Part shown: in pieces, positions 1 through 64,000 of the stretch
How the letters are laid out: the number at the start of each line of letters is the position of its first letter
How positions within the stretch are numbered: position 1 is the first letter of the stretch
Position numbers and translations under genes: made by a program
Notes under the pieces: model-generated
Told to the model about the DNA's origin: nothing
What the model saw: the letters and a program-made list of their open reading frames with translations, nothing else
The model's database searches: none
Source: Arcobacter roscoffensis
GTDB lineage: Bacteria > Campylobacterota > Campylobacteria > Campylobacterales > Arcobacteraceae
Length of the DNA stretch: 64,000 nt
Reading direction: 5' to 3'
Assembly (NCBI RefSeq): GCF_024267655.1
Contig: NZ_CP100595.1
Coordinates: forward strand, 868,001 to 932,000

Positions 1-511
1 CAACTTTATCAACACCTTTTATAGATAGTTTAGTATCTCGTGCAAAAGGAAAGTTTCCTTTTAAATCATAAACATCTTTTGTTGCAGAATCATTTTTTAA
101 TTCAAAAAATCTTAACACATCATCTTTTGTAACTTCTTTTGAATAGCTAATTACTATATTGTTTTCAACTGTATATACAGATTCAATTTTATTTTTTGTA
201 GAAGTTTGTATTTGTGTATTTTTAGTATTTGTTTGTTTTTTAGGTTTTGATACTTCTTTCCCTAAAGTTTTATTTTCTTTTTGAAGTAAAATTTCAAGTT
301 TTTTCTTATCAGTAGTTGTATCTTTATTTAGTTTTTCACCTAAAATAATTAGTTTTTGTAAAGCTTGTTTTTTTTGCTCATTATCTTTTTTAAGCACTGC
401 TTTTAGGTAGCTCATTTTAGATGAATGGTACTCATCTTTTAAGCTATCACTAAAAGCATTTAATGTAAATGTTATTAGTAAAAGGTTAAGAATAAAAAAT
501 TTTTTTAAAAT
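1..511 (-). CDS. amiA: N-acetylmuramoyl-L-alanine amidase, N-terminal part (runs off left edge)
   Basis: About 170 N-terminal codons are visible; the catalytic domain lies outside the window. The protein opens with a signal peptide (two lysines, then a hydrophobic stretch ending near NAFS), followed by a Lys/Gln-rich linker and a region resembling the start of an AMIN domain (IESVYTVENNIVISYSKEV). Periplasmic amidases of this kind cleave the peptide from glycan during septum splitting. The identification leans on this architecture and on the neighbour order (flavin oxidoreductase, tyrS, spoT, rpoZ, pyrH), which I recall next to amiA in Campylobacter jejuni. No ATG, GTG or TTG lies in frame before the signal peptide. 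The best start is an ATT codon seven bases after AGGAG and two bases after the upstream stop; the first ATG would delete the signal peptide. Confidence 0.65.
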   Translation of the reverse strand, partial: MLKKFFILNLLLITFTLNAFSDSLKDEYHSSKMSYLKAVLKKDNEQKKQALQKLIILGEKLNKDTTTDKKKLEILLQKENKTLGKEVSKPKKQTNTKNTQIQTSTKNKIESVYTVENNIVISYSKEVTKDDVLRFFELKNDSATKDVYDLKGNFPFARDTKLSIKGVDKV

Positions 512-513
512 TT

Positions 514-1596
514 TTATTCTCCTTTTGTAAGTTTTTCAATTAGCTCTTTTACAGTTATGATTTTATTTATTCTATAACCATTTGCACCTGTAAAGAATAA
601 TCCTGTATCTTCATCTCCATTATAAGCAGCACCTAATCTATCTGCAATACAATAACCAACTGCTTTTGCTTCAACTCCTCTATTACAAGGAGCTACACAG
701 TTTGAAATACATTGTACTTTTGGAGCTGTATTATTTTCCATAGAGAATTGTAAATTAGTTCTAACAGATCTTGCTGGTAATCCAACAGGTGATTTCCCTA
801 ATTTAATGTCTTCTTCTTTTGCATTTAAAAGAACATTTTTAAGGTTTGCATGAGCATCACACTCATATGTTCCTATAAATCTTGTTGCCATTTGTACACC
901 AGTACAACCTAAGGCTTGATATTTTTCAATATCTTTTTTGTCCCATACTCCACCAGCTGCAATAATTGGAATATCTTCACCCCAATTTTTAGATTCTTCA
1001 ATAACTGGCCCAACAATATTTTCTAGTTGGAACTCTTCTTTGAAACAATCTTCATATTTAAATCCTTGATGTCCTCCACTTAGTGGACCTTCAACGATAA
1101 TTGCATCTGGAACTTTATTATATTTTTTCCATTTTTTACAAATAAGCTTTAAAGCTCTTGCACTTGATACAATTGGAACTAAGGCAACATCTGGATAATC
1201 TTTCGTAAATTCTGGCATATTAGTAGGAAGACCAGCCCCTGTAATGATAATATTAATACCTGCTTCACAAGCATCTTTTACCATTCTTCCATAGTCATTA
1301 CAAGCATGTAAAATATTACATGCTAATGGTGCATCACCACAAATTTTTCTTGCATTCTCAACAATTTCAAAAAATGAATCTCTTGAATAAAAATTTGCTA
1401 CATCTTTAGGTTTGTCTTTTCTCATTACTACTTGTACATTTTCGCTTTTGTTTCTGTAGTAACCAGTACCTACAGATGAAATAACACCTAATCCACCTTC
1501 TTTACTTACATTACCAGCTAATTGATCCCAACTTATTCCTACACCCATTCCACCTTGGATAATTGGGTGCTTTATTTCATATTTTCCTATTCTCAA
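514..1596 (-). CDS. NAD(P)H-dependent flavin oxidoreductase / nitronate monooxygenase family
   Basis: A 360-residue FMN-binding TIM-barrel protein of the 2-nitropropane dioxygenase-like group. The N-terminus KHPIIQGGMGVGISW and the phosphate-binding segments near IIAAGGVWD and GVQMATRFIGT are typical of the family, as is GPLSGGHQGF with its active-site-region histidine. Members oxidise alkyl nitronates or reduce quinones using FMN, but the true substrate of this subgroup is unknown to me. It also has a C-terminal Cys-containing patch (QCISNCVAPCNRG) seen in the bacterial subgroup. It sits 13 bases after tyrS and two bases before the amidase, so the three are probably cotranscribed. Confidence 0.85.
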   Translation of the reverse strand: MRIGKYEIKHPIIQGGMGVGISWDQLAGNVSKEGGLGVISSVGTGYYRNKSENVQVVMRKDKPKDVANFYSRDSFFEIVENARKICGDAPLACNILHACNDYGRMVKDACEAGINIIITGAGLPTNMPEFTKDYPDVALVPIVSSARALKLICKKWKKYNKVPDAIIVEGPLSGGHQGFKYEDCFKEEFQLENIVGPVIEESKNWGEDIPIIAAGGVWDKKDIEKYQALGCTGVQMATRFIGTYECDAHANLKNVLLNAKEEDIKLGKSPVGLPARSVRTNLQFSMENNTAPKVQCISNCVAPCNRGVEAKAVGYCIADRLGAAYNGDEDTGLFFTGANGYRINKIITVKELIEKLTKGE

Positions 1597-1609
1597 AATT
1601 AGCCCTTAT

Positions 1610-2818
1610 TTATTTTATTAATATCTTAGCGAAATTCTTTTTACCTTTTTGTAAAATATACTCACCGTTTACTAAATTTAGTTTATCATCTGTTACTTTT
1701 TGTTGATTTATTTTAACAGCACCAGCTTTTATATCTCTTCTTGCTTGTGATGTAGAATTTACAAGGTTAGAATCAACTAATACTTGACAAATCCAAGAAT
1801 TTTCTTCAAAAGTATATTCATCCATTTCAGTTGGAATATCTTTTTTAGCAAATACTTTTTTGAACTCTTCTTTTGCTCTCTCTCCAGCACCAGCTCCATG
1901 GTATCTATCAACAATTTCCATAGCTAAAGTATCTTTTGCATCTTTAGGATGAACTTCTTTATTTTCTACTGCTGTTTTTAACTCTTCTATTTCTTTTAAA
2001 GATTTAGAAGATAAAAGCTCAAAATATCTCCACATTAATTCATCAGAAATTGATAATACTTTACCAAACATATCAAATGCTTCATCAGTTACACCAATAT
2101 AATTACCTAATGATTTAGACATCTTTTGTACTCCGTCTAAACCTTCTAAAATAGGCATCATAAGTACAGCTTGCTGTTTTTTACAGTTATATGCTTTTTG
2201 AAGTGTTCTTCCCATAAGTAAATTAAACTTTTGGTCAGTTCCACCCATTTCAATATCTGTATTCATTGCAACTGAGTCATATCCTTGTAGTAGCGGGTAT
2301 GTAAATTCACTTACTGCAATTGGAGTATTTGAAGCATATCTTTTAGAAAAATCATCTCTTTCAAGCATTCTTGCAACTGTTAAATTTGATGCAAGATTTA
2401 TAATTCCAGCTGTTCCTAATTCATTTAACCATTTAGAGTTAAACATTACTTCTGTTTTATCTTGATCTAAAATTTTGAATACTTGTTCTTTATATGTTTC
2501 TGCATTTTTTAGAACTTGTTCATTACTTAAAACTTTTCTTGTTTCACTTTTTCCTGTTGGATCTCCAATACTAGCTGTAAAGTCTCCAATAAGAAATTGT
2601 ACAATTCCTCCAAATTTTTGGAACGTTGCCATTTTTTGAATTAGAACTGTATGTCCTAAATGTAAATCAGGAGCAGTTGGATCAAATCCAGCTTTTACAT
2701 AGAAGTTTTCACCTGTTTCAAAATATCTTCTTACAAGCTTTTCAATTCTTTCATTATCAATTATTTCAGCAGTACCTCTGTTTATCTCTGCTAATGCTTC
2801 TTGTATTTTCTGTTCCAT
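1610..2818 (-). CDS. tyrS: Tyrosyl-tRNA synthetase
   Basis: This class I aminoacyl-tRNA synthetase charges tRNA-Tyr in the cytoplasm. The HIGH motif appears as HLGHTVL near residue 53 and the KMSKS loop is present as [11 protein letters not shown] near residue 231. The C-terminal 60 residues form an S4 RNA-binding domain ([19 protein letters not shown]). At 402 residues it matches the bacterial TyrZ-like length. The ATG lies 20 bases downstream of the spoT stop, with AAGGA upstream, so it is probably cotranscribed with spoT. Confidence 0.97.
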
Positions 2819-2838
2819 TAACTTCTCTTATCCTTTAC

Positions 2839-4983
2839 TTAATTTTTATATGCGTCTTTTTTTGAAAAAAACTCTATTACTTTTACTTTTTTCTCTATTA
2901 TTTTTCTAACTTCATCGATATTTGCTTTATTAATTTCAAACTCTATATCACAATACTGTCTATATGAGTGCTTTTGTCTACCATAATCCACTGATAGTAT
3001 ATAACCTTCATATTGGCTCATATAAGTAAGTAGTCTTGCTAACTCTCCTTTAGTATTAGGAAGGCTTACAAGCATTTTATATTGATATAAAGTATCTCTT
3101 GTCCATTTACAAAATAGCATTTGATGTTTTTGTTTTATTTTTTCATATGCTTTATCACACATCTTATGGTGTAAAATTGCTTCATTGCCATTTCTAAATG
3201 CAACAATGTCATCACCAAATTTAGGGTGACAACAATGGTCAAATGATACAGAATTAATACTAAAATTTGAATATATTAATACATTATCAAATTTATACTC
3301 TTTTACCTTACTAGTTAAGATTTTAAATCTTGTAACTAAACCCTTATCTTTTACAATACTTTTTTCAACTGTTTGTTTTACATATTTAAAGTATTCAAGA
3401 ATTTCAGGTACTTTATATGGTGCTTCATATGGATATTTTTTTGATACTTCATTATGGTATCTCGAAAAAATAGTATCAATAATATTTTTTCCTGACATTT
3501 CATCAATTTCTCTTTTTCTGTGAGTACATAAAAACTTGATTTGTTTTTTTGCTCTTGATGTTTTTACCATATCATACCAAGTACATCTTGCTATTTCTTT
3601 ATCTCCTGTTTCAATTGAAACAATATCAGTGCTTTTAAGTTCTGTTAATAAAGGTTTTTTGATTTTATTGATATAACAAGCTGTTGCTTTTTTACCAATA
3701 TCACTATGAATAGCAAAGGCAAAATCATAAGCAGTTGAGCCTGTTGGAAGATTAAATGTTTCACCTTTTGGAGAGTAAACCACCATATCTTCACCATGTA
3801 GCTCATTTTTTGTATCTTGATAAAACTCTTCAATATTATCATTTGTGAATTCTAAAGACTTAAGCCAGTTTAGATTTGTTGTATTTTTTTCACCTGATTT
3901 ATATTTCCAATGAGCAGCAATACCAAACTCTGCAATTTTATTCATCTCAAAAGATCTAATTTGTATTTCATAAATCTTTGAATTTGAAAAAACAGTTGTA
4001 TGAATAGTTTGATAACCATTCTCTTTTGGTGTTGCTACATAATCTTTAAACCTCGAAATTAAAGGCTTAAACTCTAAATGTATAAATCCTAAAGCCTTAT
4101 AACAAGCAATATCATCTTCAACTAAAATCCTAATAGCAAATAAGTCAAGCACTTCATCTATAGAGATACCTTTTCTTTGCATTTTTAAGTATATAGAGTA
4201 ATGGTGCTTAACTCTACTGTAAATTTTAAATTTATCAGGATCAAAGCCATTTTTCTCTAAAAGTTTAGTTGTTGTTGATATAAAATTATTGAAGTTCAAC
4301 TGCATTGCATGTTGTTGTTCTTCTAAAAATTGATCAATTTTTTTATACTCATTTGGATAGATATAATAAAATGCTAAATCTTCAAGTGCATTTTTTAGTG
4401 TAGAAATACCAAGTCTATTTGCAATTGGTACATAAACTACTAATGTCTCTTCGGCAATTCTTTTTTGCTTATTAGCAGGAAGTGCTGAAAGTGTTAGCAT
4501 ATTGTGAAGTCTATCACAAAGTTTAACTACTAAAACTCTTACATCATCGATTGATGCTATAAGCATCTTTCTAAATGTTAAAGCTGAGGATATAAGTTTT
4601 GAGTCATTGGTGTTATTTGATGGTACAAACTCAGTTTCTCTGATTTCTACAATCTTAGTTAATCCATCAACCATATGAGCAATATCACTTCCCCATTCTT
4701 CTTTTACATAGTCAAGGGAAAAATGTGTATCTTCAACAACGTCATGAAGTAAGGCAGTTGCTATAATAGCTTCTTCTTGTGAGAAGTGTGCGGTAATACA
4801 AGCTACTAGAATAGGGTGCACGCTATATGGTTCACCGCTTTTTCTAAACTGACCCTCATGAGCCTTTATAATAAAGTTGATTAAATCTTGTAGTTTAGGG
4901 GAAAGTTCTGTTTGATTGTGAAGTTCTGCTAATGCATCTTCAATAGTATTAATATTTTGAATTTTTGTAATAAATGGATCCAT
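2839..4983 (-). CDS. spoT: Bifunctional (p)ppGpp synthetase/hydrolase (Rel/Spo homologue)
   Basis: The protein makes and degrades the alarmone (p)ppGpp in the stringent response. Domains in order are an HD hydrolase (HEGQFRKSGEPYSVHP and LLHDVVEDTHF, residues about 45-95), a synthetase domain (RFKDYVATPKENGYQTIHTT near 310-330), a TGS domain (VYSPKGETFNLPTGSTAYDF near 405) and a C-terminal ACT-like domain. Both HD and synthetase signatures are intact, so both activities are expected from this single long RSH enzyme. I place the start at the ATG giving MDPFITK; in-frame GTG and TTG codons lie six and nine bases upstream, and none of the three has a strong Shine-Dalgarno. A long hairpin separates it from rpoZ. 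Confidence 0.95.
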   Translation of the reverse strand: MDPFITKIQNINTIEDALAELHNQTELSPKLQDLINFIIKAHEGQFRKSGEPYSVHPILVACITAHFSQEEAIIATALLHDVVEDTHFSLDYVKEEWGSDIAHMVDGLTKIVEIRETEFVPSNNTNDSKLISSALTFRKMLIASIDDVRVLVVKLCDRLHNMLTLSALPANKQKRIAEETLVVYVPIANRLGISTLKNALEDLAFYYIYPNEYKKIDQFLEEQQHAMQLNFNNFISTTTKLLEKNGFDPDKFKIYSRVKHHYSIYLKMQRKGISIDEVLDLFAIRILVEDDIACYKALGFIHLEFKPLISRFKDYVATPKENGYQTIHTTVFSNSKIYEIQIRSFEMNKIAEFGIAAHWKYKSGEKNTTNLNWLKSLEFTNDNIEEFYQDTKNELHGEDMVVYSPKGETFNLPTGSTAYDFAFAIHSDIGKKATACYINKIKKPLLTELKSTDIVSIETGDKEIARCTWYDMVKTSRAKKQIKFLCTHRKREIDEMSGKNIIDTIFSRYHNEVSKKYPYEAPYKVPEILEYFKYVKQTVEKSIVKDKGLVTRFKILTSKVKEYKFDNVLIYSNFSINSVSFDHCCHPKFGDDIVAFRNGNEAILHHKMCDKAYEKIKQKHQMLFCKWTRDTLYQYKMLVSLPNTKGELARLLTYMSQYEGYILSVDYGRQKHSYRQYCDIEFEINKANIDEVRKIIEKKVKVIEFFSKKDAYKN

Positions 4984-4995
4984 GATCACCAACTA

Positions 4996-5024
4996 AGTTA
5001 TAAAAGCTTTAAGCTTTTATAACT
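4996..5024 (-). terminator. Perfect hairpin between rpoZ and spoT
   Basis: Two 14-base arms (AGTTATAAAAGCTT and its complement) flank a single central base, so the real loop is a few bases longer. The structure overlaps the rpoZ stop codon and ends about 13 bases before the spoT start. There is no clear U-run after it, so it may be a weak attenuator or an RNA processing site rather than a full terminator. Confidence 0.5.
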
Positions 5025-5241
5025 ACTCTTCTTCTACAAAACCATCAATTTTTAAAAAACCATTTGCAATTTCATCAATTGCAATATCAGTATATTTCAT
5101 GTTTTGTGTATTTTGTTCTAATAGTGGTTTAGCACCTTTACTTAATTCATCAGCTCTTTGACCAACAGCAATAGCTAAGATGTATCTGTCATTATTTACT
5201 TGCTTTAAGGCTTTTGTCATTCTCTCTTCTAATCTCATCAT
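5023..5241 (-). CDS. rpoZ: DNA-directed RNA polymerase omega subunit
   Basis: A 72-residue protein with the RpoZ core: MRLEERMTKALKQVNNDRY, then AVGQRADELSKGA, then a C-terminal segment with IAIDEIANG. Omega binds beta-prime and helps assemble RNA polymerase. The reading frame is open further upstream to 5292, but I take the tandem ATGATG at 5241 because AAGGA lies six bases before it and because an upstream start would run into pyrH. It sits 16 bases after pyrH, an arrangement I recall from Campylobacter (pyrH, rpoZ, spoT). Confidence 0.9.
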   Translation of the reverse strand: MMRLEERMTKALKQVNNDRYILAIAVGQRADELSKGAKPLLEQNTQNMKYTDIAIDEIANGFLKIDGFVEEE

Positions 5242-5257
5242 TGAAAATCCTTTTTTT

Positions 5258-5965
<708 letters not shown>

Positions 5966-5988
5966 CTATGTTCCTTTACAATTTTGCG

Positions 5989-5994
5989 ATTATA
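5989..5994 (-). promoter_or_regulatory. Candidate -10 box of the pyrH promoter
   Basis: Read on the minus strand, this is a perfect TATAAT, 23 bases before the pyrH ATG, in AT-rich DNA. No strong -35 is visible, which is usual for Campylobacterota sigma-70 promoters. Confidence 0.55.
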
Positions 5995-6028
5995 TCTAAG
6001 TTTAGATTAATATTTGATTAACAATAGC

Positions 6029-7096
6029 TTAACTTAAAGCCCATTCATAAAAGGGAAGTACATTTATTTTGTATTTTTTATGCTTAATTATCTCAGTATT
6101 TGAAATAGTTATAATAAAAAGTTCTTCAATATTATGTTCACTCATATTTTTATATATTTTCTTTAAAGTTGAATTCATTAAAAAAGTATTAAAAAAAGGA
6201 ATAGCAACTATTGCTTGACTGGTATCTTTGATATAAAAATCAATATAATCTAAGTAGTAAATTTCTTTATTTTTATGTATTAATTCTAAGAAAATCATAT
6301 TTGCAAACTCATTTTTAAACTTTTTATTATGACTTATTATATTTAAAAAAGAGTGATTATATGAGTAGATTTTTTTTGTTGCTTTTTCTTGATTGAATTT
6401 AGGAAGAAAATATATTGTATTTTCATGCTCTAAATTTTTACAAGTATTATAAAACTTATCTTTTGATATTTTTATTTTAGTTTTTAAAGTGTTAAATAAT
6501 TGATATAAAGATTTCTTTTCATCTACATTTTCAAATAAAATATTTAAAATCTCAAAATGTGTATTATCTTTTGCTTGAAGTTTTATAACTTCTTGCAGTC
6601 TTTGTATCTTCCTGTGCTCTTCAAAGTTTAAAACTTCTGGTAAATTACCATATTTTAAGAAGTTATTAAAACTTTGAGTTGTGTTTTGGTATCTTTTATC
6701 ATGAAGTAAGTACTCTTCAAAATCCAAAGGAAGTACTGTAATATCTCTAAAGCCTTTTAGTTTCTTATCTATATTTGAGCTAATTATTATGCTTTCACAA
6801 TATGGGATTTCGAAACTAAAATCAAAACTCTCAATTACTAAAACTTTGATTTTCTTTTCTCTTAAAAAATCATCTAGATGTAGTTTTACTTCCTCTATAT
6901 CATTTCTTGGATCAGTTAAGTCTATATAAATATATTCATTAGTTTTAAAATTTGATAGATAATCATATATTAAAAAGCTTTTGCCTACTTTTGAAGCACC
7001 TTTTACTACTGTTTTTGGGTGGGTTACTCTTATTTTTCTCTCAATGAAATTAATTTTAGAAAAATTAATTTCATAGCAGGCTTCTAGTGTTTTCAT
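6029..7096 (-). CDS. AAA-type ATPase (AAA_14-like), function unknown
   Basis: A 355-residue protein with a Walker A motif GASKVGKS at residues 33-40 and a Walker B-like stretch KVLVIESFDF near residue 84. The layout, a short N-terminal ATPase followed by a helical or nuclease-like C-terminal half, resembles the AAA_14/DUF4143 family. The C-terminal half here is divergent, and I do not recognise a catalytic motif in it. The gene begins three bases after the pdxA stop, so it is probably cotranscribed with the pyridoxal genes. A role in vitamin B6 synthesis is not implied. Confidence 0.6.
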   Translation of the reverse strand: MKTLEACYEINFSKINFIERKIRVTHPKTVVKGASKVGKSFLIYDYLSNFKTNEYIYIDLTDPRNDIEEVKLHLDDFLREKKIKVLVIESFDFSFEIPYCESIIISSNIDKKLKGFRDITVLPLDFEEYLLHDKRYQNTTQSFNNFLKYGNLPEVLNFEEHRKIQRLQEVIKLQAKDNTHFEILNILFENVDEKKSLYQLFNTLKTKIKISKDKFYNTCKNLEHENTIYFLPKFNQEKATKKIYSYNHSFLNIISHNKKFKNEFANMIFLELIHKNKEIYYLDYIDFYIKDTSQAIVAIPFFNTFLMNSTLKKIYKNMSEHNIEELFIITISNTEIIKHKKYKINVLPFYEWALS

Positions 7097-7099
7097 TTG

Positions 7100-8023
7100 C
7101 TACTTATTATTTAGTAGAGAAACAGCCTCTTTAATTGCATTTATATAACTTTTTGTATTAAGTTTTTGATTTTTATACGCAATATTAAATGCTGTTCCAT
7201 GATCAACAGAAGTTCTTATAATTGGAAGATTTAAACTTACATTTATACTTTGATCAAAATATAAAGCTTTTAGTGGTGCTAAGCCTTGGTCATGATACAT
7301 GGCTACAAAGTATGTATAGCTTTTTCTAGACATTGGTGAAAACGCAGTATCAGGAACTAATGGCCCTTTGAAAATATCTTTTTCTAAAATTTTATTTGCA
7401 TTTTTAATGGCTTTGAATATTTGTACTTCTTCTTCCCCTAAAACACCATTGTCACTTGCATGGGGATTAAGACCTAAAACGCCAATATTTTTGGCTTTTA
7501 CATTTTTATAAAAGTCTATTAAAAATTGAGTCAAATCCTCTTCATTTACTTTTTTAGCCACTTTTCTTAAGGGGATATGTTCTGTAAAAAGCCCTACAAA
7601 CATTTTTTTACATCCAAGCATCATAATTGCATTTTTCCCAAAGTAGTCTCTTAGAACTTCTGTGTGACCTTTATATTTTATATCTGCTTTACTCCATGAC
7701 TCTTTGTTAATAGGAAGAGTACAAACAGCATCAACTTCACCTTTATCAGCTAAAGTAATGGCTTCCATAAATGAATCAAATGAGTATTTACCTGCTTTTC
7801 TAGTAACAACTCCTGCTTTTATTTCATGTTCACCTTTAACTTTAGTAGTTATAAAGTCTTGAGGAATTTCAAGTTTTAGTTCATTTGCTGCACGTTTAAG
7901 CATTTTGTTACTTATACAGTATATTGGATTACAGTATTGTGATATTTTTTCATGTGTTCTTAGTGCTATTTCAATACCAATACCATTTAAATCACCAATA
8001 CTTATTGCTATTTTAGGTTTCAT
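7100..8023 (-). CDS. pdxA: 4-hydroxythreonine-4-phosphate dehydrogenase
   Basis: PdxA oxidises 4-phosphohydroxy-L-threonine with NAD to feed the DXP-dependent pyridoxal phosphate pathway. The three divalent-metal histidines are recognisable in KGHTEVLRDYF, GLNPHASDNGVLGEEE and MYHDQGLAPLKAL. The length of 307 residues is typical. It follows pdxJ by eight bases, which pairs the two last committed steps of the pathway. Confidence 0.95.
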   Translation of the reverse strand: MKPKIAISIGDLNGIGIEIALRTHEKISQYCNPIYCISNKMLKRAANELKLEIPQDFITTKVKGEHEIKAGVVTRKAGKYSFDSFMEAITLADKGEVDAVCTLPINKESWSKADIKYKGHTEVLRDYFGKNAIMMLGCKKMFVGLFTEHIPLRKVAKKVNEEDLTQFLIDFYKNVKAKNIGVLGLNPHASDNGVLGEEEVQIFKAIKNANKILEKDIFKGPLVPDTAFSPMSRKSYTYFVAMYHDQGLAPLKALYFDQSINVSLNLPIIRTSVDHGTAFNIAYKNQKLNTKSYINAIKEAVSLLNNK

Positions 8024-8031
8024 TTTTTACC

Positions 8032-8811
8032 TTATTTTATTAAGTTTTTCATTTCAATAATTGCATCTTTTAAGCCTGTAAATACAGATCTTGCAATAAT
8101 ACTTTGTCCGATATTAAGCTCTTCAATTCCTTGAATATTTGAAACTAAAATTACATTTTGATAATTGAGTCCATGCCCTGCTGCAACTTTCAAATCATTT
8201 TTTATTGCTAATTTACTAGCTTTTTTTAACTCACCAATAGAGTTTTGAAGTTTTATGTTTAACTCTTTTTTACTTAATTCTAACTCTTTAATACTATGGT
8301 GTGTATTTCTAAGATTTGTATTAAGCATTGCGTAGATATTTGCAAAAGAACCTGTGTGAAGTTCAATCCACTCAACATTTAGTTTTTTTGATAATTCAAT
8401 TGCTTCTTTATTTGGGTCAATAAAAAGAGAAACTTCAATTTCATTTGCATGAAGTTTTTTAATAGCTTTTTGAAGTTTTTTATATGAACCTTTTAAGTCA
8501 AGTCCACCCTCAGTCGTAACTTCTTCTCTTTTTTCAGGTACTAAGGTAGCACGTGCAGGTTTCAATTTACAAACAATATCTATAATATCTTCATCAATTG
8601 CACACTCTAAATTTACAGGAAGTGCAGATTGTTCAATTATTACTTTTGCATCATTATCATGTATATGACGTCTATCTTCTCTTAAGTGTATAGTGATTTG
8701 ATCAGCTCCTGAAAGCTTACAAATACTTACAGCATCTAGTGGGTTTGGGTCGTTGATTTTTCTAGCTTCTCTTAAAACAGCAATGTGGTCTATATTTACG
8801 CCAAGTAACAA
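8032..8811 (-). CDS. pdxJ: Pyridoxine 5'-phosphate synthase
   Basis: PdxJ condenses 3-amino-2-oxopropyl phosphate (the PdxA product) with deoxyxylulose 5-phosphate to give pyridoxine phosphate. The N-terminus GVNIDHIAVLREAR, the HLREDRRHI loop with active-site His and Arg, and the C-terminal AAGHGLNY segment are conserved. The start is a TTG with AAGGA six bases upstream. That ribosome-binding site touches the 3' arm of a large hairpin (8821-8866), which could affect translation. Confidence 0.95.
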   Translation of the reverse strand: MLLGVNIDHIAVLREARKINDPNPLDAVSICKLSGADQITIHLREDRRHIHDNDAKVIIEQSALPVNLECAIDEDIIDIVCKLKPARATLVPEKREEVTTEGGLDLKGSYKKLQKAIKKLHANEIEVSLFIDPNKEAIELSKKLNVEWIELHTGSFANIYAMLNTNLRNTHHSIKELELSKKELNIKLQNSIGELKKASKLAIKNDLKVAAGHGLNYQNVILVSNIQGIEELNIGQSIIARSVFTGLKDAIIEMKNLIK

Positions 8812-8820
8812 AGTAGGTCC

Positions 8821-8866
8821 TTTAATATTGGATTATTTCAATGATGAAATCATATCCAATATTAAA
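8821..8866 (-). terminator. Large stem-loop between trpE and pdxJ
   Basis: Outer arms of 13 bases (8821-8833 with 8854-8866) and inner arms of six bases (8835-8840 with 8845-8850) close a four-base ATGA loop, with a small internal bulge. On the transcribed minus strand it follows the trpE stop and ends at the pdxJ Shine-Dalgarno without a U-run. It may separate trpE from pdxJ expression by termination, processing or translational control. Confidence 0.6.
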
Positions 8867-8893
8867 TAAAGAAGAGAATAAAAGTTTGATTTA

Positions 8894-10306
8894 TTAAGAT
8901 AAGTCTTTTAGTGTTGCTATATTTGCAGCAAGTTTGTTGTGAACTTCTAGATATTCATCTTCTGGAATAGAATCAGCTACAACACCAGCACCTGCTTGGA
9001 AAATTACAGTGTCATCTGTAAGCATTGTTGTTCTAATAGTAATACAACTATCCATATTTCCATCAAATCCAAAGTATCCAATACTTCCTGAATAGAAGTT
9101 TCTTTTGATACCTTCAAATTGAGCGATTAATTCCATTGCCCTAATTTTTGGAGCTCCTGTCATAGTTCCTGCTGTAAAAGTAGCCATAAATAAATCAAAC
9201 ATATCATACTTTGTATCATCAATAACAGCTTCTACATCAGATACTATATGCATAACATGTGAGTATTTTTCAATTCTCATTAAGTCTGTAACTTTTACAG
9301 TTCCTGCTTTTGCAACTCTTCCCACATCATTTCTTCCAAGGTCAACAAGCATTAGATGTTCAGCATTTTCTTTTGAATCATTTTTAAGCTCATTTTCCAT
9401 TTGTAAGTCTTTTTCTAAAGTCTTACCTCTTTTTCTTGTTCCTGCAATTGGTCTTAAAAGCAAGTGTCCATCAACTAGTTTTACCATAACCTCAGGTGAA
9501 CTTCCTGCGATACAAAAGTTTTCATACTCTAGGAAAATTAAATAAGGACTTGGGTTTTTACTTCGAAGAGATCTATAAAAACTTAAGTTATCAACCTTTG
9601 CTTTTTGGATAAATCGATTTGACATCAGAATTTGGAATACATCCCCTGATCTAATCATTTCTTTTGAACGAGCAACCATATCAAAAAATTGTTCTTTTGT
9701 GAAATTAAACTTACCTTCATCTAAAATTTCAGCTTTTTTAGGGGCTTGATATACATAAGGAGTATAAAGCTCTTTTTCTATTTTTTCAAGCTCATTTTTT
9801 AATGAGTCAATAGAAGTTAACATAATTAGTTTAGATGTTTTATGTGAAAAACCTAAAATTATATTTGGTCTAATTAAATCTAAATCAGGGATATTTAACT
9901 GGTCTTCCAAAGAGTTCATTGATTTTTTAAGTGTTGGCTCAAACTCTTTACCAATATCATAGCCAATATTCCCAATAAATCCATCTACAAAACCAATACC
10001 AAGCTCTTGTGCTTTTTGTTTATAAAAATCTTTGTCAAAATCTTTATAATATTTTTGTAAAAATTTTAAAGGGTTAGAGTCGACTTCTTTTGTAATTCCC
10101 TCTTCATTTTTAAAGTAACAAATACCATTTTCATACCAAACTCTTTCTCTTGCTCCAATTACAATAAATGAGTAGTTCCCATCACTTGAATTGATAGTAC
10201 TTTCAAAAAGAAAAGTTACTTCATTTGTATATAAAGCTTTTATCTTTTCATAAATTGAAACAGGTGTAAATTGGTCTAAAAATAGTTCTTTACTATAAAA
10301 ATTCAT
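8894..10306 (-). CDS. trpE: Anthranilate synthase component I
   Basis: This 470-residue chorismate-utilising enzyme makes anthranilate for tryptophan synthesis together with a glutaminase (TrpG) that is not in this window. The C-terminal chorismate-binding domain is well conserved: RPIAGTRKRGKT, MLVDLGRNDVGRVA, ATFTAGTMTGAPKIRAMELI and the end piece FQAGAGVVADS. The length and the N-terminal half fit TrpE better than the related PabB, but the two families are similar and a dual role cannot be excluded. It is separated from trpB, which lies alone at 56731. It is 12 bases downstream of the SPOR gene. Confidence 0.87.
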   Translation of the reverse strand: MNFYSKELFLDQFTPVSIYEKIKALYTNEVTFLFESTINSSDGNYSFIVIGARERVWYENGICYFKNEEGITKEVDSNPLKFLQKYYKDFDKDFYKQKAQELGIGFVDGFIGNIGYDIGKEFEPTLKKSMNSLEDQLNIPDLDLIRPNIILGFSHKTSKLIMLTSIDSLKNELEKIEKELYTPYVYQAPKKAEILDEGKFNFTKEQFFDMVARSKEMIRSGDVFQILMSNRFIQKAKVDNLSFYRSLRSKNPSPYLIFLEYENFCIAGSSPEVMVKLVDGHLLLRPIAGTRKRGKTLEKDLQMENELKNDSKENAEHLMLVDLGRNDVGRVAKAGTVKVTDLMRIEKYSHVMHIVSDVEAVIDDTKYDMFDLFMATFTAGTMTGAPKIRAMELIAQFEGIKRNFYSGSIGYFGFDGNMDSCITIRTTMLTDDTVIFQAGAGVVADSIPEDEYLEVHNKLAANIATLKDLS

Positions 10307-10318
10307 TAATCTTCCAGT

Positions 10319-11248
10319 CTAAAATTTAAGAACATAAGCACCGCTTAGGTTCAGTTTTTTCTTTATATCATCTATATTCTGCTTAGCTGTTGCTCTAGAA
10401 GAATATGGTCCTATAAGTACTTTATTGTACATTTTTCCTTTTACTTCAACTTTATATATTTTATATTTTAAGTTTGCATCTCTTATTTTATTTATATAGC
10501 TTGCACTTGGTGTTTTACTAAAGGCACCAATTTGTACAAAATATCCTTTTGGAGCTGCATCTGAAGTGTTTTGAATCAATTGTTTAACAGTTTTCTTAGG
10601 TTCTTGTTTTGTAACTTTAGGTTCTTCTTTTTTTATTTCTTTTTTAACTTCTTCTTTTTTCTCTTCTACTTCTTTTTTCTTTTGCTCTTTAATTTTAGCA
10701 ATTGTAGCATCTAAATCACTCTCTTCAATTGAAGCTTCTTTTTTAGGTTCTTCTTCTTGAATTACACTTTGTTTAATCTCATTTAGTTTTTCTTCTGAGA
10801 TTATTTCTTCATCATCATTACTTTTTTTAACTCTATCATTCATGATTTTTTGAAAGTTTTCTTCAATATTTGCATCTTCACCTGTTTGAGCTAATTGTGT
10901 TTCTGTTTGATTTGATGTAAAAGGATCTTCTTTTGGACTATCTGTTAAAAGGCGAATAACAATAATAGTTAATAAAAATACAACAACCAATACTAAACCT
11001 AAGATTAGATATCTTTTCTTGTTTTCTTCATTTGATTTTGAAGATTGAAGCATTATATTATCTAGTTCTTGCTCACTTGGGTCTTCATTGACTCTTGGAG
11101 ATTTAGGAGGAGTGTTATTAAAATCAGGTGAAGTTGACTGCCCGATATGGTTTTCAACTTCTTCTAGTTCATTTAGTTTTTGTTCTAACTCTTCTCTTTC
11201 TTGATGTACTTGGATTTTTTTTAAAAAATCATCGCCTTTAATTTCCAT
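10319..11248 (-). CDS. SPOR-domain cell-envelope protein
   Basis: A bitopic inner-membrane protein of 309 residues. It has a charged cytoplasmic N-terminus (about 1-80), one transmembrane helix (YLILGLVLVVVFLLTIIVI, about 81-100), a Lys/Glu-rich periplasmic linker (about 150-220) and a C-terminal SPOR domain (KGYFVQIGAFSKTPSASYI to the end). SPOR domains bind denuded peptidoglycan at division sites, so the protein probably works in septal or wall remodelling. It has no enzymatic domain. It lies 23 bases after glyA and before trpE. Confidence 0.85.
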   Translation of the reverse strand: MEIKGDDFLKKIQVHQEREELEQKLNELEEVENHIGQSTSPDFNNTPPKSPRVNEDPSEQELDNIMLQSSKSNEENKKRYLILGLVLVVVFLLTIIVIRLLTDSPKEDPFTSNQTETQLAQTGEDANIEENFQKIMNDRVKKSNDDEEIISEEKLNEIKQSVIQEEEPKKEASIEESDLDATIAKIKEQKKKEVEEKKEEVKKEIKKEEPKVTKQEPKKTVKQLIQNTSDAAPKGYFVQIGAFSKTPSASYINKIRDANLKYKIYKVEVKGKMYNKVLIGPYSSRATAKQNIDDIKKKLNLSGAYVLKF

Positions 11249-11271
11249 AATTGATCCTTATTTATCAAAAT

Positions 11272-12534
11272 TTAGTAAGTAGACTGAGTGTAAATAACAA
11301 AGTTATTAGCTAAATCTTTAAGTTCAGCCTTAATACTTGCTTGTAATTCAGTGTTCTCAATATCGTCTAAAATATCAGCAATTTTGTTTGCAATTAATTC
11401 AAACTCTTGCTCTTTCATTCCTCTTGCTGTTAAAGCAGGTGATCCAATTCTAACCCCTGATGTTACAAATGGAGATCTTGTTTCACCTGGTACTGTATTT
11501 TTATTTACAGTAATTCCAGCGTTTTGTAATGCTGCATCTGCATCTTTTCCTGAAAATTCTTTGTTTAAGAAAGATACTAATACTAAGTGATTATCTGTTC
11601 CACCAGATACAATATCGTATCCTCTTGAAACTAATACTTCACCAAGTTTAGCTGCATTTGCTTTTACTTGCTTAGCATAATCTTTCCATTCAGGTGCTAA
11701 AATCTCTTTAAATGCTACTGCTTTTGCTGCCATTACGTGAACTAATGGTCCACCTTGTAATCCTGGGAAAATAGCAGAATTGATTTTCTTAGCAATATCT
11801 TCATCATTTGATAAAATAATACCACCTCTTGGACCTCTTAAAGTCTTATGAGTTGTTGAAGTTACTACATCAGCATAAGGGAATGGACTCATATGCTCAC
11901 CTGCTGCAACTAATCCAGCAATATGTGCAATATCAGCAAATAAAATAGCACCAACTGCATCAGCAATTTCTCTAAATTTAGAAAAATCAATTTCTCTTGC
12001 GTAAGCAGAAGCTCCACAAACGATGATTTTTGGTTGAGTGATTTTAGCAATTTCCATTACTTTATCATAGTTAATTCTACCATCTAATTCTACACCGTAG
12101 TAGAATGCTTGGTAGTTCTTACCTGAGAATGATGGTTTAGAACCATGAGTTAAGTGACCACCATGAGATAAGTCCATACCTAAGATTTTATCACCAGCTT
12201 TTAATAATGCTGCATAAACAGCACCATTTGCTTGTGAACCTGAATGTGGTTGTACATTTGCATAAGAACATCCAAAGATTTCACAAGCTCTATCAATTGC
12301 TAATTGCTCAGCAGCATCAGCAAATTCACATCCACCATAATATCTTTTATAAGGGTAACCCTCAGCATATTTGTTTGTAAATACTGAACCCATAGTTTCC
12401 ATAACAGCAGGTGAAGTAAAGTTCTCACTTGCAATCATTTCTAAGTGTGTTGTTTGTCTATCTAACTCTTGCTCAACGATATCAAATATCTCTTTATCTG
12501 CCTCTTTTAACGATGCGTTTGATATATAGCTCAT
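11272..12534 (-). CDS. glyA: Serine hydroxymethyltransferase
   Basis: GlyA converts serine and tetrahydrofolate into glycine and methylene-tetrahydrofolate, supplying one-carbon units. The 420-residue protein carries the PLP-lysine motif [15 protein letters not shown] near residue 225, the [14 protein letters not shown] region and [10 protein letters not shown] at the N-terminus. It follows lysS, the order I recall from other Campylobacterota, with an AGGAG ribosome-binding site in the 53-base gap. Confidence 0.97.
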
Positions 12535-12572
12535 AGTTTTCTCCTATATTATTTTTCTTTTTCCTAAGAAAT

Positions 12573-12589
12573 AAGAGTTAGTAACTCTT
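12573..12589 (-). terminator. Short hairpin at the lysS stop codon
   Basis: Seven-base arms AAGAGTT and AACTCTT flank a three-base loop and overlap the lysS stop. No strong U-run follows on the minus strand, so at most partial termination before glyA is expected. Confidence 0.35.
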
Positions 12590-14108
12590 AATCTTCCTCT
12601 TCTCCATGAAGATCAATTTCATGTTTGATTGGTTTCATTGCTGGGAATAATAGTACATCTCTAATAGAGTGCTCATTTGTAAGCATCATTACTAATCTAT
12701 CCATACCAATACCTTGTCCAGCACATGGAGCCATTCCATATGATAAGGCATTTACAAAGTCTTCATCCATTTCATGTGCTTCATCATCTCCACCAGATTC
12801 TTTTGCAGCCATTTGTCCTTCAAATCTTCCTAGTTGATCTAATGGATCATTAAGCTCAGAGAAGGCATTTGCAATTTCTTTACCTGCGATAAATAACTCA
12901 AATCTATCAGTTAAATGTGGTTTTTCATCATTTCTTCTAGCAAGTGGTGAGATTTCAACTGGATATTCTGTAATGAAAGTAGGGTTGATAAGTTTATCTT
13001 CTACATATTCATCAAATAGCTCACCTTGTAATTGACCTAAATTCATAGCTTCATTTACATCTAAGTTTTTCTCTTTCATAAAGGCAATAATTTTGTCTTT
13101 ATCTTCTGTAATATCAGCTGGAACTCCACCAATACTTGTAAGTGATTCAATTAAAGGAACTTCGCTAAATTTAGTGAAGTCAATTTCAAGTTCACCATAA
13201 GGTAAAGTTGTAGGTAAATCTAAGTGTTCAAATAAATACTCAAAGTACTCTTTTGTAAGTTCAATTAAGTCTTTATACGTTTTATAAGCCCAGTAAAACT
13301 CAATAGAAGTAAATTCAGGATTATGTGTAGCATCCATTCCTTCATTTCTAAAACATCTATTTATTTCAAATACAGCTTCAAATCCACCAACAATACATCT
13401 TTTTAAGTATAACTCAGGTGCAATTCTTAAAAATCTATCTACATTTAAGGCATTGTGATGAGTCGTGAATGGTTTAGCATTTGCTCCACCTGCAATTGGG
13501 TGCATCATAGGAGTTTCAACTTCTAAGAAACCTTTATCTTCAAAGAATCTTCTTGTAAGTGAGATAACTTTTGATCTTACATGGAAAGTTTTTCTAACTT
13601 GTGAGTTCATGATTAAGTCTAAATATCTTTGTCTATATCTTAACTCCTTATCTTGAATACCATGGTATTTTTCAGGTAATGGAGAGATAGATTTAGTAAG
13701 AATTTTTAAATCATGTACATGCAGTGATAACTCACCTTTATTTGTAACAAAAGGGTAACCACTTACTTCAATAATATCACCAACTTCTACATTTTTCTTG
13801 AAAATGTCATTGTAGAAACCTTCTGGTAAATTGTCTCTTGCTACATAAATTTGTAATATTCCTGATTCATCTTCGATTTTTAAAAATGATGCTTTACCCA
13901 TAAGTCTGAAAAATTTAATTCTTCCTGCAACTGTATAGTGTCTATTTTCATCTCTTTTATCTTCTTTTTGAAAAATATCTGTATTAACATTTAAATATTT
14001 ACTAATTGTCGTATTTCTATCACTATTATTTGCGTATGGATTAACACCTAAATCTCTTAATCTATCTGCTTTATCAATTCTTTGTTGTATATATTTATTT
14101 TCAAACAA
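12588..14108 (-). CDS. lysS: Lysyl-tRNA synthetase (class II)
   Basis: A 506-residue class II enzyme that charges tRNA-Lys. An N-terminal OB-fold anticodon-binding domain (about residues 55-160, containing VAGRIKFFRLMGKASF) precedes the catalytic core. Motif 2 is seen as INRCFRNEGMDATHNPEFTS and motif 3 as GQGIGMDRLVMMLT. The last residues are acidic (HGEEED). It begins 12 bases after the CvpA-like gene stop and is followed by glyA. Confidence 0.97.
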   Translation of the reverse strand: MFENKYIQQRIDKADRLRDLGVNPYANNSDRNTTISKYLNVNTDIFQKEDKRDENRHYTVAGRIKFFRLMGKASFLKIEDESGILQIYVARDNLPEGFYNDIFKKNVEVGDIIEVSGYPFVTNKGELSLHVHDLKILTKSISPLPEKYHGIQDKELRYRQRYLDLIMNSQVRKTFHVRSKVISLTRRFFEDKGFLEVETPMMHPIAGGANAKPFTTHHNALNVDRFLRIAPELYLKRCIVGGFEAVFEINRCFRNEGMDATHNPEFTSIEFYWAYKTYKDLIELTKEYFEYLFEHLDLPTTLPYGELEIDFTKFSEVPLIESLTSIGGVPADITEDKDKIIAFMKEKNLDVNEAMNLGQLQGELFDEYVEDKLINPTFITEYPVEISPLARRNDEKPHLTDRFELFIAGKEIANAFSELNDPLDQLGRFEGQMAAKESGGDDEAHEMDEDFVNALSYGMAPCAGQGIGMDRLVMMLTNEHSIRDVLLFPAMKPIKHEIDLHGEEED

Positions 14109-14120
14109 TATAAAATTCCT

Positions 14121-14915
14121 TTAGTTATTTTCTTCTTTATTTTCTTGTGTATTTGCTATGCTATTAAGTTTTTCTTTTACAGTATCAATTTGCTTTTGTG
14201 TTGCAGTTTTTGTATCTTCAAGTTGTTGTTCAACTTTATTGATAACTTCTTGTTCAACTGATTTTTTAACATCATTTACTGTATCTTCAACTGTTTTACT
14301 TACTTCATTTTTTGTATTTTCTAAAGCTTCTTGAACTTTTTGTGAAGTTGGTTTAGTTTCTGTTGATGTAGCTTCTTTTGTAGTCTCAACTACTTTATCA
14401 ACTGCACCACCTACTGAATCAGTGATTTTAGTAGTATCTAGTTTTATAATATATGAACCAACACTAACTAAATGAGGCATTACAACAGAACCTGCTGTTT
14501 TATCATCAATTGCTTTTTTAAATGATTCTACTTGATATAATGCATAAGCAATAACAGAGAAAATTAAAAATACCTTACCTGCACCAAATATAAATCCAAA
14601 AATTCTATCAACTATACCTAATCCACTTGCACTAAAGATTTTGCTTATAATCATTCCTAATAAGTAAACAAGAATCCAAAATCCAATTAATGCAACAATA
14701 AAACCTATTAATTTAATAGTTGTTTCATTTTCTAAAGCTAAAATAGGAGCTATTAAATCTCCAATATTTTCAGATATTCTTGAAGCAACAAAAATTGCAC
14801 CAATTATCCCAATAATTCCAAAAACTTCTTTGATTAGACCTCTAAAAAGCCCTTTAAGTCCTAACACTAAAGTAATACCAAGTATTACCATATCAAAAAT
14901 AGTAAACTCTTGCAT
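14121..14915 (-). CDS. CvpA-family membrane protein with long charged C-terminal tail
   Basis: The first 130 residues form the CvpA fold: four hydrophobic helices (starting MVILGITLVLGLKGLFRG) and the typical GIIGIIGAIFVASRI segment. CvpA homologues are linked to colicin V production and, in some bacteria, to bile or envelope stress. About 110 additional residues follow, rich in Lys, Glu, Thr and Val with heptad-like spacing, so a coiled coil is likely. It is the first gene of the lysS-glyA block, with AAGGAAA upstream of the ATG. Its promoter region is shared divergently with ispG. Confidence 0.8.
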   Translation of the reverse strand: MQEFTIFDMVILGITLVLGLKGLFRGLIKEVFGIIGIIGAIFVASRISENIGDLIAPILALENETTIKLIGFIVALIGFWILVYLLGMIISKIFSASGLGIVDRIFGFIFGAGKVFLIFSVIAYALYQVESFKKAIDDKTAGSVVMPHLVSVGSYIIKLDTTKITDSVGGAVDKVVETTKEATSTETKPTSQKVQEALENTKNEVSKTVEDTVNDVKKSVEQEVINKVEQQLEDTKTATQKQIDTVKEKLNSIANTQENKEENN

Positions 14916-14980
14916 AGATTTCCTTTACATAATATGCGATAGTATATCTAATCAATTCATAAGAAAACTTTAAAAAGTTT

Positions 14981-15012
14981 TTGACAAAAATTTAATCTTT
15001 TTTAGATAAAAT
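14981..15012 (+). promoter_or_regulatory. ispG promoter, possibly giving a leaderless mRNA
   Basis: A consensus TTGACA at 14981-14986 is followed by a -10-like AGATAAAAT at 15004-15012. The ATG of ispG is at 15019, about seven bases after the -10, and there is no Shine-Dalgarno between them. Transcription would begin at or next to the start codon. Confidence 0.5.
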
Positions 15013-15018
15013 CTCTTC

Positions 15019-16080
15019 ATGATAAAAAGATACCCAACAAAACAAATAAAAGTAGGAAATGTACTAGTTGGTGGTGATGCACCAATTCCAGTACAATCAA
15101 TGACATTTACAAAAACAAGTGATGTTGCTGCAACAGTAGAGCAAATAAGAGCTTTACACTTTGCAGGAGCTGATATTGTAAGAGTTGCAGTGCCTGATAT
15201 GGATGCTGCTAATGCTTTGAAAGATATAAAAAGTCAAGTTGATTTACCTTTAGTTGCAGATATACATTTTAAATATAAACTAGCATTAAAAGCAGCAGAG
15301 GTAGTTGACTGTATTAGAATTAATCCAGGAAATATAGGTGATAAGAAAAGAGTAGCGGAGGTTGTGAAAGCTTGTCAAGAAAGACAAATTCCTATTAGAA
15401 TTGGAGTTAATTCAGGTTCACTTGAAAAACAATTTGAAGATAAATATGGTCAAACACCTGAGGGAATGGTAGCAAGTGCTGATTATAATATCAAGTATTT
15501 AGAAGATTTAGGTTTTACAGATTTAAAAGTATCTCTAAAAGCTAGTGATGTTCAAAGAACAGTTCAAGCTTATAGAATGTTAAGACCTATGAATAATTAT
15601 GCTTTTCATTTAGGTGTTACAGAAGCTGGAACACAGTTCCACTCTACTATAAAATCTTCAATAGCCTTAGGTTCACTTCTACTTGATGGTATAGGTGATA
15701 CTTTAAGAGTTTCTATGACAGGTGAGTTAGAAGAGGAAATTAAAGTAGGAAAAGCAATCTTAAAAGATGTAGGAATTGCAAAAGAGGGATTAAATATCGT
15801 ATCTTGTCCTACTTGTGGAAGAATTGAAGCTGATTTAGTAAGTGCAGTTGCAGAGATTGAGAAAAGAACAAATCATATTAAAACTCCTTTAGATGTTTCT
15901 GTTATGGGATGTGTTGTAAATGCAATTGGTGAGGCTAAAAGTGCTGACGTTGCTATTGCTTTTGGAAAAGGAAGTGGTTTAGTTATGAAAAGAGGTGAAA
16001 TTCTTGCTAGGCTAAAAGGTGATGAACTTATAAATAAGTTTGTTGAAGAAGTAGAACTTGAAGCACAAAAAAGAAAATAA
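15019..16080 (+). CDS. ispG: 4-hydroxy-3-methylbut-2-en-1-yl diphosphate synthase (flavodoxin)
   Basis: IspG is the iron-sulfur reductase that makes HMBPP in the MEP isoprenoid pathway, which ultimately also supplies undecaprenyl phosphate. The cluster cysteines are visible in [13 protein letters not shown] and [12 protein letters not shown] near the C-terminus. The N-terminal TIM barrel begins with [14 protein letters not shown]. It is 353 residues long, the usual size. The stop codon overlaps the dnaB ATG by one base. Confidence 0.97.
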
Positions 16081-18554
16081 TGGATAGTGTATATAGTATA
16101 AATATAGAAAGAGCTGTATTAAGTTCTATTTTATTTAATCCAGATGAGTTAGAAGAGATTTTAGGGGTTTTAAAAGCAAAAGACTTTTATCTTCCTGCTC
16201 ATCAAAAAATTTATGAAGTTATGATTAAACTTCATGAAGAAGATATGCCTATTGATGAAGAGTTTATTAGAAAAAGACTTGATCAAAAGGAAGTTGATGA
16301 TTCTATTTTAATAGAAATACTTTCAGCAAACCCAATCACAAATACAATTGCTTATGTAAGAGAAATAAAAGATGGTTCAATAAAAAGAGAGCTATCAACT
16401 CTAGCAACTACTATTAAAAAAGTAGCAATCGAAGAAGAAATACCTGCAAATGATGCTTTAGATACTATCCAAGGTGAGTTATATAAAATCTCAACAGATA
16501 GTGCTACAACAGAACTAAAAGATATGGAACATATCACAAGTGACACTCTTTCATATATAAAAAGAATGAAAGAACTTGGGAATACACACTTAATAGGTGA
16601 AACAACAGGTTTTGATGCACTAGATAGAAGAACAACAGGACTAAATGAAGGTGATTTAGTAATCATCGCTGCTAGGCCTGCGATGGGTAAGTGTTTAGCA
16701 AAAGGCACAAAAGTTTTAATGTATGATGGTTCTTTAAAAAATGTAGAAGATGTAAAAGTTGGAGATAAGTTAATGGGAGATGATTCTCATCCTCGAAATG
16801 TACTTTCAACTACAACTGGTAAAGAACAAATGTATTGGGTTCGACAGAATAAAGGAATTGATTATAGAGTTAATGAATCTCATATATTATCTTTAAAAAG
16901 AAGTCGTACAGAAGGACCACATAAAAATGGTGATATTTTAAATATAAATGTAAAAGAGTATTTAGAAAAAAGCGATAAGTTTAAAAGTAACTATAAAGGT
17001 TATAAAGTTCCAGTTGATTTTAAAGAGAATGATACTGTTTTAGATCCATATTTCTTAGGTTTATGGTTAGGTGATGGAGCAAGTAGAAAGCCAGCTATTT
17101 ATACAGAAGACAAAGAGATTATAGATTATTTAGATTTTTATGCAAAAAGTTTAAACTTAAAATTGAAAGAATATATAGCAGAGGGTAAATGCCCTGAGTA
17201 TTCAATAAGAAATGAGGGTAAAGTAGATGGCAAAACAACTTTTTCTTTAGAAGGACTTTTGAGAAAAGAAAACTTGCTTGAAAATAAACATATCCCTAAA
17301 AACTATTTAATTAATTCAAAACAAAAAAGATTAGAACTTTTAGCTGGACTTTTAGATAGTGATGGTCATTATGACAAAGCTGCTAATGGCTTTGAAATAA
17401 CTCAAAAAGATGAGTCTTTAGCAAAAGATATTAAGTTTTTATGTGATTCTTTGGGATTTAGAACTTCTCTTATTGAAAAAGAAGCATCAATAAAAGATAT
17501 TGACTATAAATGTCAAGTTTTTAGAGTAAGAATATTTGGAAATATTGATATTATTCCTACAAAAATTGAAAGAAAAAAAGCTAAAGAGTGGACTTGCAAT
17601 AGAACATGGAATCAAACAGGAATAACTATCGAAAAAGATATAGTTGATGATTACTATGGTTTTGAGATAGATGGTAATAAACTATTCCTTTTAGAAGATA
17701 TGACAGTTACTCATAATACTGCCGTTGTTTTAAATATGGCTTTAGCTAATGTTGAAGCTAATAGAGGTGTGATTTTTTTCTCACTTGAAATGCCTGCAGA
17801 GCAACTAATGCTTAGAATGCTTGCAGCTAAAACTTCTATTCCTTTACAAAATTTAAGAAAAGGTGATTTAGATGATAATCAATGGTCAAATTTGAGTTCG
17901 GCTTTTGATGATTTAAATACTAAGAAACTTTTTGTTGATGATGGTGGTAGTATTAATATTAACCAATTAAGAGCAAGAGTACGTAAACTTGCACAAAATG
18001 ATGATAATAATATTTCAATGGTTGTTATTGACTACTTGCAACTTATGCAAGGTACTGGAAATAAAGATAGACACCAAGAAGTTTCTGATATTTCAAGGGG
18101 TCTTAAAATGCTTGCAAGGGAAATGAAAATACCTATTGTTGCACTTTCTCAGTTAAATAGGGGACTTGAAAACAGGCCTGATAAAAGACCTATGTTATCA
18201 GACTTAAGAGAGTCTGGGGCTATTGAGCAGGATGCTGATATTATTATGTTTGTATATAGAGATGATGTATATAAACAAAGAGATGAAGCTAGAAAAGAAA
18301 AAGAAGCAAAAGATAAAGGTGAAGAATACAAATCTAATTTTGTTGATAAGCCAGTTGAGGAAGCAGAAATCATCATAGGTAAACAAAGAAATGGACCTAT
18401 TGGTACTGTAAAACTTGACTTCCATAAAGCCCTTACTAAGTTTGTGGATAAACCTGATGATAGTCATCACCATGGAGCACCTGTAGAAGTTGTATTTGAA
18501 AATGTAGCTGATACAGAAAAAGAGACAAACATGGATATGCCAGATATTTTATAA
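16080..18554 (+). CDS. dnaB: Replicative DNA helicase DnaB interrupted by an in-frame intein
   Basis: The 824-residue product is DnaB (about 482 residues after splicing) plus a 342-residue intein. The N-terminal DnaB domain (NIERAVLSSILFNPDELEEI) and the RecA-like helicase core are intact: FFSLEMPAEQLMLRM, VVIDYLQLMQG, LSQLNRGLENRPDKRP and EQDADIIMFVYRDD. The Walker A motif ARPAMGK-T is split between Lys204 and Thr547, so the helicase cannot bind ATP until the intein is removed. Start and reading frame are clear, with a one-base overlap with ispG. Splicing competence is inferred from intact terminal motifs. Confidence 0.96.
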   Translation: MDSVYSINIERAVLSSILFNPDELEEILGVLKAKDFYLPAHQKIYEVMIKLHEEDMPIDEEFIRKRLDQKEVDDSILIEILSANPITNTIAYVREIKDGSIKRELSTLATTIKKVAIEEEIPANDALDTIQGELYKISTDSATTELKDMEHITSDTLSYIKRMKELGNTHLIGETTGFDALDRRTTGLNEGDLVIIAARPAMGKCLAKGTKVLMYDGSLKNVEDVKVGDKLMGDDSHPRNVLSTTTGKEQMYWVRQNKGIDYRVNESHILSLKRSRTEGPHKNGDILNINVKEYLEKSDKFKSNYKGYKVPVDFKENDTVLDPYFLGLWLGDGASRKPAIYTEDKEIIDYLDFYAKSLNLKLKEYIAEGKCPEYSIRNEGKVDGKTTFSLEGLLRKENLLENKHIPKNYLINSKQKRLELLAGLLDSDGHYDKAANGFEITQKDESLAKDIKFLCDSLGFRTSLIEKEASIKDIDYKCQVFRVRIFGNIDIIPTKIERKKAKEWTCNRTWNQTGITIEKDIVDDYYGFEIDGNKLFLLEDMTVTHNTAVVLNMALANVEANRGVIFFSLEMPAEQLMLRMLAAKTSIPLQNLRKGDLDDNQWSNLSSAFDDLNTKKLFVDDGGSININQLRARVRKLAQNDDNNISMVVIDYLQLMQGTGNKDRHQEVSDISRGLKMLAREMKIPIVALSQLNRGLENRPDKRPMLSDLRESGAIEQDADIIMFVYRDDVYKQRDEARKEKEAKDKGEEYKSNFVDKPVEEAEIIIGKQRNGPIGTVKLDFHKALTKFVDKPDDSHHHGAPVEVVFENVADTEKETNMDMPDIL
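16692..17717 (+). mobile_element. LAGLIDADG-containing intein in the DnaB P-loop
   Basis: Residues 205-546 of the DnaB precursor. It begins with Cys205 (CLAKGTKVLMYDGS, splicing block A), contains a block B-like NESH, and ends with HN (VTHN, block G) before extein Thr547. Two endonuclease dodecapeptides are present: LGLWLGDGA with Asp332 and LAGLLDSDG with Asp428. Both acidic residues remain, so the homing endonuclease could be active. The block B position normally holding Thr is Asn here, a tolerated variation in some inteins. The in-frame open reading frame across the whole element argues for current function. Confidence 0.93.
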
Positions 18555-18604
18555 TAAACTATAAATATATAATAAATTTAATTATAATTTAAACTAACAC
18601 GCAA

Positions 18605-18610
18605 TATAAT
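18605..18610 (+). promoter_or_regulatory. Candidate -10 box before the pseudopilin gene
   Basis: TATAAT lies 31 bases before the ATG in an AT-rich 86-base gap after dnaB. An AAAGGA ribosome-binding site lies between the two. Confidence 0.4.
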
Positions 18611-18640
18611 CTTTTATATTACTTTATAAAGGATTATATT

Positions 18641-19048
18641 ATGAAAAATGGTTTTTCACTACTTGAATTAATATTTGCGATTTTAATCATAGGGATTATT
18701 GCCTCTGTTGCTGTACCAAAGTTTATTGACTCAAAAGATGAAGCTTTGGCTTCTACTATAAAAAGAGACATAGTAAGTGCTACTACAGCTATTCAAAGTT
18801 ATGCTATGCTTGATAGTAGTTTGACTAATATTGATACTGCTATAGTATTGAGCAAAACAAACTGGACAGTTACAGCAGGAAAAGCAGTTTTTAATGATGC
18901 TACTAATAAAGCTTGCATTACTATAGAAATCAAAGATGCAAGTAATGTAAAAAGTTTAGTTATTGATATTGATGAAACTTCAACTGATTCTGTTTGTGAA
19001 AAGTTGGAAGATGATTATGATATCGAAGATGTAACTTATAAATTATAA
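18641..19048 (+). CDS. Type II secretion/type IV pilin-like pseudopilin
   Basis: A 135-residue protein with a class III prepilin leader: the short MKNG stretch, then FSLLELIFAILIIGIIASVA with the conserved Glu at mature position 5. A prepilin peptidase would cleave after the Gly and methylate the Phe. The C-terminal domain has two cysteines (ACITIE and SVCEKL) that could form a disulfide, as in other pseudopilins. No assembly ATPase or secretin lies nearby, so it is an orphan minor pilin or pseudopilin. A strong terminator follows. Confidence 0.85.
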   Translation: MKNGFSLLELIFAILIIGIIASVAVPKFIDSKDEALASTIKRDIVSATTAIQSYAMLDSSLTNIDTAIVLSKTNWTVTAGKAVFNDATNKACITIEIKDASNVKSLVIDIDETSTDSVCEKLEDDYDIEDVTYKL

Positions 19049-19075
19049 AAAAGATGCGAATTATTCGCATCTTTT
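19049..19075 (+). terminator. Rho-independent terminator after the pseudopilin gene
   Basis: Twelve-base perfect arms (AAAAGATGCGAA and its complement) close a three-base TTA loop, and the 3' arm ends in TTTT. It begins directly after the stop codon and isolates the export module downstream. Confidence 0.85.
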
Positions 19076-19149
19076 AATGACTCAAAAATATTCTCTTTAA
19101 AATATCTAAATCAAATTTTTAATTAATCTAAATCTTCATTATTTTATGA

Positions 19150-19155
19150 TATTAT
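19150..19155 (+). promoter_or_regulatory. Candidate -10 box of the export-module promoter
   Basis: TATTAT lies 29 bases before the chosen ATG. The following ATCCCAAAAAA is repeated before the sugar-phosphomutase gene (around 25390), suggesting related promoters for the two glycan operons. Confidence 0.4.
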
Positions 19156-19183
19156 ATCCCAAAAAATCATGAGGAATCTTTCA

Positions 19184-21805
19184 ATGAGGATTATATATAG
19201 TTTACTACTTGTATGTAGTGTGTTATTCTCCGCTACATTAACACCTACTCAATTAGAATTGGCTAAAGCTGCTGGCTACAGTGAAGCTGATATAAAAAAA
19301 GAGTTATCTAAAAAACAGAACACAGAAAACGAAGTTCAAAAAGAACAGAAGGTAGAAAATGATGTTGTTTTAGATGAAAAAGGTATTCAAAAAGAAGAGT
19401 TAAAATCAGAAGATAAAAAACTAGAAAGATTTGCTTCTCTATTTTTCAACAACAAAAATAAACTAAACCCATATAGTATTCCAACTCCATCAAATTATAG
19501 TTTAAATCATGGAGATAAAATATCACTTAAAATCTACGGTGGAACAAATGAAGATTTTGTTTTAGATGTAAATAAAGATGGTAATATAAATATTCCTCAA
19601 GTAAAAGAGCTTAAAGTAATAGGTCTAAATTTTCAAGAAGCAAAAAAGCTTATCAAAGAAGAGACTAAAAAAGCTTACCCAAATAGTACAAATATTTTAG
19701 TTGATATATCAGAATTCTCATCTATTCAAGTTACTATTTCAGGACTTGTAAATGCTCCTGGTCTTTATAACCTTTCTTCTTTTTCTACTATAAAAGATGC
19801 ACTTATTTCAAGTGGAGGTATTTTAGAAAATGGTTCATATAGAAATATCCTACTTAAAAGAGCAGGTAAGGTGTATAAGTCATTTGATTTATATTCACTT
19901 GTAAGATATGGTGATGCAAGTAGTGATACCATTTTAAAAAATGGTGACATTATTTTAGTTAAACCTATTAGTAAAGAGATTAAGCTTACAGGTGATGTAA
20001 ACTACAATGCAATTTTTGAACTTAAAAAAGGCGAAAGTTTTAGGACACTATTTAACTTTGCAGCTGGTTTTAAAGCAAAAGCAAACCAAAATGCAATAAG
20101 TCTTAAAAGATATGAAAATGATACTATAAAAGTATATACATTAAGTAAAGAAAAACTATATAAATTTACTCCAAAAAATGGAGATGAAATCAATGTATAT
20201 TCTACAAGTATTTTAGGTGCAAACCTAGTAAAAATTTCAGGAAATATCGTAGCACCAAGTGAAAAAGAACTTCCCTCTGATAAAAAGCTTTCAACACTTC
20301 TTCAAAATGAATTAAATCAGTTTGGAGAAAATGGATACTTTAAAAAAGATACAAATTATAACTTTGCAGTTATTAAAAATGACAATAATATCAAAAGTTT
20401 CAATCTTCAAAAAGTACTAGATAAAAAAGAAGATCATATTATCAAAGCAGGTGATATTATCACTATTTACAAAAATTCAGATTTAAAAGAAAAACCTTAT
20501 ATTTATGCAAAAGGTGAAGTAGTAGATAATAGTAAAAGAAAATATGAATTTTATGAAGGTATGAGTGTATCTGATCTTTTTGGACTTGTGAAGTTTAATA
20601 GTGAAGTATTTGATGATGAAGTGCGAAAATCTGTAAGAGTGGATAAAACAAAAGTTCAAATTACAAGACTTGATAATAATCAAAAATCAACATTTTTAGT
20701 AAACTTAAGTGAAAACAAAAACTTTAAACTTAAGAAATATGATGAAGTAAGATTCTTTGATTTCTCCGCTGTAAATGATAAAATGACAGCAATCATAAAA
20801 GGTGAAGTATTTATCCCTGGAACTTATGACATAAATGAAAATACAACTATAAATGACATAGTAAATATATCAGGTGGACTTACAAAAAAAGCTTTAAAAG
20901 CTAGATTTGAGGTTGTTAGATACTATACAGAAGACTATGAGAGAAAAAGAAAAGTCTTAGCTTTAGATATGAACAAAGCATTAAACTTAAAAATAAAAAT
21001 CTTCTCAGATGATGAAATCACTATCTTCCCAATAGCAAACTGGAATGATAAAAAATATGTAAATATCAAAGGACTAGTTAGATACCCAGGTAAATACGCA
21101 ATAGAAGAGGGTGAAAAACTATCAAGTGTGATTTTAAGAGCTGGTGGTTTCTTGCCAAATGCCTTTGTGGAAGGTGCTGTATTTACAAGAGAAGAGGTTA
21201 GAGAACTTCAAGAAAAAAGACTTCAAGAAACACTTGATAGACTTGGGAATCAAGTACTGAAAGCAAGCACTTCAAGTGAGAATTTAGGTGAAGAAAAAGA
21301 TGAAACAGCAAAAAAACTTCAAGCTATAAAACAGCTAGAAAATGAAGCAAAAAGAAATAAACCTATAGGAAGAGTATCTTTAAATCTATATTATGATCTA
21401 AATAGATTTAAAAAATCACCTTATGATATAGCACTAAAAGATGAAGATACTTTATATATTCCATCAATTAGTGATACGGTATCTGTTGTAGGTGAGGTTT
21501 TAAATCAAAATACCTTTGTATTTAATGATGACTTAAATACTGATGATTATTTATCAAAAGCAGGTGGTGTAACTGAGCTTGCAAATGAAGATTATATATA
21601 CATAGTAAAAGCAAATGGTGAAACAGTAAAATATGAGTCAAGCTACTTTTGGGGTAATGACAAAGAGATATTCAAAGGTGATACAATAGTTGTACCTATG
21701 GAGTTTGATATGTTCTCTGATATGAAGTTTGCAAAAGATGTATCAAGTATACTTTATCAGTTTGCTATTACAGCGGCTTCTCTTAAAACTGTAGGTGGTA
21801 TATAG
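19184..21805 (+). CDS. Polysaccharide export protein with multiple SLBB domains (Wza-like)
   Basis: An 873-residue secreted protein. After a signal peptide (MRIIYSLLLVCSVLFSA) come a Lys/Glu-rich linker and a polysaccharide export domain (SLNHGDKISLKIYGGTNEDF near residue 100). A series of SLBB repeats follows, each starting with a pattern like VTISGLVNAPGLYNL, AIIKGEVFIPGTYDI or VNIKGLVRYPGKYAI. Such proteins form the periplasmic and outer-membrane channel for capsule or exopolysaccharide. It is more than twice the length of Wza, as in the large multi-SLBB branch. I choose the second ATG because GAGGAA sits at proper spacing before it; an in-frame ATG at 19169 lacks a ribosome-binding site. 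No clear lipobox is visible. Confidence 0.88.
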   Translation: MRIIYSLLLVCSVLFSATLTPTQLELAKAAGYSEADIKKELSKKQNTENEVQKEQKVENDVVLDEKGIQKEELKSEDKKLERFASLFFNNKNKLNPYSIPTPSNYSLNHGDKISLKIYGGTNEDFVLDVNKDGNINIPQVKELKVIGLNFQEAKKLIKEETKKAYPNSTNILVDISEFSSIQVTISGLVNAPGLYNLSSFSTIKDALISSGGILENGSYRNILLKRAGKVYKSFDLYSLVRYGDASSDTILKNGDIILVKPISKEIKLTGDVNYNAIFELKKGESFRTLFNFAAGFKAKANQNAISLKRYENDTIKVYTLSKEKLYKFTPKNGDEINVYSTSILGANLVKISGNIVAPSEKELPSDKKLSTLLQNELNQFGENGYFKKDTNYNFAVIKNDNNIKSFNLQKVLDKKEDHIIKAGDIITIYKNSDLKEKPYIYAKGEVVDNSKRKYEFYEGMSVSDLFGLVKFNSEVFDDEVRKSVRVDKTKVQITRLDNNQKSTFLVNLSENKNFKLKKYDEVRFFDFSAVNDKMTAIIKGEVFIPGTYDINENTTINDIVNISGGLTKKALKARFEVVRYYTEDYERKRKVLALDMNKALNLKIKIFSDDEITIFPIANWNDKKYVNIKGLVRYPGKYAIEEGEKLSSVILRAGGFLPNAFVEGAVFTREEVRELQEKRLQETLDRLGNQVLKASTSSENLGEEKDETAKKLQAIKQLENEAKRNKPIGRVSLNLYYDLNRFKKSPYDIALKDEDTLYIPSISDTVSVVGEVLNQNTFVFNDDLNTDDYLSKAGGVTELANEDYIYIVKANGETVKYESSYFWGNDKEIFKGDTIVVPMEFDMFSDMKFAKDVSSILYQFAITAASLKTVGGI

Positions 21806-21806
21806 T

Positions 21807-22754
21807 ATGAGTGAAAAGCTTAGTGTAAATGAACAAGCTTCATATATAGAAGAAGATGAAATAGATTTAAGAGAGCTTTTTAATACTATCTTAAAATACA
21901 AATACAAGATACTATTATTTGTATTTGTGATTACAACTATTACTTTTGTGTATGTTTTAAGTATACCAAACTCATATAAGTCAAGTGTAGTTTTATCTCC
22001 TCAAAGTGAACAAAAATCAGTTGGAGGAGGTCTTTCATCTTTAGCTTCACTAGCTGGAGTTAGTCTTGGTGGTGGAAGTTCAAAAGATCCAGCTGTGATG
22101 ATGCAAACAGTACTAGGGGATTATAGTTTTAATGAAATGATGGTAGAAAAATACAATCTTACTTCAAAACTAGAAAATCAAGAAAATTTAGTTTTTGCTT
22201 TAGGTCTTGATAGTGTTTATAATATGTTTAATTCAAAAGATGAAGATGAACAAGATACTAGATCAAAAGAAGAAAAAGTATATTCGACTATAAATAGTTT
22301 GAAAGAAATTTTATCTGTTTCAGCTGATAAAAAATCTGGACTTATTACTTTAAGTGCTGAGCTTCAAGATAGATACTTAGCAAAAGAGCTTGTGGATATA
22401 TATCTAAAAGAAATAGTAGATAAAGTAAGAACTTCTGATATGAAAGAGATAGATGAACAAATCAAGTACTACAACAAAGAGTTAAGCTCAACATATGATG
22501 TATCATTAAAAGAACAACTTAGTAAATCTCTATCAGGTTTATATCAAAAGAAAGTGTTCTCACAAGCAAATGACTATTACTTTGTATCAAAAGTAGTAGA
22601 TAGTAGGGTCTCTTATATAAAAGAAAAGAGTAAACCAAAAAGAGCTTTAATACTTGTAGTTTCATTCGTAACTTCATTTATTCTTGGAATATTTTTAGTG
22701 TTTTTCTATGAGTTTATAAGAAGTGAAAAAACAGATGAACTTAAAAACTCTTAG
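21807..22754 (+). CDS. Wzz-type chain-length / polysaccharide co-polymerase
   Basis: A 315-residue inner-membrane protein with the Wzz layout. An acidic N-terminus with IDLRELFNTILKYKYKILL leads into the first helix (about 35-52), and a periplasmic domain includes a Gly-rich patch. A second helix (ALILVVSFVTSFILGIFLVF) lies near the C-terminus. There is no Walker motif or tyrosine tail, so no BY-kinase is fused. It would control chain length or gate export together with the SLBB protein, whose stop codon lies one base before this ATG. A GTG four codons upstream is a less likely start. Confidence 0.85.
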   Translation: MSEKLSVNEQASYIEEDEIDLRELFNTILKYKYKILLFVFVITTITFVYVLSIPNSYKSSVVLSPQSEQKSVGGGLSSLASLAGVSLGGGSSKDPAVMMQTVLGDYSFNEMMVEKYNLTSKLENQENLVFALGLDSVYNMFNSKDEDEQDTRSKEEKVYSTINSLKEILSVSADKKSGLITLSAELQDRYLAKELVDIYLKEIVDKVRTSDMKEIDEQIKYYNKELSSTYDVSLKEQLSKSLSGLYQKKVFSQANDYYFVSKVVDSRVSYIKEKSKPKRALILVVSFVTSFILGIFLVFFYEFIRSEKTDELKNS

Positions 22755-24870
22755 TATCCTTCCTTTAACTGCAAGTTTTTTACTTGCAGCAAAAACACCT
22801 GAAAATATCACAGCTACTTATAGTGGAAATACAGGTGTTTTTGAAACACCAAATGCTAGAATCATGAAAGACTGGTCTATGAGGTTTTTTCTAAATGAAG
22901 ATAAACCCTATAGGTATTATGGGCTTACTGCTACTCCTTTGCCCTTTATAGAAGCAAACTTTCATATGACTCAAGTATCAGGAGTTGCAGGATTTTCTGA
23001 TAGTGAAGGTTATGGAAGTTATAAAGATAAATCTTTAAGTGTAAAATTTCTTTTAAAAAAAGAGGGTGAATATACACCAGCTCTTGCTATTGGTGCTGAT
23101 GATATTTGGGGTACTTCTCTTTATACTTCAAAGTATTTGGTTCTTTCTAAAAATATAGGTTACTTTGATTTATCCCTTGGATATGCAAAAGGTAGACTAG
23201 GGGGTGAAGATCTTAAAAAATATGAGGCAAACTCTTCAAATTCAGGAAGTTTTGATAATAACTCAATAAACTTTCTAAAAAATACAGATTGGGGTGGTGG
23301 AAAACCTTTTGGTTCAGTAGTTTTTAATGCTAGTCCATCTTTTTCTTTGATGGCTGAGTATGCTCCTATAGATTATGCAAAAGATAAAGTAAACCCATAT
23401 ACTGTTGGAGATTATGAACTTCCAAAATCAAAGTTTAATTATGGTCTTAAGTATAAGTACAGTAACAACTCTATTTTTAATCTATCTTATCAAAGAGGAA
23501 ATACCATATCATTTGGATACACATATCAATTTGGATTTGATAGAACTGGTATGTTTGATCACCTTCCTGATCCAAGATGGAAAGCTAGTGATGAAAAAAA
23601 AGCAGAGTATAAAAATCTAAATGAAAAAGAGTTATCAGATAAACTCTCAAAAGAAGTAGCAGCAGAAAAGTTCAAGTATGTAAAAACAGCAGTAAATGAA
23701 AACAGTGTTTGGACAGAGATAGATAATCCAAGATACTACAATGAACTTAAAGCAGCAGGAAGAGCAATCTCAGCTGTAGATGAAGTAGCACCAAAAAAAT
23801 ATGATACTATTTATATGACTATCAAAGACAAAGAGATAAAAAAGAAAACTATAAAAGTAAATAGAGCTGAATTTGATATGTATGAAAATCAAAAAGTAAG
23901 TGATGCATATATGAGAGATGCTATTTTGATTTCAAATGATACCGATGGTATGTATGAAAAATTTTCAAAAGGCAAAGATTTATATATAAGTGATTCTGTT
24001 GCTACTGAAAAGTTTAGATATAAGTTTGCTCCAAAAATTGGAACTATGTTAAATCATAAAGACAAACCCTTTGCTATGAAAATATCTATGGCTGCAAATG
24101 CTTCTTATGAATTCACCGACAACTTTGAAGTTCATGGTTCAATAGAACATCCTTTATATCATAGTGGAACTGAGCTTTCATCATCACCTCTTGAAGAGGG
24201 TAAGTTATCTCTTAGAGGTGATATTACAGAGCATTTTACATATAATGACACACAAATGTCTCACTTAAGTATGGTATATAAAGCAAACGCTTTTAATGAT
24301 TCTTTTTTTAAAGCGGAGCTTGGATACTTGGAGTACTCATTTGCAGGAGTTGACTTAGAATGGTATAAACCTATGTTTGATGAGAGATTTGGAATAGGAC
24401 TTCAATATCAAAATGTATATAAGAGAGAAGTTGACGAACTTTTTGGAATAAAAGATGAGTATAAATACGATGCTAAGTTTTTAAACCTTTATTATTTAGT
24501 AAATCAAAAGTATGATTTGCACATGGGTGCAAAAATAGGGCAGTTTTTAGCAGGTGATAAGGGTATCAGACTAGAAGTTGCTAGAAACTATAAAAACTTT
24601 ACATTTGGAGCTTTTGCTACATATACAGATTCAAAAAAAGTATTTGAAAATGAAGATAACAAAGGTTATATAGATAAAGGTGTATATATAAAAGTACCTC
24701 TTGAAGTGTTTACATATAAAAATGTAAAAGATAGACTTAGATTTGGACTTACTCCATGGACAAGAGATGTTGGTGTAAGTGCATCAACACTTGATAGTTT
24801 ATATCCTATGAATAATAGTGAAAATAATACACAAATTATGAAAAAGTATATAAATAATCTAAGAGAATAA
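22735..24870 (+). CDS. YjbH-like exopolysaccharide export protein
   Basis: A 711-residue secreted protein with a short signal peptide (LSILPLTASFLLAA). The N-terminal region, SGNTGVFETPNARIMKDW, is typical of the YjbH family (DUF940), which in E. coli belongs to the yjbEFGH exopolysaccharide operon and is predicted to be an outer-membrane barrel. Many alternating aromatic strands and paired barrel-like segments support that location. It overlaps the end of the Wzz-like gene by 20 bases, so the two are translationally coupled. A GTG at 22723 is an alternative start that also leaves a signal peptide. Confidence 0.82.
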   Translation: MNLKTLSILPLTASFLLAAKTPENITATYSGNTGVFETPNARIMKDWSMRFFLNEDKPYRYYGLTATPLPFIEANFHMTQVSGVAGFSDSEGYGSYKDKSLSVKFLLKKEGEYTPALAIGADDIWGTSLYTSKYLVLSKNIGYFDLSLGYAKGRLGGEDLKKYEANSSNSGSFDNNSINFLKNTDWGGGKPFGSVVFNASPSFSLMAEYAPIDYAKDKVNPYTVGDYELPKSKFNYGLKYKYSNNSIFNLSYQRGNTISFGYTYQFGFDRTGMFDHLPDPRWKASDEKKAEYKNLNEKELSDKLSKEVAAEKFKYVKTAVNENSVWTEIDNPRYYNELKAAGRAISAVDEVAPKKYDTIYMTIKDKEIKKKTIKVNRAEFDMYENQKVSDAYMRDAILISNDTDGMYEKFSKGKDLYISDSVATEKFRYKFAPKIGTMLNHKDKPFAMKISMAANASYEFTDNFEVHGSIEHPLYHSGTELSSSPLEEGKLSLRGDITEHFTYNDTQMSHLSMVYKANAFNDSFFKAELGYLEYSFAGVDLEWYKPMFDERFGIGLQYQNVYKREVDELFGIKDEYKYDAKFLNLYYLVNQKYDLHMGAKIGQFLAGDKGIRLEVARNYKNFTFGAFATYTDSKKVFENEDNKGYIDKGVYIKVPLEVFTYKNVKDRLRFGLTPWTRDVGVSASTLDSLYPMNNSENNTQIMKKYINNLRE

Positions 24871-24901
24871 AATAAAATTTTTAAATTTAAAGATTTTATG
24901 G

Positions 24902-24907
24902 TAAAAT
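24902..24907 (+). promoter_or_regulatory. Candidate extended -10 box before the Ala/Gly-rich gene
   Basis: TAAAAT preceded by TGG forms an extended -10 lying 30 bases before the ATG, with AAAAAAAGGA as ribosome-binding site. The small gene may therefore be transcribed independently and at a higher level than the upstream export genes. Confidence 0.4.
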
Positions 24908-24937
24908 AACGCAAAACTTAAAAAAAGGATATTTTCT

Positions 24938-25285
24938 ATGAAAAAATTATTATCAATCGTTTTCGCTTCTTCTTTATTTGTAGCTAGTGCTGTAGCTCAA
25001 ACAGGTGCTGCTGGTTCAGGTGCTGCTGGTTCAGGTGCTGGAGGAGCAGGTGCTGCAGGTTCTGCTGGAGCAAGTGCAGGTGCAGGTGGAGCTGCCGGAG
25101 CTGGTGCTGCCGGAGCTGGTGCTGGTACTGTCGGAGCTGGAGCTGCTGCTGCTGGTGGAGCTGCCGCTGCTGGTGGAGCTGCAATTGGTGGAATTAGTGC
25201 TGCTACTGCTGCTGCCGCTGCTGCTGCTGCAGGTGTTGCTGCTGCTGTTGCTTCTGGTAACAACTCAACAACAACTCACCACTAA
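24938..25285 (+). CDS. Secreted Ala/Gly-rich small protein resembling YjbE
   Basis: A 115-residue protein made of a clear signal peptide (MKKLLSIVFASSLFVASAVA), a mature body that is almost entirely Ala, Gly and Ser, and a polar tail SGNNSTTTHH. E. coli YjbE, as I recall it, has the same plan: signal peptide, small-residue body, SNTG and Thr-rich tail. YjbE is encoded with YjbH, which lies directly upstream here. The biochemical role of YjbE-type proteins is not known to me. The gene contains three tandem repeats of 15-18 bases and is much richer in GC than its neighbours because of GCT/GGT codons. A terminator follows. Confidence 0.75.
   Translation: MKKLLSIVFASSLFVASAVAQTGAAGSGAAGSGAGGAGAAGSAGASAGAGGAAGAGAAGAGAGTVGAGAAAAGGAAAAGGAAIGGISAATAAAAAAAAGVAAAVASGNNSTTTHH
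25004..25033 (+). repeat. Tandem repeat, two exact 15-base units, in the Ala/Gly-rich gene
   Basis: The unit GGTGCTGCTGGTTCA occurs twice in a row and encodes GAAGS. It is a multiple of three, so slippage would change protein length without breaking the frame. Confidence 0.95.
25091..25120 (+). repeat. Second tandem repeat, two exact 15-base units
   Basis: The unit GCTGCCGGAGCTGGT occurs twice and encodes AAGAG. It is again in frame. Confidence 0.95.
25148..25183 (+). repeat. Third tandem repeat, two 18-base units differing at one base
   Basis: The units GCTGCTGGTGGAGCTGCC and GCTGCTGGTGGAGCTGCA differ only at the last position and encode AAGGAA twice. Confidence 0.95.
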
Positions 25286-25294
25286 TTAAAACTA

Positions 25295-25322
25295 TAGAAA
25301 CCCAATATTTCTTGGGTTTCTA
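25295..25322 (+). terminator. Hairpin terminator after the Ala/Gly-rich gene
   Basis: Eleven-base perfect arms (TAGAAACCCAA and its complement) close a six-base loop. The U-run is weak, but the stem is strong and lies just after the stop codon. It separates the export module from the sugar-nucleotide operon. Confidence 0.75.
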
Positions 25323-25422
25323 CTATCTTCCACAAACTTTTAAAATAATAACTTAAATCACACTTTATAAAAACTTAGATATACTACATCCCAAAAAACA
25401 TAAACATATAGGGAAATAAAAT

Positions 25423-26802
25423 ATGCCTTCATCAATTTTCAGAGAATATGACATAAGAGGTATCTTTGAGCAAGAACTAAACGAAGATATGGTAAAAAAA
25501 ATAGGCTTTTATCTAGCAACTAAACTAAAACAAAAAGTAACAAGTGCTAAATACATGGCTGTAGGTTATGATGCTAGAACTCATTCACCTATACTAAAAG
25601 ACTGGTTAAGTAGTGGTATAAATAAAGCTGGACTTGAAGTACTAGATATGGGACTTGTTCCAACTCCTGCAAACTATTTTTCAAACTATGTAGAGTTTGA
25701 TAAAAAACAAGTAGATGGTTCAGTTATGATAACAGGTTCACATAATCCACCCCAATATAATGGATTTAAAATCACACTTGATAAAGCTCCTTTTTTTGGT
25801 GAAGAGATATATGCTCTTGGAAGAGAAATCTTAGAAGATACTCAAACTATAGAGAATAGTACAAAAACTATAAGCATAGATGCAAAAGATAAATATATAG
25901 ACTATATAGTTGAACACTTCTCAAAACTTAATTTAAAAGGTAAAAAGTTTATCTTTGATTGTGGAAACGGAGTTGCTGGTGTAGTTTTAAGAGATATACT
26001 TGATAGGCTTGATATTTCATATGATATTTTATTTGAAGAGCCAGATGGAACTTTCCCAAATCATCACCCAGACCCAAGTGATGAATCAACGCTAAAAGAT
26101 ATAAAAGAAAAGTTAGCTAGTGGTGAATATGAGTTTGGTTTTGCATATGATGGAGATGCAGATAGAATAGCACTTTTATCAAAAAGCTATAACTTCAAAG
26201 GTGATATTTTAGCTATTTTCTTTTCACGATTTATAGAAAATCCTACAGTTATTGGTGAAGTAAAATGTAGTCAAATTATGTATGACACTATCAATACTTA
26301 TGGAAAAGCTGTGATGTATAAGACAGGTCATAGCAATCTAAAGGTAAAAATCAAAGAGTTACATGCCTCTTTCGCAGCAGAAGTATCTGGACATCTTTTC
26401 TTCAATGACAGATATTTTGGATATGACGATGCTATTTATTCTACATTTAGAGCTTTAGAGCTTATAGCTGATGGTTTTGATTTTGATAAAGAGTATGAAT
26501 CTTTACCAAAAGTATATAGCACAGATGAGATAAATATCACAGTAACTGAGGATACAAAATTTCCATTAGTAGAAAAACTAAAAGCATCACTTGAAAATCC
26601 ACCAAGTTTTATGCCAAAGATAAAAGATATTATTACAGTAGATGGTATAAGAGTAAACTTTGAAGATGGATGGGGACTAGTTAGAGCTAGTAATACTACT
26701 CCAAAACTTGTGACAAGATTTGAAGCAAAATCACAAGAAAATGCAAAATTATATGAAAACTCACTTATGAGACTTTTTGAGCAAATAAAAGAAGAGGTAT
26801 AG
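25423..26802 (+). CDS. Phosphomannomutase/phosphoglucomutase
   Basis: A 459-residue alpha-D-phosphohexomutase that interconverts hexose 6- and 1-phosphates. The phosphoserine loop is MITGSHNPPQYNGFK, with the active serine near residue 107. The metal loop is AYDGDADRIAL near residue 244 and the sugar-binding EVSGHLFF near residue 321. The C-terminal phosphate loop RASNTTPKLVTRFEA is also present. The family (AlgC/ManB) is bifunctional for glucose and mannose, so I give no single symbol. It lies four bases before galU and would supply glucose 1-phosphate. Confidence 0.93.
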   Translation: MPSSIFREYDIRGIFEQELNEDMVKKIGFYLATKLKQKVTSAKYMAVGYDARTHSPILKDWLSSGINKAGLEVLDMGLVPTPANYFSNYVEFDKKQVDGSVMITGSHNPPQYNGFKITLDKAPFFGEEIYALGREILEDTQTIENSTKTISIDAKDKYIDYIVEHFSKLNLKGKKFIFDCGNGVAGVVLRDILDRLDISYDILFEEPDGTFPNHHPDPSDESTLKDIKEKLASGEYEFGFAYDGDADRIALLSKSYNFKGDILAIFFSRFIENPTVIGEVKCSQIMYDTINTYGKAVMYKTGHSNLKVKIKELHASFAAEVSGHLFFNDRYFGYDDAIYSTFRALELIADGFDFDKEYESLPKVYSTDEINITVTEDTKFPLVEKLKASLENPPSFMPKIKDIITVDGIRVNFEDGWGLVRASNTTPKLVTRFEAKSQENAKLYENSLMRLFEQIKEEV

Positions 26803-26806
26803 AAGT

Positions 26807-27640
26807 ATGATAAAAAGATGTTTATTCCCAGCAGCAGGATATGGTACAAGATTTTTGCCAGCTACAAAAGCAATTCCTAAAGAGATGCTGCCAGTACTTA
26901 CAAAACCACTTATTCAATACGGAGTTGAGGAAGCACTAGACGCAGGATGTAGTACTGTTTCAATAGTTACATCTAAATATAAAAAAGCAATAGAAGATCA
27001 CTTTGATACAAATACTGATATAGAAAACTCTATAAAAGGATCTTCAAAAGAAGAACTTTTAAGTGATGTAAATAAGATTATTGAAACTACAACTTTTTCT
27101 TATACTAGACAACTAGAAATGAAAGGTTTAGGTCATGCTATTTTATGTGGTGAAACTCTAATAGGAAATGAAGCTTTTGCAGTAATCTTAGCAGATGACT
27201 TGTGTGATAATACTTCTAGTGAAGGTTCAGTTCTAAAACAAATGACAAAACTGTATGAAAAATACAAATGTTCAATAGTAGCAATAGAAGAAGTACCAAA
27301 AGATAAAACAGATAAATATGGTGTAATTGATGGTGAGCAAATAGAAGAAGGTATTTTTAGAGTATCAAATATGGTAGAGAAACCAGACCCAAAAGATGCT
27401 CCAACAAACCTAGCAATCATAGGAAGATATATATTAACGCCAGATATTTTTGATATTTTAAGAGAAACAAAACCAGGAAAAGGCGGAGAGATACAAATAA
27501 CTGATGCCTTACTAGAACAAGCAAAACAAGGAAAAGTAATAGCTTATAAGTTTAAAGGAAAAAGATTTGATTGTGGAAGTGTAGATGGCTTTGTGGAAGC
27601 TACTAATTACTTTTATGACAAAACAAAAGAAGCGAAGTGA
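26807..27640 (+). CDS. galU: UTP-glucose-1-phosphate uridylyltransferase
   Basis: GalU makes UDP-glucose from UTP and glucose 1-phosphate. The nucleotidyltransferase signature FPAAGYGTRFLPATKAIPKE is at the N-terminus. AVILADDLCDN (metal-binding Asp) and the C-terminal RFDCGSVDGFVEA match the family. The length of 277 residues is standard. Its product feeds Ugd and GalE encoded further along the window. The region after the stop contains the toxin-antitoxin promoter. Confidence 0.97.
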   Translation: MIKRCLFPAAGYGTRFLPATKAIPKEMLPVLTKPLIQYGVEEALDAGCSTVSIVTSKYKKAIEDHFDTNTDIENSIKGSSKEELLSDVNKIIETTTFSYTRQLEMKGLGHAILCGETLIGNEAFAVILADDLCDNTSSEGSVLKQMTKLYEKYKCSIVAIEEVPKDKTDKYGVIDGEQIEEGIFRVSNMVEKPDPKDAPTNLAIIGRYILTPDIFDILRETKPGKGGEIQITDALLEQAKQGKVIAYKFKGKRFDCGSVDGFVEATNYFYDKTKEAK

Positions 27641-27669
27641 TTCACTTTTCTTCTTTTCAAATATTTTGC

Positions 27670-27675
27670 TATAAT
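27670..27675 (+). promoter_or_regulatory. Extended -10 promoter of the toxin-antitoxin pair
   Basis: A perfect TATAAT preceded by TGC lies 19 bases before the antitoxin ATG, leaving a very short leader with an AAAAAAGG ribosome-binding site. It gives the pair a transcription start independent of galU. Confidence 0.6.
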
Positions 27676-27694
27676 AAAACAAAAAAGGTTTATT

Positions 27695-27898
27695 ATGAAA
27701 ACAATAAAATTAGAAATAGATGATTCTAAAATTGATATTGTTTTGAATATTATAGATAATCTTAAAGATGATGTTATTAGTAAATATGAAATTATAAGTG
27801 ATAAAAAGGAATCAAAAGATTTTATAGATATATCAGAAGAATCATTATATAAAATTTGGGAAAATGATGAGGATAGCGACTATGACAAGTTTTTGTAA
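27695..27898 (+). CDS. Putative antitoxin of a MazF-like toxin-antitoxin pair
   Basis: A small acidic 67-residue protein with no domain I recognise. The N-terminal half (MKTIKLEIDDSKIDIVLNII) could form a strand and helix of a dimerisation or DNA-binding unit. The C-terminal half is acidic (WENDEDSDYDKF), as expected for a tail wrapping a basic toxin. The call rests on position: the last 17 bases overlap the start of a MazF/PemK-type gene in another frame. Confidence 0.65.
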   Translation: MKTIKLEIDDSKIDIVLNIIDNLKDDVISKYEIISDKKESKDFIDISEESLYKIWENDEDSDYDKFL

Positions 27899-28217
27899 GT
27901 ATGATATTGTTGTAGTAAAGTTCCCATTTGCAAGTAGTTTGAAGTATAAAGCTAGACCTGCTGTTATAGTATCCTCAGATATTTATAATGAAAATAGTAG
28001 AAATACTCTTCTTATACTTGCTATTTCTAGTAGTATAGTAAATAAGCTTGACTTTGAAATTGAAGTTAAACTTTGGAAAGAATCTGGTCTATTAAAACCA
28101 TCAATTTTTAAATCATCAGTAGCAACTATAGAAAAAACATCAGTATTAAAGAAATTAGGTAAATTGAAAAAGGAAGATATAAATAGACTTGACTCATTTA
28201 TGAATATACTTTGTTAG
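27882..28217 (+). CDS. MazF/PemK-family endoribonuclease toxin
   Basis: A 111-residue protein of the MazF/PemK fold. FCKYDIVVVKFPFASSLKYKARPAVIVSSD holds the family's usual first strands and the conserved K-x-RP-A-V-I-V element; SRNTLLILAISSS follows, and KPSIFKSSVATIEK near the end resembles the conserved KPS segment. MazF enzymes cut mRNA at short sequences. I use the ATG at 27882 rather than 27864 because the family begins shortly before the first strand. The upstream small gene overlaps its start. Its insertion between galU and pgi interrupts an otherwise continuous sugar-nucleotide operon and suggests horizontal acquisition. Confidence 0.82.
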   Translation: MTSFCKYDIVVVKFPFASSLKYKARPAVIVSSDIYNENSRNTLLILAISSSIVNKLDFEIEVKLWKESGLLKPSIFKSSVATIEKTSVLKKLGKLKKEDINRLDSFMNILC

Positions 28218-28229
28218 AATAGAATTAAT

Positions 28230-28256
28230 TAGCTTAAATATATCTCATTTAAGTTA
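28230..28256 (+). terminator. Hairpin after the toxin gene
   Basis: Ten-base arms (28230-28239 with 28247-28256, one G-U pair) close a seven-base loop, starting 13 bases after the toxin stop. No proper U-run follows, so it is a probable but weak terminator. Confidence 0.5.
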
Positions 28257-28318
28257 TAACAAAATAACTTTTCAGTAAAATACACCAAATAATACACCAA
28301 AAGATAGGAAAAGTAAAA

Positions 28319-29533
28319 TTGAAATACGAAAAGAATTTCTACCAAATCAAATCAAATAGCGAGATATTTGAAAAGATAGTGGAAGAGAAAAAAGTTATAG
28401 GATATTATAACTTAGTAAATCAAGATACTTCAGAGATTTTAACTTTTTCAAAAACTGTAACAAAAAAAAATATAGTTGTAGTTGGTATTGGTGGAAGTAG
28501 TTTAGGAACTTATGCAATAAATAGTTTTTTAAGAAATAAATCAAATACTAAAAAACTTCACTTTTTAGAATCAACAGATCCCTTGGAGCTTAAAAAAAGA
28601 TTATCATATATATCTGATATAAATGATGCATTATTTATCATCATCTCAAAATCTGGTACTACTATAGAGACTATTTCAGTTTTTAAATACTTACATAGTT
28701 TAGTAAAAATAGATAAATCAAACTGTGTATGTATAACTGAAAATGATAGTAAACTAAACTCATATGCAAAAACAAATGATATAAAAACATTTGAAATCCC
28801 TAAAGATGTAGGTGGAAGATTTTCTGTGTTTTCACCTGTAGGACTTTTACCTTTGTCTATTATGGGAATAGATATAAAAAAACTACTAGATGGATGTAAA
28901 GAAGTAAATAATAGCTTTTTTGAAAAAGAAGAGTACTTTGACTCTATCTTTGAAAAAGCTAGATTTATGGTAGAGAATAAAAATAGATTTAATATAAATG
29001 TAATTTTTTCATACTCTTCTCTTTTAGAAGGCTTTAATAAGTGGTATATTCAATTATGGGGTGAAAGCTTAGGAAAAGTAAATATAAATGGAACAAGACA
29101 AGCCCTGACTCCAATAGGTCTTATTGGTCCAGTAGACCAACACTCTTTTCTACAACTAATAATGGAAGGTGTAAGAGATAAAACAGTTACATTTATAAAA
29201 GTAGAGGACTTTGAAGAAGAAACAGTAATACCAGATATATCAATACCTCATTTAGAAGAGTTAGACTATGTAAATAATATCAAGTTTAAAGACTTGATAA
29301 ATATGCAAGCTGATTCAACAATACAAGCAGTACAAGATATAGGGAATATCCCAACAGATGTAATTACAATAGAAAAAGTAGATGAGTTTAATATAGGAAA
29401 ACTCATGTACTCATATCAACTATTAACATCAATAGTTGGAAGCTTTATGCAAATAGATACATATAATCAACCAGGTGTTGAAGAAGGTAAGATTATTTTG
29501 AAAAATAAGTTTAGAAATGAGGATATGAAGTAG
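28319..29533 (+). CDS. pgi: Glucose-6-phosphate isomerase
   Basis: Interconverts glucose 6-phosphate and fructose 6-phosphate. The family motifs are VVVGIGGSSLGTYA near residue 56, IISKSGTTIET near residue 103, GGRFSVFSPVGLLP near residue 165 and the C-terminal YNQPGVEEGK containing the end signature. The 404-residue length is shorter than the 550-residue E. coli enzyme but normal for Campylobacterota. The start is a TTG preceded by AGGAAAAG. The stop codon is adjacent to the ugd ATG. Confidence 0.95.
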   Translation: MKYEKNFYQIKSNSEIFEKIVEEKKVIGYYNLVNQDTSEILTFSKTVTKKNIVVVGIGGSSLGTYAINSFLRNKSNTKKLHFLESTDPLELKKRLSYISDINDALFIIISKSGTTIETISVFKYLHSLVKIDKSNCVCITENDSKLNSYAKTNDIKTFEIPKDVGGRFSVFSPVGLLPLSIMGIDIKKLLDGCKEVNNSFFEKEEYFDSIFEKARFMVENKNRFNINVIFSYSSLLEGFNKWYIQLWGESLGKVNINGTRQALTPIGLIGPVDQHSFLQLIMEGVRDKTVTFIKVEDFEEETVIPDISIPHLEELDYVNNIKFKDLINMQADSTIQAVQDIGNIPTDVITIEKVDEFNIGKLMYSYQLLTSIVGSFMQIDTYNQPGVEEGKIILKNKFRNEDMK

Positions 29534-30739
29534 ATGAAAATAGCAATAGCAGGAACAGGATACGTAGGCCTGTCAAATGGAATACTATTAGCACAACATA
29601 ATGAAGTAATAGCATTAGATATAATTCCTCAAAAAGTAGAACTTCTAAATAATAAAAAATCACCAATAGAAGATAAAGAAATAATTGAATACTTACTAAG
29701 AAATGATTTAAACTTTAAAGCAACACTAGATAAAAAGCAAGCTTACGAAAATGCAGACTTTGTAATAATCTCAACACCAACAGATTATGATCCTGAAACA
29801 AACTATTTTAATACTAAGTCAATAGAGTATGTAATAAAAGATGTTCTTGAAATAAACCCAAATACAATAATGGTAATAAAATCAACAATTCCTGTAGGAT
29901 ACACAAAAGAAATATCAAAAAAGTTTGATACAAATAATATTATCTTCTCTCCAGAATTTTTAAGAGAAGGAAAAGCACTACACGATAATCTATATCCTTC
30001 AAGAATTATAGTAGGTGAACAAAGCCAAAGAGCCGAGACTTTTGCAAAACTACTAGAGCAAGGTGCAATAAAAGAAAATATAGATGTTTTATTTACTGAC
30101 TCAACAGAAGCAGAAGCAATAAAACTATTTTCAAATACATATCTAGCTATGAGAGTATCATACTTTAATGAACTAGACTCATATGCACAAGCTCATAATC
30201 TTGACTCAAAACAAATTATAGAAGGTGTAGGATTAGATCCAAGAATTGGTAGTCATTATAATAATCCAAGCTTTGGATATGGTGGATATTGCCTTCCAAA
30301 AGATACAAAACAATTAAGAGCAAACTATGAAGATGTACCACATAGCTTAATATCAGCAATAGTAGAAGCAAACTCTACAAGAAAAGATTTTATAGCCCAA
30401 AGTATTATAGAAAAACTAAATCTAACACCTGTAAACCCTGATAATATAGAAACTGCAAAAAAAGTAGGAGTATATAGACTTATCATGAAAGAAGGAAGTG
30501 ATAACTTTAGAGCTTCAGCTATTCAAGGAATTGTGAAAAGAATCAAAGCTAAGGGAATAGAAGTAGTTATCTATGAACCAAATTTAGAAGATGATGTGTT
30601 TTTTAACTCAAAAGTAGTAAAAGATTTAGATGAGTTTAAAAAGCAAGTAGATGTAATAGTAGCAAATAGACTTAGTGAAGACTTACTTGATGTTCAAGAT
30701 AAAGTTTATACTAGAGATATTTTTAATAGTGATAATTAA
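29534..30739 (+). CDS. ugd: UDP-glucose 6-dehydrogenase
   Basis: Oxidises UDP-glucose to UDP-glucuronate with two NAD. The Rossmann start is [20 protein letters not shown], and the catalytic cysteine lies in [14 protein letters not shown]. The UDP-binding C-terminal domain follows ([20 protein letters not shown]). At 401 residues it fits the short Ugd branch common in polysaccharide islands, distinct from the WbpO-like dehydrogenase encoded at 31806. It abuts pgi with no gap. Confidence 0.95.
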
Positions 30740-30752
30740 GAAAAGGAACAAA

Positions 30753-31781
30753 ATGAGATATGAAAAGATAAAAGAAGAGCTCTTAAATAATCCAAAGAGA
30801 TGGTTAATAACAGGATGTGCTGGATTTATAGGCTCAAATCTTTTAGAAACTCTTTTAAAACTAAACCAAAAAGTCATAGGTCTAGATAACTTTTCAACTG
30901 GTCATCAACATAATTTAGATGATGTGAAAAATTGTGTTTCAAATGAACAATGGAAAAACTTTTCTTTTATTAAAGGTGATATTTCTGATTATGATACTTG
31001 TGATATTGCTTGTAAAAATGTAGATATTATTTTAAATCAAGCTGCATTAGGTTCAGTTCCAAGATCAATTGATAATCCTGTAATTTCAAATAATTCAAAT
31101 GTAACAGGTTTTTTAAATATTTTAACAGCCGCAAAAGAAAATGGTGTAAAAAGATTTGTATATGCTTCATCTTCATCTGTTTACGGTGATAGTGTTGAGC
31201 TTCCAAAAGTAGAAGAAAGAACAGGTAGTCTTTTATCACCTTATGCTGTTACAAAATATGTAAATGAACTTTATATGGGAGTTTTTTATAAGTGTTATGG
31301 CTTTGAATCAATTGGACTTAGATATTTTAATGTATTTGGTAGAAGACAAGATCCAAATGGAGCGTATGCAGCAGTAATGCCAAAATGGATTTCTTCAATA
31401 TTAAATGGTGAAAATGTTTACATAAATGGTGATGGTGAAACATCAAGAGACTTTACATATATAGATAATGTTATTCAAGCAAATATTTTAGCAGGAACTA
31501 CAACAAATAAAGAAGCTTTTGCTCAAGCATTTAACACAGCAGCAGGTGGAAGAGAAACACTAAATAATTTATATAATGCAATAACAAATGGTATAAAAGA
31601 AAAATTACCAGAATTAGAAGTAAAAGAAGCAGTTTATAGAGATTTTAGAGCAGGAGATATAAGACATTCAAATGCAAATATTAATAAAGCAAAAGAACTA
31701 TTAGGATATGAACCAACTCATACACTTGAAACAGGCTTACAAGAATCAATAGCTTGGTATATAGAGAACTTAAAGAAATAA
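30753..31781 (+). CDS. UDP-N-acetylglucosamine 4-epimerase (WbpP/TviC-like)
   Basis: An extended-SDR enzyme of 342 residues. [16 protein letters not shown] is the NAD-binding motif, [10 protein letters not shown] holds the catalytic serine, and [13 protein letters not shown] carries the Tyr-x-x-x-Lys pair. [15 protein letters not shown] is characteristic of the WbpP/TviC group, which interconverts UDP-GlcNAc and UDP-GalNAc (or the uronates). I use the ATG at 30753 because AAAGGA precedes it; an upstream in-frame ATG lies inside ugd. It stands next to the WbpO/TviB-like dehydrogenase, its usual partner for UDP-GalNAcA synthesis. Confidence 0.88.
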
Positions 31782-31805
31782 ATATTAATTGGGAGAGATG
31801 AATAA

Positions 31806-33053
31806 ATGAATAAAATTTGTGTAATAGGTCTAGGATATGTGGGATTGCCATTAGCAGCAGCATTTTCATCAAAATATCATGTAGTAGGATTAGATATATA
31901 TCAAGAGAGAATTGATGAATTATCACGTGCGTTTGATAGAACATTAGAATTAAATGAATCACAATTGCAAGAAGCTATTGATAATGGTATAAAATTTACT
32001 TGTAGTATAGATGATATAAAAGATTGTAATATTTATATAGTAACAGTACCAACTCCAATTGATAAAAATAAAAGACCAGATTTAACTCCCTTAATTAAAG
32101 CAAGTGAAACTGTAGGAAAAGTTCTAAAAAAAGATGATATCGTAATTTATGAATCAACTGTTTATCCAGGAGCTACAGAAGAAGATTGCGTACCTGTACT
32201 TGAAAAGTTCTCAAATCTAACTTTCAATAAAGACTTCTTCTGTGGTTATTCACCTGAAAGAATTAACCCAGGTGATAAAGAACACACAGTTACAAAGATT
32301 CTAAAAGTAACAGCTGGTTCAACTCCTGAAATTGGAAAAAAAGTAGATGCATTATACTCTTCTATTATAACAGCTGGTACTCACTTAGCACCAACAATAA
32401 AAGTAGCAGAAGCAGCAAAAGTAATTGAAAATAGTCAGAGAGATATAAACATTGCATTTGTAAATGAATTAGCAATTATCTTTAATAAACTTGGTATTAA
32501 TACAAATGATGTACTAGAAGCAGCAGGAACAAAATGGAACTTCTTACCATTTAAACCAGGATTAGTTGGTGGACATTGTATTGGAGTTGATCCATATTAT
32601 TTAACACATAAAGCACAATCAATTGGATATAACCCTGAAATTATTTTAGCAGGAAGAAGACTAAATGATAATATGGGTATATATGTAGCTAATCAAGTAA
32701 TAAAACTAATGATTAAAAAAGGTCATAAAATAGAAGGTTCTAATGTATTAATGTTAGGAATTACTTTTAAAGAGAATTGTCCAGATATTAGAAATTCAAG
32801 AGTAATTGATGTAGTAGAAGAATTACAAGAGTTTGGATGTAATATAGATGTATATGATCCATGGGCAGATAAAGAAGAAGTTAAACATGAGTATTCTTTA
32901 GATTTAGTAAAAGATATAGACACATTAAAATATGATGGAATAGTAGTAGCTGTTGCTCATGATCAGTTTAAAACTTTAGATTTATCAAATAGAGATAAAG
33001 CTGTTTTATTTGATATTAAGTCTATTATTGATGATGTTGATGGGAGACTTTAA
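31806..33053 (+). CDS. UDP-N-acetylhexosamine dehydrogenase (WbpO/TviB-like)
   Basis: A 415-residue nucleotide-sugar dehydrogenase. The NAD-binding start is [17 protein letters not shown]. The substrate-recognition and catalytic segment is [16 protein letters not shown] with the active cysteine, and [16 protein letters not shown] lies in the C-terminal domain. The sequence resembles TviB/WbpO, which oxidises UDP-GalNAc or UDP-GlcNAc to the uronic acid, more than Ugd. Together with the preceding epimerase it should give UDP-GalNAcA or an isomer. The stop codon overlaps the legB start. Confidence 0.9.
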
Positions 33054-34243
33054 TGTCAAAAGTTTTAAATCTGATAGGTCGAACACAAGAACTTTTTTGT
33101 GATGATATAAATAAACATGATAATGAGTTAAAGAAAATAGTATCAAACTCTACATTTTTAGTTATTGGTGGTGCTGGAAGTATTGGTCAAGCAGTTACAA
33201 AAGAAATATTTAAAAGAAATCCTAAAAAAATTCATGTTGTTGATATATCTGAGAATAATATGGTTGAATTAGTTCGAGATATAAGAAGCAGTTTTGGATA
33301 TATTGATGGAGAATTTGCAACATTCGCCCTTGATATTGGAAGTATTGAATATGATGCTTTTATAAAATCAGATGGTCAATATGATTATGTTTTAAACCTA
33401 TCTGCACTTAAGCATGTAAGAAGTGAAAAAGATCCATTTACACTTATGCGCATGATTGAAACAAATGTTTTCAACACAGATAAAACACTTCAACAATCAA
33501 TTGAAAATGGAACTAAAAAGTATTTTTGTGTAAGTACAGATAAAGCTGCAAACCCTGTTAATATGATGGGTGCAAGTAAAAGAATCATGGAAATGTTTGT
33601 AATGAGAAAATCAAAACAAATAGATGTTTCTATGGCTAGATTTGCAAATGTAGCTTTTAGTGATGGAAGTTTATTACATGGATTTAATCAAAGAATTCAA
33701 AAAAATCAACCAATAGTCGCTCCTAATGATATAAAAAGGTATTTTGTAACACCTCAAGAATCTGGTGAATTATGTTTAATGTCTTGTATCTTTGGTGAAA
33801 ATAGAGATATATTTTTCCCAAAATTAAGTGAAAACTTACATCTTATCACTTTTGCAGATATTGCAGTAAAGTATTTAAAGAATCTTGGATATGAACCATA
33901 TTTATGTAAAGATGAAGATGAAGCTAGAGAATTGGCAAAAACTCTACACTCTCAAGGTAAATGGCCTTGTTTATTTGCTTCTAGCGATACAACAGGTGAA
34001 AAAGATTTTGAAGAGTTTTTTACAGATAAAGAAGTTTTAGATATTAATAGATTTGAAAATCTTGGGATTATAAAAAATGAAGCTTTATTTAATGAAGATA
34101 AATTAAATTATTTTGAAACAATAATTAAAAACTATAAGGCAAATTTATCATGGACAAAAGAAGATATTGTAAAAGAGTTTTTTAGAATGATTCCAGATTT
34201 TGGACATAAAGAGACTGGTAAATATCTTGACGGGAAGATGTAA
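33053..34243 (+). CDS. legB: Nucleotide-sugar 4,6-dehydratase, LegB-like
   Basis: A 396-residue SDR dehydratase with FLVIGGAGSIGQAVTKEIF, CVSTDKAANPVNMMGASKRI and FANVAFSDGS, the pattern of PseB/CapD/LegB proteins. These convert UDP- or GDP-GlcNAc to the 4-keto-6-deoxy sugar. The retained-configuration LegB assignment comes from the next genes, which form a legionaminic set (aminotransferase, NeuD-like acetyltransferase, NeuB-like synthase, NeuC-like hydrolysing epimerase, CMP-transferase). An extra C-terminal region (about residues 300-396) is typical of this long subgroup. It overlaps the dehydrogenase upstream by one base. Confidence 0.85.
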   Translation: MSKVLNLIGRTQELFCDDINKHDNELKKIVSNSTFLVIGGAGSIGQAVTKEIFKRNPKKIHVVDISENNMVELVRDIRSSFGYIDGEFATFALDIGSIEYDAFIKSDGQYDYVLNLSALKHVRSEKDPFTLMRMIETNVFNTDKTLQQSIENGTKKYFCVSTDKAANPVNMMGASKRIMEMFVMRKSKQIDVSMARFANVAFSDGSLLHGFNQRIQKNQPIVAPNDIKRYFVTPQESGELCLMSCIFGENRDIFFPKLSENLHLITFADIAVKYLKNLGYEPYLCKDEDEARELAKTLHSQGKWPCLFASSDTTGEKDFEEFFTDKEVLDINRFENLGIIKNEALFNEDKLNYFETIIKNYKANLSWTKEDIVKEFFRMIPDFGHKETGKYLDGKM

Positions 34244-34244
34244 T

Positions 34245-35381
34245 ATGCAAAAAACAGTTGATTTTATAAAACAAACATTTAATACAAATGAGTTTATCCC
34301 TTTACATGAGCCGAGATTTATAGGTAATGAAAAGAAGTATTTAAATGATTGTATCGATTCTACATTTGTATCAAGTGTTGGAAAATATGTAGATACTTTT
34401 GAAAAAGAGTTTGCAAAAAGAGTTGGAAGTAAGTATGCGATAGCAACTGTAAACGGAACAGCTGCACTTCATATTTCACTACTTTTAGCAGATGTGAAAA
34501 AAGATGATGAAGTTATCACTCAACCACTTACTTTTATTGCAACTTGTAATGCTATCAGTTATATAGGAGCAAAACCTATATTTGTGGATGTTGATTTAGA
34601 TACGATGGGTTTAAGTCCTGAATCACTTAAGAACTTCTTAGAAACAAATTGTGAAATTATAGAAAATAAATGTATAAATAAAACAACTGGAAAAACTATA
34701 AAAGCATGCGTTCCAATGCATACATTTGGACACGCTTGTAGAATAAATGAGATAAATGAAATTTGTGATATTTGGTATATTTCCTTAGTAGAAGATGCAG
34801 CTGAAAGTTTAGGCGGTTACTATAAAGACAAACATACAGGAACTTTTGGAAAAGTTGGAGCATTTTCTTTTAATGGAAATAAAATCATAACTTCTGGTGG
34901 TGGTGGAGTTATCGTTACAGATGATGAATCATTAGCAAAAAAAGCGAAGCATATCACTACTACAGCAAAAGTCCCTCATCCATATGAATATGTACATGAC
35001 GAGATAGGATATAATTATCGACTTCCAAATATTAATGCAGCACTTTTAGTAGCTCAGTTAGAACAAATTGATAAATTTTTAGAATCAAAAAGAAATTTAG
35101 CCACAAAATATAAAGAATTCTTTTTAGAAAACAATATAAAATTTATTACTGAACCAAAAGATTCAAAATCAAATTATTGGCTTCAGGCTATTTTACTGGA
35201 CGATGAAAATCAAAGAAATGAATTTTTAGACTTTACAAATAAAAATGGTGTAATGACAAGACCAATTTGGAAGCTAATGAATGAACTTGAAATGTTCAAA
35301 GATTGTCAAAAAACAGATTTGAAAAATGCGAAATATCTTGAAAAAAGAGTTGTAAATATACCTAGTTCGGTGATTTTATAA
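34245..35381 (+). CDS. legC: PLP-dependent sugar aminotransferase, LegC-like
   Basis: A 378-residue DegT/DnrJ/EryC1-family enzyme that would aminate C4 of the 4-keto sugar. VNGTAALHISLLLA binds PLP phosphate, VEDAAESLGGYYKDKHTGTF holds the aspartate, and FSFNGNKIITSGGGGVI has the Schiff-base lysine. LNIN-like sites are also kept (YNYRLPNINAALLVAQLEQI). I set the start at 34245, just after the legB stop; an in-frame ATG at 34200 lies inside legB and would add 15 non-family residues. Confidence 0.9.
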   Translation: MQKTVDFIKQTFNTNEFIPLHEPRFIGNEKKYLNDCIDSTFVSSVGKYVDTFEKEFAKRVGSKYAIATVNGTAALHISLLLADVKKDDEVITQPLTFIATCNAISYIGAKPIFVDVDLDTMGLSPESLKNFLETNCEIIENKCINKTTGKTIKACVPMHTFGHACRINEINEICDIWYISLVEDAAESLGGYYKDKHTGTFGKVGAFSFNGNKIITSGGGGVIVTDDESLAKKAKHITTTAKVPHPYEYVHDEIGYNYRLPNINAALLVAQLEQIDKFLESKRNLATKYKEFFLENNIKFITEPKDSKSNYWLQAILLDDENQRNEFLDFTNKNGVMTRPIWKLMNELEMFKDCQKTDLKNAKYLEKRVVNIPSSVIL

Positions 35382-35956
35382 TGAAAGAAAAAATAGTTCT
35401 TATTGGTGGTGGAGGACACTGTCATAGTGTTATTGATGTAATTGAGCAAGAAAATAAATATGAAATTATTGGAATAGTAGATATAAAAGAAAATATAGGT
35501 AAAAAAGTTTTGAATTATAAAGTTATTGCTTGTGATGATGATTTAGATACAATTTTTCAAACTTGTGAAAATGCAATTATAACAGTAGGACAAATTGAAT
35601 CAAACCAAATAAGAATTAAAATTTATAATAAATTAAAACAAATAGGATTTAATTTACCCGTAATTATTTCACCATTTGCTTATGTTTCAAAATATGTAGA
35701 TGTGAATGAAGGAACAGTTATTATGCATCATGTTCTTGTAAATGCAAATTCAAAAATAGGTAAAAACTGTATAATAAACACAAAAGCACTTATTGAACAT
35801 GATAGTGTTATAGAAGATAATTGTCATATTTCGACAGCAAGTGTAATAAATGGTGGGGTTACAGTAAAAGAAAATAGTTTTTTTGGAAGTAATGCAACTT
35901 CCAAACAATATATAGATATAAATGGATTTATAAAAGCGGGGAGTTTAGTAAAGTGA
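35381..35956 (+). CDS. legH: Left-handed beta-helix sugar acetyltransferase, LegH/NeuD-like
   Basis: A 191-residue NeuD-family protein with an N-terminal Rossmann-like piece (IVLIGGGGHCHSVIDVIEQ) and C-terminal hexapeptide repeats (VNANSKIGKNCIINTKALIE). It should transfer acetyl from acetyl-CoA to the C4 amine to give the diacetylated bacillosamine derivative. The catalytic histidine is probably in LIEHDSVIED. It starts on the base overlapping the legC stop. Confidence 0.87.
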   Translation: MKEKIVLIGGGGHCHSVIDVIEQENKYEIIGIVDIKENIGKKVLNYKVIACDDDLDTIFQTCENAIITVGQIESNQIRIKIYNKLKQIGFNLPVIISPFAYVSKYVDVNEGTVIMHHVLVNANSKIGKNCIINTKALIEHDSVIEDNCHISTASVINGGVTVKENSFFGSNATSKQYIDINGFIKAGSLVK

Positions 35957-36951
35957 ATAAAGTATTTATAATCGCAGAAGCAGGAGTAAACCATAATGGT
36001 TCAATCGAACTTGCAAAAGAGTTGATTGATGTAGCTAGTGAAAGTGGAGCAGATGCAGTTAAATTTCAGACATTTAAGGCAGAAAAATTAGTTTCAAAAA
36101 ATGCACAAAAAGCAGATTATCAAAAACAAACTACTGATACAAAAGAATCACAATTTGATATGATAAAAAAACTTGAACTTGATATGGATACACATAAAGA
36201 ACTAATGGCTTATTGTAAAACTAAAAATATTATGTTTCTATCTACTCCGTTTGACCATGATAGTATTGAACTATTAAATGATTTAGGACTTGAAATATTT
36301 AAAATACCAAGTGGTGAAATTACAAATTTACCATATCTTAGATATATAGGAGAGCTAAACAAAAAAGTAGTTCTTTCAACAGGTATGGCAGATATTGGTG
36401 AGATAGAAGATGCTTTAGATGTACTTCATGAAGCAGGCACAAAAAAAGAAAATATCACAGTACTACATGCAAATACTATGTATCCAACACCTATGGAAGA
36501 TGTAAATCTAAAAGCTATGGTAACTATAGGAAATACATTTGATATTGACTTTGGGTATAGTGACCATACCTTAGGAATAGAAGTTGATATTGCTGCAGTT
36601 GCTATGGGAGCAAGCTGTATTGAAAAGCATTTTACTTTAGATAAGACAATGGACGGGCCCGACCATAAAGCAAGTTTAGAGCCAGCTGAATTAAAAGCTA
36701 TGGTAGATGCTATACGAAATATAGAGTTAGCTCTTGGAAGTAGTGTAAAAAAACCATCAAAAAGTGAAATCCCAAATATGAAAATAGCTAGAAAATCTAT
36801 AGTTGCAAAATCTGAAATAAAAAGAGGTGAAATTTTAGATAAAGATAATCTTGCTATAAAAAGACCAGGTAATGGAATAAATCCTATGCGATGGGATGAG
36901 ATAGTTGGAACAATAGCAACTAAAGATTATAAAGAGGATGAAATAATATGA
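35953..36951 (+). CDS. legI: N,N'-diacetyllegionaminic acid synthase (NeuB family)
   Basis: A 332-residue enzyme that condenses the 6-deoxy-mannosamine derivative with phosphoenolpyruvate. The TIM barrel shows IIAEAGVNHNGSIELAKELI, ADAVKFQTFKAEKL, IFKIPSGEITNLPYLRYIG and GYSDHTLG, and a C-terminal SAF (antifreeze-like) domain contains KRPGNGINPMRWD. NeuB, LegI and PseI are alike; context with a NeuC/LegG-type epimerase rather than a PseG hydrolase favours LegI. GTG start, overlapping legH by four bases. Confidence 0.88.
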   Translation: MNKVFIIAEAGVNHNGSIELAKELIDVASESGADAVKFQTFKAEKLVSKNAQKADYQKQTTDTKESQFDMIKKLELDMDTHKELMAYCKTKNIMFLSTPFDHDSIELLNDLGLEIFKIPSGEITNLPYLRYIGELNKKVVLSTGMADIGEIEDALDVLHEAGTKKENITVLHANTMYPTPMEDVNLKAMVTIGNTFDIDFGYSDHTLGIEVDIAAVAMGASCIEKHFTLDKTMDGPDHKASLEPAELKAMVDAIRNIELALGSSVKKPSKSEIPNMKIARKSIVAKSEIKRGEILDKDNLAIKRPGNGINPMRWDEIVGTIATKDYKEDEII

Positions 36952-38165
36952 GTAAATCATTAGTTTTTAATAAAATTCCACTTGAAGAAATTGAAATTGG
37001 GATGACTGTAAGTTATTCTCAAACTATTACTGATACAGATATTAAGGAGTTCGCAGGATTGTCAGGAGATAGAAATCCAGTTCATCTAGATGAAAATTAT
37101 GCCAATAATTCAAGATTTAAAAAAAGAATAGCTCATGGAATGATGACAGCCTCTTATTTTTCTGCTTTGTTTGGTACTAAAATTCCAGGAGAAGGTTGTG
37201 TGTATACTTATCAATCTTTAAACTTTAAAAAACCTGTTTATATTAATGATACCGTTGAAGCTATTGTTACAGTAACAGGTATTGATTTAGAAAAAAGAAG
37301 AGTAAAATTTAAAACCGTATGTAGAGTTGATAAGAAAATAGTGACATATGGAGAAGCTGAACTTTATGTTCCTATTGAATTTAGAAAAATTATGATTAAT
37401 GATAAAAGTGAGTTATTACAATATAAGGCACAAATTTTAGACTTATTTGAACATAGTTTTGGCAGTAAAATGGATGAAAGTCTTTGGGACTGGGCATATA
37501 TTGAAAATCCAAATGGAAATCCAATAGTTTCACTTTATTTTGATGGAGAAAAACTTGTTGGGCATTATGCCGTAATTCCAATAAGATTTATACTCAATCA
37601 GAAAAATTTAGATGCTGTTCTTTCAATGACAACTATGGTGGACTTAGCTTATAGAAAATATGGTATTTTTATTGAACAAGCAAATGAAGTCTATGAGAAA
37701 GCTAATGGGTTAGGTTACAAATTTGTATGTGGCTTCCCAAATAAAAAATCAGCTCCAGGATTTAAAAAACGATTAGATTGGATACTTGAAGAAGATTTAT
37801 ATGTTGCTAATTTTTCTTATGATGAATTGCAACAAATAGAAAGAAAGAGTTATCCAAATGCAATATCTTTTAATATACAAAATAAAGAAAATCTAGAGTG
37901 GAGACTAGCTAAAGCAAACCAAAACTATTTTAAAAAAAATAACAATATTCTAAAAGAGTTTGAAGGGAATTTTGACATAATATTTAACGGTGTTGATTTT
38001 TCAAATCTTGATAGAGATAAAAAATATAATTTATTGCTAGACCATAGTTTAGATAAACATTTAGATAAAAAAGAGTTTGATTATATTTTTGGATATAGGT
38101 TATTTGATATTTCTTTAGAGGGTATTGAGTTTAAAAAAGATTTGATTATATCGGATGTATTTTAA
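36948..38165 (+). CDS. MaoC-like (R)-hydratase fused to a GNAT acyltransferase
   Basis: A 405-residue two-domain protein. Residues about 10-145 are a MaoC hot-dog domain with an intact hydratase motif GLSGDRNPVHLDENYA (Asp41, His46), the site of (R)-specific enoyl-CoA hydratases. Residues about 155-405 form a GNAT-like N-acyltransferase domain with WDWAYIENPNGNPIVSLYFD, YRKYGIFIEQANEVYEKA and CGFPNKKSAPGF. A simple reading is that the first domain makes an (R)-3-hydroxyacyl-CoA, such as 3-hydroxybutyryl-CoA, and the second places the acyl group on a sugar amine. The gene sits between legI and legG with four-base and one-base overlaps. Substrate and product are inferred. Confidence 0.8.
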   Translation: MSKSLVFNKIPLEEIEIGMTVSYSQTITDTDIKEFAGLSGDRNPVHLDENYANNSRFKKRIAHGMMTASYFSALFGTKIPGEGCVYTYQSLNFKKPVYINDTVEAIVTVTGIDLEKRRVKFKTVCRVDKKIVTYGEAELYVPIEFRKIMINDKSELLQYKAQILDLFEHSFGSKMDESLWDWAYIENPNGNPIVSLYFDGEKLVGHYAVIPIRFILNQKNLDAVLSMTTMVDLAYRKYGIFIEQANEVYEKANGLGYKFVCGFPNKKSAPGFKKRLDWILEEDLYVANFSYDELQQIERKSYPNAISFNIQNKENLEWRLAKANQNYFKKNNNILKEFEGNFDIIFNGVDFSNLDRDKKYNLLLDHSLDKHLDKKEFDYIFGYRLFDISLEGIEFKKDLIISDVF

Positions 38166-39331
38166 TGAAAAAGATATTAGCTTTTAGTTCTATTCGGTCT
38201 GATTATGACTTGATGTCACCACTTTATAGACTACTTGATGAAGATAAAGAAATTGATTTTAAAATCATCGTAAGTGGGGCTCATTTGTCTACAAATTTTG
38301 GATATAGTGTTAATCAAATAAGAAAAGATGGGTTTGATATATTATTAGAAATAGAAACGTTGTTAAATTCTGATACAGGCCTTTCACGAGCAAAAAGTGC
38401 TAGTTTATTGTTTCAAAATAGTTTAGAAACTATTGCAAAATTTAATCCAGATTTGATGATATATGCAGGTGATAGAGAAGATGTGATAATATATTCGATG
38501 ATTGGTGGTTATTTAAATATTCCAACAGTACATGTATTTGCAGGAGATCATGTAGAAGATGGATATATTGATAATCCTATTCGCCATGCAACATCAAAAC
38601 TTTCAACTTCACATTTTGTAACTCTAGAAGAACATAAAAAAAGACTAGTTCGAATGGGGGAAGATTCTATGAGAGTATTTGTAACTGGAAATATTTCGCT
38701 TGATAAATTCGTACAATTTCAACCACTAGAAAAAGAAAAGATAAAAAATGTTTTTGATATAAAAAGTGACTTTGAAAATTTTGCATTAATGATATTTCAT
38801 CCAATTACAGAAGAAGTAGAAAATGTAGATACTTATTTTGAAAACATACTAAAAAATCTTGAAGAAAGAAAAATTAATACATTTGTAAGCTATCCAAATG
38901 TTGATGAAGGGAATCAAAAACTTGTAAAGGTAATAGAAGAATATAAAGATAATAAAAATTTTATATTTTATAAAAACCTAGACAGAAATATTTTTATGTC
39001 TATATATAAACATTCAAAATTTATCATAGGTAACTCTTCATCTGGTATTTGTGAGGCAGCAAGTTTAAAAATACCTGCAATAAATGTTGGGTTAAGACAA
39101 AGGGGAAGATATTCAGAAAAAAATGTACTTTTTTGCGGGACAAACTATGAAGAAATTGGTAAAAATATAGATAAAGCTACCTCAGAGGATTTTCTTAATA
39201 ATTTGAGCAATTTAAAAAACCCATATGGTGATGGAAACAGTGGTAACAAAGCTTACGAAATTATAAAAACTATAGATTTTAAATCTATGATAGCAAAAGT
39301 TGAAGATCCCTTAAAAGTAGAATTATTATGA
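38165..39331 (+). CDS. legG: Hydrolysing nucleotide-sugar 2-epimerase, LegG/NeuC-like
   Basis: A 388-residue GT-B-fold epimerase. FSSIRSDYDLMSPLYRLL at the N-terminus, YAGDREDVIIYSMIG, VHVFAGDHVEDGYIDN and FIIGNSSSGICEAASL are NeuC/LegG hallmarks. It should cleave UDP- or GDP-linked N,N'-diacetylbacillosamine and epimerise C2 to the mannose-type sugar used by LegI. Its presence distinguishes a legionaminic from a pseudaminic acid pathway. It begins on the overlap with the MaoC-GNAT stop. Confidence 0.9.
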   Translation: MKKILAFSSIRSDYDLMSPLYRLLDEDKEIDFKIIVSGAHLSTNFGYSVNQIRKDGFDILLEIETLLNSDTGLSRAKSASLLFQNSLETIAKFNPDLMIYAGDREDVIIYSMIGGYLNIPTVHVFAGDHVEDGYIDNPIRHATSKLSTSHFVTLEEHKKRLVRMGEDSMRVFVTGNISLDKFVQFQPLEKEKIKNVFDIKSDFENFALMIFHPITEEVENVDTYFENILKNLEERKINTFVSYPNVDEGNQKLVKVIEEYKDNKNFIFYKNLDRNIFMSIYKHSKFIIGNSSSGICEAASLKIPAINVGLRQRGRYSEKNVLFCGTNYEEIGKNIDKATSEDFLNNLSNLKNPYGDGNSGNKAYEIIKTIDFKSMIAKVEDPLKVELL

Positions 39332-39987
39332 AAAATAAAGTTTTAATTATAGCAGTTCATCCAGATGATGAAACATTAGGATGTGGCGGAACCTTACTTA
39401 AGCATAAAGTAAATGGTGATGAGATTCATTGGCTTATTTGTACGACAATCGATAAAAAACACAATTACTATGAAAAAAGAGAAAAAGAGATTGAAGAGGT
39501 ATCAAAACTTTATGATTTTGATAGTGTTCATAATCTTAGACTTAAAACAATGCAAGTAGATGAATATAGTATGACTGAACTAGTAAGTAAAATTTCAGAA
39601 GTTATAAATGAGATTCAACCAAATATTGTTTATCTTCCTTTTAAAGGAGATGTACATAGTGATCATAGAAAAATATTTGAAGCAAGTTATAGTTGCACAA
39701 AATCATTTCGTTACCCATTTATTAAAAAAATATATATGATAGAAACACTTAGTGAAACAGAATTTGCACCAAGTACTAAAGAAGATAGTTTTATACCTAA
39801 TTCTTTTGTTGATATAAGTGAGTTTATTAACAAAAAGATTGATATTATGAAAGTGTTTGAAAGCGAAATATCAGAACACCCATTTCCACGTAGCGAGAGA
39901 AATATAAAAGCTTTAGCAACTTTAAGAGGTGCGACATGTGGATATGAATATGCAGAGAGTTTTATACTTTTAAAGGAAATATTATGA
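39328..39987 (+). CDS. PIG-L/LmbE-family sugar N-deacetylase
   Basis: A 219-residue zinc-dependent deacetylase. The two metal motifs are intact: AVHPDDETLGCGGTLLKH (residues about 9-26) and DVHSDHRKIFEA near residue 110. Family members remove acetyl from GlcNAc-containing substrates, or more generally from amines and amides. Located between legG and the ptmE-like gene with four-base overlaps, it should act on an intermediate of the nonulosonate route or on the finished sugar. Together with the MaoC-GNAT fusion it suggests deacetylation followed by re-acylation. Confidence 0.88.
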   Translation: MKNKVLIIAVHPDDETLGCGGTLLKHKVNGDEIHWLICTTIDKKHNYYEKREKEIEEVSKLYDFDSVHNLRLKTMQVDEYSMTELVSKISEVINEIQPNIVYLPFKGDVHSDHRKIFEASYSCTKSFRYPFIKKIYMIETLSETEFAPSTKEDSFIPNSFVDISEFINKKIDIMKVFESEISEHPFPRSERNIKALATLRGATCGYEYAESFILLKEIL

Positions 39988-41030
39988 AAAATATACAAAA
40001 TATAAAACTAAGTATAGATTCTACGATAAAAGAAGCATTACAAATTATAGATAATGGAGCATTACAAATTGCTTTAATAGTTGATGAGGATGATAAGTTA
40101 CTAGGAACCTTAACTGATGGGGATATTAGAAGAGGATTATTAAAAGGTTTGGATTTAAATAATTCTGTAGAAACTATAATTTTTAAAACACCAACTATTG
40201 CAAAAATTAGTAATACTAAAGAAGAGATTTTAAAACTGGCACTTTCAAAAAAACTTCATCAAATTCCAATAGTAGATGATAGTGGAAAAATTTTAGGTAT
40301 ACAAGAAATAGAAGAACTAATAAAACCAAAAGATAAAATAAATAAAGTTATTTTAATGGTAGGAGGACTTGGTACTAGGCTTCGACCTCTTACAGAAAAC
40401 ACCCCAAAACCGATGTTAAAAGTAGGAAATAAACCAATTTTACAAACTATAGTAGAAAAGTTTGCAGAATATGGATATACAAATATAGTGATGTGTGTAA
40501 ATTATAAATCGCATGTTATACAAGACTATTTTGATGATGGTAAAGAATTTGGTGTAAATATAGAGTATATATTAGAAGAACAGCGAATGGGAACAGCAGG
40601 AGCTTTAAGCCTACTAAAAGAAAAACCAACCGAACCATTTTTTGTGATGAATGGAGACTTACTTACAAATGTAAATTTTGAACATCTTCATGATTTTCAT
40701 ACTAATAACAACTCTATGGGAACGATGTGTGTAAGAGAGTATGATTTTCAAGTTCCTTATGGAGTTGTAAATATTGAAGGAAGTAGAATAAAGTCAATAG
40801 AAGAAAAACCAACACATAACTTTTTTGTAAGTGCAGGTATTTATATGCTAAGTCCAGAGGTACTAAAATATATACCTGAAAATGAGTTTTATGATATGCC
40901 AACACTTTTTGAAAAGCTTATAAGTGAAAATGAAAATGCTATTTCTTTTCCACTTAGAGAATATTGGTTAGATATCGGAAGAATTGAAGAATATAAAAAA
41001 GCGAATGAAGAATATGACGGGGTGTTTTAA
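39984..41030 (+). CDS. ptmE: CBS-domain sugar-1-phosphate guanylyl/nucleotidyltransferase, PtmE-like
   Basis: A 348-residue protein with two N-terminal CBS repeats (about residues 10-115; LGTLTDGDIRRGLLKGLDL) followed by a nucleotidyltransferase domain (about 120-348). That domain starts LMVGGLGTRLRPLTENTPKP and carries FFVMNGDLLTNVNF with the metal aspartate. In Campylobacter jejuni the equivalent PtmE makes GDP-glucosamine, which begins a GDP-linked legionaminic pathway. The CBS pair could sense nucleotide levels. It overlaps the PIG-L gene by four bases and legF by one. Confidence 0.85.
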   Translation: MKNIQNIKLSIDSTIKEALQIIDNGALQIALIVDEDDKLLGTLTDGDIRRGLLKGLDLNNSVETIIFKTPTIAKISNTKEEILKLALSKKLHQIPIVDDSGKILGIQEIEELIKPKDKINKVILMVGGLGTRLRPLTENTPKPMLKVGNKPILQTIVEKFAEYGYTNIVMCVNYKSHVIQDYFDDGKEFGVNIEYILEEQRMGTAGALSLLKEKPTEPFFVMNGDLLTNVNFEHLHDFHTNNNSMGTMCVREYDFQVPYGVVNIEGSRIKSIEEKPTHNFFVSAGIYMLSPEVLKYIPENEFYDMPTLFEKLISENENAISFPLREYWLDIGRIEEYKKANEEYDGVF

Positions 41031-41713
41031 TGTTAAATGGAAAAACTTTTTTAGGGATTATTCCTGCACGTGGTGGTAGTAAAAGATTACCTGGAAAAAA
41101 TGTACTTGATTTGTGTGGTAAACCATTAATTGCTTGGACTATAGAAGAAGGATTGAATAGTAAATATATAGATAAGGTTGTTGTTTCAAGCGATGATGAT
41201 GTGATTTTAGAGATTTCCAAAAAATTTGAAGCAGAAACTATGAAACGACCTGATGAATTTGCAAGTGATACAGCCTCTACTTTTGATGTTATTAAGCATA
41301 CCATTAGTAATCTTGAAAGATATGATTATATAGTTTTACTTCAACCTACAAGTCCATTGAGAAATGAAAAACATATAAATGAAGCAATTGAACTTCTTGA
41401 AAATAAAAATGCAGATGCAATAATAAGTGTATGTGAGATGGAACATTCTCCACTTTGGTCAAATACTTTGAATGAAGGTCTTTCAATGCAAGACTTCTTA
41501 AGAAAAGAAGTTTTAAATAAACGAAGTCAAGACTTAGAAAAGTACTATAGACTAAATGGAGCTATTTATATATGTAAAACCACTAAACTATTGGAAGAAA
41601 AAAGTTTCTTTTTAAAAGAAAATATATATGCTTATAAAATGGATAGAAAAAGCTCTATTGATATAGATGAAGAAATAGATTTTAAAATAGTGAAGTTCAT
41701 TAAATGTACTTAA
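41030..41713 (+). CDS. legF: CMP-legionaminic acid synthetase (NeuA family)
   Basis: A 227-residue CMP-nonulosonate synthetase. GIIPARGGSKRLPGKN is the CTP-binding loop, VVSSDDDVILEI follows, and VLLQPTSPLRNEKHI is the family signature. IDIDEEIDFKIV closes the domain. It activates the nonulosonate for the transferase encoded by the next gene, whose start overlaps the legF end by 10 bases. Confidence 0.92.
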   Translation: MLNGKTFLGIIPARGGSKRLPGKNVLDLCGKPLIAWTIEEGLNSKYIDKVVVSSDDDVILEISKKFEAETMKRPDEFASDTASTFDVIKHTISNLERYDYIVLLQPTSPLRNEKHINEAIELLENKNADAIISVCEMEHSPLWSNTLNEGLSMQDFLRKEVLNKRSQDLEKYYRLNGAIYICKTTKLLEEKSFFLKENIYAYKMDRKSSIDIDEEIDFKIVKFIKCT

Positions 41714-42633
41714 ATTTATTTATAGTTGAGTCACCTTTACAACTTTTAAGTGCATATGAAGCAATCAATTATTTTGGTATTAAAAAGTATAAGATATTAA
41801 TTAGGTTGTCAAATAGTAAGGAAAATGATAATCAAATTTTAAAATTATTAAAGTGTCTTAAAGTTAAGGATATGTCTTATGTTTTTTCTTTAAATGCAAA
41901 GAATAAAACGTTATTAGATTACTTGAAAATTACTTTTTTTAAAATGCTCTTTTTTTATTTGAATAAAAGAGTAAAAAAACTATTCTTAGGTAATTTTGAA
42001 TCAGGTTTTATGAAGATATTAATGAAAAATATAAATAAGAAAAAAATAATTTTACTTGATGATGGGGCTAAATCTATTGTAATACAATCAAAATTTAACA
42101 ATATGAATAATTTTGATTTTTTTACTTTTTTTGATCTAGATCCATTAGAAGGTCAACAAATATATAGTAATAGTTTTTCGATGTTAAAAAATAAAATCAA
42201 AAATAAAGAAAAAGCTAACTTTGTATTATTTTTAGGAACAAAATTAAGTGAATTGGATATTGTTTCTGAAGAATATTATATTAGATGTATTAAAGAGATT
42301 GCTATTTATTATATAAAAACTAAAATAATATATATACCTCATAGAGAAGAGAATAAGAATAAGTTAAAGTTACTAGAAAAAAATATTTCTAATCTAAAGA
42401 TAAAAAAGATAGATTATCCTGTAGAATTATTTGGTTTAAATGAATCTTTTATCCCTCAAGTAGTAGCATCTTTTTATTCAACAGCACTTTTTACAATGAA
42501 TAAAATCTATTGCTGTAATAGTAATGCTTTTAAGTTTGATTATGAAAAATCTATATATAAAGAATCTATAGATAAAGTTTATCACGACTATGCTAATAAA
42601 ATTAAAGTTTTGGAATTAAATAGTGTTAATTAA
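41704..42633 (+). CDS. Sialyltransferase-like (polysialyltransferase/GT52-type) nonulosonate transferase
   Basis: A 309-residue protein with the N-terminal signature FIVESPLQLLSAYEAI, common to GT52 and capsular polysialyltransferases. The bacterial sialyltransferase motifs can be traced: acidic-acidic-Gly as LLDDGAKS (Asp119, Asp120), an HP-like site reading YIPHREE (His213), and a Ser/Thr motif in FYSTAL near residue 259. Immediately after legF, it is the best candidate for transfer of CMP-legionaminate or its acylated variant to the glycan. Overall divergence is large, and the HP proline is replaced by Arg after the histidine. Linkage and acceptor are unknown. Confidence 0.72.
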   Translation: MYLNLFIVESPLQLLSAYEAINYFGIKKYKILIRLSNSKENDNQILKLLKCLKVKDMSYVFSLNAKNKTLLDYLKITFFKMLFFYLNKRVKKLFLGNFESGFMKILMKNINKKKIILLDDGAKSIVIQSKFNNMNNFDFFTFFDLDPLEGQQIYSNSFSMLKNKIKNKEKANFVLFLGTKLSELDIVSEEYYIRCIKEIAIYYIKTKIIYIPHREENKNKLKLLEKNISNLKIKKIDYPVELFGLNESFIPQVVASFYSTALFTMNKIYCCNSNAFKFDYEKSIYKESIDKVYHDYANKIKVLELNSVN

Positions 42634-43873
42634 AAAAAGTTTTCAATACCTTATACTTTCAATGTTTCTTTCATTGATTCCTTTTTTTGCTGTTCCTTTT
42701 TATACTCATTACTTAACGAGTGAAGCTTTAGGTACTTTTTCTATTTATCAATCTTTTTTTTTAATAATCGGAGCATTTATTGGTTTAGAAAGCTATAGAA
42801 GTTTTGAAATGTTGTTCTTTAAAGAACCTGATAATATTTCTAAAATATTGTCAAATATACTATTTATCACATTCTTCTGTACTTTTGTTTTTCTTTTTTT
42901 TATGTATTTTTTCAGTCTTTTTACAGAAATAGATATTGACTTTTATTTTTTGCTTTTTTTACCTATATTGTGTTTTTCTACACAGTTATATAATATAGTC
43001 TTATCTCACTATCGTAATATTGGTAATTTTAAATTATTTTCCTTTTTTGAGATAACTAAATATACTTCAAATTATTTATTAACTATAATACTTGTTATAA
43101 AAGGTTACTCTTGGGAAGCATTGGTTTATGGACTGATATTTTCTAATATTTTAGTTTTAGTTTTTTCATTAATTGTATTTTCTATTAATTATGAAATTTC
43201 TCTTAAAAGTGTTGATAAAAATACAATTTTAAGAATTCTTAAAATATCAGTTCCTTTTGTGCCATACTTATTAGGCGGGATAATTGTTACAGTAAGTGAT
43301 AGATTTTTAGTAGATTTTTTGCTTTCAAGAGAAAGTGTAGGTATATTACTTGTTGGTGTTACATTTGCATCGGGCATAAAAATATTAAGTAACTCAATTA
43401 TTAAAGCATGGAGCCCTTTCTTTTATAAAGAAATGAACAATATTACTGATAAATCAAAAAGTAATATTGTAAAATATTCATATTTATATTTTATAACTTT
43501 ATGTATTTTATCTATTATATATATTTTTTTCATATGTTATTTTTATCCATATTTAGTTGATAATGAATATTTAAATTCCATTTCGATATTTTTTTGGATG
43601 AGTTTTGCTTTTTTCTTACGTGGAATAAAACAGATTTTCGGTTTATACTTAATTCATGCTGAAAGAACAAATTATGTTATGATGGATTTTTTAATAAGTA
43701 TTCTTTCTAACATTTTTTTTAGCTACTTATTGATAATATATATAGGACTTGATGGTGCAGCAATTGGTACATTTTGCTCTTTTTTACTAGCCTCAATTTG
43801 GTATATTTATATAAGTCAAAAAATAGTAAAAATGCCTTGGTTAAAAGTTTTAAATAATTGGAGAGATAAATAA
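42623..43873 (+). CDS. wzx: Lipid-linked repeat-unit flippase (Wzx)
   Basis: A polytopic membrane protein of 416 residues with about 12 hydrophobic helices, beginning with FQYLILSMFLSLIPFFAVPF and the family-like TSEALGTFSIYQS. RFLVDFLLSRESVGILLV and LKISVPFVPYLLGG are recognisable MOP-superfamily features. It would flip the undecaprenyl-linked repeat unit across the inner membrane. The GTG start overlaps the preceding gene by 11 bases. Confidence 0.88.
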   Translation: MLIKKSFQYLILSMFLSLIPFFAVPFYTHYLTSEALGTFSIYQSFFLIIGAFIGLESYRSFEMLFFKEPDNISKILSNILFITFFCTFVFLFFMYFFSLFTEIDIDFYFLLFLPILCFSTQLYNIVLSHYRNIGNFKLFSFFEITKYTSNYLLTIILVIKGYSWEALVYGLIFSNILVLVFSLIVFSINYEISLKSVDKNTILRILKISVPFVPYLLGGIIVTVSDRFLVDFLLSRESVGILLVGVTFASGIKILSNSIIKAWSPFFYKEMNNITDKSKSNIVKYSYLYFITLCILSIIYIFFICYFYPYLVDNEYLNSISIFFWMSFAFFLRGIKQIFGLYLIHAERTNYVMMDFLISILSNIFFSYLLIIYIGLDGAAIGTFCSFLLASIWYIYISQKIVKMPWLKVLNNWRDK

Positions 43874-45015
43874 TGCCTTTTTTAATGGTTGATAAAATGG
43901 ATACAACAGGTAAAGGAATCTTAATTTTTAAACATTTAGAAATTAAGTTACTTGAAAAAATGCCAAAAGAAATAATTAGTAAATTAAAAAGTAAATATAT
44001 ACTTGGTATGTATTTTGGGTCTTTTTATAAGTTAGAAGAAGACTTAACATATATCGATTTTTATTTAGCAGAAGATAATGTTCTAAAAATTGAGAATAGT
44101 ACTATGCCACGAATTAATTTAAATGGATATAATTTTATTGGAAAAGATTTTGAAATTAAAGAAAATGTTTTAGAAAAATATTATGATTTAATTTTTATTG
44201 GGAATGTTTCAAGAAATAAAAACCTTATAAAAGTAATTGATACTATAAATAAATTAATAAAAAAAGATGTTAATATAAAGGTTTTAATAGTAAATCGAAG
44301 TCTTTCTGGAGTTTACAATAAAATATTAAAGTATTTTATTTATAGAAAATTAAATAGCATAAATTCTTTAGATAAAAAAAATATTACATATATTGAGATA
44401 AATAATCCTAAAGGTTACCAACTATCTAAAAAGTTAATTAAAGACTTAATGTTACAGTCAAAGGGTTTAATTATTGCATCAAAATATGAAGGTGCGGCTA
44501 GAGTTGTTGCAGAAGCACAACTGTTAGGTTTAAATATTTTAAGTTATGAAAAAATGAAAGGTGCTACAAATAATCATTTATCTGAGTATGATATTCTTTT
44601 TAATGATTTTAATAATTTAGAAAATAAAATTTTAGACTTTATAAATAATTATGATAGTTTTTATTCGAAAAAAGATATAGATTATTCAAAGATTTATTTA
44701 GAGAAATATAATAGAATAAAACTTTGTGAAAATATTTCAGAAGTTTGTAATATTAATTCTAGTGTTTTATTAAAGTCTATAGAACATATATCTTTATATA
44801 ACTCTATTTCTTCTCATTCTGCAATATTGCCAAGAAAATATGTATCTAATCCTCAAAATGATGAAATTTCAGATCATTTAACTATGTATTCACTACTGTG
44901 TTACTTAACTTCTAATAAGTCAAAACTTTCATATTTACTTTATTTTAAAAATGTAGATATCTTAAATAAATGTCTAAACCCATTTTTAAAAATACTAAGA
45001 AAAATATTATATTAA
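43873..45015 (+). CDS. Glycosyltransferase, GT4-like (divergent)
   Basis: A 380-residue protein with a GT-B-like C-terminal half. YYDLIFIGNVSRNKNLIKVI resembles the linker segment of GT4 enzymes, and SKYEGAARVVAEAQLLGLN carries a Glu-x7-Glu-like site that binds the donor. The N-terminal acceptor domain is shortened and unlike any I recognise; the last 100 residues are also unusual. It starts on the overlap with wzx and ends by overlapping wzy (TAATG), so it belongs to the repeat-unit set. Donor sugar not predictable. Confidence 0.7.
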   Translation: MPFLMVDKMDTTGKGILIFKHLEIKLLEKMPKEIISKLKSKYILGMYFGSFYKLEEDLTYIDFYLAEDNVLKIENSTMPRINLNGYNFIGKDFEIKENVLEKYYDLIFIGNVSRNKNLIKVIDTINKLIKKDVNIKVLIVNRSLSGVYNKILKYFIYRKLNSINSLDKKNITYIEINNPKGYQLSKKLIKDLMLQSKGLIIASKYEGAARVVAEAQLLGLNILSYEKMKGATNNHLSEYDILFNDFNNLENKILDFINNYDSFYSKKDIDYSKIYLEKYNRIKLCENISEVCNINSSVLLKSIEHISLYNSISSHSAILPRKYVSNPQNDEISDHLTMYSLLCYLTSNKSKLSYLLYFKNVDILNKCLNPFLKILRKILY

Positions 45016-46187
45016 TGTCCAAAATTATGCAGAAATACATTCTGATTTTTTCATTAGTATGTATATATTTTAATTTAAATATTGAATTATTTACAACGAG
45101 ACAATTTGGAATATTTTTATTGTTTTTATATCTTTTTACACAATTAAAAAGATATAAATTTAAAATGAGTTTCAACTATACTTTTTTTATATTAATATAT
45201 ATGTTTTTATTCTCTTTTTATATAACACCTTTTATAAATATTAATTATAGTATATTTGTAAAACAATTATTTGGAATAGTTTTAGTATATACTGTTTTTC
45301 TAATTATTTCATCAAATGAAAGAATTTTGATTACAAAGTCAGGTCTAATAACTTTTTTCTCTTTAGGATTACTATTACATACACTATATATATTTGTTTT
45401 TTTAGATATAGATTTTAATAATTTTTTAATTTCAAGACATATAATGATTGAATCAGGGTTTGCAATAAACTCTTCTTATAATCATTATATACTTATTCCA
45501 ATATTAATACTTTTTGTTTTAATTATGAATGGTAATAGTTTTTTTACGAATATTTACCTTATTATTAGTTTTATTTTGTCTCTATTTATTTTAATATTAC
45601 CTTTATCTAGACAAAACATTGCAACTTTTTTAATTGTAGCTTTATTACTTCTTATTCGAAAAGTTAATTTTTTTAAGTTATTAATATTACTGTTAGCTGT
45701 ATTTTTAGTTTTTTTATACTTTTATAATATAGATGAAAGTTTTATTTTTAATTTCACTAATAGTTTTGCAGGAAGGTTTGAAAAAACAATTACCTTATTA
45801 GAGAATTCAAATTCTGAAAGAGTAAAACAATTTTATGAGGCACTAAGAATAGGAATAGAATATCCTTTTGGTATAGGGCTAGGAAATTTTCATAGTTTTC
45901 AACAAGGTTTAGTACATACATCGACAGAGTCTGGTATATTACAAATTTTCGCAGAGCTAGGTTTTTTATTTTTTATTATATTTATTTCATTTTTATTTAA
46001 ATTATTAATAGATATTAAAAGTTTGAAAAAAGTAAATTATAATATGTATTTACTTTTGTCTTCTTATTTTTTTGGAATGTTGTTTTTAATGAATTTTAAT
46101 GAGATATTAACAAATTATTTATTTTGGGCTTTTGTTTTATTTGTTTATTTATTAAAAACTAATAAAATATGTTTTAAGGAGTATTAA
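45015..46187 (+). CDS. wzy: O-antigen/capsule polymerase or ligase (Wzy-like)
   Basis: A 390-residue integral membrane protein with about ten helices and a long periplasmic loop (about residues 240-310) containing RVKQFYEALRIGIEYPFGIG and THTSTES-like residues. This layout, with ALRIG...PFGIGLGNFH, is shared by O-antigen ligases and Wzy polymerases (Wzy_C). Poor sequence conservation makes polymerase versus ligase uncertain, but neighbouring wzx favours a polymerase. I use the ATG overlapping the glycosyltransferase stop; an in-frame start at 44970 would lie inside that gene. Confidence 0.75.
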   Translation: MSKIMQKYILIFSLVCIYFNLNIELFTTRQFGIFLLFLYLFTQLKRYKFKMSFNYTFFILIYMFLFSFYITPFININYSIFVKQLFGIVLVYTVFLIISSNERILITKSGLITFFSLGLLLHTLYIFVFLDIDFNNFLISRHIMIESGFAINSSYNHYILIPILILFVLIMNGNSFFTNIYLIISFILSLFILILPLSRQNIATFLIVALLLLIRKVNFFKLLILLLAVFLVFLYFYNIDESFIFNFTNSFAGRFEKTITLLENSNSERVKQFYEALRIGIEYPFGIGLGNFHSFQQGLVHTSTESGILQIFAELGFLFFIIFISFLFKLLIDIKSLKKVNYNMYLLLSSYFFGMLFLMNFNEILTNYLFWAFVLFVYLLKTNKICFKEY

Positions 46188-46690
46188 TGTTAAATTATTT
46201 TTTTGAAAAATCTCTTAGTTTAATTTTTAACATTTTTAGGTATAACTATTATAAAAAGAAATATAAATTACCAAAAGATTTTAGATTTAATGGCTACTTT
46301 ATTAAAATTTATGGTGATGGAAAAATACAAGTGGGTGATAATTCGTATATTAGCTTTTTTTCTCATATAACAATGGGAAAAGATACTAAAGTTATTATCG
46401 GTAACAATGTTAGCATAGCTCATAATGTTAGAATTTACACTATATCAATTGATACAACTGAATATATTTTAAATAAAATTAAAAAAGATAAAATAGGTAA
46501 TGTTTATATTGGAAATAATGTGTTGATTGGAACAAATGTTTATATAAATCCAGGAGTAAAGATTGGAGACAATGTAGTTATTGGTGCAAACTCTGTTGTA
46601 ACTAAAAATATACCGTCAAATTGTATTGTTGCAGGAATGCCTGCAAAAGTAGTGAAAACTTATGATGTTAAGGAAAAAAATAATGATTAA
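46187..46690 (+). CDS. Hexapeptide-repeat O-acetyltransferase
   Basis: A 167-residue left-handed beta-helix protein. Repeats such as IQVGDNSYISFFSHI, VIIGNNVSIAHNVRI and VYIGNNVLIGTNVYINPGVK, plus the C-terminal IPSNCIVAGMPAKVVK, are typical of the WbbJ/CysE-like transferase superfamily using acetyl-CoA. It would O- or N-acetylate a sugar of the repeat unit. It overlaps wzy at its start and the PhyH-type gene at its end. Confidence 0.85.
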   Translation: MLNYFFEKSLSLIFNIFRYNYYKKKYKLPKDFRFNGYFIKIYGDGKIQVGDNSYISFFSHITMGKDTKVIIGNNVSIAHNVRIYTISIDTTEYILNKIKKDKIGNVYIGNNVLIGTNVYINPGVKIGDNVVIGANSVVTKNIPSNCIVAGMPAKVVKTYDVKEKNND

Positions 46691-47474
46691 AAAAATAATT
46701 AAAAGTAATAAAAGTCTATTTTTTATGGCTTTAAAATTTAAAGAAAATAAGTTAAAACCTAGAGAAAAGATTGAAGAACCTTTAAATAACTATTTACAAA
46801 CTTTATATAAAGATGGTGTAGTAGTGATACCTGATTTTTTTACAGAAGAGGAATGTAAAAATATGATAGATGCATATGAATCTATTGATAAGAAATATGT
46901 TAAGTATTATGAAAATGATAAAAGAATATTTGGTATTGAGAAAATAAGTCCTATTCATAAAAGATTGTTTCATGATAATAATGATTTTAAAAAAATAGGA
47001 GAGGCTTATTTAGGGGATGACTTAGTACTTCAAACTACAATGGCTGCAAAAATAACTACTGATAATAATCAAAAGTTTGGGTCAGGTGGTAGTTGGCATA
47101 GAGATAGCTTTTCTAGACAATTTAAAGCAATTGCATATTTAAGTGATGTTGAAATGAGTAATGGACCTTTTATGTATATAAAAGGTTCACACACTTTAAA
47201 AAATATTAAAAAAGTTTTATTCAAACTAAGAAATCATAAACCTATTTCTAGTTTTAGGTACAATGATGATGAAATTAAAGAATGTTGTAAAATACTTGAT
47301 TCTGAAATTAGTTATTTTACAGCTCCTAAAGGTACTTTGATTTTAGCAGATATTAGAGGACTTCATACCGGTATGTCTATAGAAGAAGGTCATAGATATG
47401 CAGTTTTTAACTACTATATTGCAAAATCATTTCACCAAACTAATAATAATATTGAAAAATTGGCTAATTATTAA
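46683..47474 (+). CDS. Fe(II)/2-oxoglutarate dioxygenase of the PhyH family
   Basis: A 263-residue protein with the double-stranded beta-helix iron motif: SWHRDSF (His139, Asp141), distal His228 in ADIRGLHTGMS and the 2-oxoglutarate-binding Arg238 in GHRYAVFNYY. Phytanoyl-CoA dioxygenase relatives hydroxylate small molecules, acyl-CoAs or amino acids, but this member is far from characterised ones. Its position in an overlapping glycan operon suggests hydroxylation of a sugar, acyl chain or another decoration. The start is placed at 46683 (IKKIIKSNK), where TAATG overlaps; in-frame ATGs upstream would extend further into the acetyltransferase gene. Confidence 0.75.
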   Translation: MIKKIIKSNKSLFFMALKFKENKLKPREKIEEPLNNYLQTLYKDGVVVIPDFFTEEECKNMIDAYESIDKKYVKYYENDKRIFGIEKISPIHKRLFHDNNDFKKIGEAYLGDDLVLQTTMAAKITTDNNQKFGSGGSWHRDSFSRQFKAIAYLSDVEMSNGPFMYIKGSHTLKNIKKVLFKLRNHKPISSFRYNDDEIKECCKILDSEISYFTAPKGTLILADIRGLHTGMSIEEGHRYAVFNYYIAKSFHQTNNNIEKLANY

Positions 47475-48217
47475 TGTATACTGTTTCAATAATAACTCCA
47501 TCATATAATTCAAAAGAGGTTATTTCAAGAACAATTGATTCTGTATTGTCTCAAACCTATCAAAATTGGGAAATGATTATAGTTGATGATGTCTCTAAAG
47601 ATAATTCAAATGAAATTATAAAAGAATATACAGAAAAAGACAATAGAATAAAACTTATTAATTTGGATAAAAATAGTGGTCCAGCAGTAGCAAGAAACAA
47701 AGCTATAGCAGAAGCAAAGGGAAGATATATAGCATTTTTAGATGCTGATGATTTGTGGAAACCTAAAAAGTTAGAAAAACAAATAAGTTTTATGACTGAA
47801 AAAGACTGTGCTTTGTCTTATAGCTCTTATGAAACTATGACGGAGGAGGGAAAACTTTTAGATAAAGTTATAATGCCTCCTTCTAAACTTTCATATAAAG
47901 ATTTATTGAAAACAAATTATATTGGATGTCTAACAGCAATATATGATACTCAAAAAGTTGGAAAAGTTTATATGCCTTTGATTAAGAAAAGACAAGATTA
48001 TGGCCTTTGGTTAAAGATACTTAAAAAAACTGATTATGCTTATTGTATAGAAGAACCACTTGCTACATATAGACTTATGTCAAACTCAGTATCTAGTAAT
48101 AAGTTTAAGCTTTTAAAATATAACTATTTATTGTTCAGAGAGTATGAAGGTTTTTCTTCTATTAAAGCATTTTATTATCTATGTTGGAATATTTTAATCA
48201 AACTTTTAAAGAGATAA
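47474..48217 (+). CDS. Glycosyltransferase family 2
   Basis: A 247-residue GT-A enzyme. VSIITPSYNSKEVISRTIDS is the nucleotide-binding beginning, SVLSQTYQNWEMIIVDDVS and YIAFLDADDLWKPKKLEKQ (DXD-like) follow, and KRQDYGLWLKIL holds the acceptor-side base candidate. It forms one glycosidic linkage of the repeat unit. It starts on the overlap with the dioxygenase stop and is the last plus-strand gene of this operon, ending ten bases before the convergent phosphoglycosyl transferase gene. Confidence 0.9.
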   Translation: MYTVSIITPSYNSKEVISRTIDSVLSQTYQNWEMIIVDDVSKDNSNEIIKEYTEKDNRIKLINLDKNSGPAVARNKAIAEAKGRYIAFLDADDLWKPKKLEKQISFMTEKDCALSYSSYETMTEEGKLLDKVIMPPSKLSYKDLLKTNYIGCLTAIYDTQKVGKVYMPLIKKRQDYGLWLKILKKTDYAYCIEEPLATYRLMSNSVSSNKFKLLKYNYLLFREYEGFSSIKAFYYLCWNILIKLLKR

Positions 48218-48227
48218 AAGAAAAGAA

Positions 48228-49154
48228 TCAAACCCCTTTCTTTCCCAGAACAATCAAAATAGTTTTCCAAACTACTTTTATCTCAAGCCAAGCATTCCAA
48301 TATTTGATATAGTATAAATCATACATAAGTTTTTGTTTCGCATCTTGGGCATTTGCTCCATACGGGTACATCACTTGTGCCCATCCTGTGATACCTGGTC
48401 TTATTAGATGTCTTTCATTGTAGTATGGTATCTCTTTTTCAAACTGCTCTATCCAGTATTTTCTCTCAGGTCTAGGTCCTATGAAGTGCATATCACCTTT
48501 TAGGACATTTAGTATTTGTGGTACTTCGTCTATTCTTGTTTTTCTCATAGTTTCACCCCATGCAAATATCCTAGGGTCGTTTTCACTAGCAAATTGCGCC
48601 CCGTCTTTTTCTGCATCTAGTCTCATAGATCTAAACTTTATACATTTAAACTCTCTATTGTTTTTGCCAACTCTTAGTTGCTTAAACATACTAGTTCCTG
48701 GTGATTGTTGTTTTATCTTTTTTCTTGCATATAAAAGAATAGGCCATGAGATAAGAAGTAGTGTTATAGCTCCTATATAGTCAATAATTCTTTTTTGGAT
48801 ATATTCAAAGGTATTAAAAGCTTTGATGTTTTCTAGATATGCTAGGTCTTTATGATCATCTGGTATATAGCACTTTTCTAGATATTTTTCCATGAATTTT
48901 TCTATAGTTATTATCGATATGTTTTGAGTGAATTGTAGATTTGTAAGATATTTGATAATCTCATCATCTACAGTTGCTTTTGTGTTTAGCACTATAGTTT
49001 TAGATTTTCTTTTTTTTAGGGTTTGTTTTATCTCTTTTAAAACCTCTTCTGATTCTTTATCTGTATATCTTACGATAGTTGTTTGTATATTTTTCTTTTT
49101 TAGTCTTTGTTTTTCAAATTTTGTAAATTTATATTTTCTTCCAAGAATTAGCAT
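48228..49154 (-). CDS. Undecaprenyl-phosphate sugar phosphotransferase (monotopic PGT)
   Basis: A 308-residue protein whose C-terminal 190 residues match the bacterial sugar transferase (WbaP/PglC) fold. A re-entrant membrane helix (RIIDYIGAITLLLISWPILL) precedes KCIKFRSMRLDAEKDG. The catalytic Asp-Glu pair is in RIDEVPQILNVLKGDMHFIG, followed by GPRPERKYWIEQF and RPGITGWAQVMYPYG. It transfers the first sugar phosphate to undecaprenyl phosphate. The N-terminal 115 residues lack the usual multiple transmembrane helices, so this is a shortened version. It is transcribed toward the glycan operon from its own promoter. Confidence 0.88.
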   Translation of the reverse strand: MLILGRKYKFTKFEKQRLKKKNIQTTIVRYTDKESEEVLKEIKQTLKKRKSKTIVLNTKATVDDEIIKYLTNLQFTQNISIITIEKFMEKYLEKCYIPDDHKDLAYLENIKAFNTFEYIQKRIIDYIGAITLLLISWPILLYARKKIKQQSPGTSMFKQLRVGKNNREFKCIKFRSMRLDAEKDGAQFASENDPRIFAWGETMRKTRIDEVPQILNVLKGDMHFIGPRPERKYWIEQFEKEIPYYNERHLIRPGITGWAQVMYPYGANAQDAKQKLMYDLYYIKYWNAWLEIKVVWKTILIVLGKKGV

Positions 49155-49186
49155 GTTTACCTTTGTGTTAATAAAAGTTTTTAATT

Positions 49187-49192
49187 ATTATA
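49187..49192 (-). promoter_or_regulatory. Candidate -10 box of the phosphoglycosyl transferase gene
   Basis: A TATAAT on the minus strand lies 32 bases before the ATG at 49154, with an AAAGG ribosome-binding site in between. It indicates independent transcription of this lone minus-strand gene. Confidence 0.5.
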
Positions 49193-49299
49193 TCTTTTAT
49201 TTGTTTTGAAGAAAATTATTTGAGTAAGTAGTCATTAAAAGAAATGAATGAATTCACTATATTTCATCACTAACTATTTTGCCAAAAAGCACTATATAT

Positions 49300-49317
49300 A
49301 GTATGATTTTTCATACT
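49300..49317. promoter_or_regulatory. Inverted repeat, candidate toxin-antitoxin operator
   Basis: Seven-base arms AGTATGA and TCATACT flank four thymines, 17 bases before the ATG of the broken antitoxin. The repeat overlaps a TATA-rich -10-like stretch. Antitoxins of this type bind such repeats to repress their own operon, so it is likely a relic of that control. Confidence 0.5.
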
Positions 49318-49333
49318 AAATAAGGAGCTTCAT

Positions 49334-49587
49334 ATGCAAACAATACTAAAAACTATACAGCCAGTATAACTGAACTTAAAAAGTCTCCTAGTCAGCTATT
49401 AAAAGATGCAGGTGATGAGACAGTAGCAATACTAAATTACAATGTAGCTAGTGTTTATCTTGTACCTTGTGATGTTTATGAAAAAATGATAGAGATAATA
49501 GATGACTATTATTTATCTAAAGAGGTAGAAGAAAGGTTAGAGTATAATGAAAGTGAATTAATAGAAGTACATATCGATTACTTATAG
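49334..49587 (+). pseudogene. Broken RelB/StbD-like antitoxin gene
   Basis: After TAAGGAG and an ATG at 49334, the frame closes within 12 codons. A different frame gives a good antitoxin: NYTASITELKKSPSQLL, then LNYNVASVYLVPCDVYEKM, then an acidic helix and a stop at 49585-49587. This is the Phd/YefM/RelB fold. The frameshift lies in the first eight codons, so the ribosome-binding site and ATG are separated from the protein. Loss of function is likely unless a rare start codon is used. Confidence 0.75.
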
Positions 49588-49856
49588 TCTTAAATTTACA
49601 AGATACTCTAATACAGAGTGGAAAAAGTTAAATGCAAGTACAAAAGAACAGTATAAAAAAAACTTAGAGAACGTTTAGTGAATCTAAAGTTCCCAAAGAT
49701 AAATTAAGTGGCTTTGAAAATGTATATAAAATCAAACTAAGAAGTGTTGGTTATAGATTGGCATATGAAGTCAAAGAAGAAGAGATAGTAGTAATAGTAT
49801 TAAATGTAAGAAAAAGAAAAAACAATAAAGTATATGATAGTTTGAAATATAGATAA
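49571..49856 (+). pseudogene. Broken RelE/StbE-like toxin gene
   Basis: Joining three frames gives a RelE-family toxin: YSLKFTRYSNTEWKKLNAST, then LRERLVNLK, then VPKDKLSGFENVYKIKLR and GYRLAYEVKEEEIVVIVLNV. One frameshift occurs in an eight-adenine run at 49655-49662, another around 49683-49690. No ATG, GTG or TTG is present at the start, where ATA stands. The toxin cannot be made as a single protein. Its 5' end overlaps the antitoxin relic by 17 bases, as in intact relBE operons. Confidence 0.8.
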
Positions 49857-49922
49857 ACTTCATCCGACTTTCACAAAACAGTAGATATAATGACTACAGA
49901 AAAACAAAACCCAAGGTAAAAT

Positions 49923-51068
49923 ATGAGTCTAAAAAAACTGCCAATAGGAATACAAGCATTTAGTGAAATAAGAAGTGATGATTATGTATATGTAGATAAG
50001 ACAGATATAGCACTAAATATGATAGAAAACTATAAATATCTGTTTTTAAGTAGACCAAGAAGATTTGGAAAGTCACTTTTTTTAGATACCTTGAAAAATA
50101 TCTTTGAAGGGAAGAAAGAATACTTTTCTGGTCTTGCAATAGAAGATAAATGGGACTGGAGTAAGTCATACCCAGTTATTCATATAAACTTTGCAAAAGG
50201 TTCTTTAAAAACAAAAGAAGCACTATATGATAGATGGGATGAGATACTAGAAGATAATCAAAAAAGATTAGGTGTAAAGTGTGAACATAAAAATAGAAGA
50301 TGTTTTAGTGAGTTGATAATAAAAGCCAATGAAAAGTATAAACAAAAAGTAGTAGTACTAATAGATGAATATGATAAACCAATCTTAGATAATATCGAAA
50401 ATACAAATTTCGCCTATGAACTAAGAGATATACTTCTAGATTTTTATTCAGTGATAAAAGGAAGTGATGAATTCTTGCGGTTTGCATTTTTAACAGGTGT
50501 TTCAAAATTTACAAAAACATCAATATTTAGTGGACTTAATAATATTACAGATATAAGTCTTAGTAAAAAGTTTGCAGATGTATGTGGTTATACTCAAAAA
50601 GATTTAGAAACAACATTTGCACCATATCTAAAAGATGTGGATATGAAGAAACTAAAGAAGTGGTACAATGGCTATAACTTTTTGGGAAGTGATATGTATA
50701 ATCCTTTCGATATTTTGCAGTTTATATCACATGATTTCTTGTATAAAAACTACTGGTTTGAGACAGGAACACCAACTTTTTTGATGAAACTAATAAAATC
50801 ACAAAACTACTTTTTACCAAATCTTTCAAATTTAGTAGTAGGAGAACAACTACTAAATAGTTTTGATATAGAAAATTTAGAATTAGAAGTAGTGCTTTAT
50901 CAAAGTGGTTATCTAACTATTGATAGAGTTGAAATACTTGGAGTACAAACTCTTTATTATTTAAAAATACCAAATCTTGAAGTGCAGTCTTCATTTAATG
51001 ATTATGTAATTCACCTTTTTCATAATAATCAAGTAGAAAAAACAAATCATCAGATAAAAATAGACTAA
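49923..51068 (+). CDS. AAA-ATPase-like protein lacking its C-terminal PD-(D/E)XK domain
   Basis: A 381-residue protein of the AAA-ATPase-like (DUF1703-associated) family. PIGIQAFSEIRSDDYVYVDK is the characteristic start. RPRRFGKS (residues 44-51) is Walker A, KVVVLIDEYDKP near residue 140 is Walker B, and FAFLTGVSKFTKTSIFSGLN follows. Relatives that I know are about 510-530 residues long and end with a PD-(D/E)XK nuclease-like domain, which is absent here; the reading stops just at its beginning (YYLKIPNLEVQSSFNDYVI). The function of the family is unknown. A TATAAT lies about 30 bases before the ATG. It is probably a truncated gene in a decayed region. Confidence 0.75.
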   Translation: MSLKKLPIGIQAFSEIRSDDYVYVDKTDIALNMIENYKYLFLSRPRRFGKSLFLDTLKNIFEGKKEYFSGLAIEDKWDWSKSYPVIHINFAKGSLKTKEALYDRWDEILEDNQKRLGVKCEHKNRRCFSELIIKANEKYKQKVVVLIDEYDKPILDNIENTNFAYELRDILLDFYSVIKGSDEFLRFAFLTGVSKFTKTSIFSGLNNITDISLSKKFADVCGYTQKDLETTFAPYLKDVDMKKLKKWYNGYNFLGSDMYNPFDILQFISHDFLYKNYWFETGTPTFLMKLIKSQNYFLPNLSNLVVGEQLLNSFDIENLELEVVLYQSGYLTIDRVEILGVQTLYYLKIPNLEVQSSFNDYVIHLFHNNQVEKTNHQIKID

Positions 51069-51087
51069 TAGAACAAGAGGCATTAAA

Positions 51088-51348
51088 ATGGGGAATAAAA
51101 CTTTAATTTATAAACAAAAAGTTGAACATAATTTAGATGAAAGTTTAAAACATCTTTCTAAATTAAAATCAGCTTTTGTAGAACTTGAAAAAAAATTTAA
51201 TTTTCCAGTTGATAAAAAGACATATAATGAAATATCACATGACTATGATAATAGTGATAATCATGCAATAAATATTATAAATACAATATATAGTTTACAA
51301 GGTGAACTTGAAAAAATACTAAATAATATAAAAAAAATTATTGTTTAA
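51088..51348 (+). CDS. Small hypothetical protein
   Basis: An 86-residue predicted protein I do not recognise. It is largely helical and charged, with heptad-like leucines (LDESLKHLSKLKSAFVELEK and ELEKILNNIKKI), so a short coiled coil or helical bundle is plausible. It begins 20 bases after the truncated ATPase gene. A GAGG lies 11-14 bases before its ATG. It could be a remnant or a partner of the ATPase. Confidence 0.5.
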   Translation: MGNKTLIYKQKVEHNLDESLKHLSKLKSAFVELEKKFNFPVDKKTYNEISHDYDNSDNHAINIINTIYSLQGELEKILNNIKKIIV

Positions 51349-51431
51349 AAATATAAAATATAAACGATAAAATATTAAAGCTGATAAATTTGCTTTTATA
51401 AAACAATAGTTATAATACTTCATCGGAAATA

Positions 51432-51447
51432 ACTAAAATATCATCTA
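51432..51447 (+). promoter_or_regulatory. Shared promoter-like 16-mer upstream of hldE
   Basis: ACTAAAATATCATCTA occurs here and again, without a mismatch, at 56132-56147 before apt. It contains a TAAAAT -10-like core. At both sites a Shine-Dalgarno follows within a few bases. Confidence 0.45.
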
Positions 51448-51453
51448 AAAGGA

Positions 51454-51470
51454 GTAGCTAAAAAAGCTAC
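51454..51470 (+). promoter_or_regulatory. Hairpin between the Shine-Dalgarno and start codon of hldE
   Basis: Six-base arms GTAGCT and AGCTAC close a five-adenine loop that abuts the ATG at 51471. The AAGGAG lies directly before it, 16 bases from the ATG in linear distance, much too far for normal initiation. Folding would bring the two together. Confidence 0.6.
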
Positions 51471-52901
51471 ATGGAAACTATAAACCTTAAAAATAAAAAT
51501 CCAAATATTCTAGTAATTGGTGATCTTATGATAGATCACTATTTATGGGGTTCATGTGATAGAATCTCTCCTGAAGCTCCTGTTCCTGTCTTAAAAGTTA
51601 CAAAAGAAACAAATGTTTTAGGTGGGGCAGGTAATGTTGTAAATAACCTAAACGCATTAGGAGCTAATATTGGGGCTTTAAGTGTTATAGGTGATGATAA
51701 GATAGCCAATGAACTAAAATCCATGCTTGAAAGCATAGAAACAAAAAACTTTTTAGTCGTTCAAAAAAATAGAGAAACTTCAAAAAAAAGTAGACTAATA
51801 GCCTCAAACCAACAGATTATAAGATATGATAAAGAAACGACTTTTGATATAGATAAGAAGAGTGAAGCGAAGCTTTTAGAGATTTTGGAAAAACAGATAA
51901 AAAACTATGATTTAGTTTTATTATCTGATTATGGAAAGGGTGTTTTAACAAACTCTCTTACTAAAAATATCATATCTTTAGTAAACTCACAAAACAAAAA
52001 AGTTTTAGTTGATCCAAAGGGAAGTGATTATTCAAAATACAAAAACTCGTATCTTTTAACTCCAAACAAAAAAGAAGCTAGTCTTGCTACAAATATAGAT
52101 ATTACTGATGAAAAGAGTTTATATATAGCTATTTCAAAACTAAAAAATGATTATAAATTAGATATATCCTTGATTACTTTAAGTGAAGAGGGAATTGCGA
52201 TATTTGATGAAGAACTTAGGGTTAAACCTACAGTTGCTAGGGAAGTTTATGATGTTACTGGTGCTGGTGATACAGTTTTAGCTTCTATTGCTTTTGCTAT
52301 ATCTTGTGGACTTGATATAAATACAGCTGTGTCTTTTGCGAACTTAGCTTCTGGTGTTGTTGTTGGTAAACTAGGAAGTGCTACAGCCACACTTGATGAA
52401 ATCATAGAATACGAAGCAAGCCTAAATCAAAACTCAAGTTCTTCTCAAATCAAAACAAAAGATGAAATGATAAATTTATCAAAAAAGCTAAAACAAAAAA
52501 ACAAAAAAATAGTATTTACAAATGGCTGTTTTGATATTTTACATGTGGGTCATATCAAGTATCTTGAAGTTGCAAAAAGTTTTGGAGATGTTTTGATTTT
52601 AGGATTGAATACAGATAGTTCTGTAAAAAGATTAAAGGGAGAATCAAGACCTATAAATCCCCAAGAAGATAGAGCTTATACTTTAGCTGCTTTAAAAAGT
52701 GTAGATTATGTAGTGCAATTTGATGAAGATACACCTTATGAACTTATCAAGGCTTTAAACCCAGATGTTCTTGTAAAAGGTGGGGATTATAAAGGCAAAG
52801 AAGTGGTTGGACAAGATTTAGTAAAAGAGCTTAGGCTTGTAGATTTTGTAGAAGGAAAAAGTACCACTTCAACAATCCAAAGGATTAAATCAAATGATTA
52901 A
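51471..52901 (+). CDS. hldE: Bifunctional heptose 7-phosphate kinase / heptose 1-phosphate adenylyltransferase
   Basis: A 476-residue fusion. The N-terminal ribokinase-type domain (about 1-320) has NILVIGDLMIDHYLWGSCDR, NVLGGAGNVVNNLNALGANI and the catalytic DVTGAGDTVLASIA. The C-terminal nucleotidyltransferase (about 340-476) begins KIVFTNGCFDILHVGHIKYL and contains GLNTDSSVKRLKG. Both steps belong to ADP-L-glycero-D-manno-heptose synthesis for LPS inner core. It overlaps gmhA by eight bases. An in-frame stop blocks any upstream start. Confidence 0.96.
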   Translation: METINLKNKNPNILVIGDLMIDHYLWGSCDRISPEAPVPVLKVTKETNVLGGAGNVVNNLNALGANIGALSVIGDDKIANELKSMLESIETKNFLVVQKNRETSKKSRLIASNQQIIRYDKETTFDIDKKSEAKLLEILEKQIKNYDLVLLSDYGKGVLTNSLTKNIISLVNSQNKKVLVDPKGSDYSKYKNSYLLTPNKKEASLATNIDITDEKSLYIAISKLKNDYKLDISLITLSEEGIAIFDEELRVKPTVAREVYDVTGAGDTVLASIAFAISCGLDINTAVSFANLASGVVVGKLGSATATLDEIIEYEASLNQNSSSSQIKTKDEMINLSKKLKQKNKKIVFTNGCFDILHVGHIKYLEVAKSFGDVLILGLNTDSSVKRLKGESRPINPQEDRAYTLAALKSVDYVVQFDEDTPYELIKALNPDVLVKGGDYKGKEVVGQDLVKELRLVDFVEGKSTTSTIQRIKSND

Positions 52902-53463
52902 GACAATTTCACAAGAGTTGCAAAACCATTTAAGTATAGTAAATAGTGTAATAAATAGCATGGAAGACCAGCTAAATGAAACTTCGAAACTTATACTTGA
53001 TACTCTAAAAAATGGCAATAAGATTTTAATCTGTGGAAATGGTGGAAGCGCAGCAGATGCACAACACATAGCCTCAGAACTCACAGGAAGATATAAGACA
53101 AACAGAAAAGCCCTTCCTTGTATAGCTCTTACTACTGATACAAGTGCTTTAACTTCCATAGGAAATGACTATGGTTATGAAAAAGTATTTGCAAGGCAAG
53201 TTGAAGCTTTAGTAAATGAAGGTGATTTATTTATAGGTATTAGTACAAGTGGAAATAGTCAAAATATAATCACAGCACTTAAAACAGCAAAAGACTTAGG
53301 CTGTAATACTCTTGGTTTGAGTGGAAATGATGGAGGAGAGATGGATGAACTTTGTGATCTAAACTTGATAGTTCCAAGTTCTAACACTCCAAGAATTCAA
53401 GAAATGCATATTTTATTTGGACATATTTTTTGTCAGCTAATAGATGATGAATTTACAAACTAA
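52894..53463 (+). CDS. gmhA: Sedoheptulose-7-phosphate isomerase
   Basis: GmhA converts sedoheptulose 7-phosphate to D-glycero-D-manno-heptose 7-phosphate, the first step of ADP-heptose formation. The SIS-domain motifs are ILICGNGGSAADAQHIASEL near residue 45, FIGISTSGNSQNI near residue 114 and EMHILFGHIFCQLID at the end, which provides metal ligands. The length of 189 residues is standard. Confidence 0.96.
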   Translation: MIKTISQELQNHLSIVNSVINSMEDQLNETSKLILDTLKNGNKILICGNGGSAADAQHIASELTGRYKTNRKALPCIALTTDTSALTSIGNDYGYEKVFARQVEALVNEGDLFIGISTSGNSQNIITALKTAKDLGCNTLGLSGNDGGEMDELCDLNLIVPSSNTPRIQEMHILFGHIFCQLIDDEFTN

Positions 53464-53992
53464 ACAAAAAGTTATCTTTTTAGACAGAGATGGTGTGATA
53501 AATATAGATAATAATTATGTCTATAAAATAGAGGATTTTGAATTTAAAGAAAAAGTATTTGAAATCTGTAGGTATTTAAGAGATTTAGGGTATGAGATTA
53601 TTATTGTTACAAACCAATCTGGAATAGGACGAGGATATTATACTAAAGATGACTTTTTCAAACTTACTTCTTGGATGATAAAAGAGTTTGAAAAAAATGG
53701 CATAAAAATAAAAGATGTATTTTTTTGTCCTCATCTTCCAAGTGATAACTGCAAATGTAGAAAACCAAAGGTAGGTATGATAAAGCAAGCTTGTAGTAAA
53801 TATGAAATAGATTTACATAACTCTTGGATGATAGGAGATAAAATCTCAGATATGAACTTAGCAATAAATGCAGGTATCAAAAATAAAGTTTTTGTAAAAA
53901 ATAGTGATAAAGAGATAGGTGAATTAAAAACTTTAGATATTAAAAATATAATATCTTGTTTTGATGAATTAAAGCAGATAATAAAAAACTAA
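53444..53992 (+). CDS. gmhB: Heptose 1,7-bisphosphate phosphatase
   Basis: A 182-residue HAD-superfamily histidinol-phosphatase-type enzyme. IFLDRDGVINID holds the catalytic Asp pair, VTNQSGIGRGYYT the Thr/Ser motif, and FFCPHLPSDNCKCRKPKVG the zinc-binding His/Cys loop that defines GmhB. It removes the 7-phosphate between the two HldE reactions. It overlaps gmhA by 20 bases. Confidence 0.95.
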   Translation: MMNLQTKQKVIFLDRDGVINIDNNYVYKIEDFEFKEKVFEICRYLRDLGYEIIIVTNQSGIGRGYYTKDDFFKLTSWMIKEFEKNGIKIKDVFFCPHLPSDNCKCRKPKVGMIKQACSKYEIDLHNSWMIGDKISDMNLAINAGIKNKVFVKNSDKEIGELKTLDIKNIISCFDELKQIIKN

Positions 53993-54001
53993 AGGCAAAA
54001 G

Positions 54002-55003
54002 ATGAAGTACACAAATATAGATTTTAATAATAAAACTATTTTAATCACAGGAGCAGCAGGCTTTATAGGTTCAAATCTTTGCTTTTATTTTCAACAAAAC
54101 TATCCAAATGCAAGCATCATAGCCTTTGATTGTTTTAGATCAAATGATAAGTTTTCAAATGGAAATCCAAAAAGCTTTGGGCACTATGAAAACTTATTAG
54201 GTTTTAAAGGCATTGTTATAAGTGGGGATATAAATGATAAACAGGCTTTACAAAACTTAGAGAAAAACTATAGTTTTGATTATATTTTTCATCAAGCTGC
54301 TATTTCTGATACTACTGTTTTAGAACAATATATTATGATAAAAACAAATGTAAATGCCTATGAAGATTTATTAAAAATCGCCATAAAACATAAGGCAAAT
54401 ATGATTTATGCAAGTTCAGCTGCAACTTATGGAAATAGTTCTAAGTTTGAAGTAGGATATGAATCCCCAAATAATGCCTATGGTTTTTCAAAAGTAATGA
54501 TGGACAATATCACTTATGAGTACCTAAAGAAAGATTTAGATATTCAAATTGTGGGCTTAAAGTATTTTAATGTATACGGACCAAGAGAGTTTCATAAAGG
54601 AAAAACATCTTCTATGGTAATACAATTTGCCCATCAAATACTAAGAGGTGAAATACCAAGGTTATTTGAAAGAAGTGATGAGATACTAAGAGATTTTATT
54701 TATATAGAAGATGTAATTCAAGCTAATATAAAAGCTTGTACTCCTAAAAAATCAGGAGTTTTCAATGTAGGAACTTCAAAACCAAAAAGCTTTGAAGACA
54801 TTGTAAATATTTTGCAAGAGTTATTAAAAACTCCTAAGAAAAAAGAGTATATAAAAAATCCCTATATAGGTTCATATCAGTTTTTTACACAAGCAAATAT
54901 TGAGACTACAAAAAAGTATTTAGATTATGAACCAAGATATTCTTTAGAAGAGGGTATAAAAGAGTATTTACCTCAAATAAAAGAGTCTTTAAAGACAAAA
55001 TAA
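54002..55003 (+). CDS. hldD: ADP-L-glycero-D-manno-heptose 6-epimerase
   Basis: An extended-SDR enzyme of 333 residues that converts ADP-D,D-heptose to ADP-L,D-heptose. [18 protein letters not shown] binds the nucleotide, ASSAATYGNSS carries the catalytic serine/threonine, and AYGFSKVMMDNI has Tyr-x-x-x-Lys. KYFNVYGPREFHKGKTSSM is characteristic of HldD/RfaD. It closes a four-gene heptose set in pathway-related order. Confidence 0.94.
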   Translation: MKYTNIDFNNKTILITGAAGFIGSNLCFYFQQNYPNASIIAFDCFRSNDKFSNGNPKSFGHYENLLGFKGIVISGDINDKQALQNLEKNYSFDYIFHQAAISDTTVLEQYIMIKTNVNAYEDLLKIAIKHKANMIYASSAATYGNSSKFEVGYESPNNAYGFSKVMMDNITYEYLKKDLDIQIVGLKYFNVYGPREFHKGKTSSMVIQFAHQILRGEIPRLFERSDEILRDFIYIEDVIQANIKACTPKKSGVFNVGTSKPKSFEDIVNILQELLKTPKKKEYIKNPYIGSYQFFTQANIETTKKYLDYEPRYSLEEGIKEYLPQIKESLKTK

Positions 55004-55051
55004 TAAATAATAAATTATAATACTAAAACTTATTTAGCAAAAGGAAAGATA

Positions 55052-56068
55052 TTGAAAGTACTAGTAACAGGCGCAGCAGGATATATAGGAAGTCATACTT
55101 GTATCTCTTTACATGAAGCAGGCTTTGATTTTGTAGTTTTTGACAATTTATGTAACTCTTCACAAGAGAGTTTAAGTAGAGTTGAAAAAATTATAGGAAA
55201 AAAAATAGAATTTGTAAAAGGTGATATTAGAGATAAAAAAGCTTTAGATGAGGTTTTTTCAAAATATGAGATAGATTCTGTTATTCACTTTGCAGGATTA
55301 AAAGCTGTAGGTGAGTCTGTTACTAATCCTTTAGAATATTATGATAACAATATAAATGGTACTTTGGTTTTACTTGAAGTTATGAAAAAACATAATTGTA
55401 AAAAGATAGTATTTAGCTCTTCTGCTACAGTTTACGGTGACCCTCATACAACTCCTATAAAAGAAAACTTTCCAGTGGGCGCAACTACAAATCCATATGG
55501 TAGAACAAAATATTTTATAGAAGAGATATTAAGAGATGTTTATATCTCTGACAATGACTTTAAAATAGTACTTCTAAGATATTTTAACCCAGTTGGAGCT
55601 CATGAGTCAGGAACTATTGGTGAAGATCCAAATGGAATACCAAATAACCTTATGCCATTTATCGCTCAAACTGCTGTTGGAAAAAGAGAGTTTTTAAGTG
55701 TATTTGGTGGAGATTATGAAACTCATGATGGTACAGGAGTTAGAGATTATATTCATGTGGTAGACTTAGCAGCAGGTCATGTAAAAGCCTTAGAGAAAAT
55801 AAATAGTATAAATGAAGTATTAACTGTAAATCTTGGAACAGGAAATGGTTATAGCGTGCTAGATATGATAAAAGCCTTTGAGAACACTAGTGGTAAAAAA
55901 GTAGCTTATAAAATTGTAGATAGAAGAGCAGGAGATATTGCAAAATGTTTTGCTGATCCAAGTTATGCTAAAGAAACTTTAGATTGGGAAGCAACAAAAG
56001 GAATTGAGCAGATGTGCTCTGATACTTGGAATTGGCAATCAAATAATCCAAATGGCTATAAGTCATAG
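55052..56068 (+). CDS. galE: UDP-glucose 4-epimerase
   Basis: GalE interconverts UDP-glucose and UDP-galactose; some versions also use the N-acetyl forms. The 338-residue SDR starts [20 protein letters not shown], contains [22 protein letters not shown] and [11 protein letters not shown], and ends with a typical GD-rich NAD/UDP-binding domain ([17 protein letters not shown]). A TTG start is preceded by AAAGGAAAG. A TATAAT lies at about 55016, so the gene may have its own promoter beyond the heptose operon. Confidence 0.95.
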
Positions 56069-56131
56069 TATAAAATAACCCCACATCACAAACAATTATA
56101 AAACAATAATAAACTTTTAGCTAAAATATTT

Positions 56132-56147
56132 ACTAAAATATCATCTA
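56132..56147 (+). promoter_or_regulatory. Shared promoter-like 16-mer upstream of apt
   Basis: This is the second exact copy of the 16-mer seen before hldE at 51432-51447. An AAAAAGG ribosome-binding site and a TTG start follow it. Its TAAAAT core fits a -10 box. Confidence 0.45.
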
Positions 56148-56165
56148 GATAAAAAGGGAAATATT

Positions 56166-56720
56166 TTGAGCTTAAAAAAATTAAATGAAGATGACAAAAG
56201 ATTATTACTAGACTCTATTAGAGATGTGGAAGATTTTCCAAAACCTGGCATTATTTTTAAAGATATAACTACACTATTAAACAACAAAGAAGCCTTTGCT
56301 TTACTTATGCAACACTTAGAAGATAGATACAAAGAATACAACTTAGATTATATTGCTGGTATTGACTCAAGAGGTTTTATTTTTGGAGCGGCTTTAGCTG
56401 ATAGATTAGGTATTGGTTTTGTACCAGTTAGAAAAAAAGGTAAATTACCAAGTACTACTGTTTGTGAAAAATATGAATTAGAGTATGGTTTTGATGAAAT
56501 TGAACTTCATCTAGATGCATTTAGAGGTGATACTCATGCAAGAGTTCTTTTAATAGATGATATTATAGTAAGTGGTGGTACTGCTTACGCAGCAGCTAAT
56601 CTTATAAATAAACTAAATGTTGATTTAGTGGAAATGTGTTTTTTAATGAATATTCAGATTTTAGATGGCGCACAAAAACTAAAAAAAGTAGCACCAGTTT
56701 ATTCTGTGCTAGACGTATAA
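56166..56720 (+). CDS. apt: Adenine phosphoribosyltransferase
   Basis: A 184-residue purine-salvage enzyme that makes AMP from adenine and [19 protein letters not shown] is the Apt N-terminal signature, [16 protein letters not shown] is the pyrophosphate loop, and [20 protein letters not shown] is the PRPP-binding motif. The start is TTG with AAAAGGG upstream. It is followed after ten bases by trpB. Confidence 0.95.
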
Positions 56721-56730
56721 AGAGAGAAAT

Positions 56731-57939
56731 ATGAACGATTATATACCAAAACCAAGTAAGCACGACCCAGATAATAAGGGACAGTTTGGTATCTTTGGTG
56801 GTCAGTACGTACCAGAAACATTGATGCCTGTTTTAAAAGAATTAGAAATAGAATATAATAAATATAGATTTGATAAAGAGTTTTGGGCTGAGGTAAATGA
56901 ACTTTTAAGAGATTATGTAGGTAGAGAAAACCCACTTTATCATGCGAAAAATATAAGTGATGAAATAGGTGCAAAAGTATATTTAAAAAGAGAAGACTTA
57001 AATCATACAGGTGCACATAAAGTAAATAATGTAATAGCCCAAGGTTTACTTGCAAAAAAACTTGGAAAAACTAAGATTATTGCAGAAACAGGAGCAGGAC
57101 AACATGGAGTTGCAAGTGCTACTATTGCTGCACTTTTAGGTTTAGAATGTACAGTATTTATGGGTGCAAAAGATGTTCAAAGACAAGAGCTAAATGTATT
57201 TAGAATGAAGCTTTTAGGAGCAAAGGTAGTAGCAGTAGAGTCAGGAAGTAAGACTTTAAAAGATGCTATGAATGATGCTATTAGATACTGGGTTACAAAT
57301 GCAAGAGATACTTTCTATGTAATTGGAACTGTTGCAGGACCTCACCCTTATCCAGTTATGGTTAGAGATTTTCAAGCTATTATAGGTTATGAAGCAAGAA
57401 AACAAATCTTAGAAAAAGATAGAAAACTTCCTGATTATGTAGTAGCTTGTATTGGTGGTGGATCAAATGCTATTGGTATGTTCTCACATTTTATAGAAGA
57501 TGAAGAAGTTACTTGTATTGGTATTGAAGCAGGTGGTTTAGGACTTGATACAGATAAACACGGATGTTCGCTAGAAAAAGGAAGACCAGGGGTTTTACAT
57601 GGACAATGTTCATACCTTTTACAAGATGAAAATGGACAAGTTTTAGAAGCTCACTCAATGAGTGCAGGACTTGACTATCCTGGAATTGGACCTGAACACT
57701 CTTATCATAAAGATATGAAAACTGTACAGTATGATTCAGTTACTGATGATGAGGCTTTAGATGCTTTTGTTTGGTTAAGTCAAAAAGAAGGTATTATTCC
57801 TGCTTTTGAATCATCACATGCAATTGCTTATTTGAAGAAAGCAAAAGAAAAGTTCCAAGGGAAAACTGTTATTATAAACCTTTCAGGTAGAGGTGATAAA
57901 GATATGGTTCAAGCAAAAGATTTACTGGAGTTTAAATAA
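56731..57939 (+). CDS. trpB: Tryptophan synthase beta subunit
   Basis: TrpB condenses indole and serine into tryptophan using [22 protein letters not shown] starts the protein, [16 protein letters not shown] carries the Schiff-base lysine, and [15 protein letters not shown] binds the PLP phosphate. [16 protein letters not shown] and [18 protein letters not shown] are also conserved. At 402 residues it is a typical TrpB1. It is not next to trpA or trpE, so the tryptophan genes are scattered here. Confidence 0.97.
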
Positions 57940-57944
57940 AATAT

Positions 57945-58652
57945 ATGATAAAGAGCCTACAAAACCATTCTGGAAAAATTTTATTTGCTGTTGTTTTAAC
58001 TTTTTTGTCTTTTTTAGCTTACAATCTTTACATAGCACCTGTACAGGGCTTTGAAAATAAGTTTATATATCTTTTAAAAACATATGGTTATGTGATTTTA
58101 TTTGCATGGAGTACTTTGGAGGGAGAACTTGGTCTTATTATGGCTGGGCTTCTTATTCATGATGGGCATATGAATCTTTATATTGCTATATTTATAGCAG
58201 GCTTAGGTGGTTTTGTAGGAGATCAAGTATATTTTTATACTGGAAGATTCAATAAAGCTTATGTTCATAGAAAGTTCAAAGGTCAGCGAAGAAAGTTTGC
58301 ATTAGCTCACTTGCTTCTTAAAAAGTATGGTTGGCCTATTATTTTTGTACAAAGATATATGTATGGAATGAGAACAATTATTCCAATTTCAATTGGTCTT
58401 ACAAGATATAGTGCAAAAATGTTTGCATTTATTAATCTTATAAGTGCTTGGTGTTGGGCTGCACTTACTATTGTACCTGTTTGGTATTTTGGTGAAGAGA
58501 TTTTAAAAGTACTACATTGGGCAAAAGAACACTGGTATTTAGCTTTACCATTTGCAATTGCTTTTGGAGGAAGTATAATTTACTACTTCAATAAAGCAAC
58601 ACAAAAAGTAGATAGAAAAACTTTAGAAAAGGAAATAAATAGTGAAAATTAG
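57945..58652 (+). CDS. DedA-family membrane protein
   Basis: A 235-residue inner-membrane protein with the DedA (SNARE-associated) core. Its features are ILFAWSTLEGELGLIMAGLL, FIAGLGGFVGDQVYFYTGR with the acidic residue pair, FVQRYMYGMRTIIPISIGLT with conserved arginines, and FINLISAWCWAALTIVPVW. DedA proteins are lipid or undecaprenyl-phosphate transporters and affect envelope homeostasis. A recycling role for the lipid carrier used by this glycan island is possible but inferred. It overlaps pepA by 11 bases. Confidence 0.9.
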   Translation: MIKSLQNHSGKILFAVVLTFLSFLAYNLYIAPVQGFENKFIYLLKTYGYVILFAWSTLEGELGLIMAGLLIHDGHMNLYIAIFIAGLGGFVGDQVYFYTGRFNKAYVHRKFKGQRRKFALAHLLLKKYGWPIIFVQRYMYGMRTIIPISIGLTRYSAKMFAFINLISAWCWAALTIVPVWYFGEEILKVLHWAKEHWYLALPFAIAFGGSIIYYFNKATQKVDRKTLEKEINSEN

Positions 58653-60060
58653 TATAAATACAAAAAATTATAAAAAAGTAAAAGCAGATTTAGAAATCAT
58701 TTTAATAAATGAAATTGAAGATACAAAGGATGAGGAAGTTTTAGAAGCCTTAGATTTTAAAGCAGTTGATGAAGCTTGTATCTTACTTCCTGAATCAAAA
58801 AAAATATATGTAGGTTTTGAAGATGATACATATGATAGTATCGCAATTGCAATTGCTACAGCTGTAAAAAAACTTCAAAGCACAAAGTATAAAACTGCAA
58901 AAATTGACTTATCAAGTGGTGCTTTAAGTGAAAATGTAAAAGCTTTGATTGAGGGAGCTTTACTTGGGTCTTATACTTTCGATAGATACAAGTCAGAGAA
59001 AAAAGAGAAGAAGAAACAAGAGCTTATTTTTGTAGTTGAAGATGAAGCTTCTATTAATGAAGTTTTAAATGACTCAAAAGTTATAGCAAAAGCTGTAAAT
59101 AAAGCAAGAGATATGGTAAATTCAACTCCTCAAGACTTCTACCCTATAGTTATGGCTGATTTAGCAAAAGAGTTAGCAGTTGATGCTGGCATTGATTGTA
59201 AAGTTTATGGTGAAAACTTTTTAGAAAAAAACCATATGAATGCAATGTTAAGTGTTGGTAGAGCCTCAGTTCATGAATCTCAACTTATTCATATGTCATA
59301 TAAACCAAAAAATGCAAAGAAAAAGATTGTATTAGTTGGTAAGGGTCTTACTTATGATTCAGGTGGATTATCACTTAAACCTGCAGATTTTATGGTAACA
59401 ATGAAACTTGACAAAGCTGGTGGTTGTGCTGTTATGGCTACTCTTTGGGCTGTTGCAAAACTTGGACTTCCTTATGAAGTACACGGAATCGTTGGTGCTG
59501 TTGAAAATATGGTAGGTGGTGATGCTTATAAACCTGATGATGTATTAGTGGCTAAAAATGGTAAAACTATTGAAGTTAGAAATACAGATGCTGAGGGAAG
59601 ACTTGTACTTGCTGATTGTTTATGTTATGCCCAAGATGAGATTGAAGATATTGATTATATTTTTGATTATGCAACACTTACAGGTGCTTGTGTAGTTGGT
59701 GTTGGTGAATATACAACAGGTATTATGGGTAATGATGATATTTTAAAAAGAAATGCAGTTTTAAGTGCCTTAAAGTCAGGTGAGTACGCAACAACTTTAG
59801 ACTTTAACAGATATTTAAGAAAAACTATCAAATCAGAAGTAGCAGATATTTGTAATATCGCTAGTACTAGATATGGTGGAGCAATTACAGCAGGTATTTT
59901 CTTAGATAACTTTATTTGTGAAGAAAATAAAGACAAATGGATACACTTTGACATAGCAGGACCTGCATATGCTCAAAAATCATGGGGATATAACCCATAT
60001 GGTGGATCAGGAGCTGGTGTTAGAATGACTATTGAGTTCTTAAAAGGCTTAGGCAAATAG
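58642..60060 (+). CDS. pepA: Leucyl aminopeptidase
   Basis: A 472-residue M17 metallopeptidase that removes N-terminal residues. The C-terminal catalytic domain has VGKGLTYDSGGLSLKPADFM and the signature NTDAEGRLVLAD, with LDKAGGCAVMATL between them. The N-terminal domain (about 1-150) is divergent, as usual. The start is GTG, overlapping the DedA-family gene. PepA of enterobacteria also binds DNA; nothing here shows that. Confidence 0.95.
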   Translation: MKISINTKNYKKVKADLEIILINEIEDTKDEEVLEALDFKAVDEACILLPESKKIYVGFEDDTYDSIAIAIATAVKKLQSTKYKTAKIDLSSGALSENVKALIEGALLGSYTFDRYKSEKKEKKKQELIFVVEDEASINEVLNDSKVIAKAVNKARDMVNSTPQDFYPIVMADLAKELAVDAGIDCKVYGENFLEKNHMNAMLSVGRASVHESQLIHMSYKPKNAKKKIVLVGKGLTYDSGGLSLKPADFMVTMKLDKAGGCAVMATLWAVAKLGLPYEVHGIVGAVENMVGGDAYKPDDVLVAKNGKTIEVRNTDAEGRLVLADCLCYAQDEIEDIDYIFDYATLTGACVVGVGEYTTGIMGNDDILKRNAVLSALKSGEYATTLDFNRYLRKTIKSEVADICNIASTRYGGAITAGIFLDNFICEENKDKWIHFDIAGPAYAQKSWGYNPYGGSGAGVRMTIEFLKGLGK

Positions 60061-60069
60061 TTTTTTATT

Positions 60070-60096
60070 AGAAGAGGTGATTTATTCACTTCTTCT
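60070..60096. terminator. Bidirectional hairpin between pepA and the DNA ligase
   Basis: Eleven-base arms, with one G-U pair, close a five-base loop (60081-60085). It begins ten bases after the pepA stop and overlaps the stop codon of the convergent ligase gene. Confidence 0.6.
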
Positions 60097-60885
60097 TACT
60101 CTTAAAAATGATGCAAACTTTGGCTTCCCATATTTTGTGAAACCATAATATTTGAAAGTTACTACTTCATCTATTTTAGGATGCTTCTTTTTTTGTTCAT
60201 TTGTAAAACCTCCTCCTAAATTGAACTTAATTCCATTTTTTAGTTTTACTTTCAAACTTTTAAATTTTCCATCTTCATGTTTATTTATTCCTATTACTAA
60301 AGCTTCCATATCAAAAAACTTTTTTACCTTAAGAATATTTTCATTTCTTCCTTCAAAGTAGGTTATATTTGGATTTTTTAGTATTATGCCTTCTGCTTTT
60401 AATTTAATAAGTTCATTTAGATATTTGTTGAGGTGTTTTTTGTTTTTACAAATTATCTGCGGTATGATTTTTATATATTTGTTTTGATTGACTCTTTGCC
60501 AGTTTTTTATTTTTTTAAGTCTTTTTCTAAAATCTCCTTTTTCATGTGGCACTTCAAAGATATTGTAAGTTATATTTTTCCAGTCTTTTGAAGGAGTTTT
60601 ATCTAATACAATATTTTGGATATTTTCAAAGTCTGATCTTTTTGTCCATAATTCGCCATCAAGTTTGAAATTTGGAAAATCCTTTGTAAACCAGGACGGA
60701 GCATATATTTTATTTCCATTTTTGCTTAAAAGTTCTTTTCCATTCCAATATGCTCTAATACCATCAAGTTTTTCACTCATATACCAGCCTTTGATATTAT
60801 CTTGTTCTTTATTATAAACTTTAGGTTTTTGAAGTTCTAGTGCATTTAGGTTGAAAAGTATAATGCTTAGGATAAATAGTCTCAT
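60082..60885 (-). CDS. Secreted ATP-dependent DNA ligase (Lig E type)
   Basis: A 267-residue minimal ATP-dependent ligase. A cleavable signal peptide (MRLFILSIILFNLNALE) precedes the nucleotidyltransferase domain, whose motif I is MSEKLDGIRAYWNG with catalytic Lys39. KLDGELWTKRSDF is motif III, GIILKNPN lies at motif IV, and KVKKFFDMEALVIG holds the motif V lysine. A compact OB domain completes it. Lig E-type enzymes act in the periplasm and are linked to DNA uptake or extracellular DNA. It is convergent with pepA and starts a region without plus-strand genes. Confidence 0.9.
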   Translation of the reverse strand: MRLFILSIILFNLNALELQKPKVYNKEQDNIKGWYMSEKLDGIRAYWNGKELLSKNGNKIYAPSWFTKDFPNFKLDGELWTKRSDFENIQNIVLDKTPSKDWKNITYNIFEVPHEKGDFRKRLKKIKNWQRVNQNKYIKIIPQIICKNKKHLNKYLNELIKLKAEGIILKNPNITYFEGRNENILKVKKFFDMEALVIGINKHEDGKFKSLKVKLKNGIKFNLGGGFTNEQKKKHPKIDEVVTFKYYGFTKYGKPKFASFLRVRRSE

Positions 60886-61149
60886 TTTCGCCCTTATTTA
60901 TTTAAATATAACTAATTATATTATGTAAAGTCTTAATTTACTAATTCTTTTGCCTTTTCATACAAAAAGCTTGCTATTAGTTAGCTATTGTGTTACTATG
61001 TCCTAACTTTTAAAGATTAACGATTGTAATAGCTTCACTTTGACCTGCTTTTTTTAATAAACATTGATTAAAACTCTCAAATATTTAGATACTCAAACTT
61101 TGACTTTATAAAAATTTAAATAATACATTTGTATTAACAAGGAAACTCT
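60886..61149 (+). other. Intergenic region before the cold-shock gene
   Basis: These 264 bases hold no open reading frame I can support. A TTGACT at 61100-61105 and a TAATAC at 61121-61126 are a weak promoter pair (spacing 15) near the 3' end. Cold-shock genes commonly have long regulated leaders, but no structure is obvious here. Confidence 0.4.
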
Positions 61150-61368
61150 ATGGAAAATAGACAAAATGGAACAGTAAAATGGTTCAACAATGATAAAGGT
61201 TTTGGATTCATCCAATTAGAAGATAATAGTAAAGATTTATTTGTACACTACAGTGAAATCAATCAAACAGGTTACGGAAGAGTATCGTTAGAAGACGGAC
61301 AAAAAGTAACTTTCCTAATTGGCGAAGGTCAAAAAGGTGAGCAAGCTAAGAATGTTGAAGTAGTTTAA
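61150..61368 (+). CDS. Cold-shock protein (CspA family)
   Basis: A 72-residue single OB-fold nucleic-acid chaperone. [19 protein letters not shown] includes RNP1, and DLFVHYSEI includes RNP2. [19 protein letters not shown] and the C-terminal AKNVEVV are typical. An AAGGAAA ribosome-binding site precedes the ATG. A 10-base hairpin and a tiny gene follow at once. Confidence 0.96.
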
Positions 61369-61391
61369 TTAACTATTTCTCTTTTAGCTTG

Positions 61392-61416
61392 AAGATAAAG
61401 CATTATGCTTTATCTT
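61392..61416 (+). terminator. Hairpin between the cold-shock gene and the 45-codon gene
   Basis: Perfect ten-base arms AAGATAAAGC and GCTTTATCTT close a five-base ATTAT loop 23 bases after the cold-shock stop. No long U-run follows. It may terminate partly or stabilise the upstream mRNA end. Confidence 0.6.
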
Positions 61417-61440
61417 TGCGAAATAATAGAAAGGAAAAAA

Positions 61441-61578
61441 ATGACAACATTAACAAGAAAATATAAATTTACTGTACTTTTAAGACTTTTAGATACAAAA
61501 GAAACATTAATTGATGCATGTTCAAAATCAGGTCTTAGCTTAAATCAAGCAACAAACTATTTAAATAAACTTTCATAA
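61441..61578 (+). CDS. 45-residue small protein after the cold-shock gene
   Basis: The frame reads MTTLTRKYKFTVLLRLLDTK, then ETLIDACSKSGLSLNQATNY, then LNKLS and a stop. AGAAAGGAAAAAA lies directly upstream at proper spacing for translation. The last half looks like a helix-turn-helix (DACSKSGLSLNQATNYLNKL), so a small DNA-binding or regulatory protein is possible. A terminator-like hairpin follows within six bases. I do not recognise a family. Confidence 0.6.
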   Translation: MTTLTRKYKFTVLLRLLDTKETLIDACSKSGLSLNQATNYLNKLS

Positions 61579-61582
61579 ACTC

Positions 61583-61603
61583 AAATCCTAAAAAATAGGA
61601 TTT
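61583..61603 (+). terminator. Terminator-like hairpin after the 45-codon gene
   Basis: Eight-base arms AAATCCTA and TAGGATTT close a five-adenine loop. The structure begins five bases after the stop codon. Confidence 0.6.
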
Positions 61604-61739
61604 AAATCCTATGTACTTTATCTAATTCTTTGCAATTTTCGTTTATAATACACTTCAAGTAATACCTTCTTAATTGATTAGAAATCTTTTTGATACTTAA
61701 ATAAAAAGTCTCTTTCAAATACCTTCTTGAAGGTTATAG

Positions 61740-61745
61740 TAAAAT
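61740..61745 (+). promoter_or_regulatory. Candidate -10 box of the ychF promoter
   Basis: TAAAAT lies 31 bases before the ychF ATG. An alternative TATAAT sits further upstream at 61644-61649 and would give a leader of about 120 bases. Confidence 0.35.
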
Positions 61746-61776
61746 AAAATATTTATCATTAAATAAAAGGAAATAA

Positions 61777-62880
61777 ATGGGATTAGGTGTAGGAATAGTA
61801 GGACTTCCAAACGTAGGTAAATCAACAACTTTTAATGCTTTAACAAAAGCACAAAATGCAGAGGCTCAAAACTATCCATTTTGTACAATTGAACCAAATA
61901 AAGCTGTTGTTCCAGTACCTGACAAAAGACTTGATGAATTAGCAAAAATTGTTGACCCAAATAAGATTCAGCACTCAACTATTGATTTTGTAGATATTGC
62001 AGGATTAGTTAGAGGTGCAAGTAAGGGTGAAGGACTTGGGAATCAGTTCTTATCTAATATTAGAGAAGTTGAAGTTATCTTACATATGGTTAGATGTTTT
62101 GATGATGGAAATGTAACTCATGTTGAAGGTGATGTAGATCCAATTAGGGATATTGAAATCATTGAAACAGAGTTGATTTATGCTGATATTACTCAATGTG
62201 AAAAGAAAATCGAAAAGTTAAAAAAACAATCAAAAGGTTCTAAAGAAGCTGCTGCTATGTTAGTTGTTGCTGAAGAGTTAATGGCTCATTTAAGTGAATT
62301 AGAACCTGTAAAAACTTTTGAAGATAAAGAAAATGAACTTTTCCTTGCAATGGATAAAGAATTAAGATTTTTATCAAATAAAGATGTGATCTATGGTGCA
62401 AATATGGATGAAGACTCTTTAATGGAGGGAACAAATGAGTATGTTGAAAAACTAAAAGAACATGCAAGCTCTGTAGATGCTGATGTTATTACTCTTTGTG
62501 CTAAAATTGAAGAAGAGCTTGTTGGTATGGAAGATGATGAAGCAAAAGAGATGTTAACAGATCTTGGTGTTGCTGAGTCTGGATTAGAGCAAATTATACA
62601 TAAAGCATTTGATAAACTAGGGCTACAATCTTACTTCACTGCTGGTAAAATGGAAGTTAGAGCATGGACTATTAAAAAAGAGACTAAAGCTCCTCAAGCA
62701 GCTGCTGTAATTCATAATGATTTTGAAAAAGGATTTATAAAAGCAGAAGTTATTTCTTATGAAGACTTTGTTGCAAATGGTGGAGAATCTAAGTGTAAAG
62801 AGCTTGGAAAATTAAGACTTGAAGGTAAAGATTACATTGTTCAAGACGGTGATGTAATGCATTTCAGATTTAATACATAA
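61777..62880 (+). CDS. ychF: Redox-regulated ATPase YchF (OBG family)
   Basis: A 367-residue P-loop protein of the TRAFAC class. GIVGLPNVGKSTTFNALTKA is G1, PFCTIEPNKAVVPVPD lies at switch I and DFVDIAGLVRGASKGEGLGN is G3. The G4 position lacks the usual NKxD (VIYGANMDED), consistent with the ATP preference of YchF. A C-terminal TGS domain has KAPQAAAVIHNDFEKGFIKA and YIVQDGDVMHFRFN. It associates with ribosomes and affects stress responses. Confidence 0.96.
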   Translation: MGLGVGIVGLPNVGKSTTFNALTKAQNAEAQNYPFCTIEPNKAVVPVPDKRLDELAKIVDPNKIQHSTIDFVDIAGLVRGASKGEGLGNQFLSNIREVEVILHMVRCFDDGNVTHVEGDVDPIRDIEIIETELIYADITQCEKKIEKLKKQSKGSKEAAAMLVVAEELMAHLSELEPVKTFEDKENELFLAMDKELRFLSNKDVIYGANMDEDSLMEGTNEYVEKLKEHASSVDADVITLCAKIEEELVGMEDDEAKEMLTDLGVAESGLEQIIHKAFDKLGLQSYFTAGKMEVRAWTIKKETKAPQAAAVIHNDFEKGFIKAEVISYEDFVANGGESKCKELGKLRLEGKDYIVQDGDVMHFRFNT

Positions 62881-62896
62881 TTGATATACATTGTGT

Positions 62897-62902
62897 TACA
62901 AT
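62897..62902 (+). promoter_or_regulatory. Extended -10 box before the HDOD gene
   Basis: TACAAT preceded by TGT lies 27 bases before the TTG start, after the ychF stop. A TAGGAG ribosome-binding site follows. Confidence 0.45.
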
Positions 62903-62929
62903 AGAAAATTATTATAGTAGGAGTTTAAA

Positions 62930-63751
62930 TTGTCATCTATAAGCATATTAGAAAAAATAGAATCTCTTCCTCCACTTCCTAAGACTATTAGTGAAATAGA
63001 GGAATTTAGAAGAAAAAGTGATAAAGAAGCATTTGAGTTACTACAAATTGTAGAAAAAGACGCTTTAATCATTTCTACATTATTAAAGATTTCAAATTCA
63101 GCAATGTTTGGATTTAGATCTAAAGTAGAAACACCAAGTAGAGCAATCAATCTTTTAGGAATTAATTTTACAATTTCTATTGCTATTGGTGGAACAGTTC
63201 AGAATTTACTGATGTCGAATTTAGAGCCATATAGTATTAGTAGTGATGATTTTATGAGAGCTTCAAACCTTTCATCAACTCTAGCTCATTTATGGGTTTC
63301 AAAATTTGATTATGATTTAAAAGAAGAGCTTTTACTTCCTGCACTTTTACAAGAAGCTGGTAAGTTTATTTTAGCTGACATAATAGTTTCAGATAAGAAA
63401 ACAGAAATGTTTAAAGCTAAGATTGCTCAAGGTGAAGATGTAGCTGCTGTTGAAAAAGAATTAGTTGGTTTATCAACTTCAGAAATAACAGCGAAAATCT
63501 TTAGACACTGGAAATTAAGTGATAATTTAATTGATATGATTGAATTTGTAGATGATGTAGAAAAATGTAATGCATCAATTAAACAAAAAGCTCAAATTTT
63601 AGATGTTATTAAAACAGCTTGTAATGTTACAGATCCTTTAAGTGAAGAGAATTGTGCAAAAGCAGTTGAAAAAGCTACTAAATATGGACTTCATACTAAA
63701 TCTTTAGAAAAAGCTATAGAGACACTTCAAGACAGACTACTAGACGAATAA
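62930..63751 (+). CDS. HDOD-domain signalling protein
   Basis: A 273-residue protein. The HDOD core (about residues 10-205) has ILEKIESLPPLPKTISEIEE, LQIVEKDALIISTLLKISNS and KVETPSRAINLLGINFTISI. HDOD domains are degenerate HD folds without full catalytic residues and take part in signalling by protein interaction. No GGDEF, EAL or kinase domain is attached. A TTG start is supported by TAGGAG seven bases upstream. It is convergent with a GGDEF-like gene, the two stops lying in one hairpin. Confidence 0.88.
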   Translation: MSSISILEKIESLPPLPKTISEIEEFRRKSDKEAFELLQIVEKDALIISTLLKISNSAMFGFRSKVETPSRAINLLGINFTISIAIGGTVQNLLMSNLEPYSISSDDFMRASNLSSTLAHLWVSKFDYDLKEELLLPALLQEAGKFILADIIVSDKKTEMFKAKIAQGEDVAAVEKELVGLSTSEITAKIFRHWKLSDNLIDMIEFVDDVEKCNASIKQKAQILDVIKTACNVTDPLSEENCAKAVEKATKYGLHTKSLEKAIETLQDRLLDE

Positions 63752-63772
63752 TTAAGGTTTTAAACCTTAATT
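63750..63772. terminator. Bidirectional palindromic terminator
   Basis: AATTAAGGTTT and its complement surround one central base, so a stem of about ten pairs can form on either strand. It spans the stop codons of both the HDOD gene and the convergent gene. Confidence 0.75.
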
Positions 63773-64000
63773 ATTTAAATTCATAATATCCATTTTTACT
63801 ATTTTTAGCTAAAGACATTCCATATTCTGACTTTTCTAAAATATTTTGACTATCACCCCATGTAACTGAAATTTGAAGTTCTGGTTTTATATTAATATCT
63901 TCATGATTCAAAGTAATCTCTTTTATTTTTTCAATTAAATTTTTATACTCTTCTTTATTACTTAAAATAGCTAATGTAGGACCTTGAAGTCTATATACAG
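63771..64000 (-). CDS. C-terminal end of a GGDEF-like protein with a degenerate signature (runs off right edge)
   Basis: The last 75 codons are visible. The sequence YRLQGPTLAILSN aligns with the RLGGDEFAIL strand of diguanylate cyclases, but GGDEF is replaced by QGPTL. The tail (ISVTWGDSQNILEKSEYGMS, then LAKNSKNGYYEF) matches the usual GGDEF end, with a helix followed by the K-N-G-type strand. Cyclase activity is therefore unlikely from this part; the domain could bind nucleotide or be purely regulatory. An EAL or sensor domain may lie outside the window. Confidence 0.6.
   Translation of the reverse strand, partial: VYRLQGPTLAILSNKEEYKNLIEKIKEITLNHEDINIKPELQISVTWGDSQNILEKSEYGMSLAKNSKNGYYEFK

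Follow-up and report, generated by a model that had tools for sequence, protein, structure and literature searches.

The roles of YjbF, YjbG and YjbH in capsule export are unsettled, and the gene module described here bears on these roles. The yjbEFGH operon of Escherichia coli presumably carries no gene for an outer-membrane polysaccharide export (OPX) protein or for Wzz. The OPX protein KpsD works with ABC transporters. In E. coli, GfcB, GfcC and GfcD were reported to bind one another (PMC8592465). In Vibrio parahaemolyticus, deletion of the OPX homologue wbfF was reported to shift the K-antigen band, and deletion of wza-wzb-wzc to have no effect (PMC2987987). The occurrence of YjbH beside Class 2 OPX is already in print, with YjbH near 19 Class 2B and 5 Class 2A OPX genes; the same report gives a median length of 824 aa for Class 2B and separates it from Class 2A by a C-terminal Wza_C membrane helix (PMC9603273).

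The window analysed here is a stretch of 64,000 nucleotides from Arcobacter roscoffensis. The four module genes and their order given in the first-pass annotation agree with the ORF list, and all are on the plus strand. They encode an OPX protein of 873 aa (19184..21805; Pfam, profile-profile comparison and structure model), a Wzz or polysaccharide co-polymerase protein of 319 aa (21795..22754), a double beta-barrel outer-membrane protein of the YjbH/GfcD family with 711 aa (22735..24870) and a GfcA/YjbE-like protein of 115 aa (24938..25285), the last assigned by its architecture. That they form a polysaccharide export module is well supported. The first two genes overlap by 11 bp and the second and third by 20 bp, and 67 bp precede the fourth. 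The OPX start is the ATG at 19184, which is backed by an 873-aa homologue in locus L135; residues are numbered on this form, whereas some searches used an 878-aa form that starts at an ATG five codons earlier. The YjbH ORF is listed from a GTG at 22723, and its 711 aa are counted from the ATG. The module had been described as separated by terminators. Hairpins are indeed present on both sides, at 19049-19075 between an upstream pilin-like gene and the module and at 25294-25323 after it, but both have a terminator-like score on the minus strand only. Therefore, the terminator claim is weak for plus-strand transcripts.

The giant multi-SLBB protein of the earlier description was confirmed by Pfam, with a Poly_export domain (PF02563, 42.1 bits against a cut-off of 28) and five SLBB stretches (PF10531, 106.5 bits). 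Judged from profiles and the structure model, it is a predicted OPX protein of the Wza type, with a GfcC/YjbG module making up its C-terminal ~220 residues. A signal peptide is followed by a Poly_export/Wza-like core (~100-345), extra SLBB domains, a GfcC-like module (~624-845) and, in the model, a C-terminal helix (843-870). The moderate quality of the model (mean pLDDT 61.6) makes the relative placement of the domains unreliable. A profile-profile comparison was carried out with a GfcC profile made from 55 free GfcC sequences, 200-330 aa long, that had been picked with phmmer. The C-terminal region (~629-850 in the 878-aa numbering) matched this profile with an E value of 2.6e-23 over 210 columns, nearly the whole length of GfcC. 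For comparison, the same region gave 1.9e-11 against a Wza profile and GfcC gave only 1.2e-5 against Wza. With Foldseek, the model matched Wza (E 6e-17) and GfcC 3P42 (E 5e-9). With VIA, residues 623-849 were superposed on 3P42 with Z 11.3 and rmsd 5.6 over 184 aligned residues, and a search against PDB sequences also found 3P42 (E 1.5e-7). The Pfam GfcC_C match in the OPX protein is borderline (18.5 and 20.3 bits against a cut-off of 20) and is the sole one of the genome; no free-standing YjbG/GfcC was found genome-wide. Since the OPX C-terminus reads as a GfcC module, YjbG, which had been recorded as absent, appears to be fused rather than lost. The domains by which Class 2 OPX proteins are described (PMC9603273), namely Poly_export, one or more SLBB domains and a C-terminal GfcC module, are all present in the 873-aa protein. 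Its predicted C-terminal helix has a pLDDT below 50 and moderate amphipathicity (muH up to 0.41), and Pfam Wza_C gave no match in the protein at E<=1.

The second gene product is kinase-less, as had been noted. No kinase domain was found by Pfam in its 319 aa, so the module contains no tyrosine kinase of the Etk/Wzc type, and no Etp-like match occurs in positions 14001-50000 of the window. The reported absence of YjbF was upheld by the lack of any PF11102 match in the genome. YjbH matched PF06082 with an E value of 1.8e-122 (410.8 bits against a cut-off of 24; model positions 5-655 of 658). Its structure model has 12 and 13 strands, counted by eye, around a middle domain, and the same double-barrel arrangement has been published for GfcD (PMC11494523). 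When this model was searched with Foldseek, most matches were to large barrels in general and had low TM-scores, and a search against PDB sequences gave five chance matches and nothing else. The small protein has a signal peptide, a Gly/Ala-rich stretch, a hydrophobic segment of small residues and a short polar tail ending in TTTHH. The label YjbE-like is based on this architecture, which is shared with YjbE/GfcA, and not on a family match in Pfam or NCBIfam; the low complexity of the protein makes such homology hard to test. Among 62 small-protein candidates picked by composition and position, at least those of L052, L071 and L082 resemble chance ORFs.

The module adjoins a Wzx/Wzy cluster with nonulosonic-acid genes (25423..49154). 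This cluster contains sugar genes (pgm, galU, pgi, ugd and TviC/TviB-like), nonulosonate genes (LegC, NeuD, NeuB, NeuC and a cytidylyltransferase), a polysialyltransferase-like gene, Wzx (42623-43873), a Wzy_C protein (44970-46187) and, on the minus strand, an initiating sugar transferase (48228-49154). The only other OPX protein of the genome is a Wza with a 783-aa Wzc kinase in a separate glycan cluster. Because of the adjacency, and because the second glycan locus has its own Wza-Wzc, the polymer of the neighbouring cluster is the likely client of the module. The choice between the adjacent polymer and a second one, left undecided in the first-pass annotation, is thus answered in part, in favour of the adjacent one.

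A model of transport, partners and client polymer can be proposed from gene content, domains, homology, gene order and recurrence in relatives. The four genes probably form the late, periplasm-to-surface part of a Wzx/Wzy-dependent exporter of capsule or O-antigen capsule, with the adjacent cluster's glycan as its cargo. In the inner membrane, Wzz would work with Wzy and set the chain length with no tyrosine kinase involved. The 873-aa OPX protein would form a ring that takes up the chain and, by way of the Wza-like core and the extra SLBB domains, conveys it across the periplasm. The C-terminal GfcC module may hold the OPX protein to the YjbH double barrel, by analogy with E. coli, in which GfcC is a separate protein binding GfcD. 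YjbH may form or assist the outer-membrane exit, possibly with sideways release of a lipid-anchored chain; such a lateral gate was suggested by simulations of E. coli GfcD. The small Gly/Ala protein would be the GfcA/YjbE counterpart. Counting against the model, the anchored colanic acid of E. coli mutants that included yjb changes was reported not to be attached through WaaL (PMC8117528).

The survey of relatives, in which all 17 retrieved regions were used, bears on this model and on its alternatives. Of 104 family genomes, 6 have YjbH. These six come from five genera, and in all of them YjbH directly follows OPX-Wzz in the same gene order. The small gene comes after YjbH in all five readable cases, and the six OPX sequences form one clade with full support (100/100). 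A mere chance neighbourhood of four genes with no joint function is highly improbable in view of this order, the single clade and the gene overlaps, although few genomes of the class have YjbH (6 of 397) and four of those six are divergent copies, for which no OPX was found in the stretches read. It is also unlikely that the module exports a second, separate polysaccharide, for example the polymer of another locus or a yjb-type exopolysaccharide, and that the Wzx/Wzy adjacency is incidental. Enough flanking sequence is available for five of the YjbH-linked loci in the family (the window, L018, L134, L135 and L136), all of which have glycan genes on one side or both, and the distant glycan cluster already has its own Wza-Wzc. 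On the other hand, yjbEFGH of E. coli works separately from the genes for its polymer. The product of that operon is described as distinct from colanic acid (PMC8117528), and the OPX-Wzz pair stands mostly beside unrelated genes in 13 further strong Campylobacterota loci, which lack YjbH.

Those 13 loci also concern the exit itself. All of them have the OPX-Wzz pair, which is thus a wider core in Campylobacterota, and none has YjbH. The proposal that YjbH accompanies every giant OPX was rejected on this count, and YjbH cannot be the universal exit for the giant OPX type. The co-conservation of the four families, raised in the first-pass annotation, holds for the widely kept OPX-Wzz core, but only a few genomes have YjbH and the small gene in addition. 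OPX and Wzz might even export alone through the C-terminal helix of OPX, in which case YjbH and the small protein would not form a pore but would anchor or modify the chain at the surface. This is conceivable but doubtful. The 13 loci are consistent with it, the predicted helix resembles that of Class 2B in its position and moderate amphipathicity (PMC9603273), and yjb mutations are among those reported to alter capsule anchoring in E. coli (PMC8117528). However, the low pLDDT of the helix and the missing Wza_C match argue against it, and the loci that lack YjbH could be served by barrels that escaped detection. In L144 and L150, OPX-Wzz is followed by proteins with a signal peptide and no Pfam match; the search for alternative barrels at this position in YjbH-less loci gave four candidate proteins, with no Pfam match.

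The exporter with YjbH at or near its exit is the preferred reading. In the loci examined, each of the 22 OPX of at least 750 aa has a kinase-less Wzz in the same locus, but these are not independent samples because they are mostly Campylobacterota found with the window's own C-terminal module. With an OPX of at most 510 aa, a Wzz-domain protein is in the locus in 12 of 29, always of 710-787 aa, and a Walker-A pattern matched 10 of these 12 long Wzc-size proteins. The 510-750 aa class includes L137, whose OPX is cut by the end of the contig and whose Wzz has 322 aa, and L038, with an OPX called at 565 aa and a Wzc of 733 aa. We tentatively suggest that the YjbF-YjbG-YjbH exit complex might have been condensed in this lineage, with the YjbG/GfcC adaptor turned into the OPX C-terminus and a continuous Wzz-OPX-YjbH conduit without YjbF, and that giant GfcC-fused OPX rings with a short Wzz could be a distinct, kinase-independent design. 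If true, this design stands opposite that of short Wza rings, whose partners are Wzc kinases.

Free GfcC is not always lost where OPX carries a fused GfcC module, since Vibrio has both forms. A rule by which the GfcC-OPX fusion always removes free GfcC and YjbF was also rejected. Vibrio retains both, SAR86 (L026 and L027) and L093 retain YjbF, and those Rhodobacterales loci that have a ~470-aa OPX show neither free GfcC, for which tagging was incomplete, nor an evident GfcC module in the alignment. In this cross-locus survey, free GfcC was mostly tagged as OPX, at ~240-310 aa. GfcC-YjbH fusions exist as well; an iterative GfcC profile came to include YjbH and OPX through them and was discarded.

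No literature on YjbH in Campylobacterota was found by our search. A natural system without YjbF, and with YjbG apparently inside the export ring, points to the parts that may be dispensable and to the contact that must be kept, that of OPX with YjbH. The simpler four-gene set can be used for asking whether YjbH is an exit pore, an anchor or an accessory. The OPX-Wzz pair exists with or without YjbH inside one bacterial class.

The module had been called a hybrid in which YjbF and YjbG are replaced by the SLBB protein and Wzz. This wording is misleading because OPX and Wzc/Wzz are normal companions of YjbH, as in E. coli gfc and Vibrio wbfF-wzz, and because YjbG appears fused to OPX. E. coli yjbEFGH shares YjbH and a YjbE-like protein with the module but has YjbF and a free YjbG. 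KpsD-type Class 2 OPX proteins have the same succession of Poly_export, several SLBB domains and a GfcC module (PMC9603273), whereas the neighbours of the module are Wzx and Wzy. The E. coli group 4 capsule operon gfcABCDE-etp-etk is similar in its YjbH-family GfcD, small GfcA, Wza-type OPX and Wzz-domain protein. In contrast, its Wza-like GfcE is short (379 aa), GfcB and GfcC are proteins of their own, the phosphatase Etp and the kinase Etk (726 aa) are present, and gfcA is its first gene. In Vibrio, wbfF-wzz (VP0220-VP0221) stand beside yjbH-yjbG-yjbF (VP0215-VP0217). The combination is not an isolated hybrid: at the edge of Vibrio capsule clusters, YjbH and a small YjbE-like protein are likewise found together with a giant OPX of ~898 aa, which has the same C-terminal module, and a Wzz of 328-346 aa without a kinase. 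Vibrio differs in retaining YjbF and a free YjbG and in the opposite orientation of the two halves (two loci read), whereas the module lacks both genes and all its genes run one way, with the small gene last. By its sequence, the module thus appears to be a compact variant of the capsule-export system already known from Vibrio and E. coli.

The module occupies 19184-25285 on the + strand, and its four genes overlap or nearly touch one another. The first gene encodes an OPX (outer-membrane polysaccharide export) protein of 873 aa, in which Poly_export and five SLBB stretches were matched by Pfam. It is followed by a 319-aa protein with a Wzz match above the cut-off, a 711-aa protein matching YjbH (E 1.8e-122) and a Gly/Ala-rich protein of 115 aa with a signal peptide. 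The window is a segment of one 3.15-Mb contig, and a YjbH relative of 57% identity is found in Candidatus Sulfurimonas ponti. Sequence relatives and neighbour genes point to Campylobacterota. A single type IV pilin/pseudopilin-like gene (18641-19048) lies directly upstream of the module, and likewise in L135, a YjbH-linked locus of another family genome. An intein at roughly residues 205-540, with Hint and LAGLIDADG homing-endonuclease domains, is present in the DnaB helicase gene at 16080-18554; the DnaB relative at the same site in L135 has 482 aa and is intein-free.

In the first-pass annotation, YjbF and YjbG were regarded as absent and replaced by a giant SLBB protein and a kinase-less Wzz. 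The absence of YjbF was upheld, as no match was obtained in the whole genome, and neither a tyrosine kinase nor Etp was found at the module locus. YjbG, on the other hand, is carried within the giant OPX protein as its C-terminal part. There, sub-threshold Pfam matches to GfcC_C (18.5 bits, cut-off 20) and GfcC_N (16.3 bits, cut-off 22.1) were obtained, and the genome holds no other GfcC_C match. When eight giant or SAR86 OPX proteins were combined into a profile and compared with one of 55 free GfcC sequences, the two aligned at E 2.6e-23 over 210 columns, which cover residues 629-850 (878-aa numbering). Against a third profile, made from 17 short Wza-type proteins, the GfcC-like region gave E 1.9e-11, the N-terminal part E 2.5e-23 and the GfcC profile only E 1.2e-5. 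The predicted OPX structure, built from 10 sequences with a mean pLDDT of 61.6, matched Wza best in a structure search and GfcC 3P42 at E 5e-9. In VIA-align, 3P42 falls on residues 623-849 (Z 11.3; 184 aligned at rmsd 5.6) and Wza on residues about 98-385 (Z 13-14). A profile of 15 OPX C-terminal regions also matched 3P42 by sequence (E 1.5e-7); Wza and ComEA chains outscored it because the SLBB fold is shared. With the C-terminal region as a query, matches appeared in 94 of the 397 class genomes. The strong ones (E below 1e-50) are 16 places in 15 genomes, and most of the weaker ones lie in open frames some 530-610 aa long, the size expected for KpsD. The architecture is that of the Class 2 OPX in PMC9603273, where the median length of Class 2B is 824 aa. 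Therefore, the size called giant is ordinary for the class.

YjbH was found in 6 of the 104 genomes of the family, presumed to be Arcobacteraceae. The expected co-localisation was borne out here, since YjbH follows OPX and Wzz in unchanged order in all six (the OPX of G457 is truncated at a contig end). The small gene comes next in the five loci with enough sequence (the window, L018, L134, L135 and L136), and its product ends in a His pair, HH or HSH, in each. Among the 397 class genomes YjbH occurs in six, two of them already in the family count; the other four are divergent, with no OPX in the stretches read (L020, L021, L022 and L023). Co-localisation did not extend to the 13 other genomes in which the giant-OPX match was strong: Wzz is next after OPX in 13/13 and YjbH is near the pair in none, the G307 stretch being only 4 kb. 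Two of them, G047 and G249, have a divergent YjbH on a separate contig. The OPX sequences of the window, of four other family members and of S. ponti fall into a single clade of the tree with 100/100 support, while that of the sixth member, G457, clusters with a YjbH-less relative. The presence or absence of YjbH needs three changes on this tree. Therefore, OPX-Wzz is the core, to which YjbH and the small protein are an addition gained or lost more than once. A tandem pair of giant OPX genes precedes a single Wzz in L138 of genome G060 (5112-10913). In two other loci, L144 (10505-11533) and L150 (6118-8165), OPX-Wzz is directly followed by proteins of 320-353 aa that have a signal peptide and no Pfam match; they are possible alternative outer-membrane partners.

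For the small protein, 62 candidates beside YjbH were compared, a few of which are chance ORFs. The architecture common to most of them comprises a signal peptide, a stretch rich in Gly/Ala/Ser/Thr, a hydrophobic small-residue segment and a polar tail. The tail is Thr-rich in E. coli and Vibrio, whereas that of the window protein is short and His-ended. The shared architecture, rather than a homology test, supports the name YjbE-like; Pfam gave no match of any kind. GfcA was proposed as a possible glycan carrier (PMC8592465); in contrast, the window protein has few Ser/Thr.

As the best-supported reading, Wzz, OPX and YjbH would constitute a capsule-type export line, in which the GfcC module would link the OPX ring to the YjbH barrel. 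We infer transport, contacts and client polymer alike. E. coli GfcB, GfcC and GfcD bind one another according to PMC8592465. The YjbH model has 12 and 13 strands by manual count, as described for GfcD in PMC11494523, which also simulated a lateral gate in GfcD for chains with a lipid anchor.

Sugar-nucleotide genes, Wzx, a Wzy_C protein and an initiating sugar transferase lie downstream of the module, and a second glycan locus, at 2.34 Mb, comes with a Wza (263 aa) and a Wzc (783 aa) of its own. The neighbouring glycan is therefore the likely client. A nonulosonate pathway (LegC, NeuD, NeuB, NeuC and cytidylyltransferase; 33053-41713) is followed just downstream by a polysialyltransferase-like gene (41704-42633). 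A MaoC-acetyltransferase fusion (36948-38165) is located among the nonulosonate genes, and a PemK/MazF-like toxin-family gene (27864-28217) between galU and pgi in the sugar cluster. Another Wzy_C protein at 2.197 Mb, amid glycosyltransferase-like genes, might be WaaL. A 2124-aa repetitive surface-type protein adjoins the second Wza-Wzc locus (L108, 11664-18038).

Neighbourhoods were mapped for 80 named genome loci with YjbH, plus further loci. E. coli-type small-YjbF-YjbG-YjbH sets occur among them, some Burkholderiales loci hold a YjbG-YjbH fusion, and SAR86 has OPX-YjbH-YjbF without free YjbG. Two Vibrio loci combine a kinase-less Wzz with an OPX of 897-898 aa, and the two genes face a small-YjbF-YjbG-YjbH set. 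These are the same genes as yjbH-yjbG-yjbF and wbfE-wbfF-wzz, listed as conserved in the V. parahaemolyticus capsule cluster in PMC7829505. In that species, the K antigen was altered by deletion of wbfF and not of wza-wzb-wzc (PMC2987987), and PMC9603273 places YjbH near 55 Class 1, 5 Class 2A and 19 Class 2B OPX genes. Therefore, the combination proposed as a hybrid was already known, and we class the module as a compact new form of an export system described before.

Follow-up and report, generated by a model that had tools for sequence, protein, structure and literature searches.

We report that the small gene at positions 24938-25285 of a 64,000-nucleotide stretch of the Arcobacter roscoffensis genome (the whole stretch analysed, referred to below as the window) encodes a secreted protein that is very probably a dedicated partner of the neighbouring YjbH, with a probability of about 0.85. 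That this partner serves in export or anchoring and is of the functional kind of Escherichia coli YjbE and GfcA, rather than a generic matrix protein, has in our judgement an even chance. Independently of the narrow Pfam YjbE model, a small protein whose C-terminal plan stays the same is found with YjbH in Campylobacterota, Alphaproteobacteria and Gammaproteobacteria, which suggests that it belongs to the machine. The YjbH companions form a scattered and largely unrecognised set, E. coli YjbE and GfcA among them.

The small gene and its locus

The source genome (3.15 Mb, a single contig) has relatives within the Arcobacteraceae that include Poseidonibacter and Aliarcobacter. The open reading frame of 115 residues, with an ATG start, lies where the original prediction had placed it, and related sequences were found (Table 1). 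The gene order in the window is OPX-Wzz-YjbH-small gene, the last of these beginning 67 nt downstream of yjbH. The yjbH neighbour claimed earlier was confirmed by a PF06082 match of 410.8 bits over the full length of the profile (positions 5-655 of 658). In its modelled secondary structure the window YjbH has two blocks of strands, 12 on the N-terminal and 13 on the C-terminal side, and a helix at the C-terminus; at a mean pLDDT of only 54, this would be in line with the published GfcD topology (an N-barrel of 12 strands, a middle domain in the periplasm and a C-barrel of 13 strands). The OPX protein carries a weak GfcC-like match at its C-terminus (18.5 bits against a cut-off of 20, and 13.9 bits in the L006 relative), which suggests, as far as the sequence goes, a fused GfcC module replacing a separate YjbG/GfcC. 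No YjbF gene was seen between 18.5 and 27.7 kb of the window. In the yjbEFGH and gfcABCD operons the small gene comes first, with YjbF/GfcB and YjbG/GfcC after it; the window locus does not have this order.

Table 1. Features of the yjbH locus, in positions of the window.
Feature	Positions	Strand	Basis and remarks
OPX polysaccharide export protein (Poly_export + SLBB)	19169..21805	+	sub-threshold GfcC-like C-terminus
Wzz-type chain-length protein	21795..22754	+	PF02706, E 7.7e-9
YjbH/GfcD-family outer-membrane protein, 715 aa	22723..24870	+	PF06082, E = 1.8e-122
Extended -10 promoter element	24897..24907	+	30 nt upstream of ATG; kept in all 5 Arcobacteraceae loci
YjbE/GfcA-like small secreted protein	24938..25285	+	115 aa, ATG start, in-frame ORF; related sequences found
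Sec signal peptide, residues 1-20	24938..24997	+	by eye; cleavage expected after ...ASAVA
Ala/Gly/Ser body, residues 21-85	24998..25192	+	low complexity, predicted disordered, differs between orthologs
15-bp in-frame tandem array, 4.1 copies	25002..25062	+	TRF
15-bp in-frame tandem array, 2.5 copies	25087..25124	+	TRF
18-bp in-frame imperfect tandem array, 5.9 copies	25138..25247	+	TRF
C-terminal weakly hydrophobic Ala/Gly/Val segment, residues 86-105	25193..25252	+	modelled helix 87-106, low confidence
Polar turn and Ser/Thr/His tail SGNNSTTTHH, residues 106-115	25253..25282	+	sequence; equivalent tails in related proteins
3' hairpin, 11-bp stem	25295..25322	+	-14.4 kcal/mol, z -6.0

The secretion claimed for the product is supported by a predicted Sec signal of typical type, with cleavage between MKKLLSIVFASSLFVASAVA and Q; a crude signal-peptide predictor was also positive and set the site a few residues earlier than the one chosen by eye. 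In the AF2 model, helix 2-26 covers the signal region at a pLDDT of about 80, and the whole protein, at a pLDDT of 50, shows only this helix and a weak C-terminal one. The mature protein of 95 residues contains 44 Ala, 28 Gly, 7 Ser and 6 Thr (76% Ala+Gly) and no Lys, Arg, Asp or Glu.

An extended -10 element (TATGGTAAAAT in the window, TATGNTATAAT in the relatives) lies 26-31 nt upstream of the ATG in all five related loci and matches at 9-10 of 10 positions, compared with a background frequency of about 1.7e-4 per base when sampled genome DNA was scanned equally stringently. This conservation supports the separate promoter that had been proposed for the small gene. Furthermore, the four relatives carry a hairpin at the same place just past the stop codon, built from unrelated stem sequences (z -3.0 to -6.0 over all five loci). 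The window hairpin has a weak U-tract, and a terminator scan flagged it on the minus strand only. From the conserved promoter element and the hairpin, we infer that the small gene is probably its own transcription unit. High expression, which had been deduced from the promoter, is unproven: the GCT codon bias of the window gene resembles that of ribosomal genes and is absent from the small genes of the relatives, so it may just reflect duplication of the repeats.

Companions of YjbH in Arcobacteraceae and beyond

Full-length YjbH (PF06082) was found in 6 of the 104 Arcobacteraceae genomes, the window's own counted. A profile search returned full-length homologs of the small protein (E < 1e-20; 4e-25 to 5e-22) in exactly five of the 104, all with yjbH, the next best match being partial (E 0.002). 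The profile was built from the same five proteins, and the informative part of this search is therefore that no full-length match occurs in the 98 genomes without yjbH. In the sixth yjbH genome the contig ends right after yjbH, leaving five testable loci, each with the small gene immediately downstream of yjbH. The relatives also keep Wzz, YjbH and the small protein in this order, preceded by an OPX gene. The association covers five species in four genera (Fisher 1e-8, a value that ignores phylogeny). Absence of the gene beside yjbH in relatives had been named as a possible refutation of the original prediction, and the gene was present at each testable locus. No companion was seen in the stretches read beside three distant YjbH-like proteins of Campylobacterota with partial PF06082 matches (G209, G349, G384), which limits the link to the full-length YjbH type. 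No YjbH relative was found in viral contigs.

By profile model the window protein lies outside the Pfam YjbE family. It matched nothing in Pfam and NCBIfam at E up to 1, including the YjbE model PF11106 (cut-off 27.9 bits), and this model found no place in the source genome at E up to 10; E. coli YjbE, as a control, scored 113.6 bits. Among the companions tested, no Pfam or NCBIfam model scored above its cut-off, and the sole weak YjbE match was that of Thalassococcus (E 0.022). By architecture and context, the protein is YjbE/GfcA-like. Thus the likeness to YjbE claimed originally holds for the architecture and for the co-occurrence with yjbH but not at the level of the Pfam YjbE model. Common descent with YjbE and GfcA is not proven by sequence scores, since low-complexity sequence defeats homology statistics, and the likeness may have arisen by convergence.

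The window protein, E. coli YjbE and GfcA and plasmid-encoded proteins of Rhodobacterales share a common plan, namely a signal peptide, a variable body, one C-terminal segment, a turn and a tail. The segment is rich in Gly, Ala and Val, weakly hydrophobic and of marginal predicted membrane-insertion energy; the short turn of Asn, Asp, Gly and Ser is followed by a Ser/Thr-rich tail with few positive charges. E. coli YjbE (PF11106, the first gene of yjbEFGH) is likewise a small protein with a Sec signal, an Ala/Ser/Gly-rich body, a weakly hydrophobic segment and an end of the same plan (GGGDGSN turn, TTTTTTTSTQ tail), encoded together with YjbH in an exopolysaccharide locus. In contrast to yjbE, the window gene follows yjbH, has its own promoter and no YjbF gene beside it, and encodes a body that is Ala/Gly-repetitive and uncharged. 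GfcA of the E. coli group 4 capsule operon, which is required for the capsule and encoded together with the YjbH paralog GfcD, has the signal, variable body, Gly/Ala/Val-rich segment, polar turn and Thr tail; it differs in its Thr-rich body and in being the first of a seven-gene operon that includes GfcB and GfcC. Like the window protein, GfcA is unmatched by the Pfam YjbE model. The Rhodobacterales plasmid companions, annotated only as hypothetical proteins (e.g. Tritonibacter L090:8974-9255 and Leisingera L091:8901-9164), show the same C-terminal plan beside yjbH/yjbF, but they usually lie after yjbF and have longer Thr runs and an acidic turn (NDDDE). The best bridge between the window protein and the other companions, judged from sequence, is provided by the Tritonibacter orthologs, which have an Ala/Gly-rich body like that of the window protein and tails ranging from NDSESGSTTED to NDDEDTTTTTTTN.

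We formulated this plan as an architecture filter (Sec signal, a single C-terminal hydrophobic uncharged segment, a short polar Ser/Thr-rich tail), whose thresholds were set by eye after viewing a first set of loci and which was then applied to ten held-out loci. The window protein passes this filter, as do YjbE and GfcA, and in the first set matches occurred at yjbH/gfcD loci only. Of the held-out yjbH plasmid loci, seven of ten had a companion within 6 kb, one of them (L098) from the same species as the earlier locus L023 and hence not independent. The filter returned nothing from a background of 1,845 ORFs on about 0.67 Mb: 440 kb came from the source genome, 120 kb from two relatives, 59 kb from the surroundings of distant YjbH-like genes and 50 kb from a high-GC plasmid. 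It detected no companion at the held-out loci L092, L094 and L096 or at the alphaproteobacterial loci L024, L025, L027 and L030 of the first set, nor in the wider flanks of L030 and L096. At such loci YjbH may work without a companion, or the companion may be encoded elsewhere.

These counts bear on the possibility that a secreted low-complexity protein lies next to yjbH by chance or without any relation to it. Such an origin is compatible with the result that Pfam and NCBIfam gave no match at E up to 1 and with the unreliability of homology scores for low-complexity sequence, yet it would have to account for co-occurrence at 5/5 loci from four genera, where promoter position and 3' hairpin are conserved too, and for 7/10 positive held-out loci in another phylum against zero background matches. 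We consider it highly improbable.

Two arrangements on plasmids are of separate note. Marinibacterium anthonyi carries two tandem YjbE/GfcA-like genes beside yjbH (L097:8401-9149), and plasmid p4 of Tritonibacter mobilis A3R06 has two yjbH loci, each with a different small companion (L089:5354-5665 and L102:336-617). An ORF after yjbH in L008, a Syntrophus-like MAG, begins Ala/Gly-rich but encodes 290 aa with an extra C-terminal region and was not counted.

Proposed role in polysaccharide export

Among multi-barrel outer-membrane proteins, YjbH/GfcD has been described as the largest group; GfcA, though needed for the capsule, has been called entirely uncharacterised (PMC11494523, PMC3853201). 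Deletion of gfcA in EPEC abolishes the capsule, as judged from buoyancy and staining, and a plasmid carrying gfcA alone brings it back (PMC3853201). PMC8592465 cites the finding that the buoyancy phenotype of the capsule is disrupted when any gfc gene is lost, and its authors suggested that GfcA may carry an O-antigen modification and be routed to GfcD. Because of the loss and restoration of the EPEC capsule, we prefer an export or anchoring partner over a passive matrix protein.

The original prediction had assigned a matrix, adhesin or pore-lining role to the Ala/Gly body. The emphasis on the body is unsupported, since in companions elsewhere it is swapped for Thr-rich (GfcA), Pro-rich (Marinibacterium) and acidic (Phaeobacter) stretches; roles of this kind could still be played by the protein. 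In its most explicit form, this idea would make the product a secreted matrix or silk-like protein, exported by YjbH or by its FapF-like N-barrel, whose GAGAGS-like stretches self-assemble and reinforce the exopolysaccharide. The composition of the body, which we take to be close to that of fibroin-type repeats, was counted in its favour, as were the 12 N-terminal strands of the low-confidence YjbH model. The N-terminal half of GfcD/YjbH has moreover been reported by fold recognition to resemble the amyloid exporter FapF (PMC9603273), and the window locus resembles FapF/FapC amyloid export in having a small secreted low-complexity protein that adjoins such a barrel. The partner genes in the window, however, form a polysaccharide locus. 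A matrix protein is also hard to reconcile with an Ala/Gly body that is not conserved among the companions, and with the fact that gfcA loss removes the capsule itself instead of merely weakening a matrix. We regard this role as rather improbable.

The pattern of change, in which the body with its repeats varies most and the C-terminal segment and tail are kept, argues for the Ala/Gly body as a spacer and for a C-terminus that does the work. The mechanism that we prefer for an export or anchoring partner, tentatively and with at best an even chance of being right, is that of a Sec-exported protein whose segment and hydroxyl-rich tail are handled by YjbH, with the polymer kept on the cell. The small protein would be exported by Sec and then released into the periplasm, because its segment is only marginally hydrophobic and lacks the positive charge for an inner-membrane hold. 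YjbH would recognise the segment and the tail and bring the protein to the outer membrane or the surface, possibly via the lateral gate which has been proposed, for lipid-anchored polysaccharide, in the second (C-terminal) of the two barrels modelled for GfcD (PMC11494523). There the hydrophobic segment would anchor the protein and the tail would hold or carry the exported polysaccharide, the body acting as a replaceable spacer; the polymer would be exported and still be cell-associated. Against this proposal stands the annotation of GfcA as an inner-membrane protein. The window protein also has a short Ser/Thr tail (S, S, T, T, T), and the G017 tail, SSSNDSNHSH, has no Thr, so glycan attachment to Thr is not a strict requirement. 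The region to mutate would be the C-terminal segment with its tail, not the eye-catching Ala/Gly body.

Alternatively, the protein could be an assembly or gating subunit, its C-terminal segment docking in or beside YjbH or OPX as a plug or pore-lining helix that opens or stabilises the exporter and carries no polymer. The strict linkage to yjbH, the single weakly hydrophobic, glycine-spaced segment and the capsule loss upon gfcA deletion all fit such a subunit, and an own promoter would permit its excess stoichiometry. A gating function leaves the recurring Ser/Thr tail and the freely variable body unexplained, and GfcD models already contain a C-terminal plug of their own (PMC11494523). On balance this possibility appears unlikely.

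YjbE, GfcA and the window protein might even form a single class of proteins, shared across phyla, that anchor exopolysaccharide: the Ser/Thr tail would be loaded with polymer in the periplasm, the conjugate would leave via YjbH and the segment would be freed through the lateral gate. This generalisation is speculative and we consider it improbable; if true, a protein and not a lipid would fasten the polysaccharide to the outer membrane.

Repeats, length variation and further genes of the window

Three in-frame tandem repeats of 15, 15 and 18 bases had been noticed in the small gene, and TRF bore them out. The longest exact periodic run, 24 nt with period 15, exceeds that in codon-shuffled versions of the gene (p = 0.005; for period 15 alone, 0/2000 shuffles reach the observed run) and that in protein-preserving synonymous shuffles (p = 0.02; for period 15, p = 0.004). 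The DNA is thus somewhat more repetitive than the biased composition would yield. The length variation between strains that had been predicted from these repeats could be checked for E. coli yjbE and Tritonibacter mobilis, and there it found no support. In a checked E. coli strain with a longer locus, YjbE is unchanged at 80 aa and the extra 73 bp are intergenic; the companions of two T. mobilis strains are identical in length (93 aa each), and gfcA spans showed no length change among the sampled rows of full coverage. Variation was seen between species only: the small proteins of the five Arcobacteraceae measure 93, 95, 98, 115 and 119 aa, and the differences fall in the body.

Several other genes of the window deserve mention. 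A pseudopilin-like protein is encoded just upstream of the OPX gene (18641-19048, N_methyl 2.4e-5). Within the polysaccharide locus lies a PemK/MazF-like toxin gene (27864-28217, PF02452 4.4e-15), and the ORF starting near 27697, just upstream of it, could encode the antitoxin. Finally, the DnaB replicative helicase gene (16080-18554) is interrupted in frame by an intein, which includes a homing endonuclease (Hom_end_hint 2.5e-21, Hom_end 1.3e-12, LAGLIDADG_3 2.8e-9).
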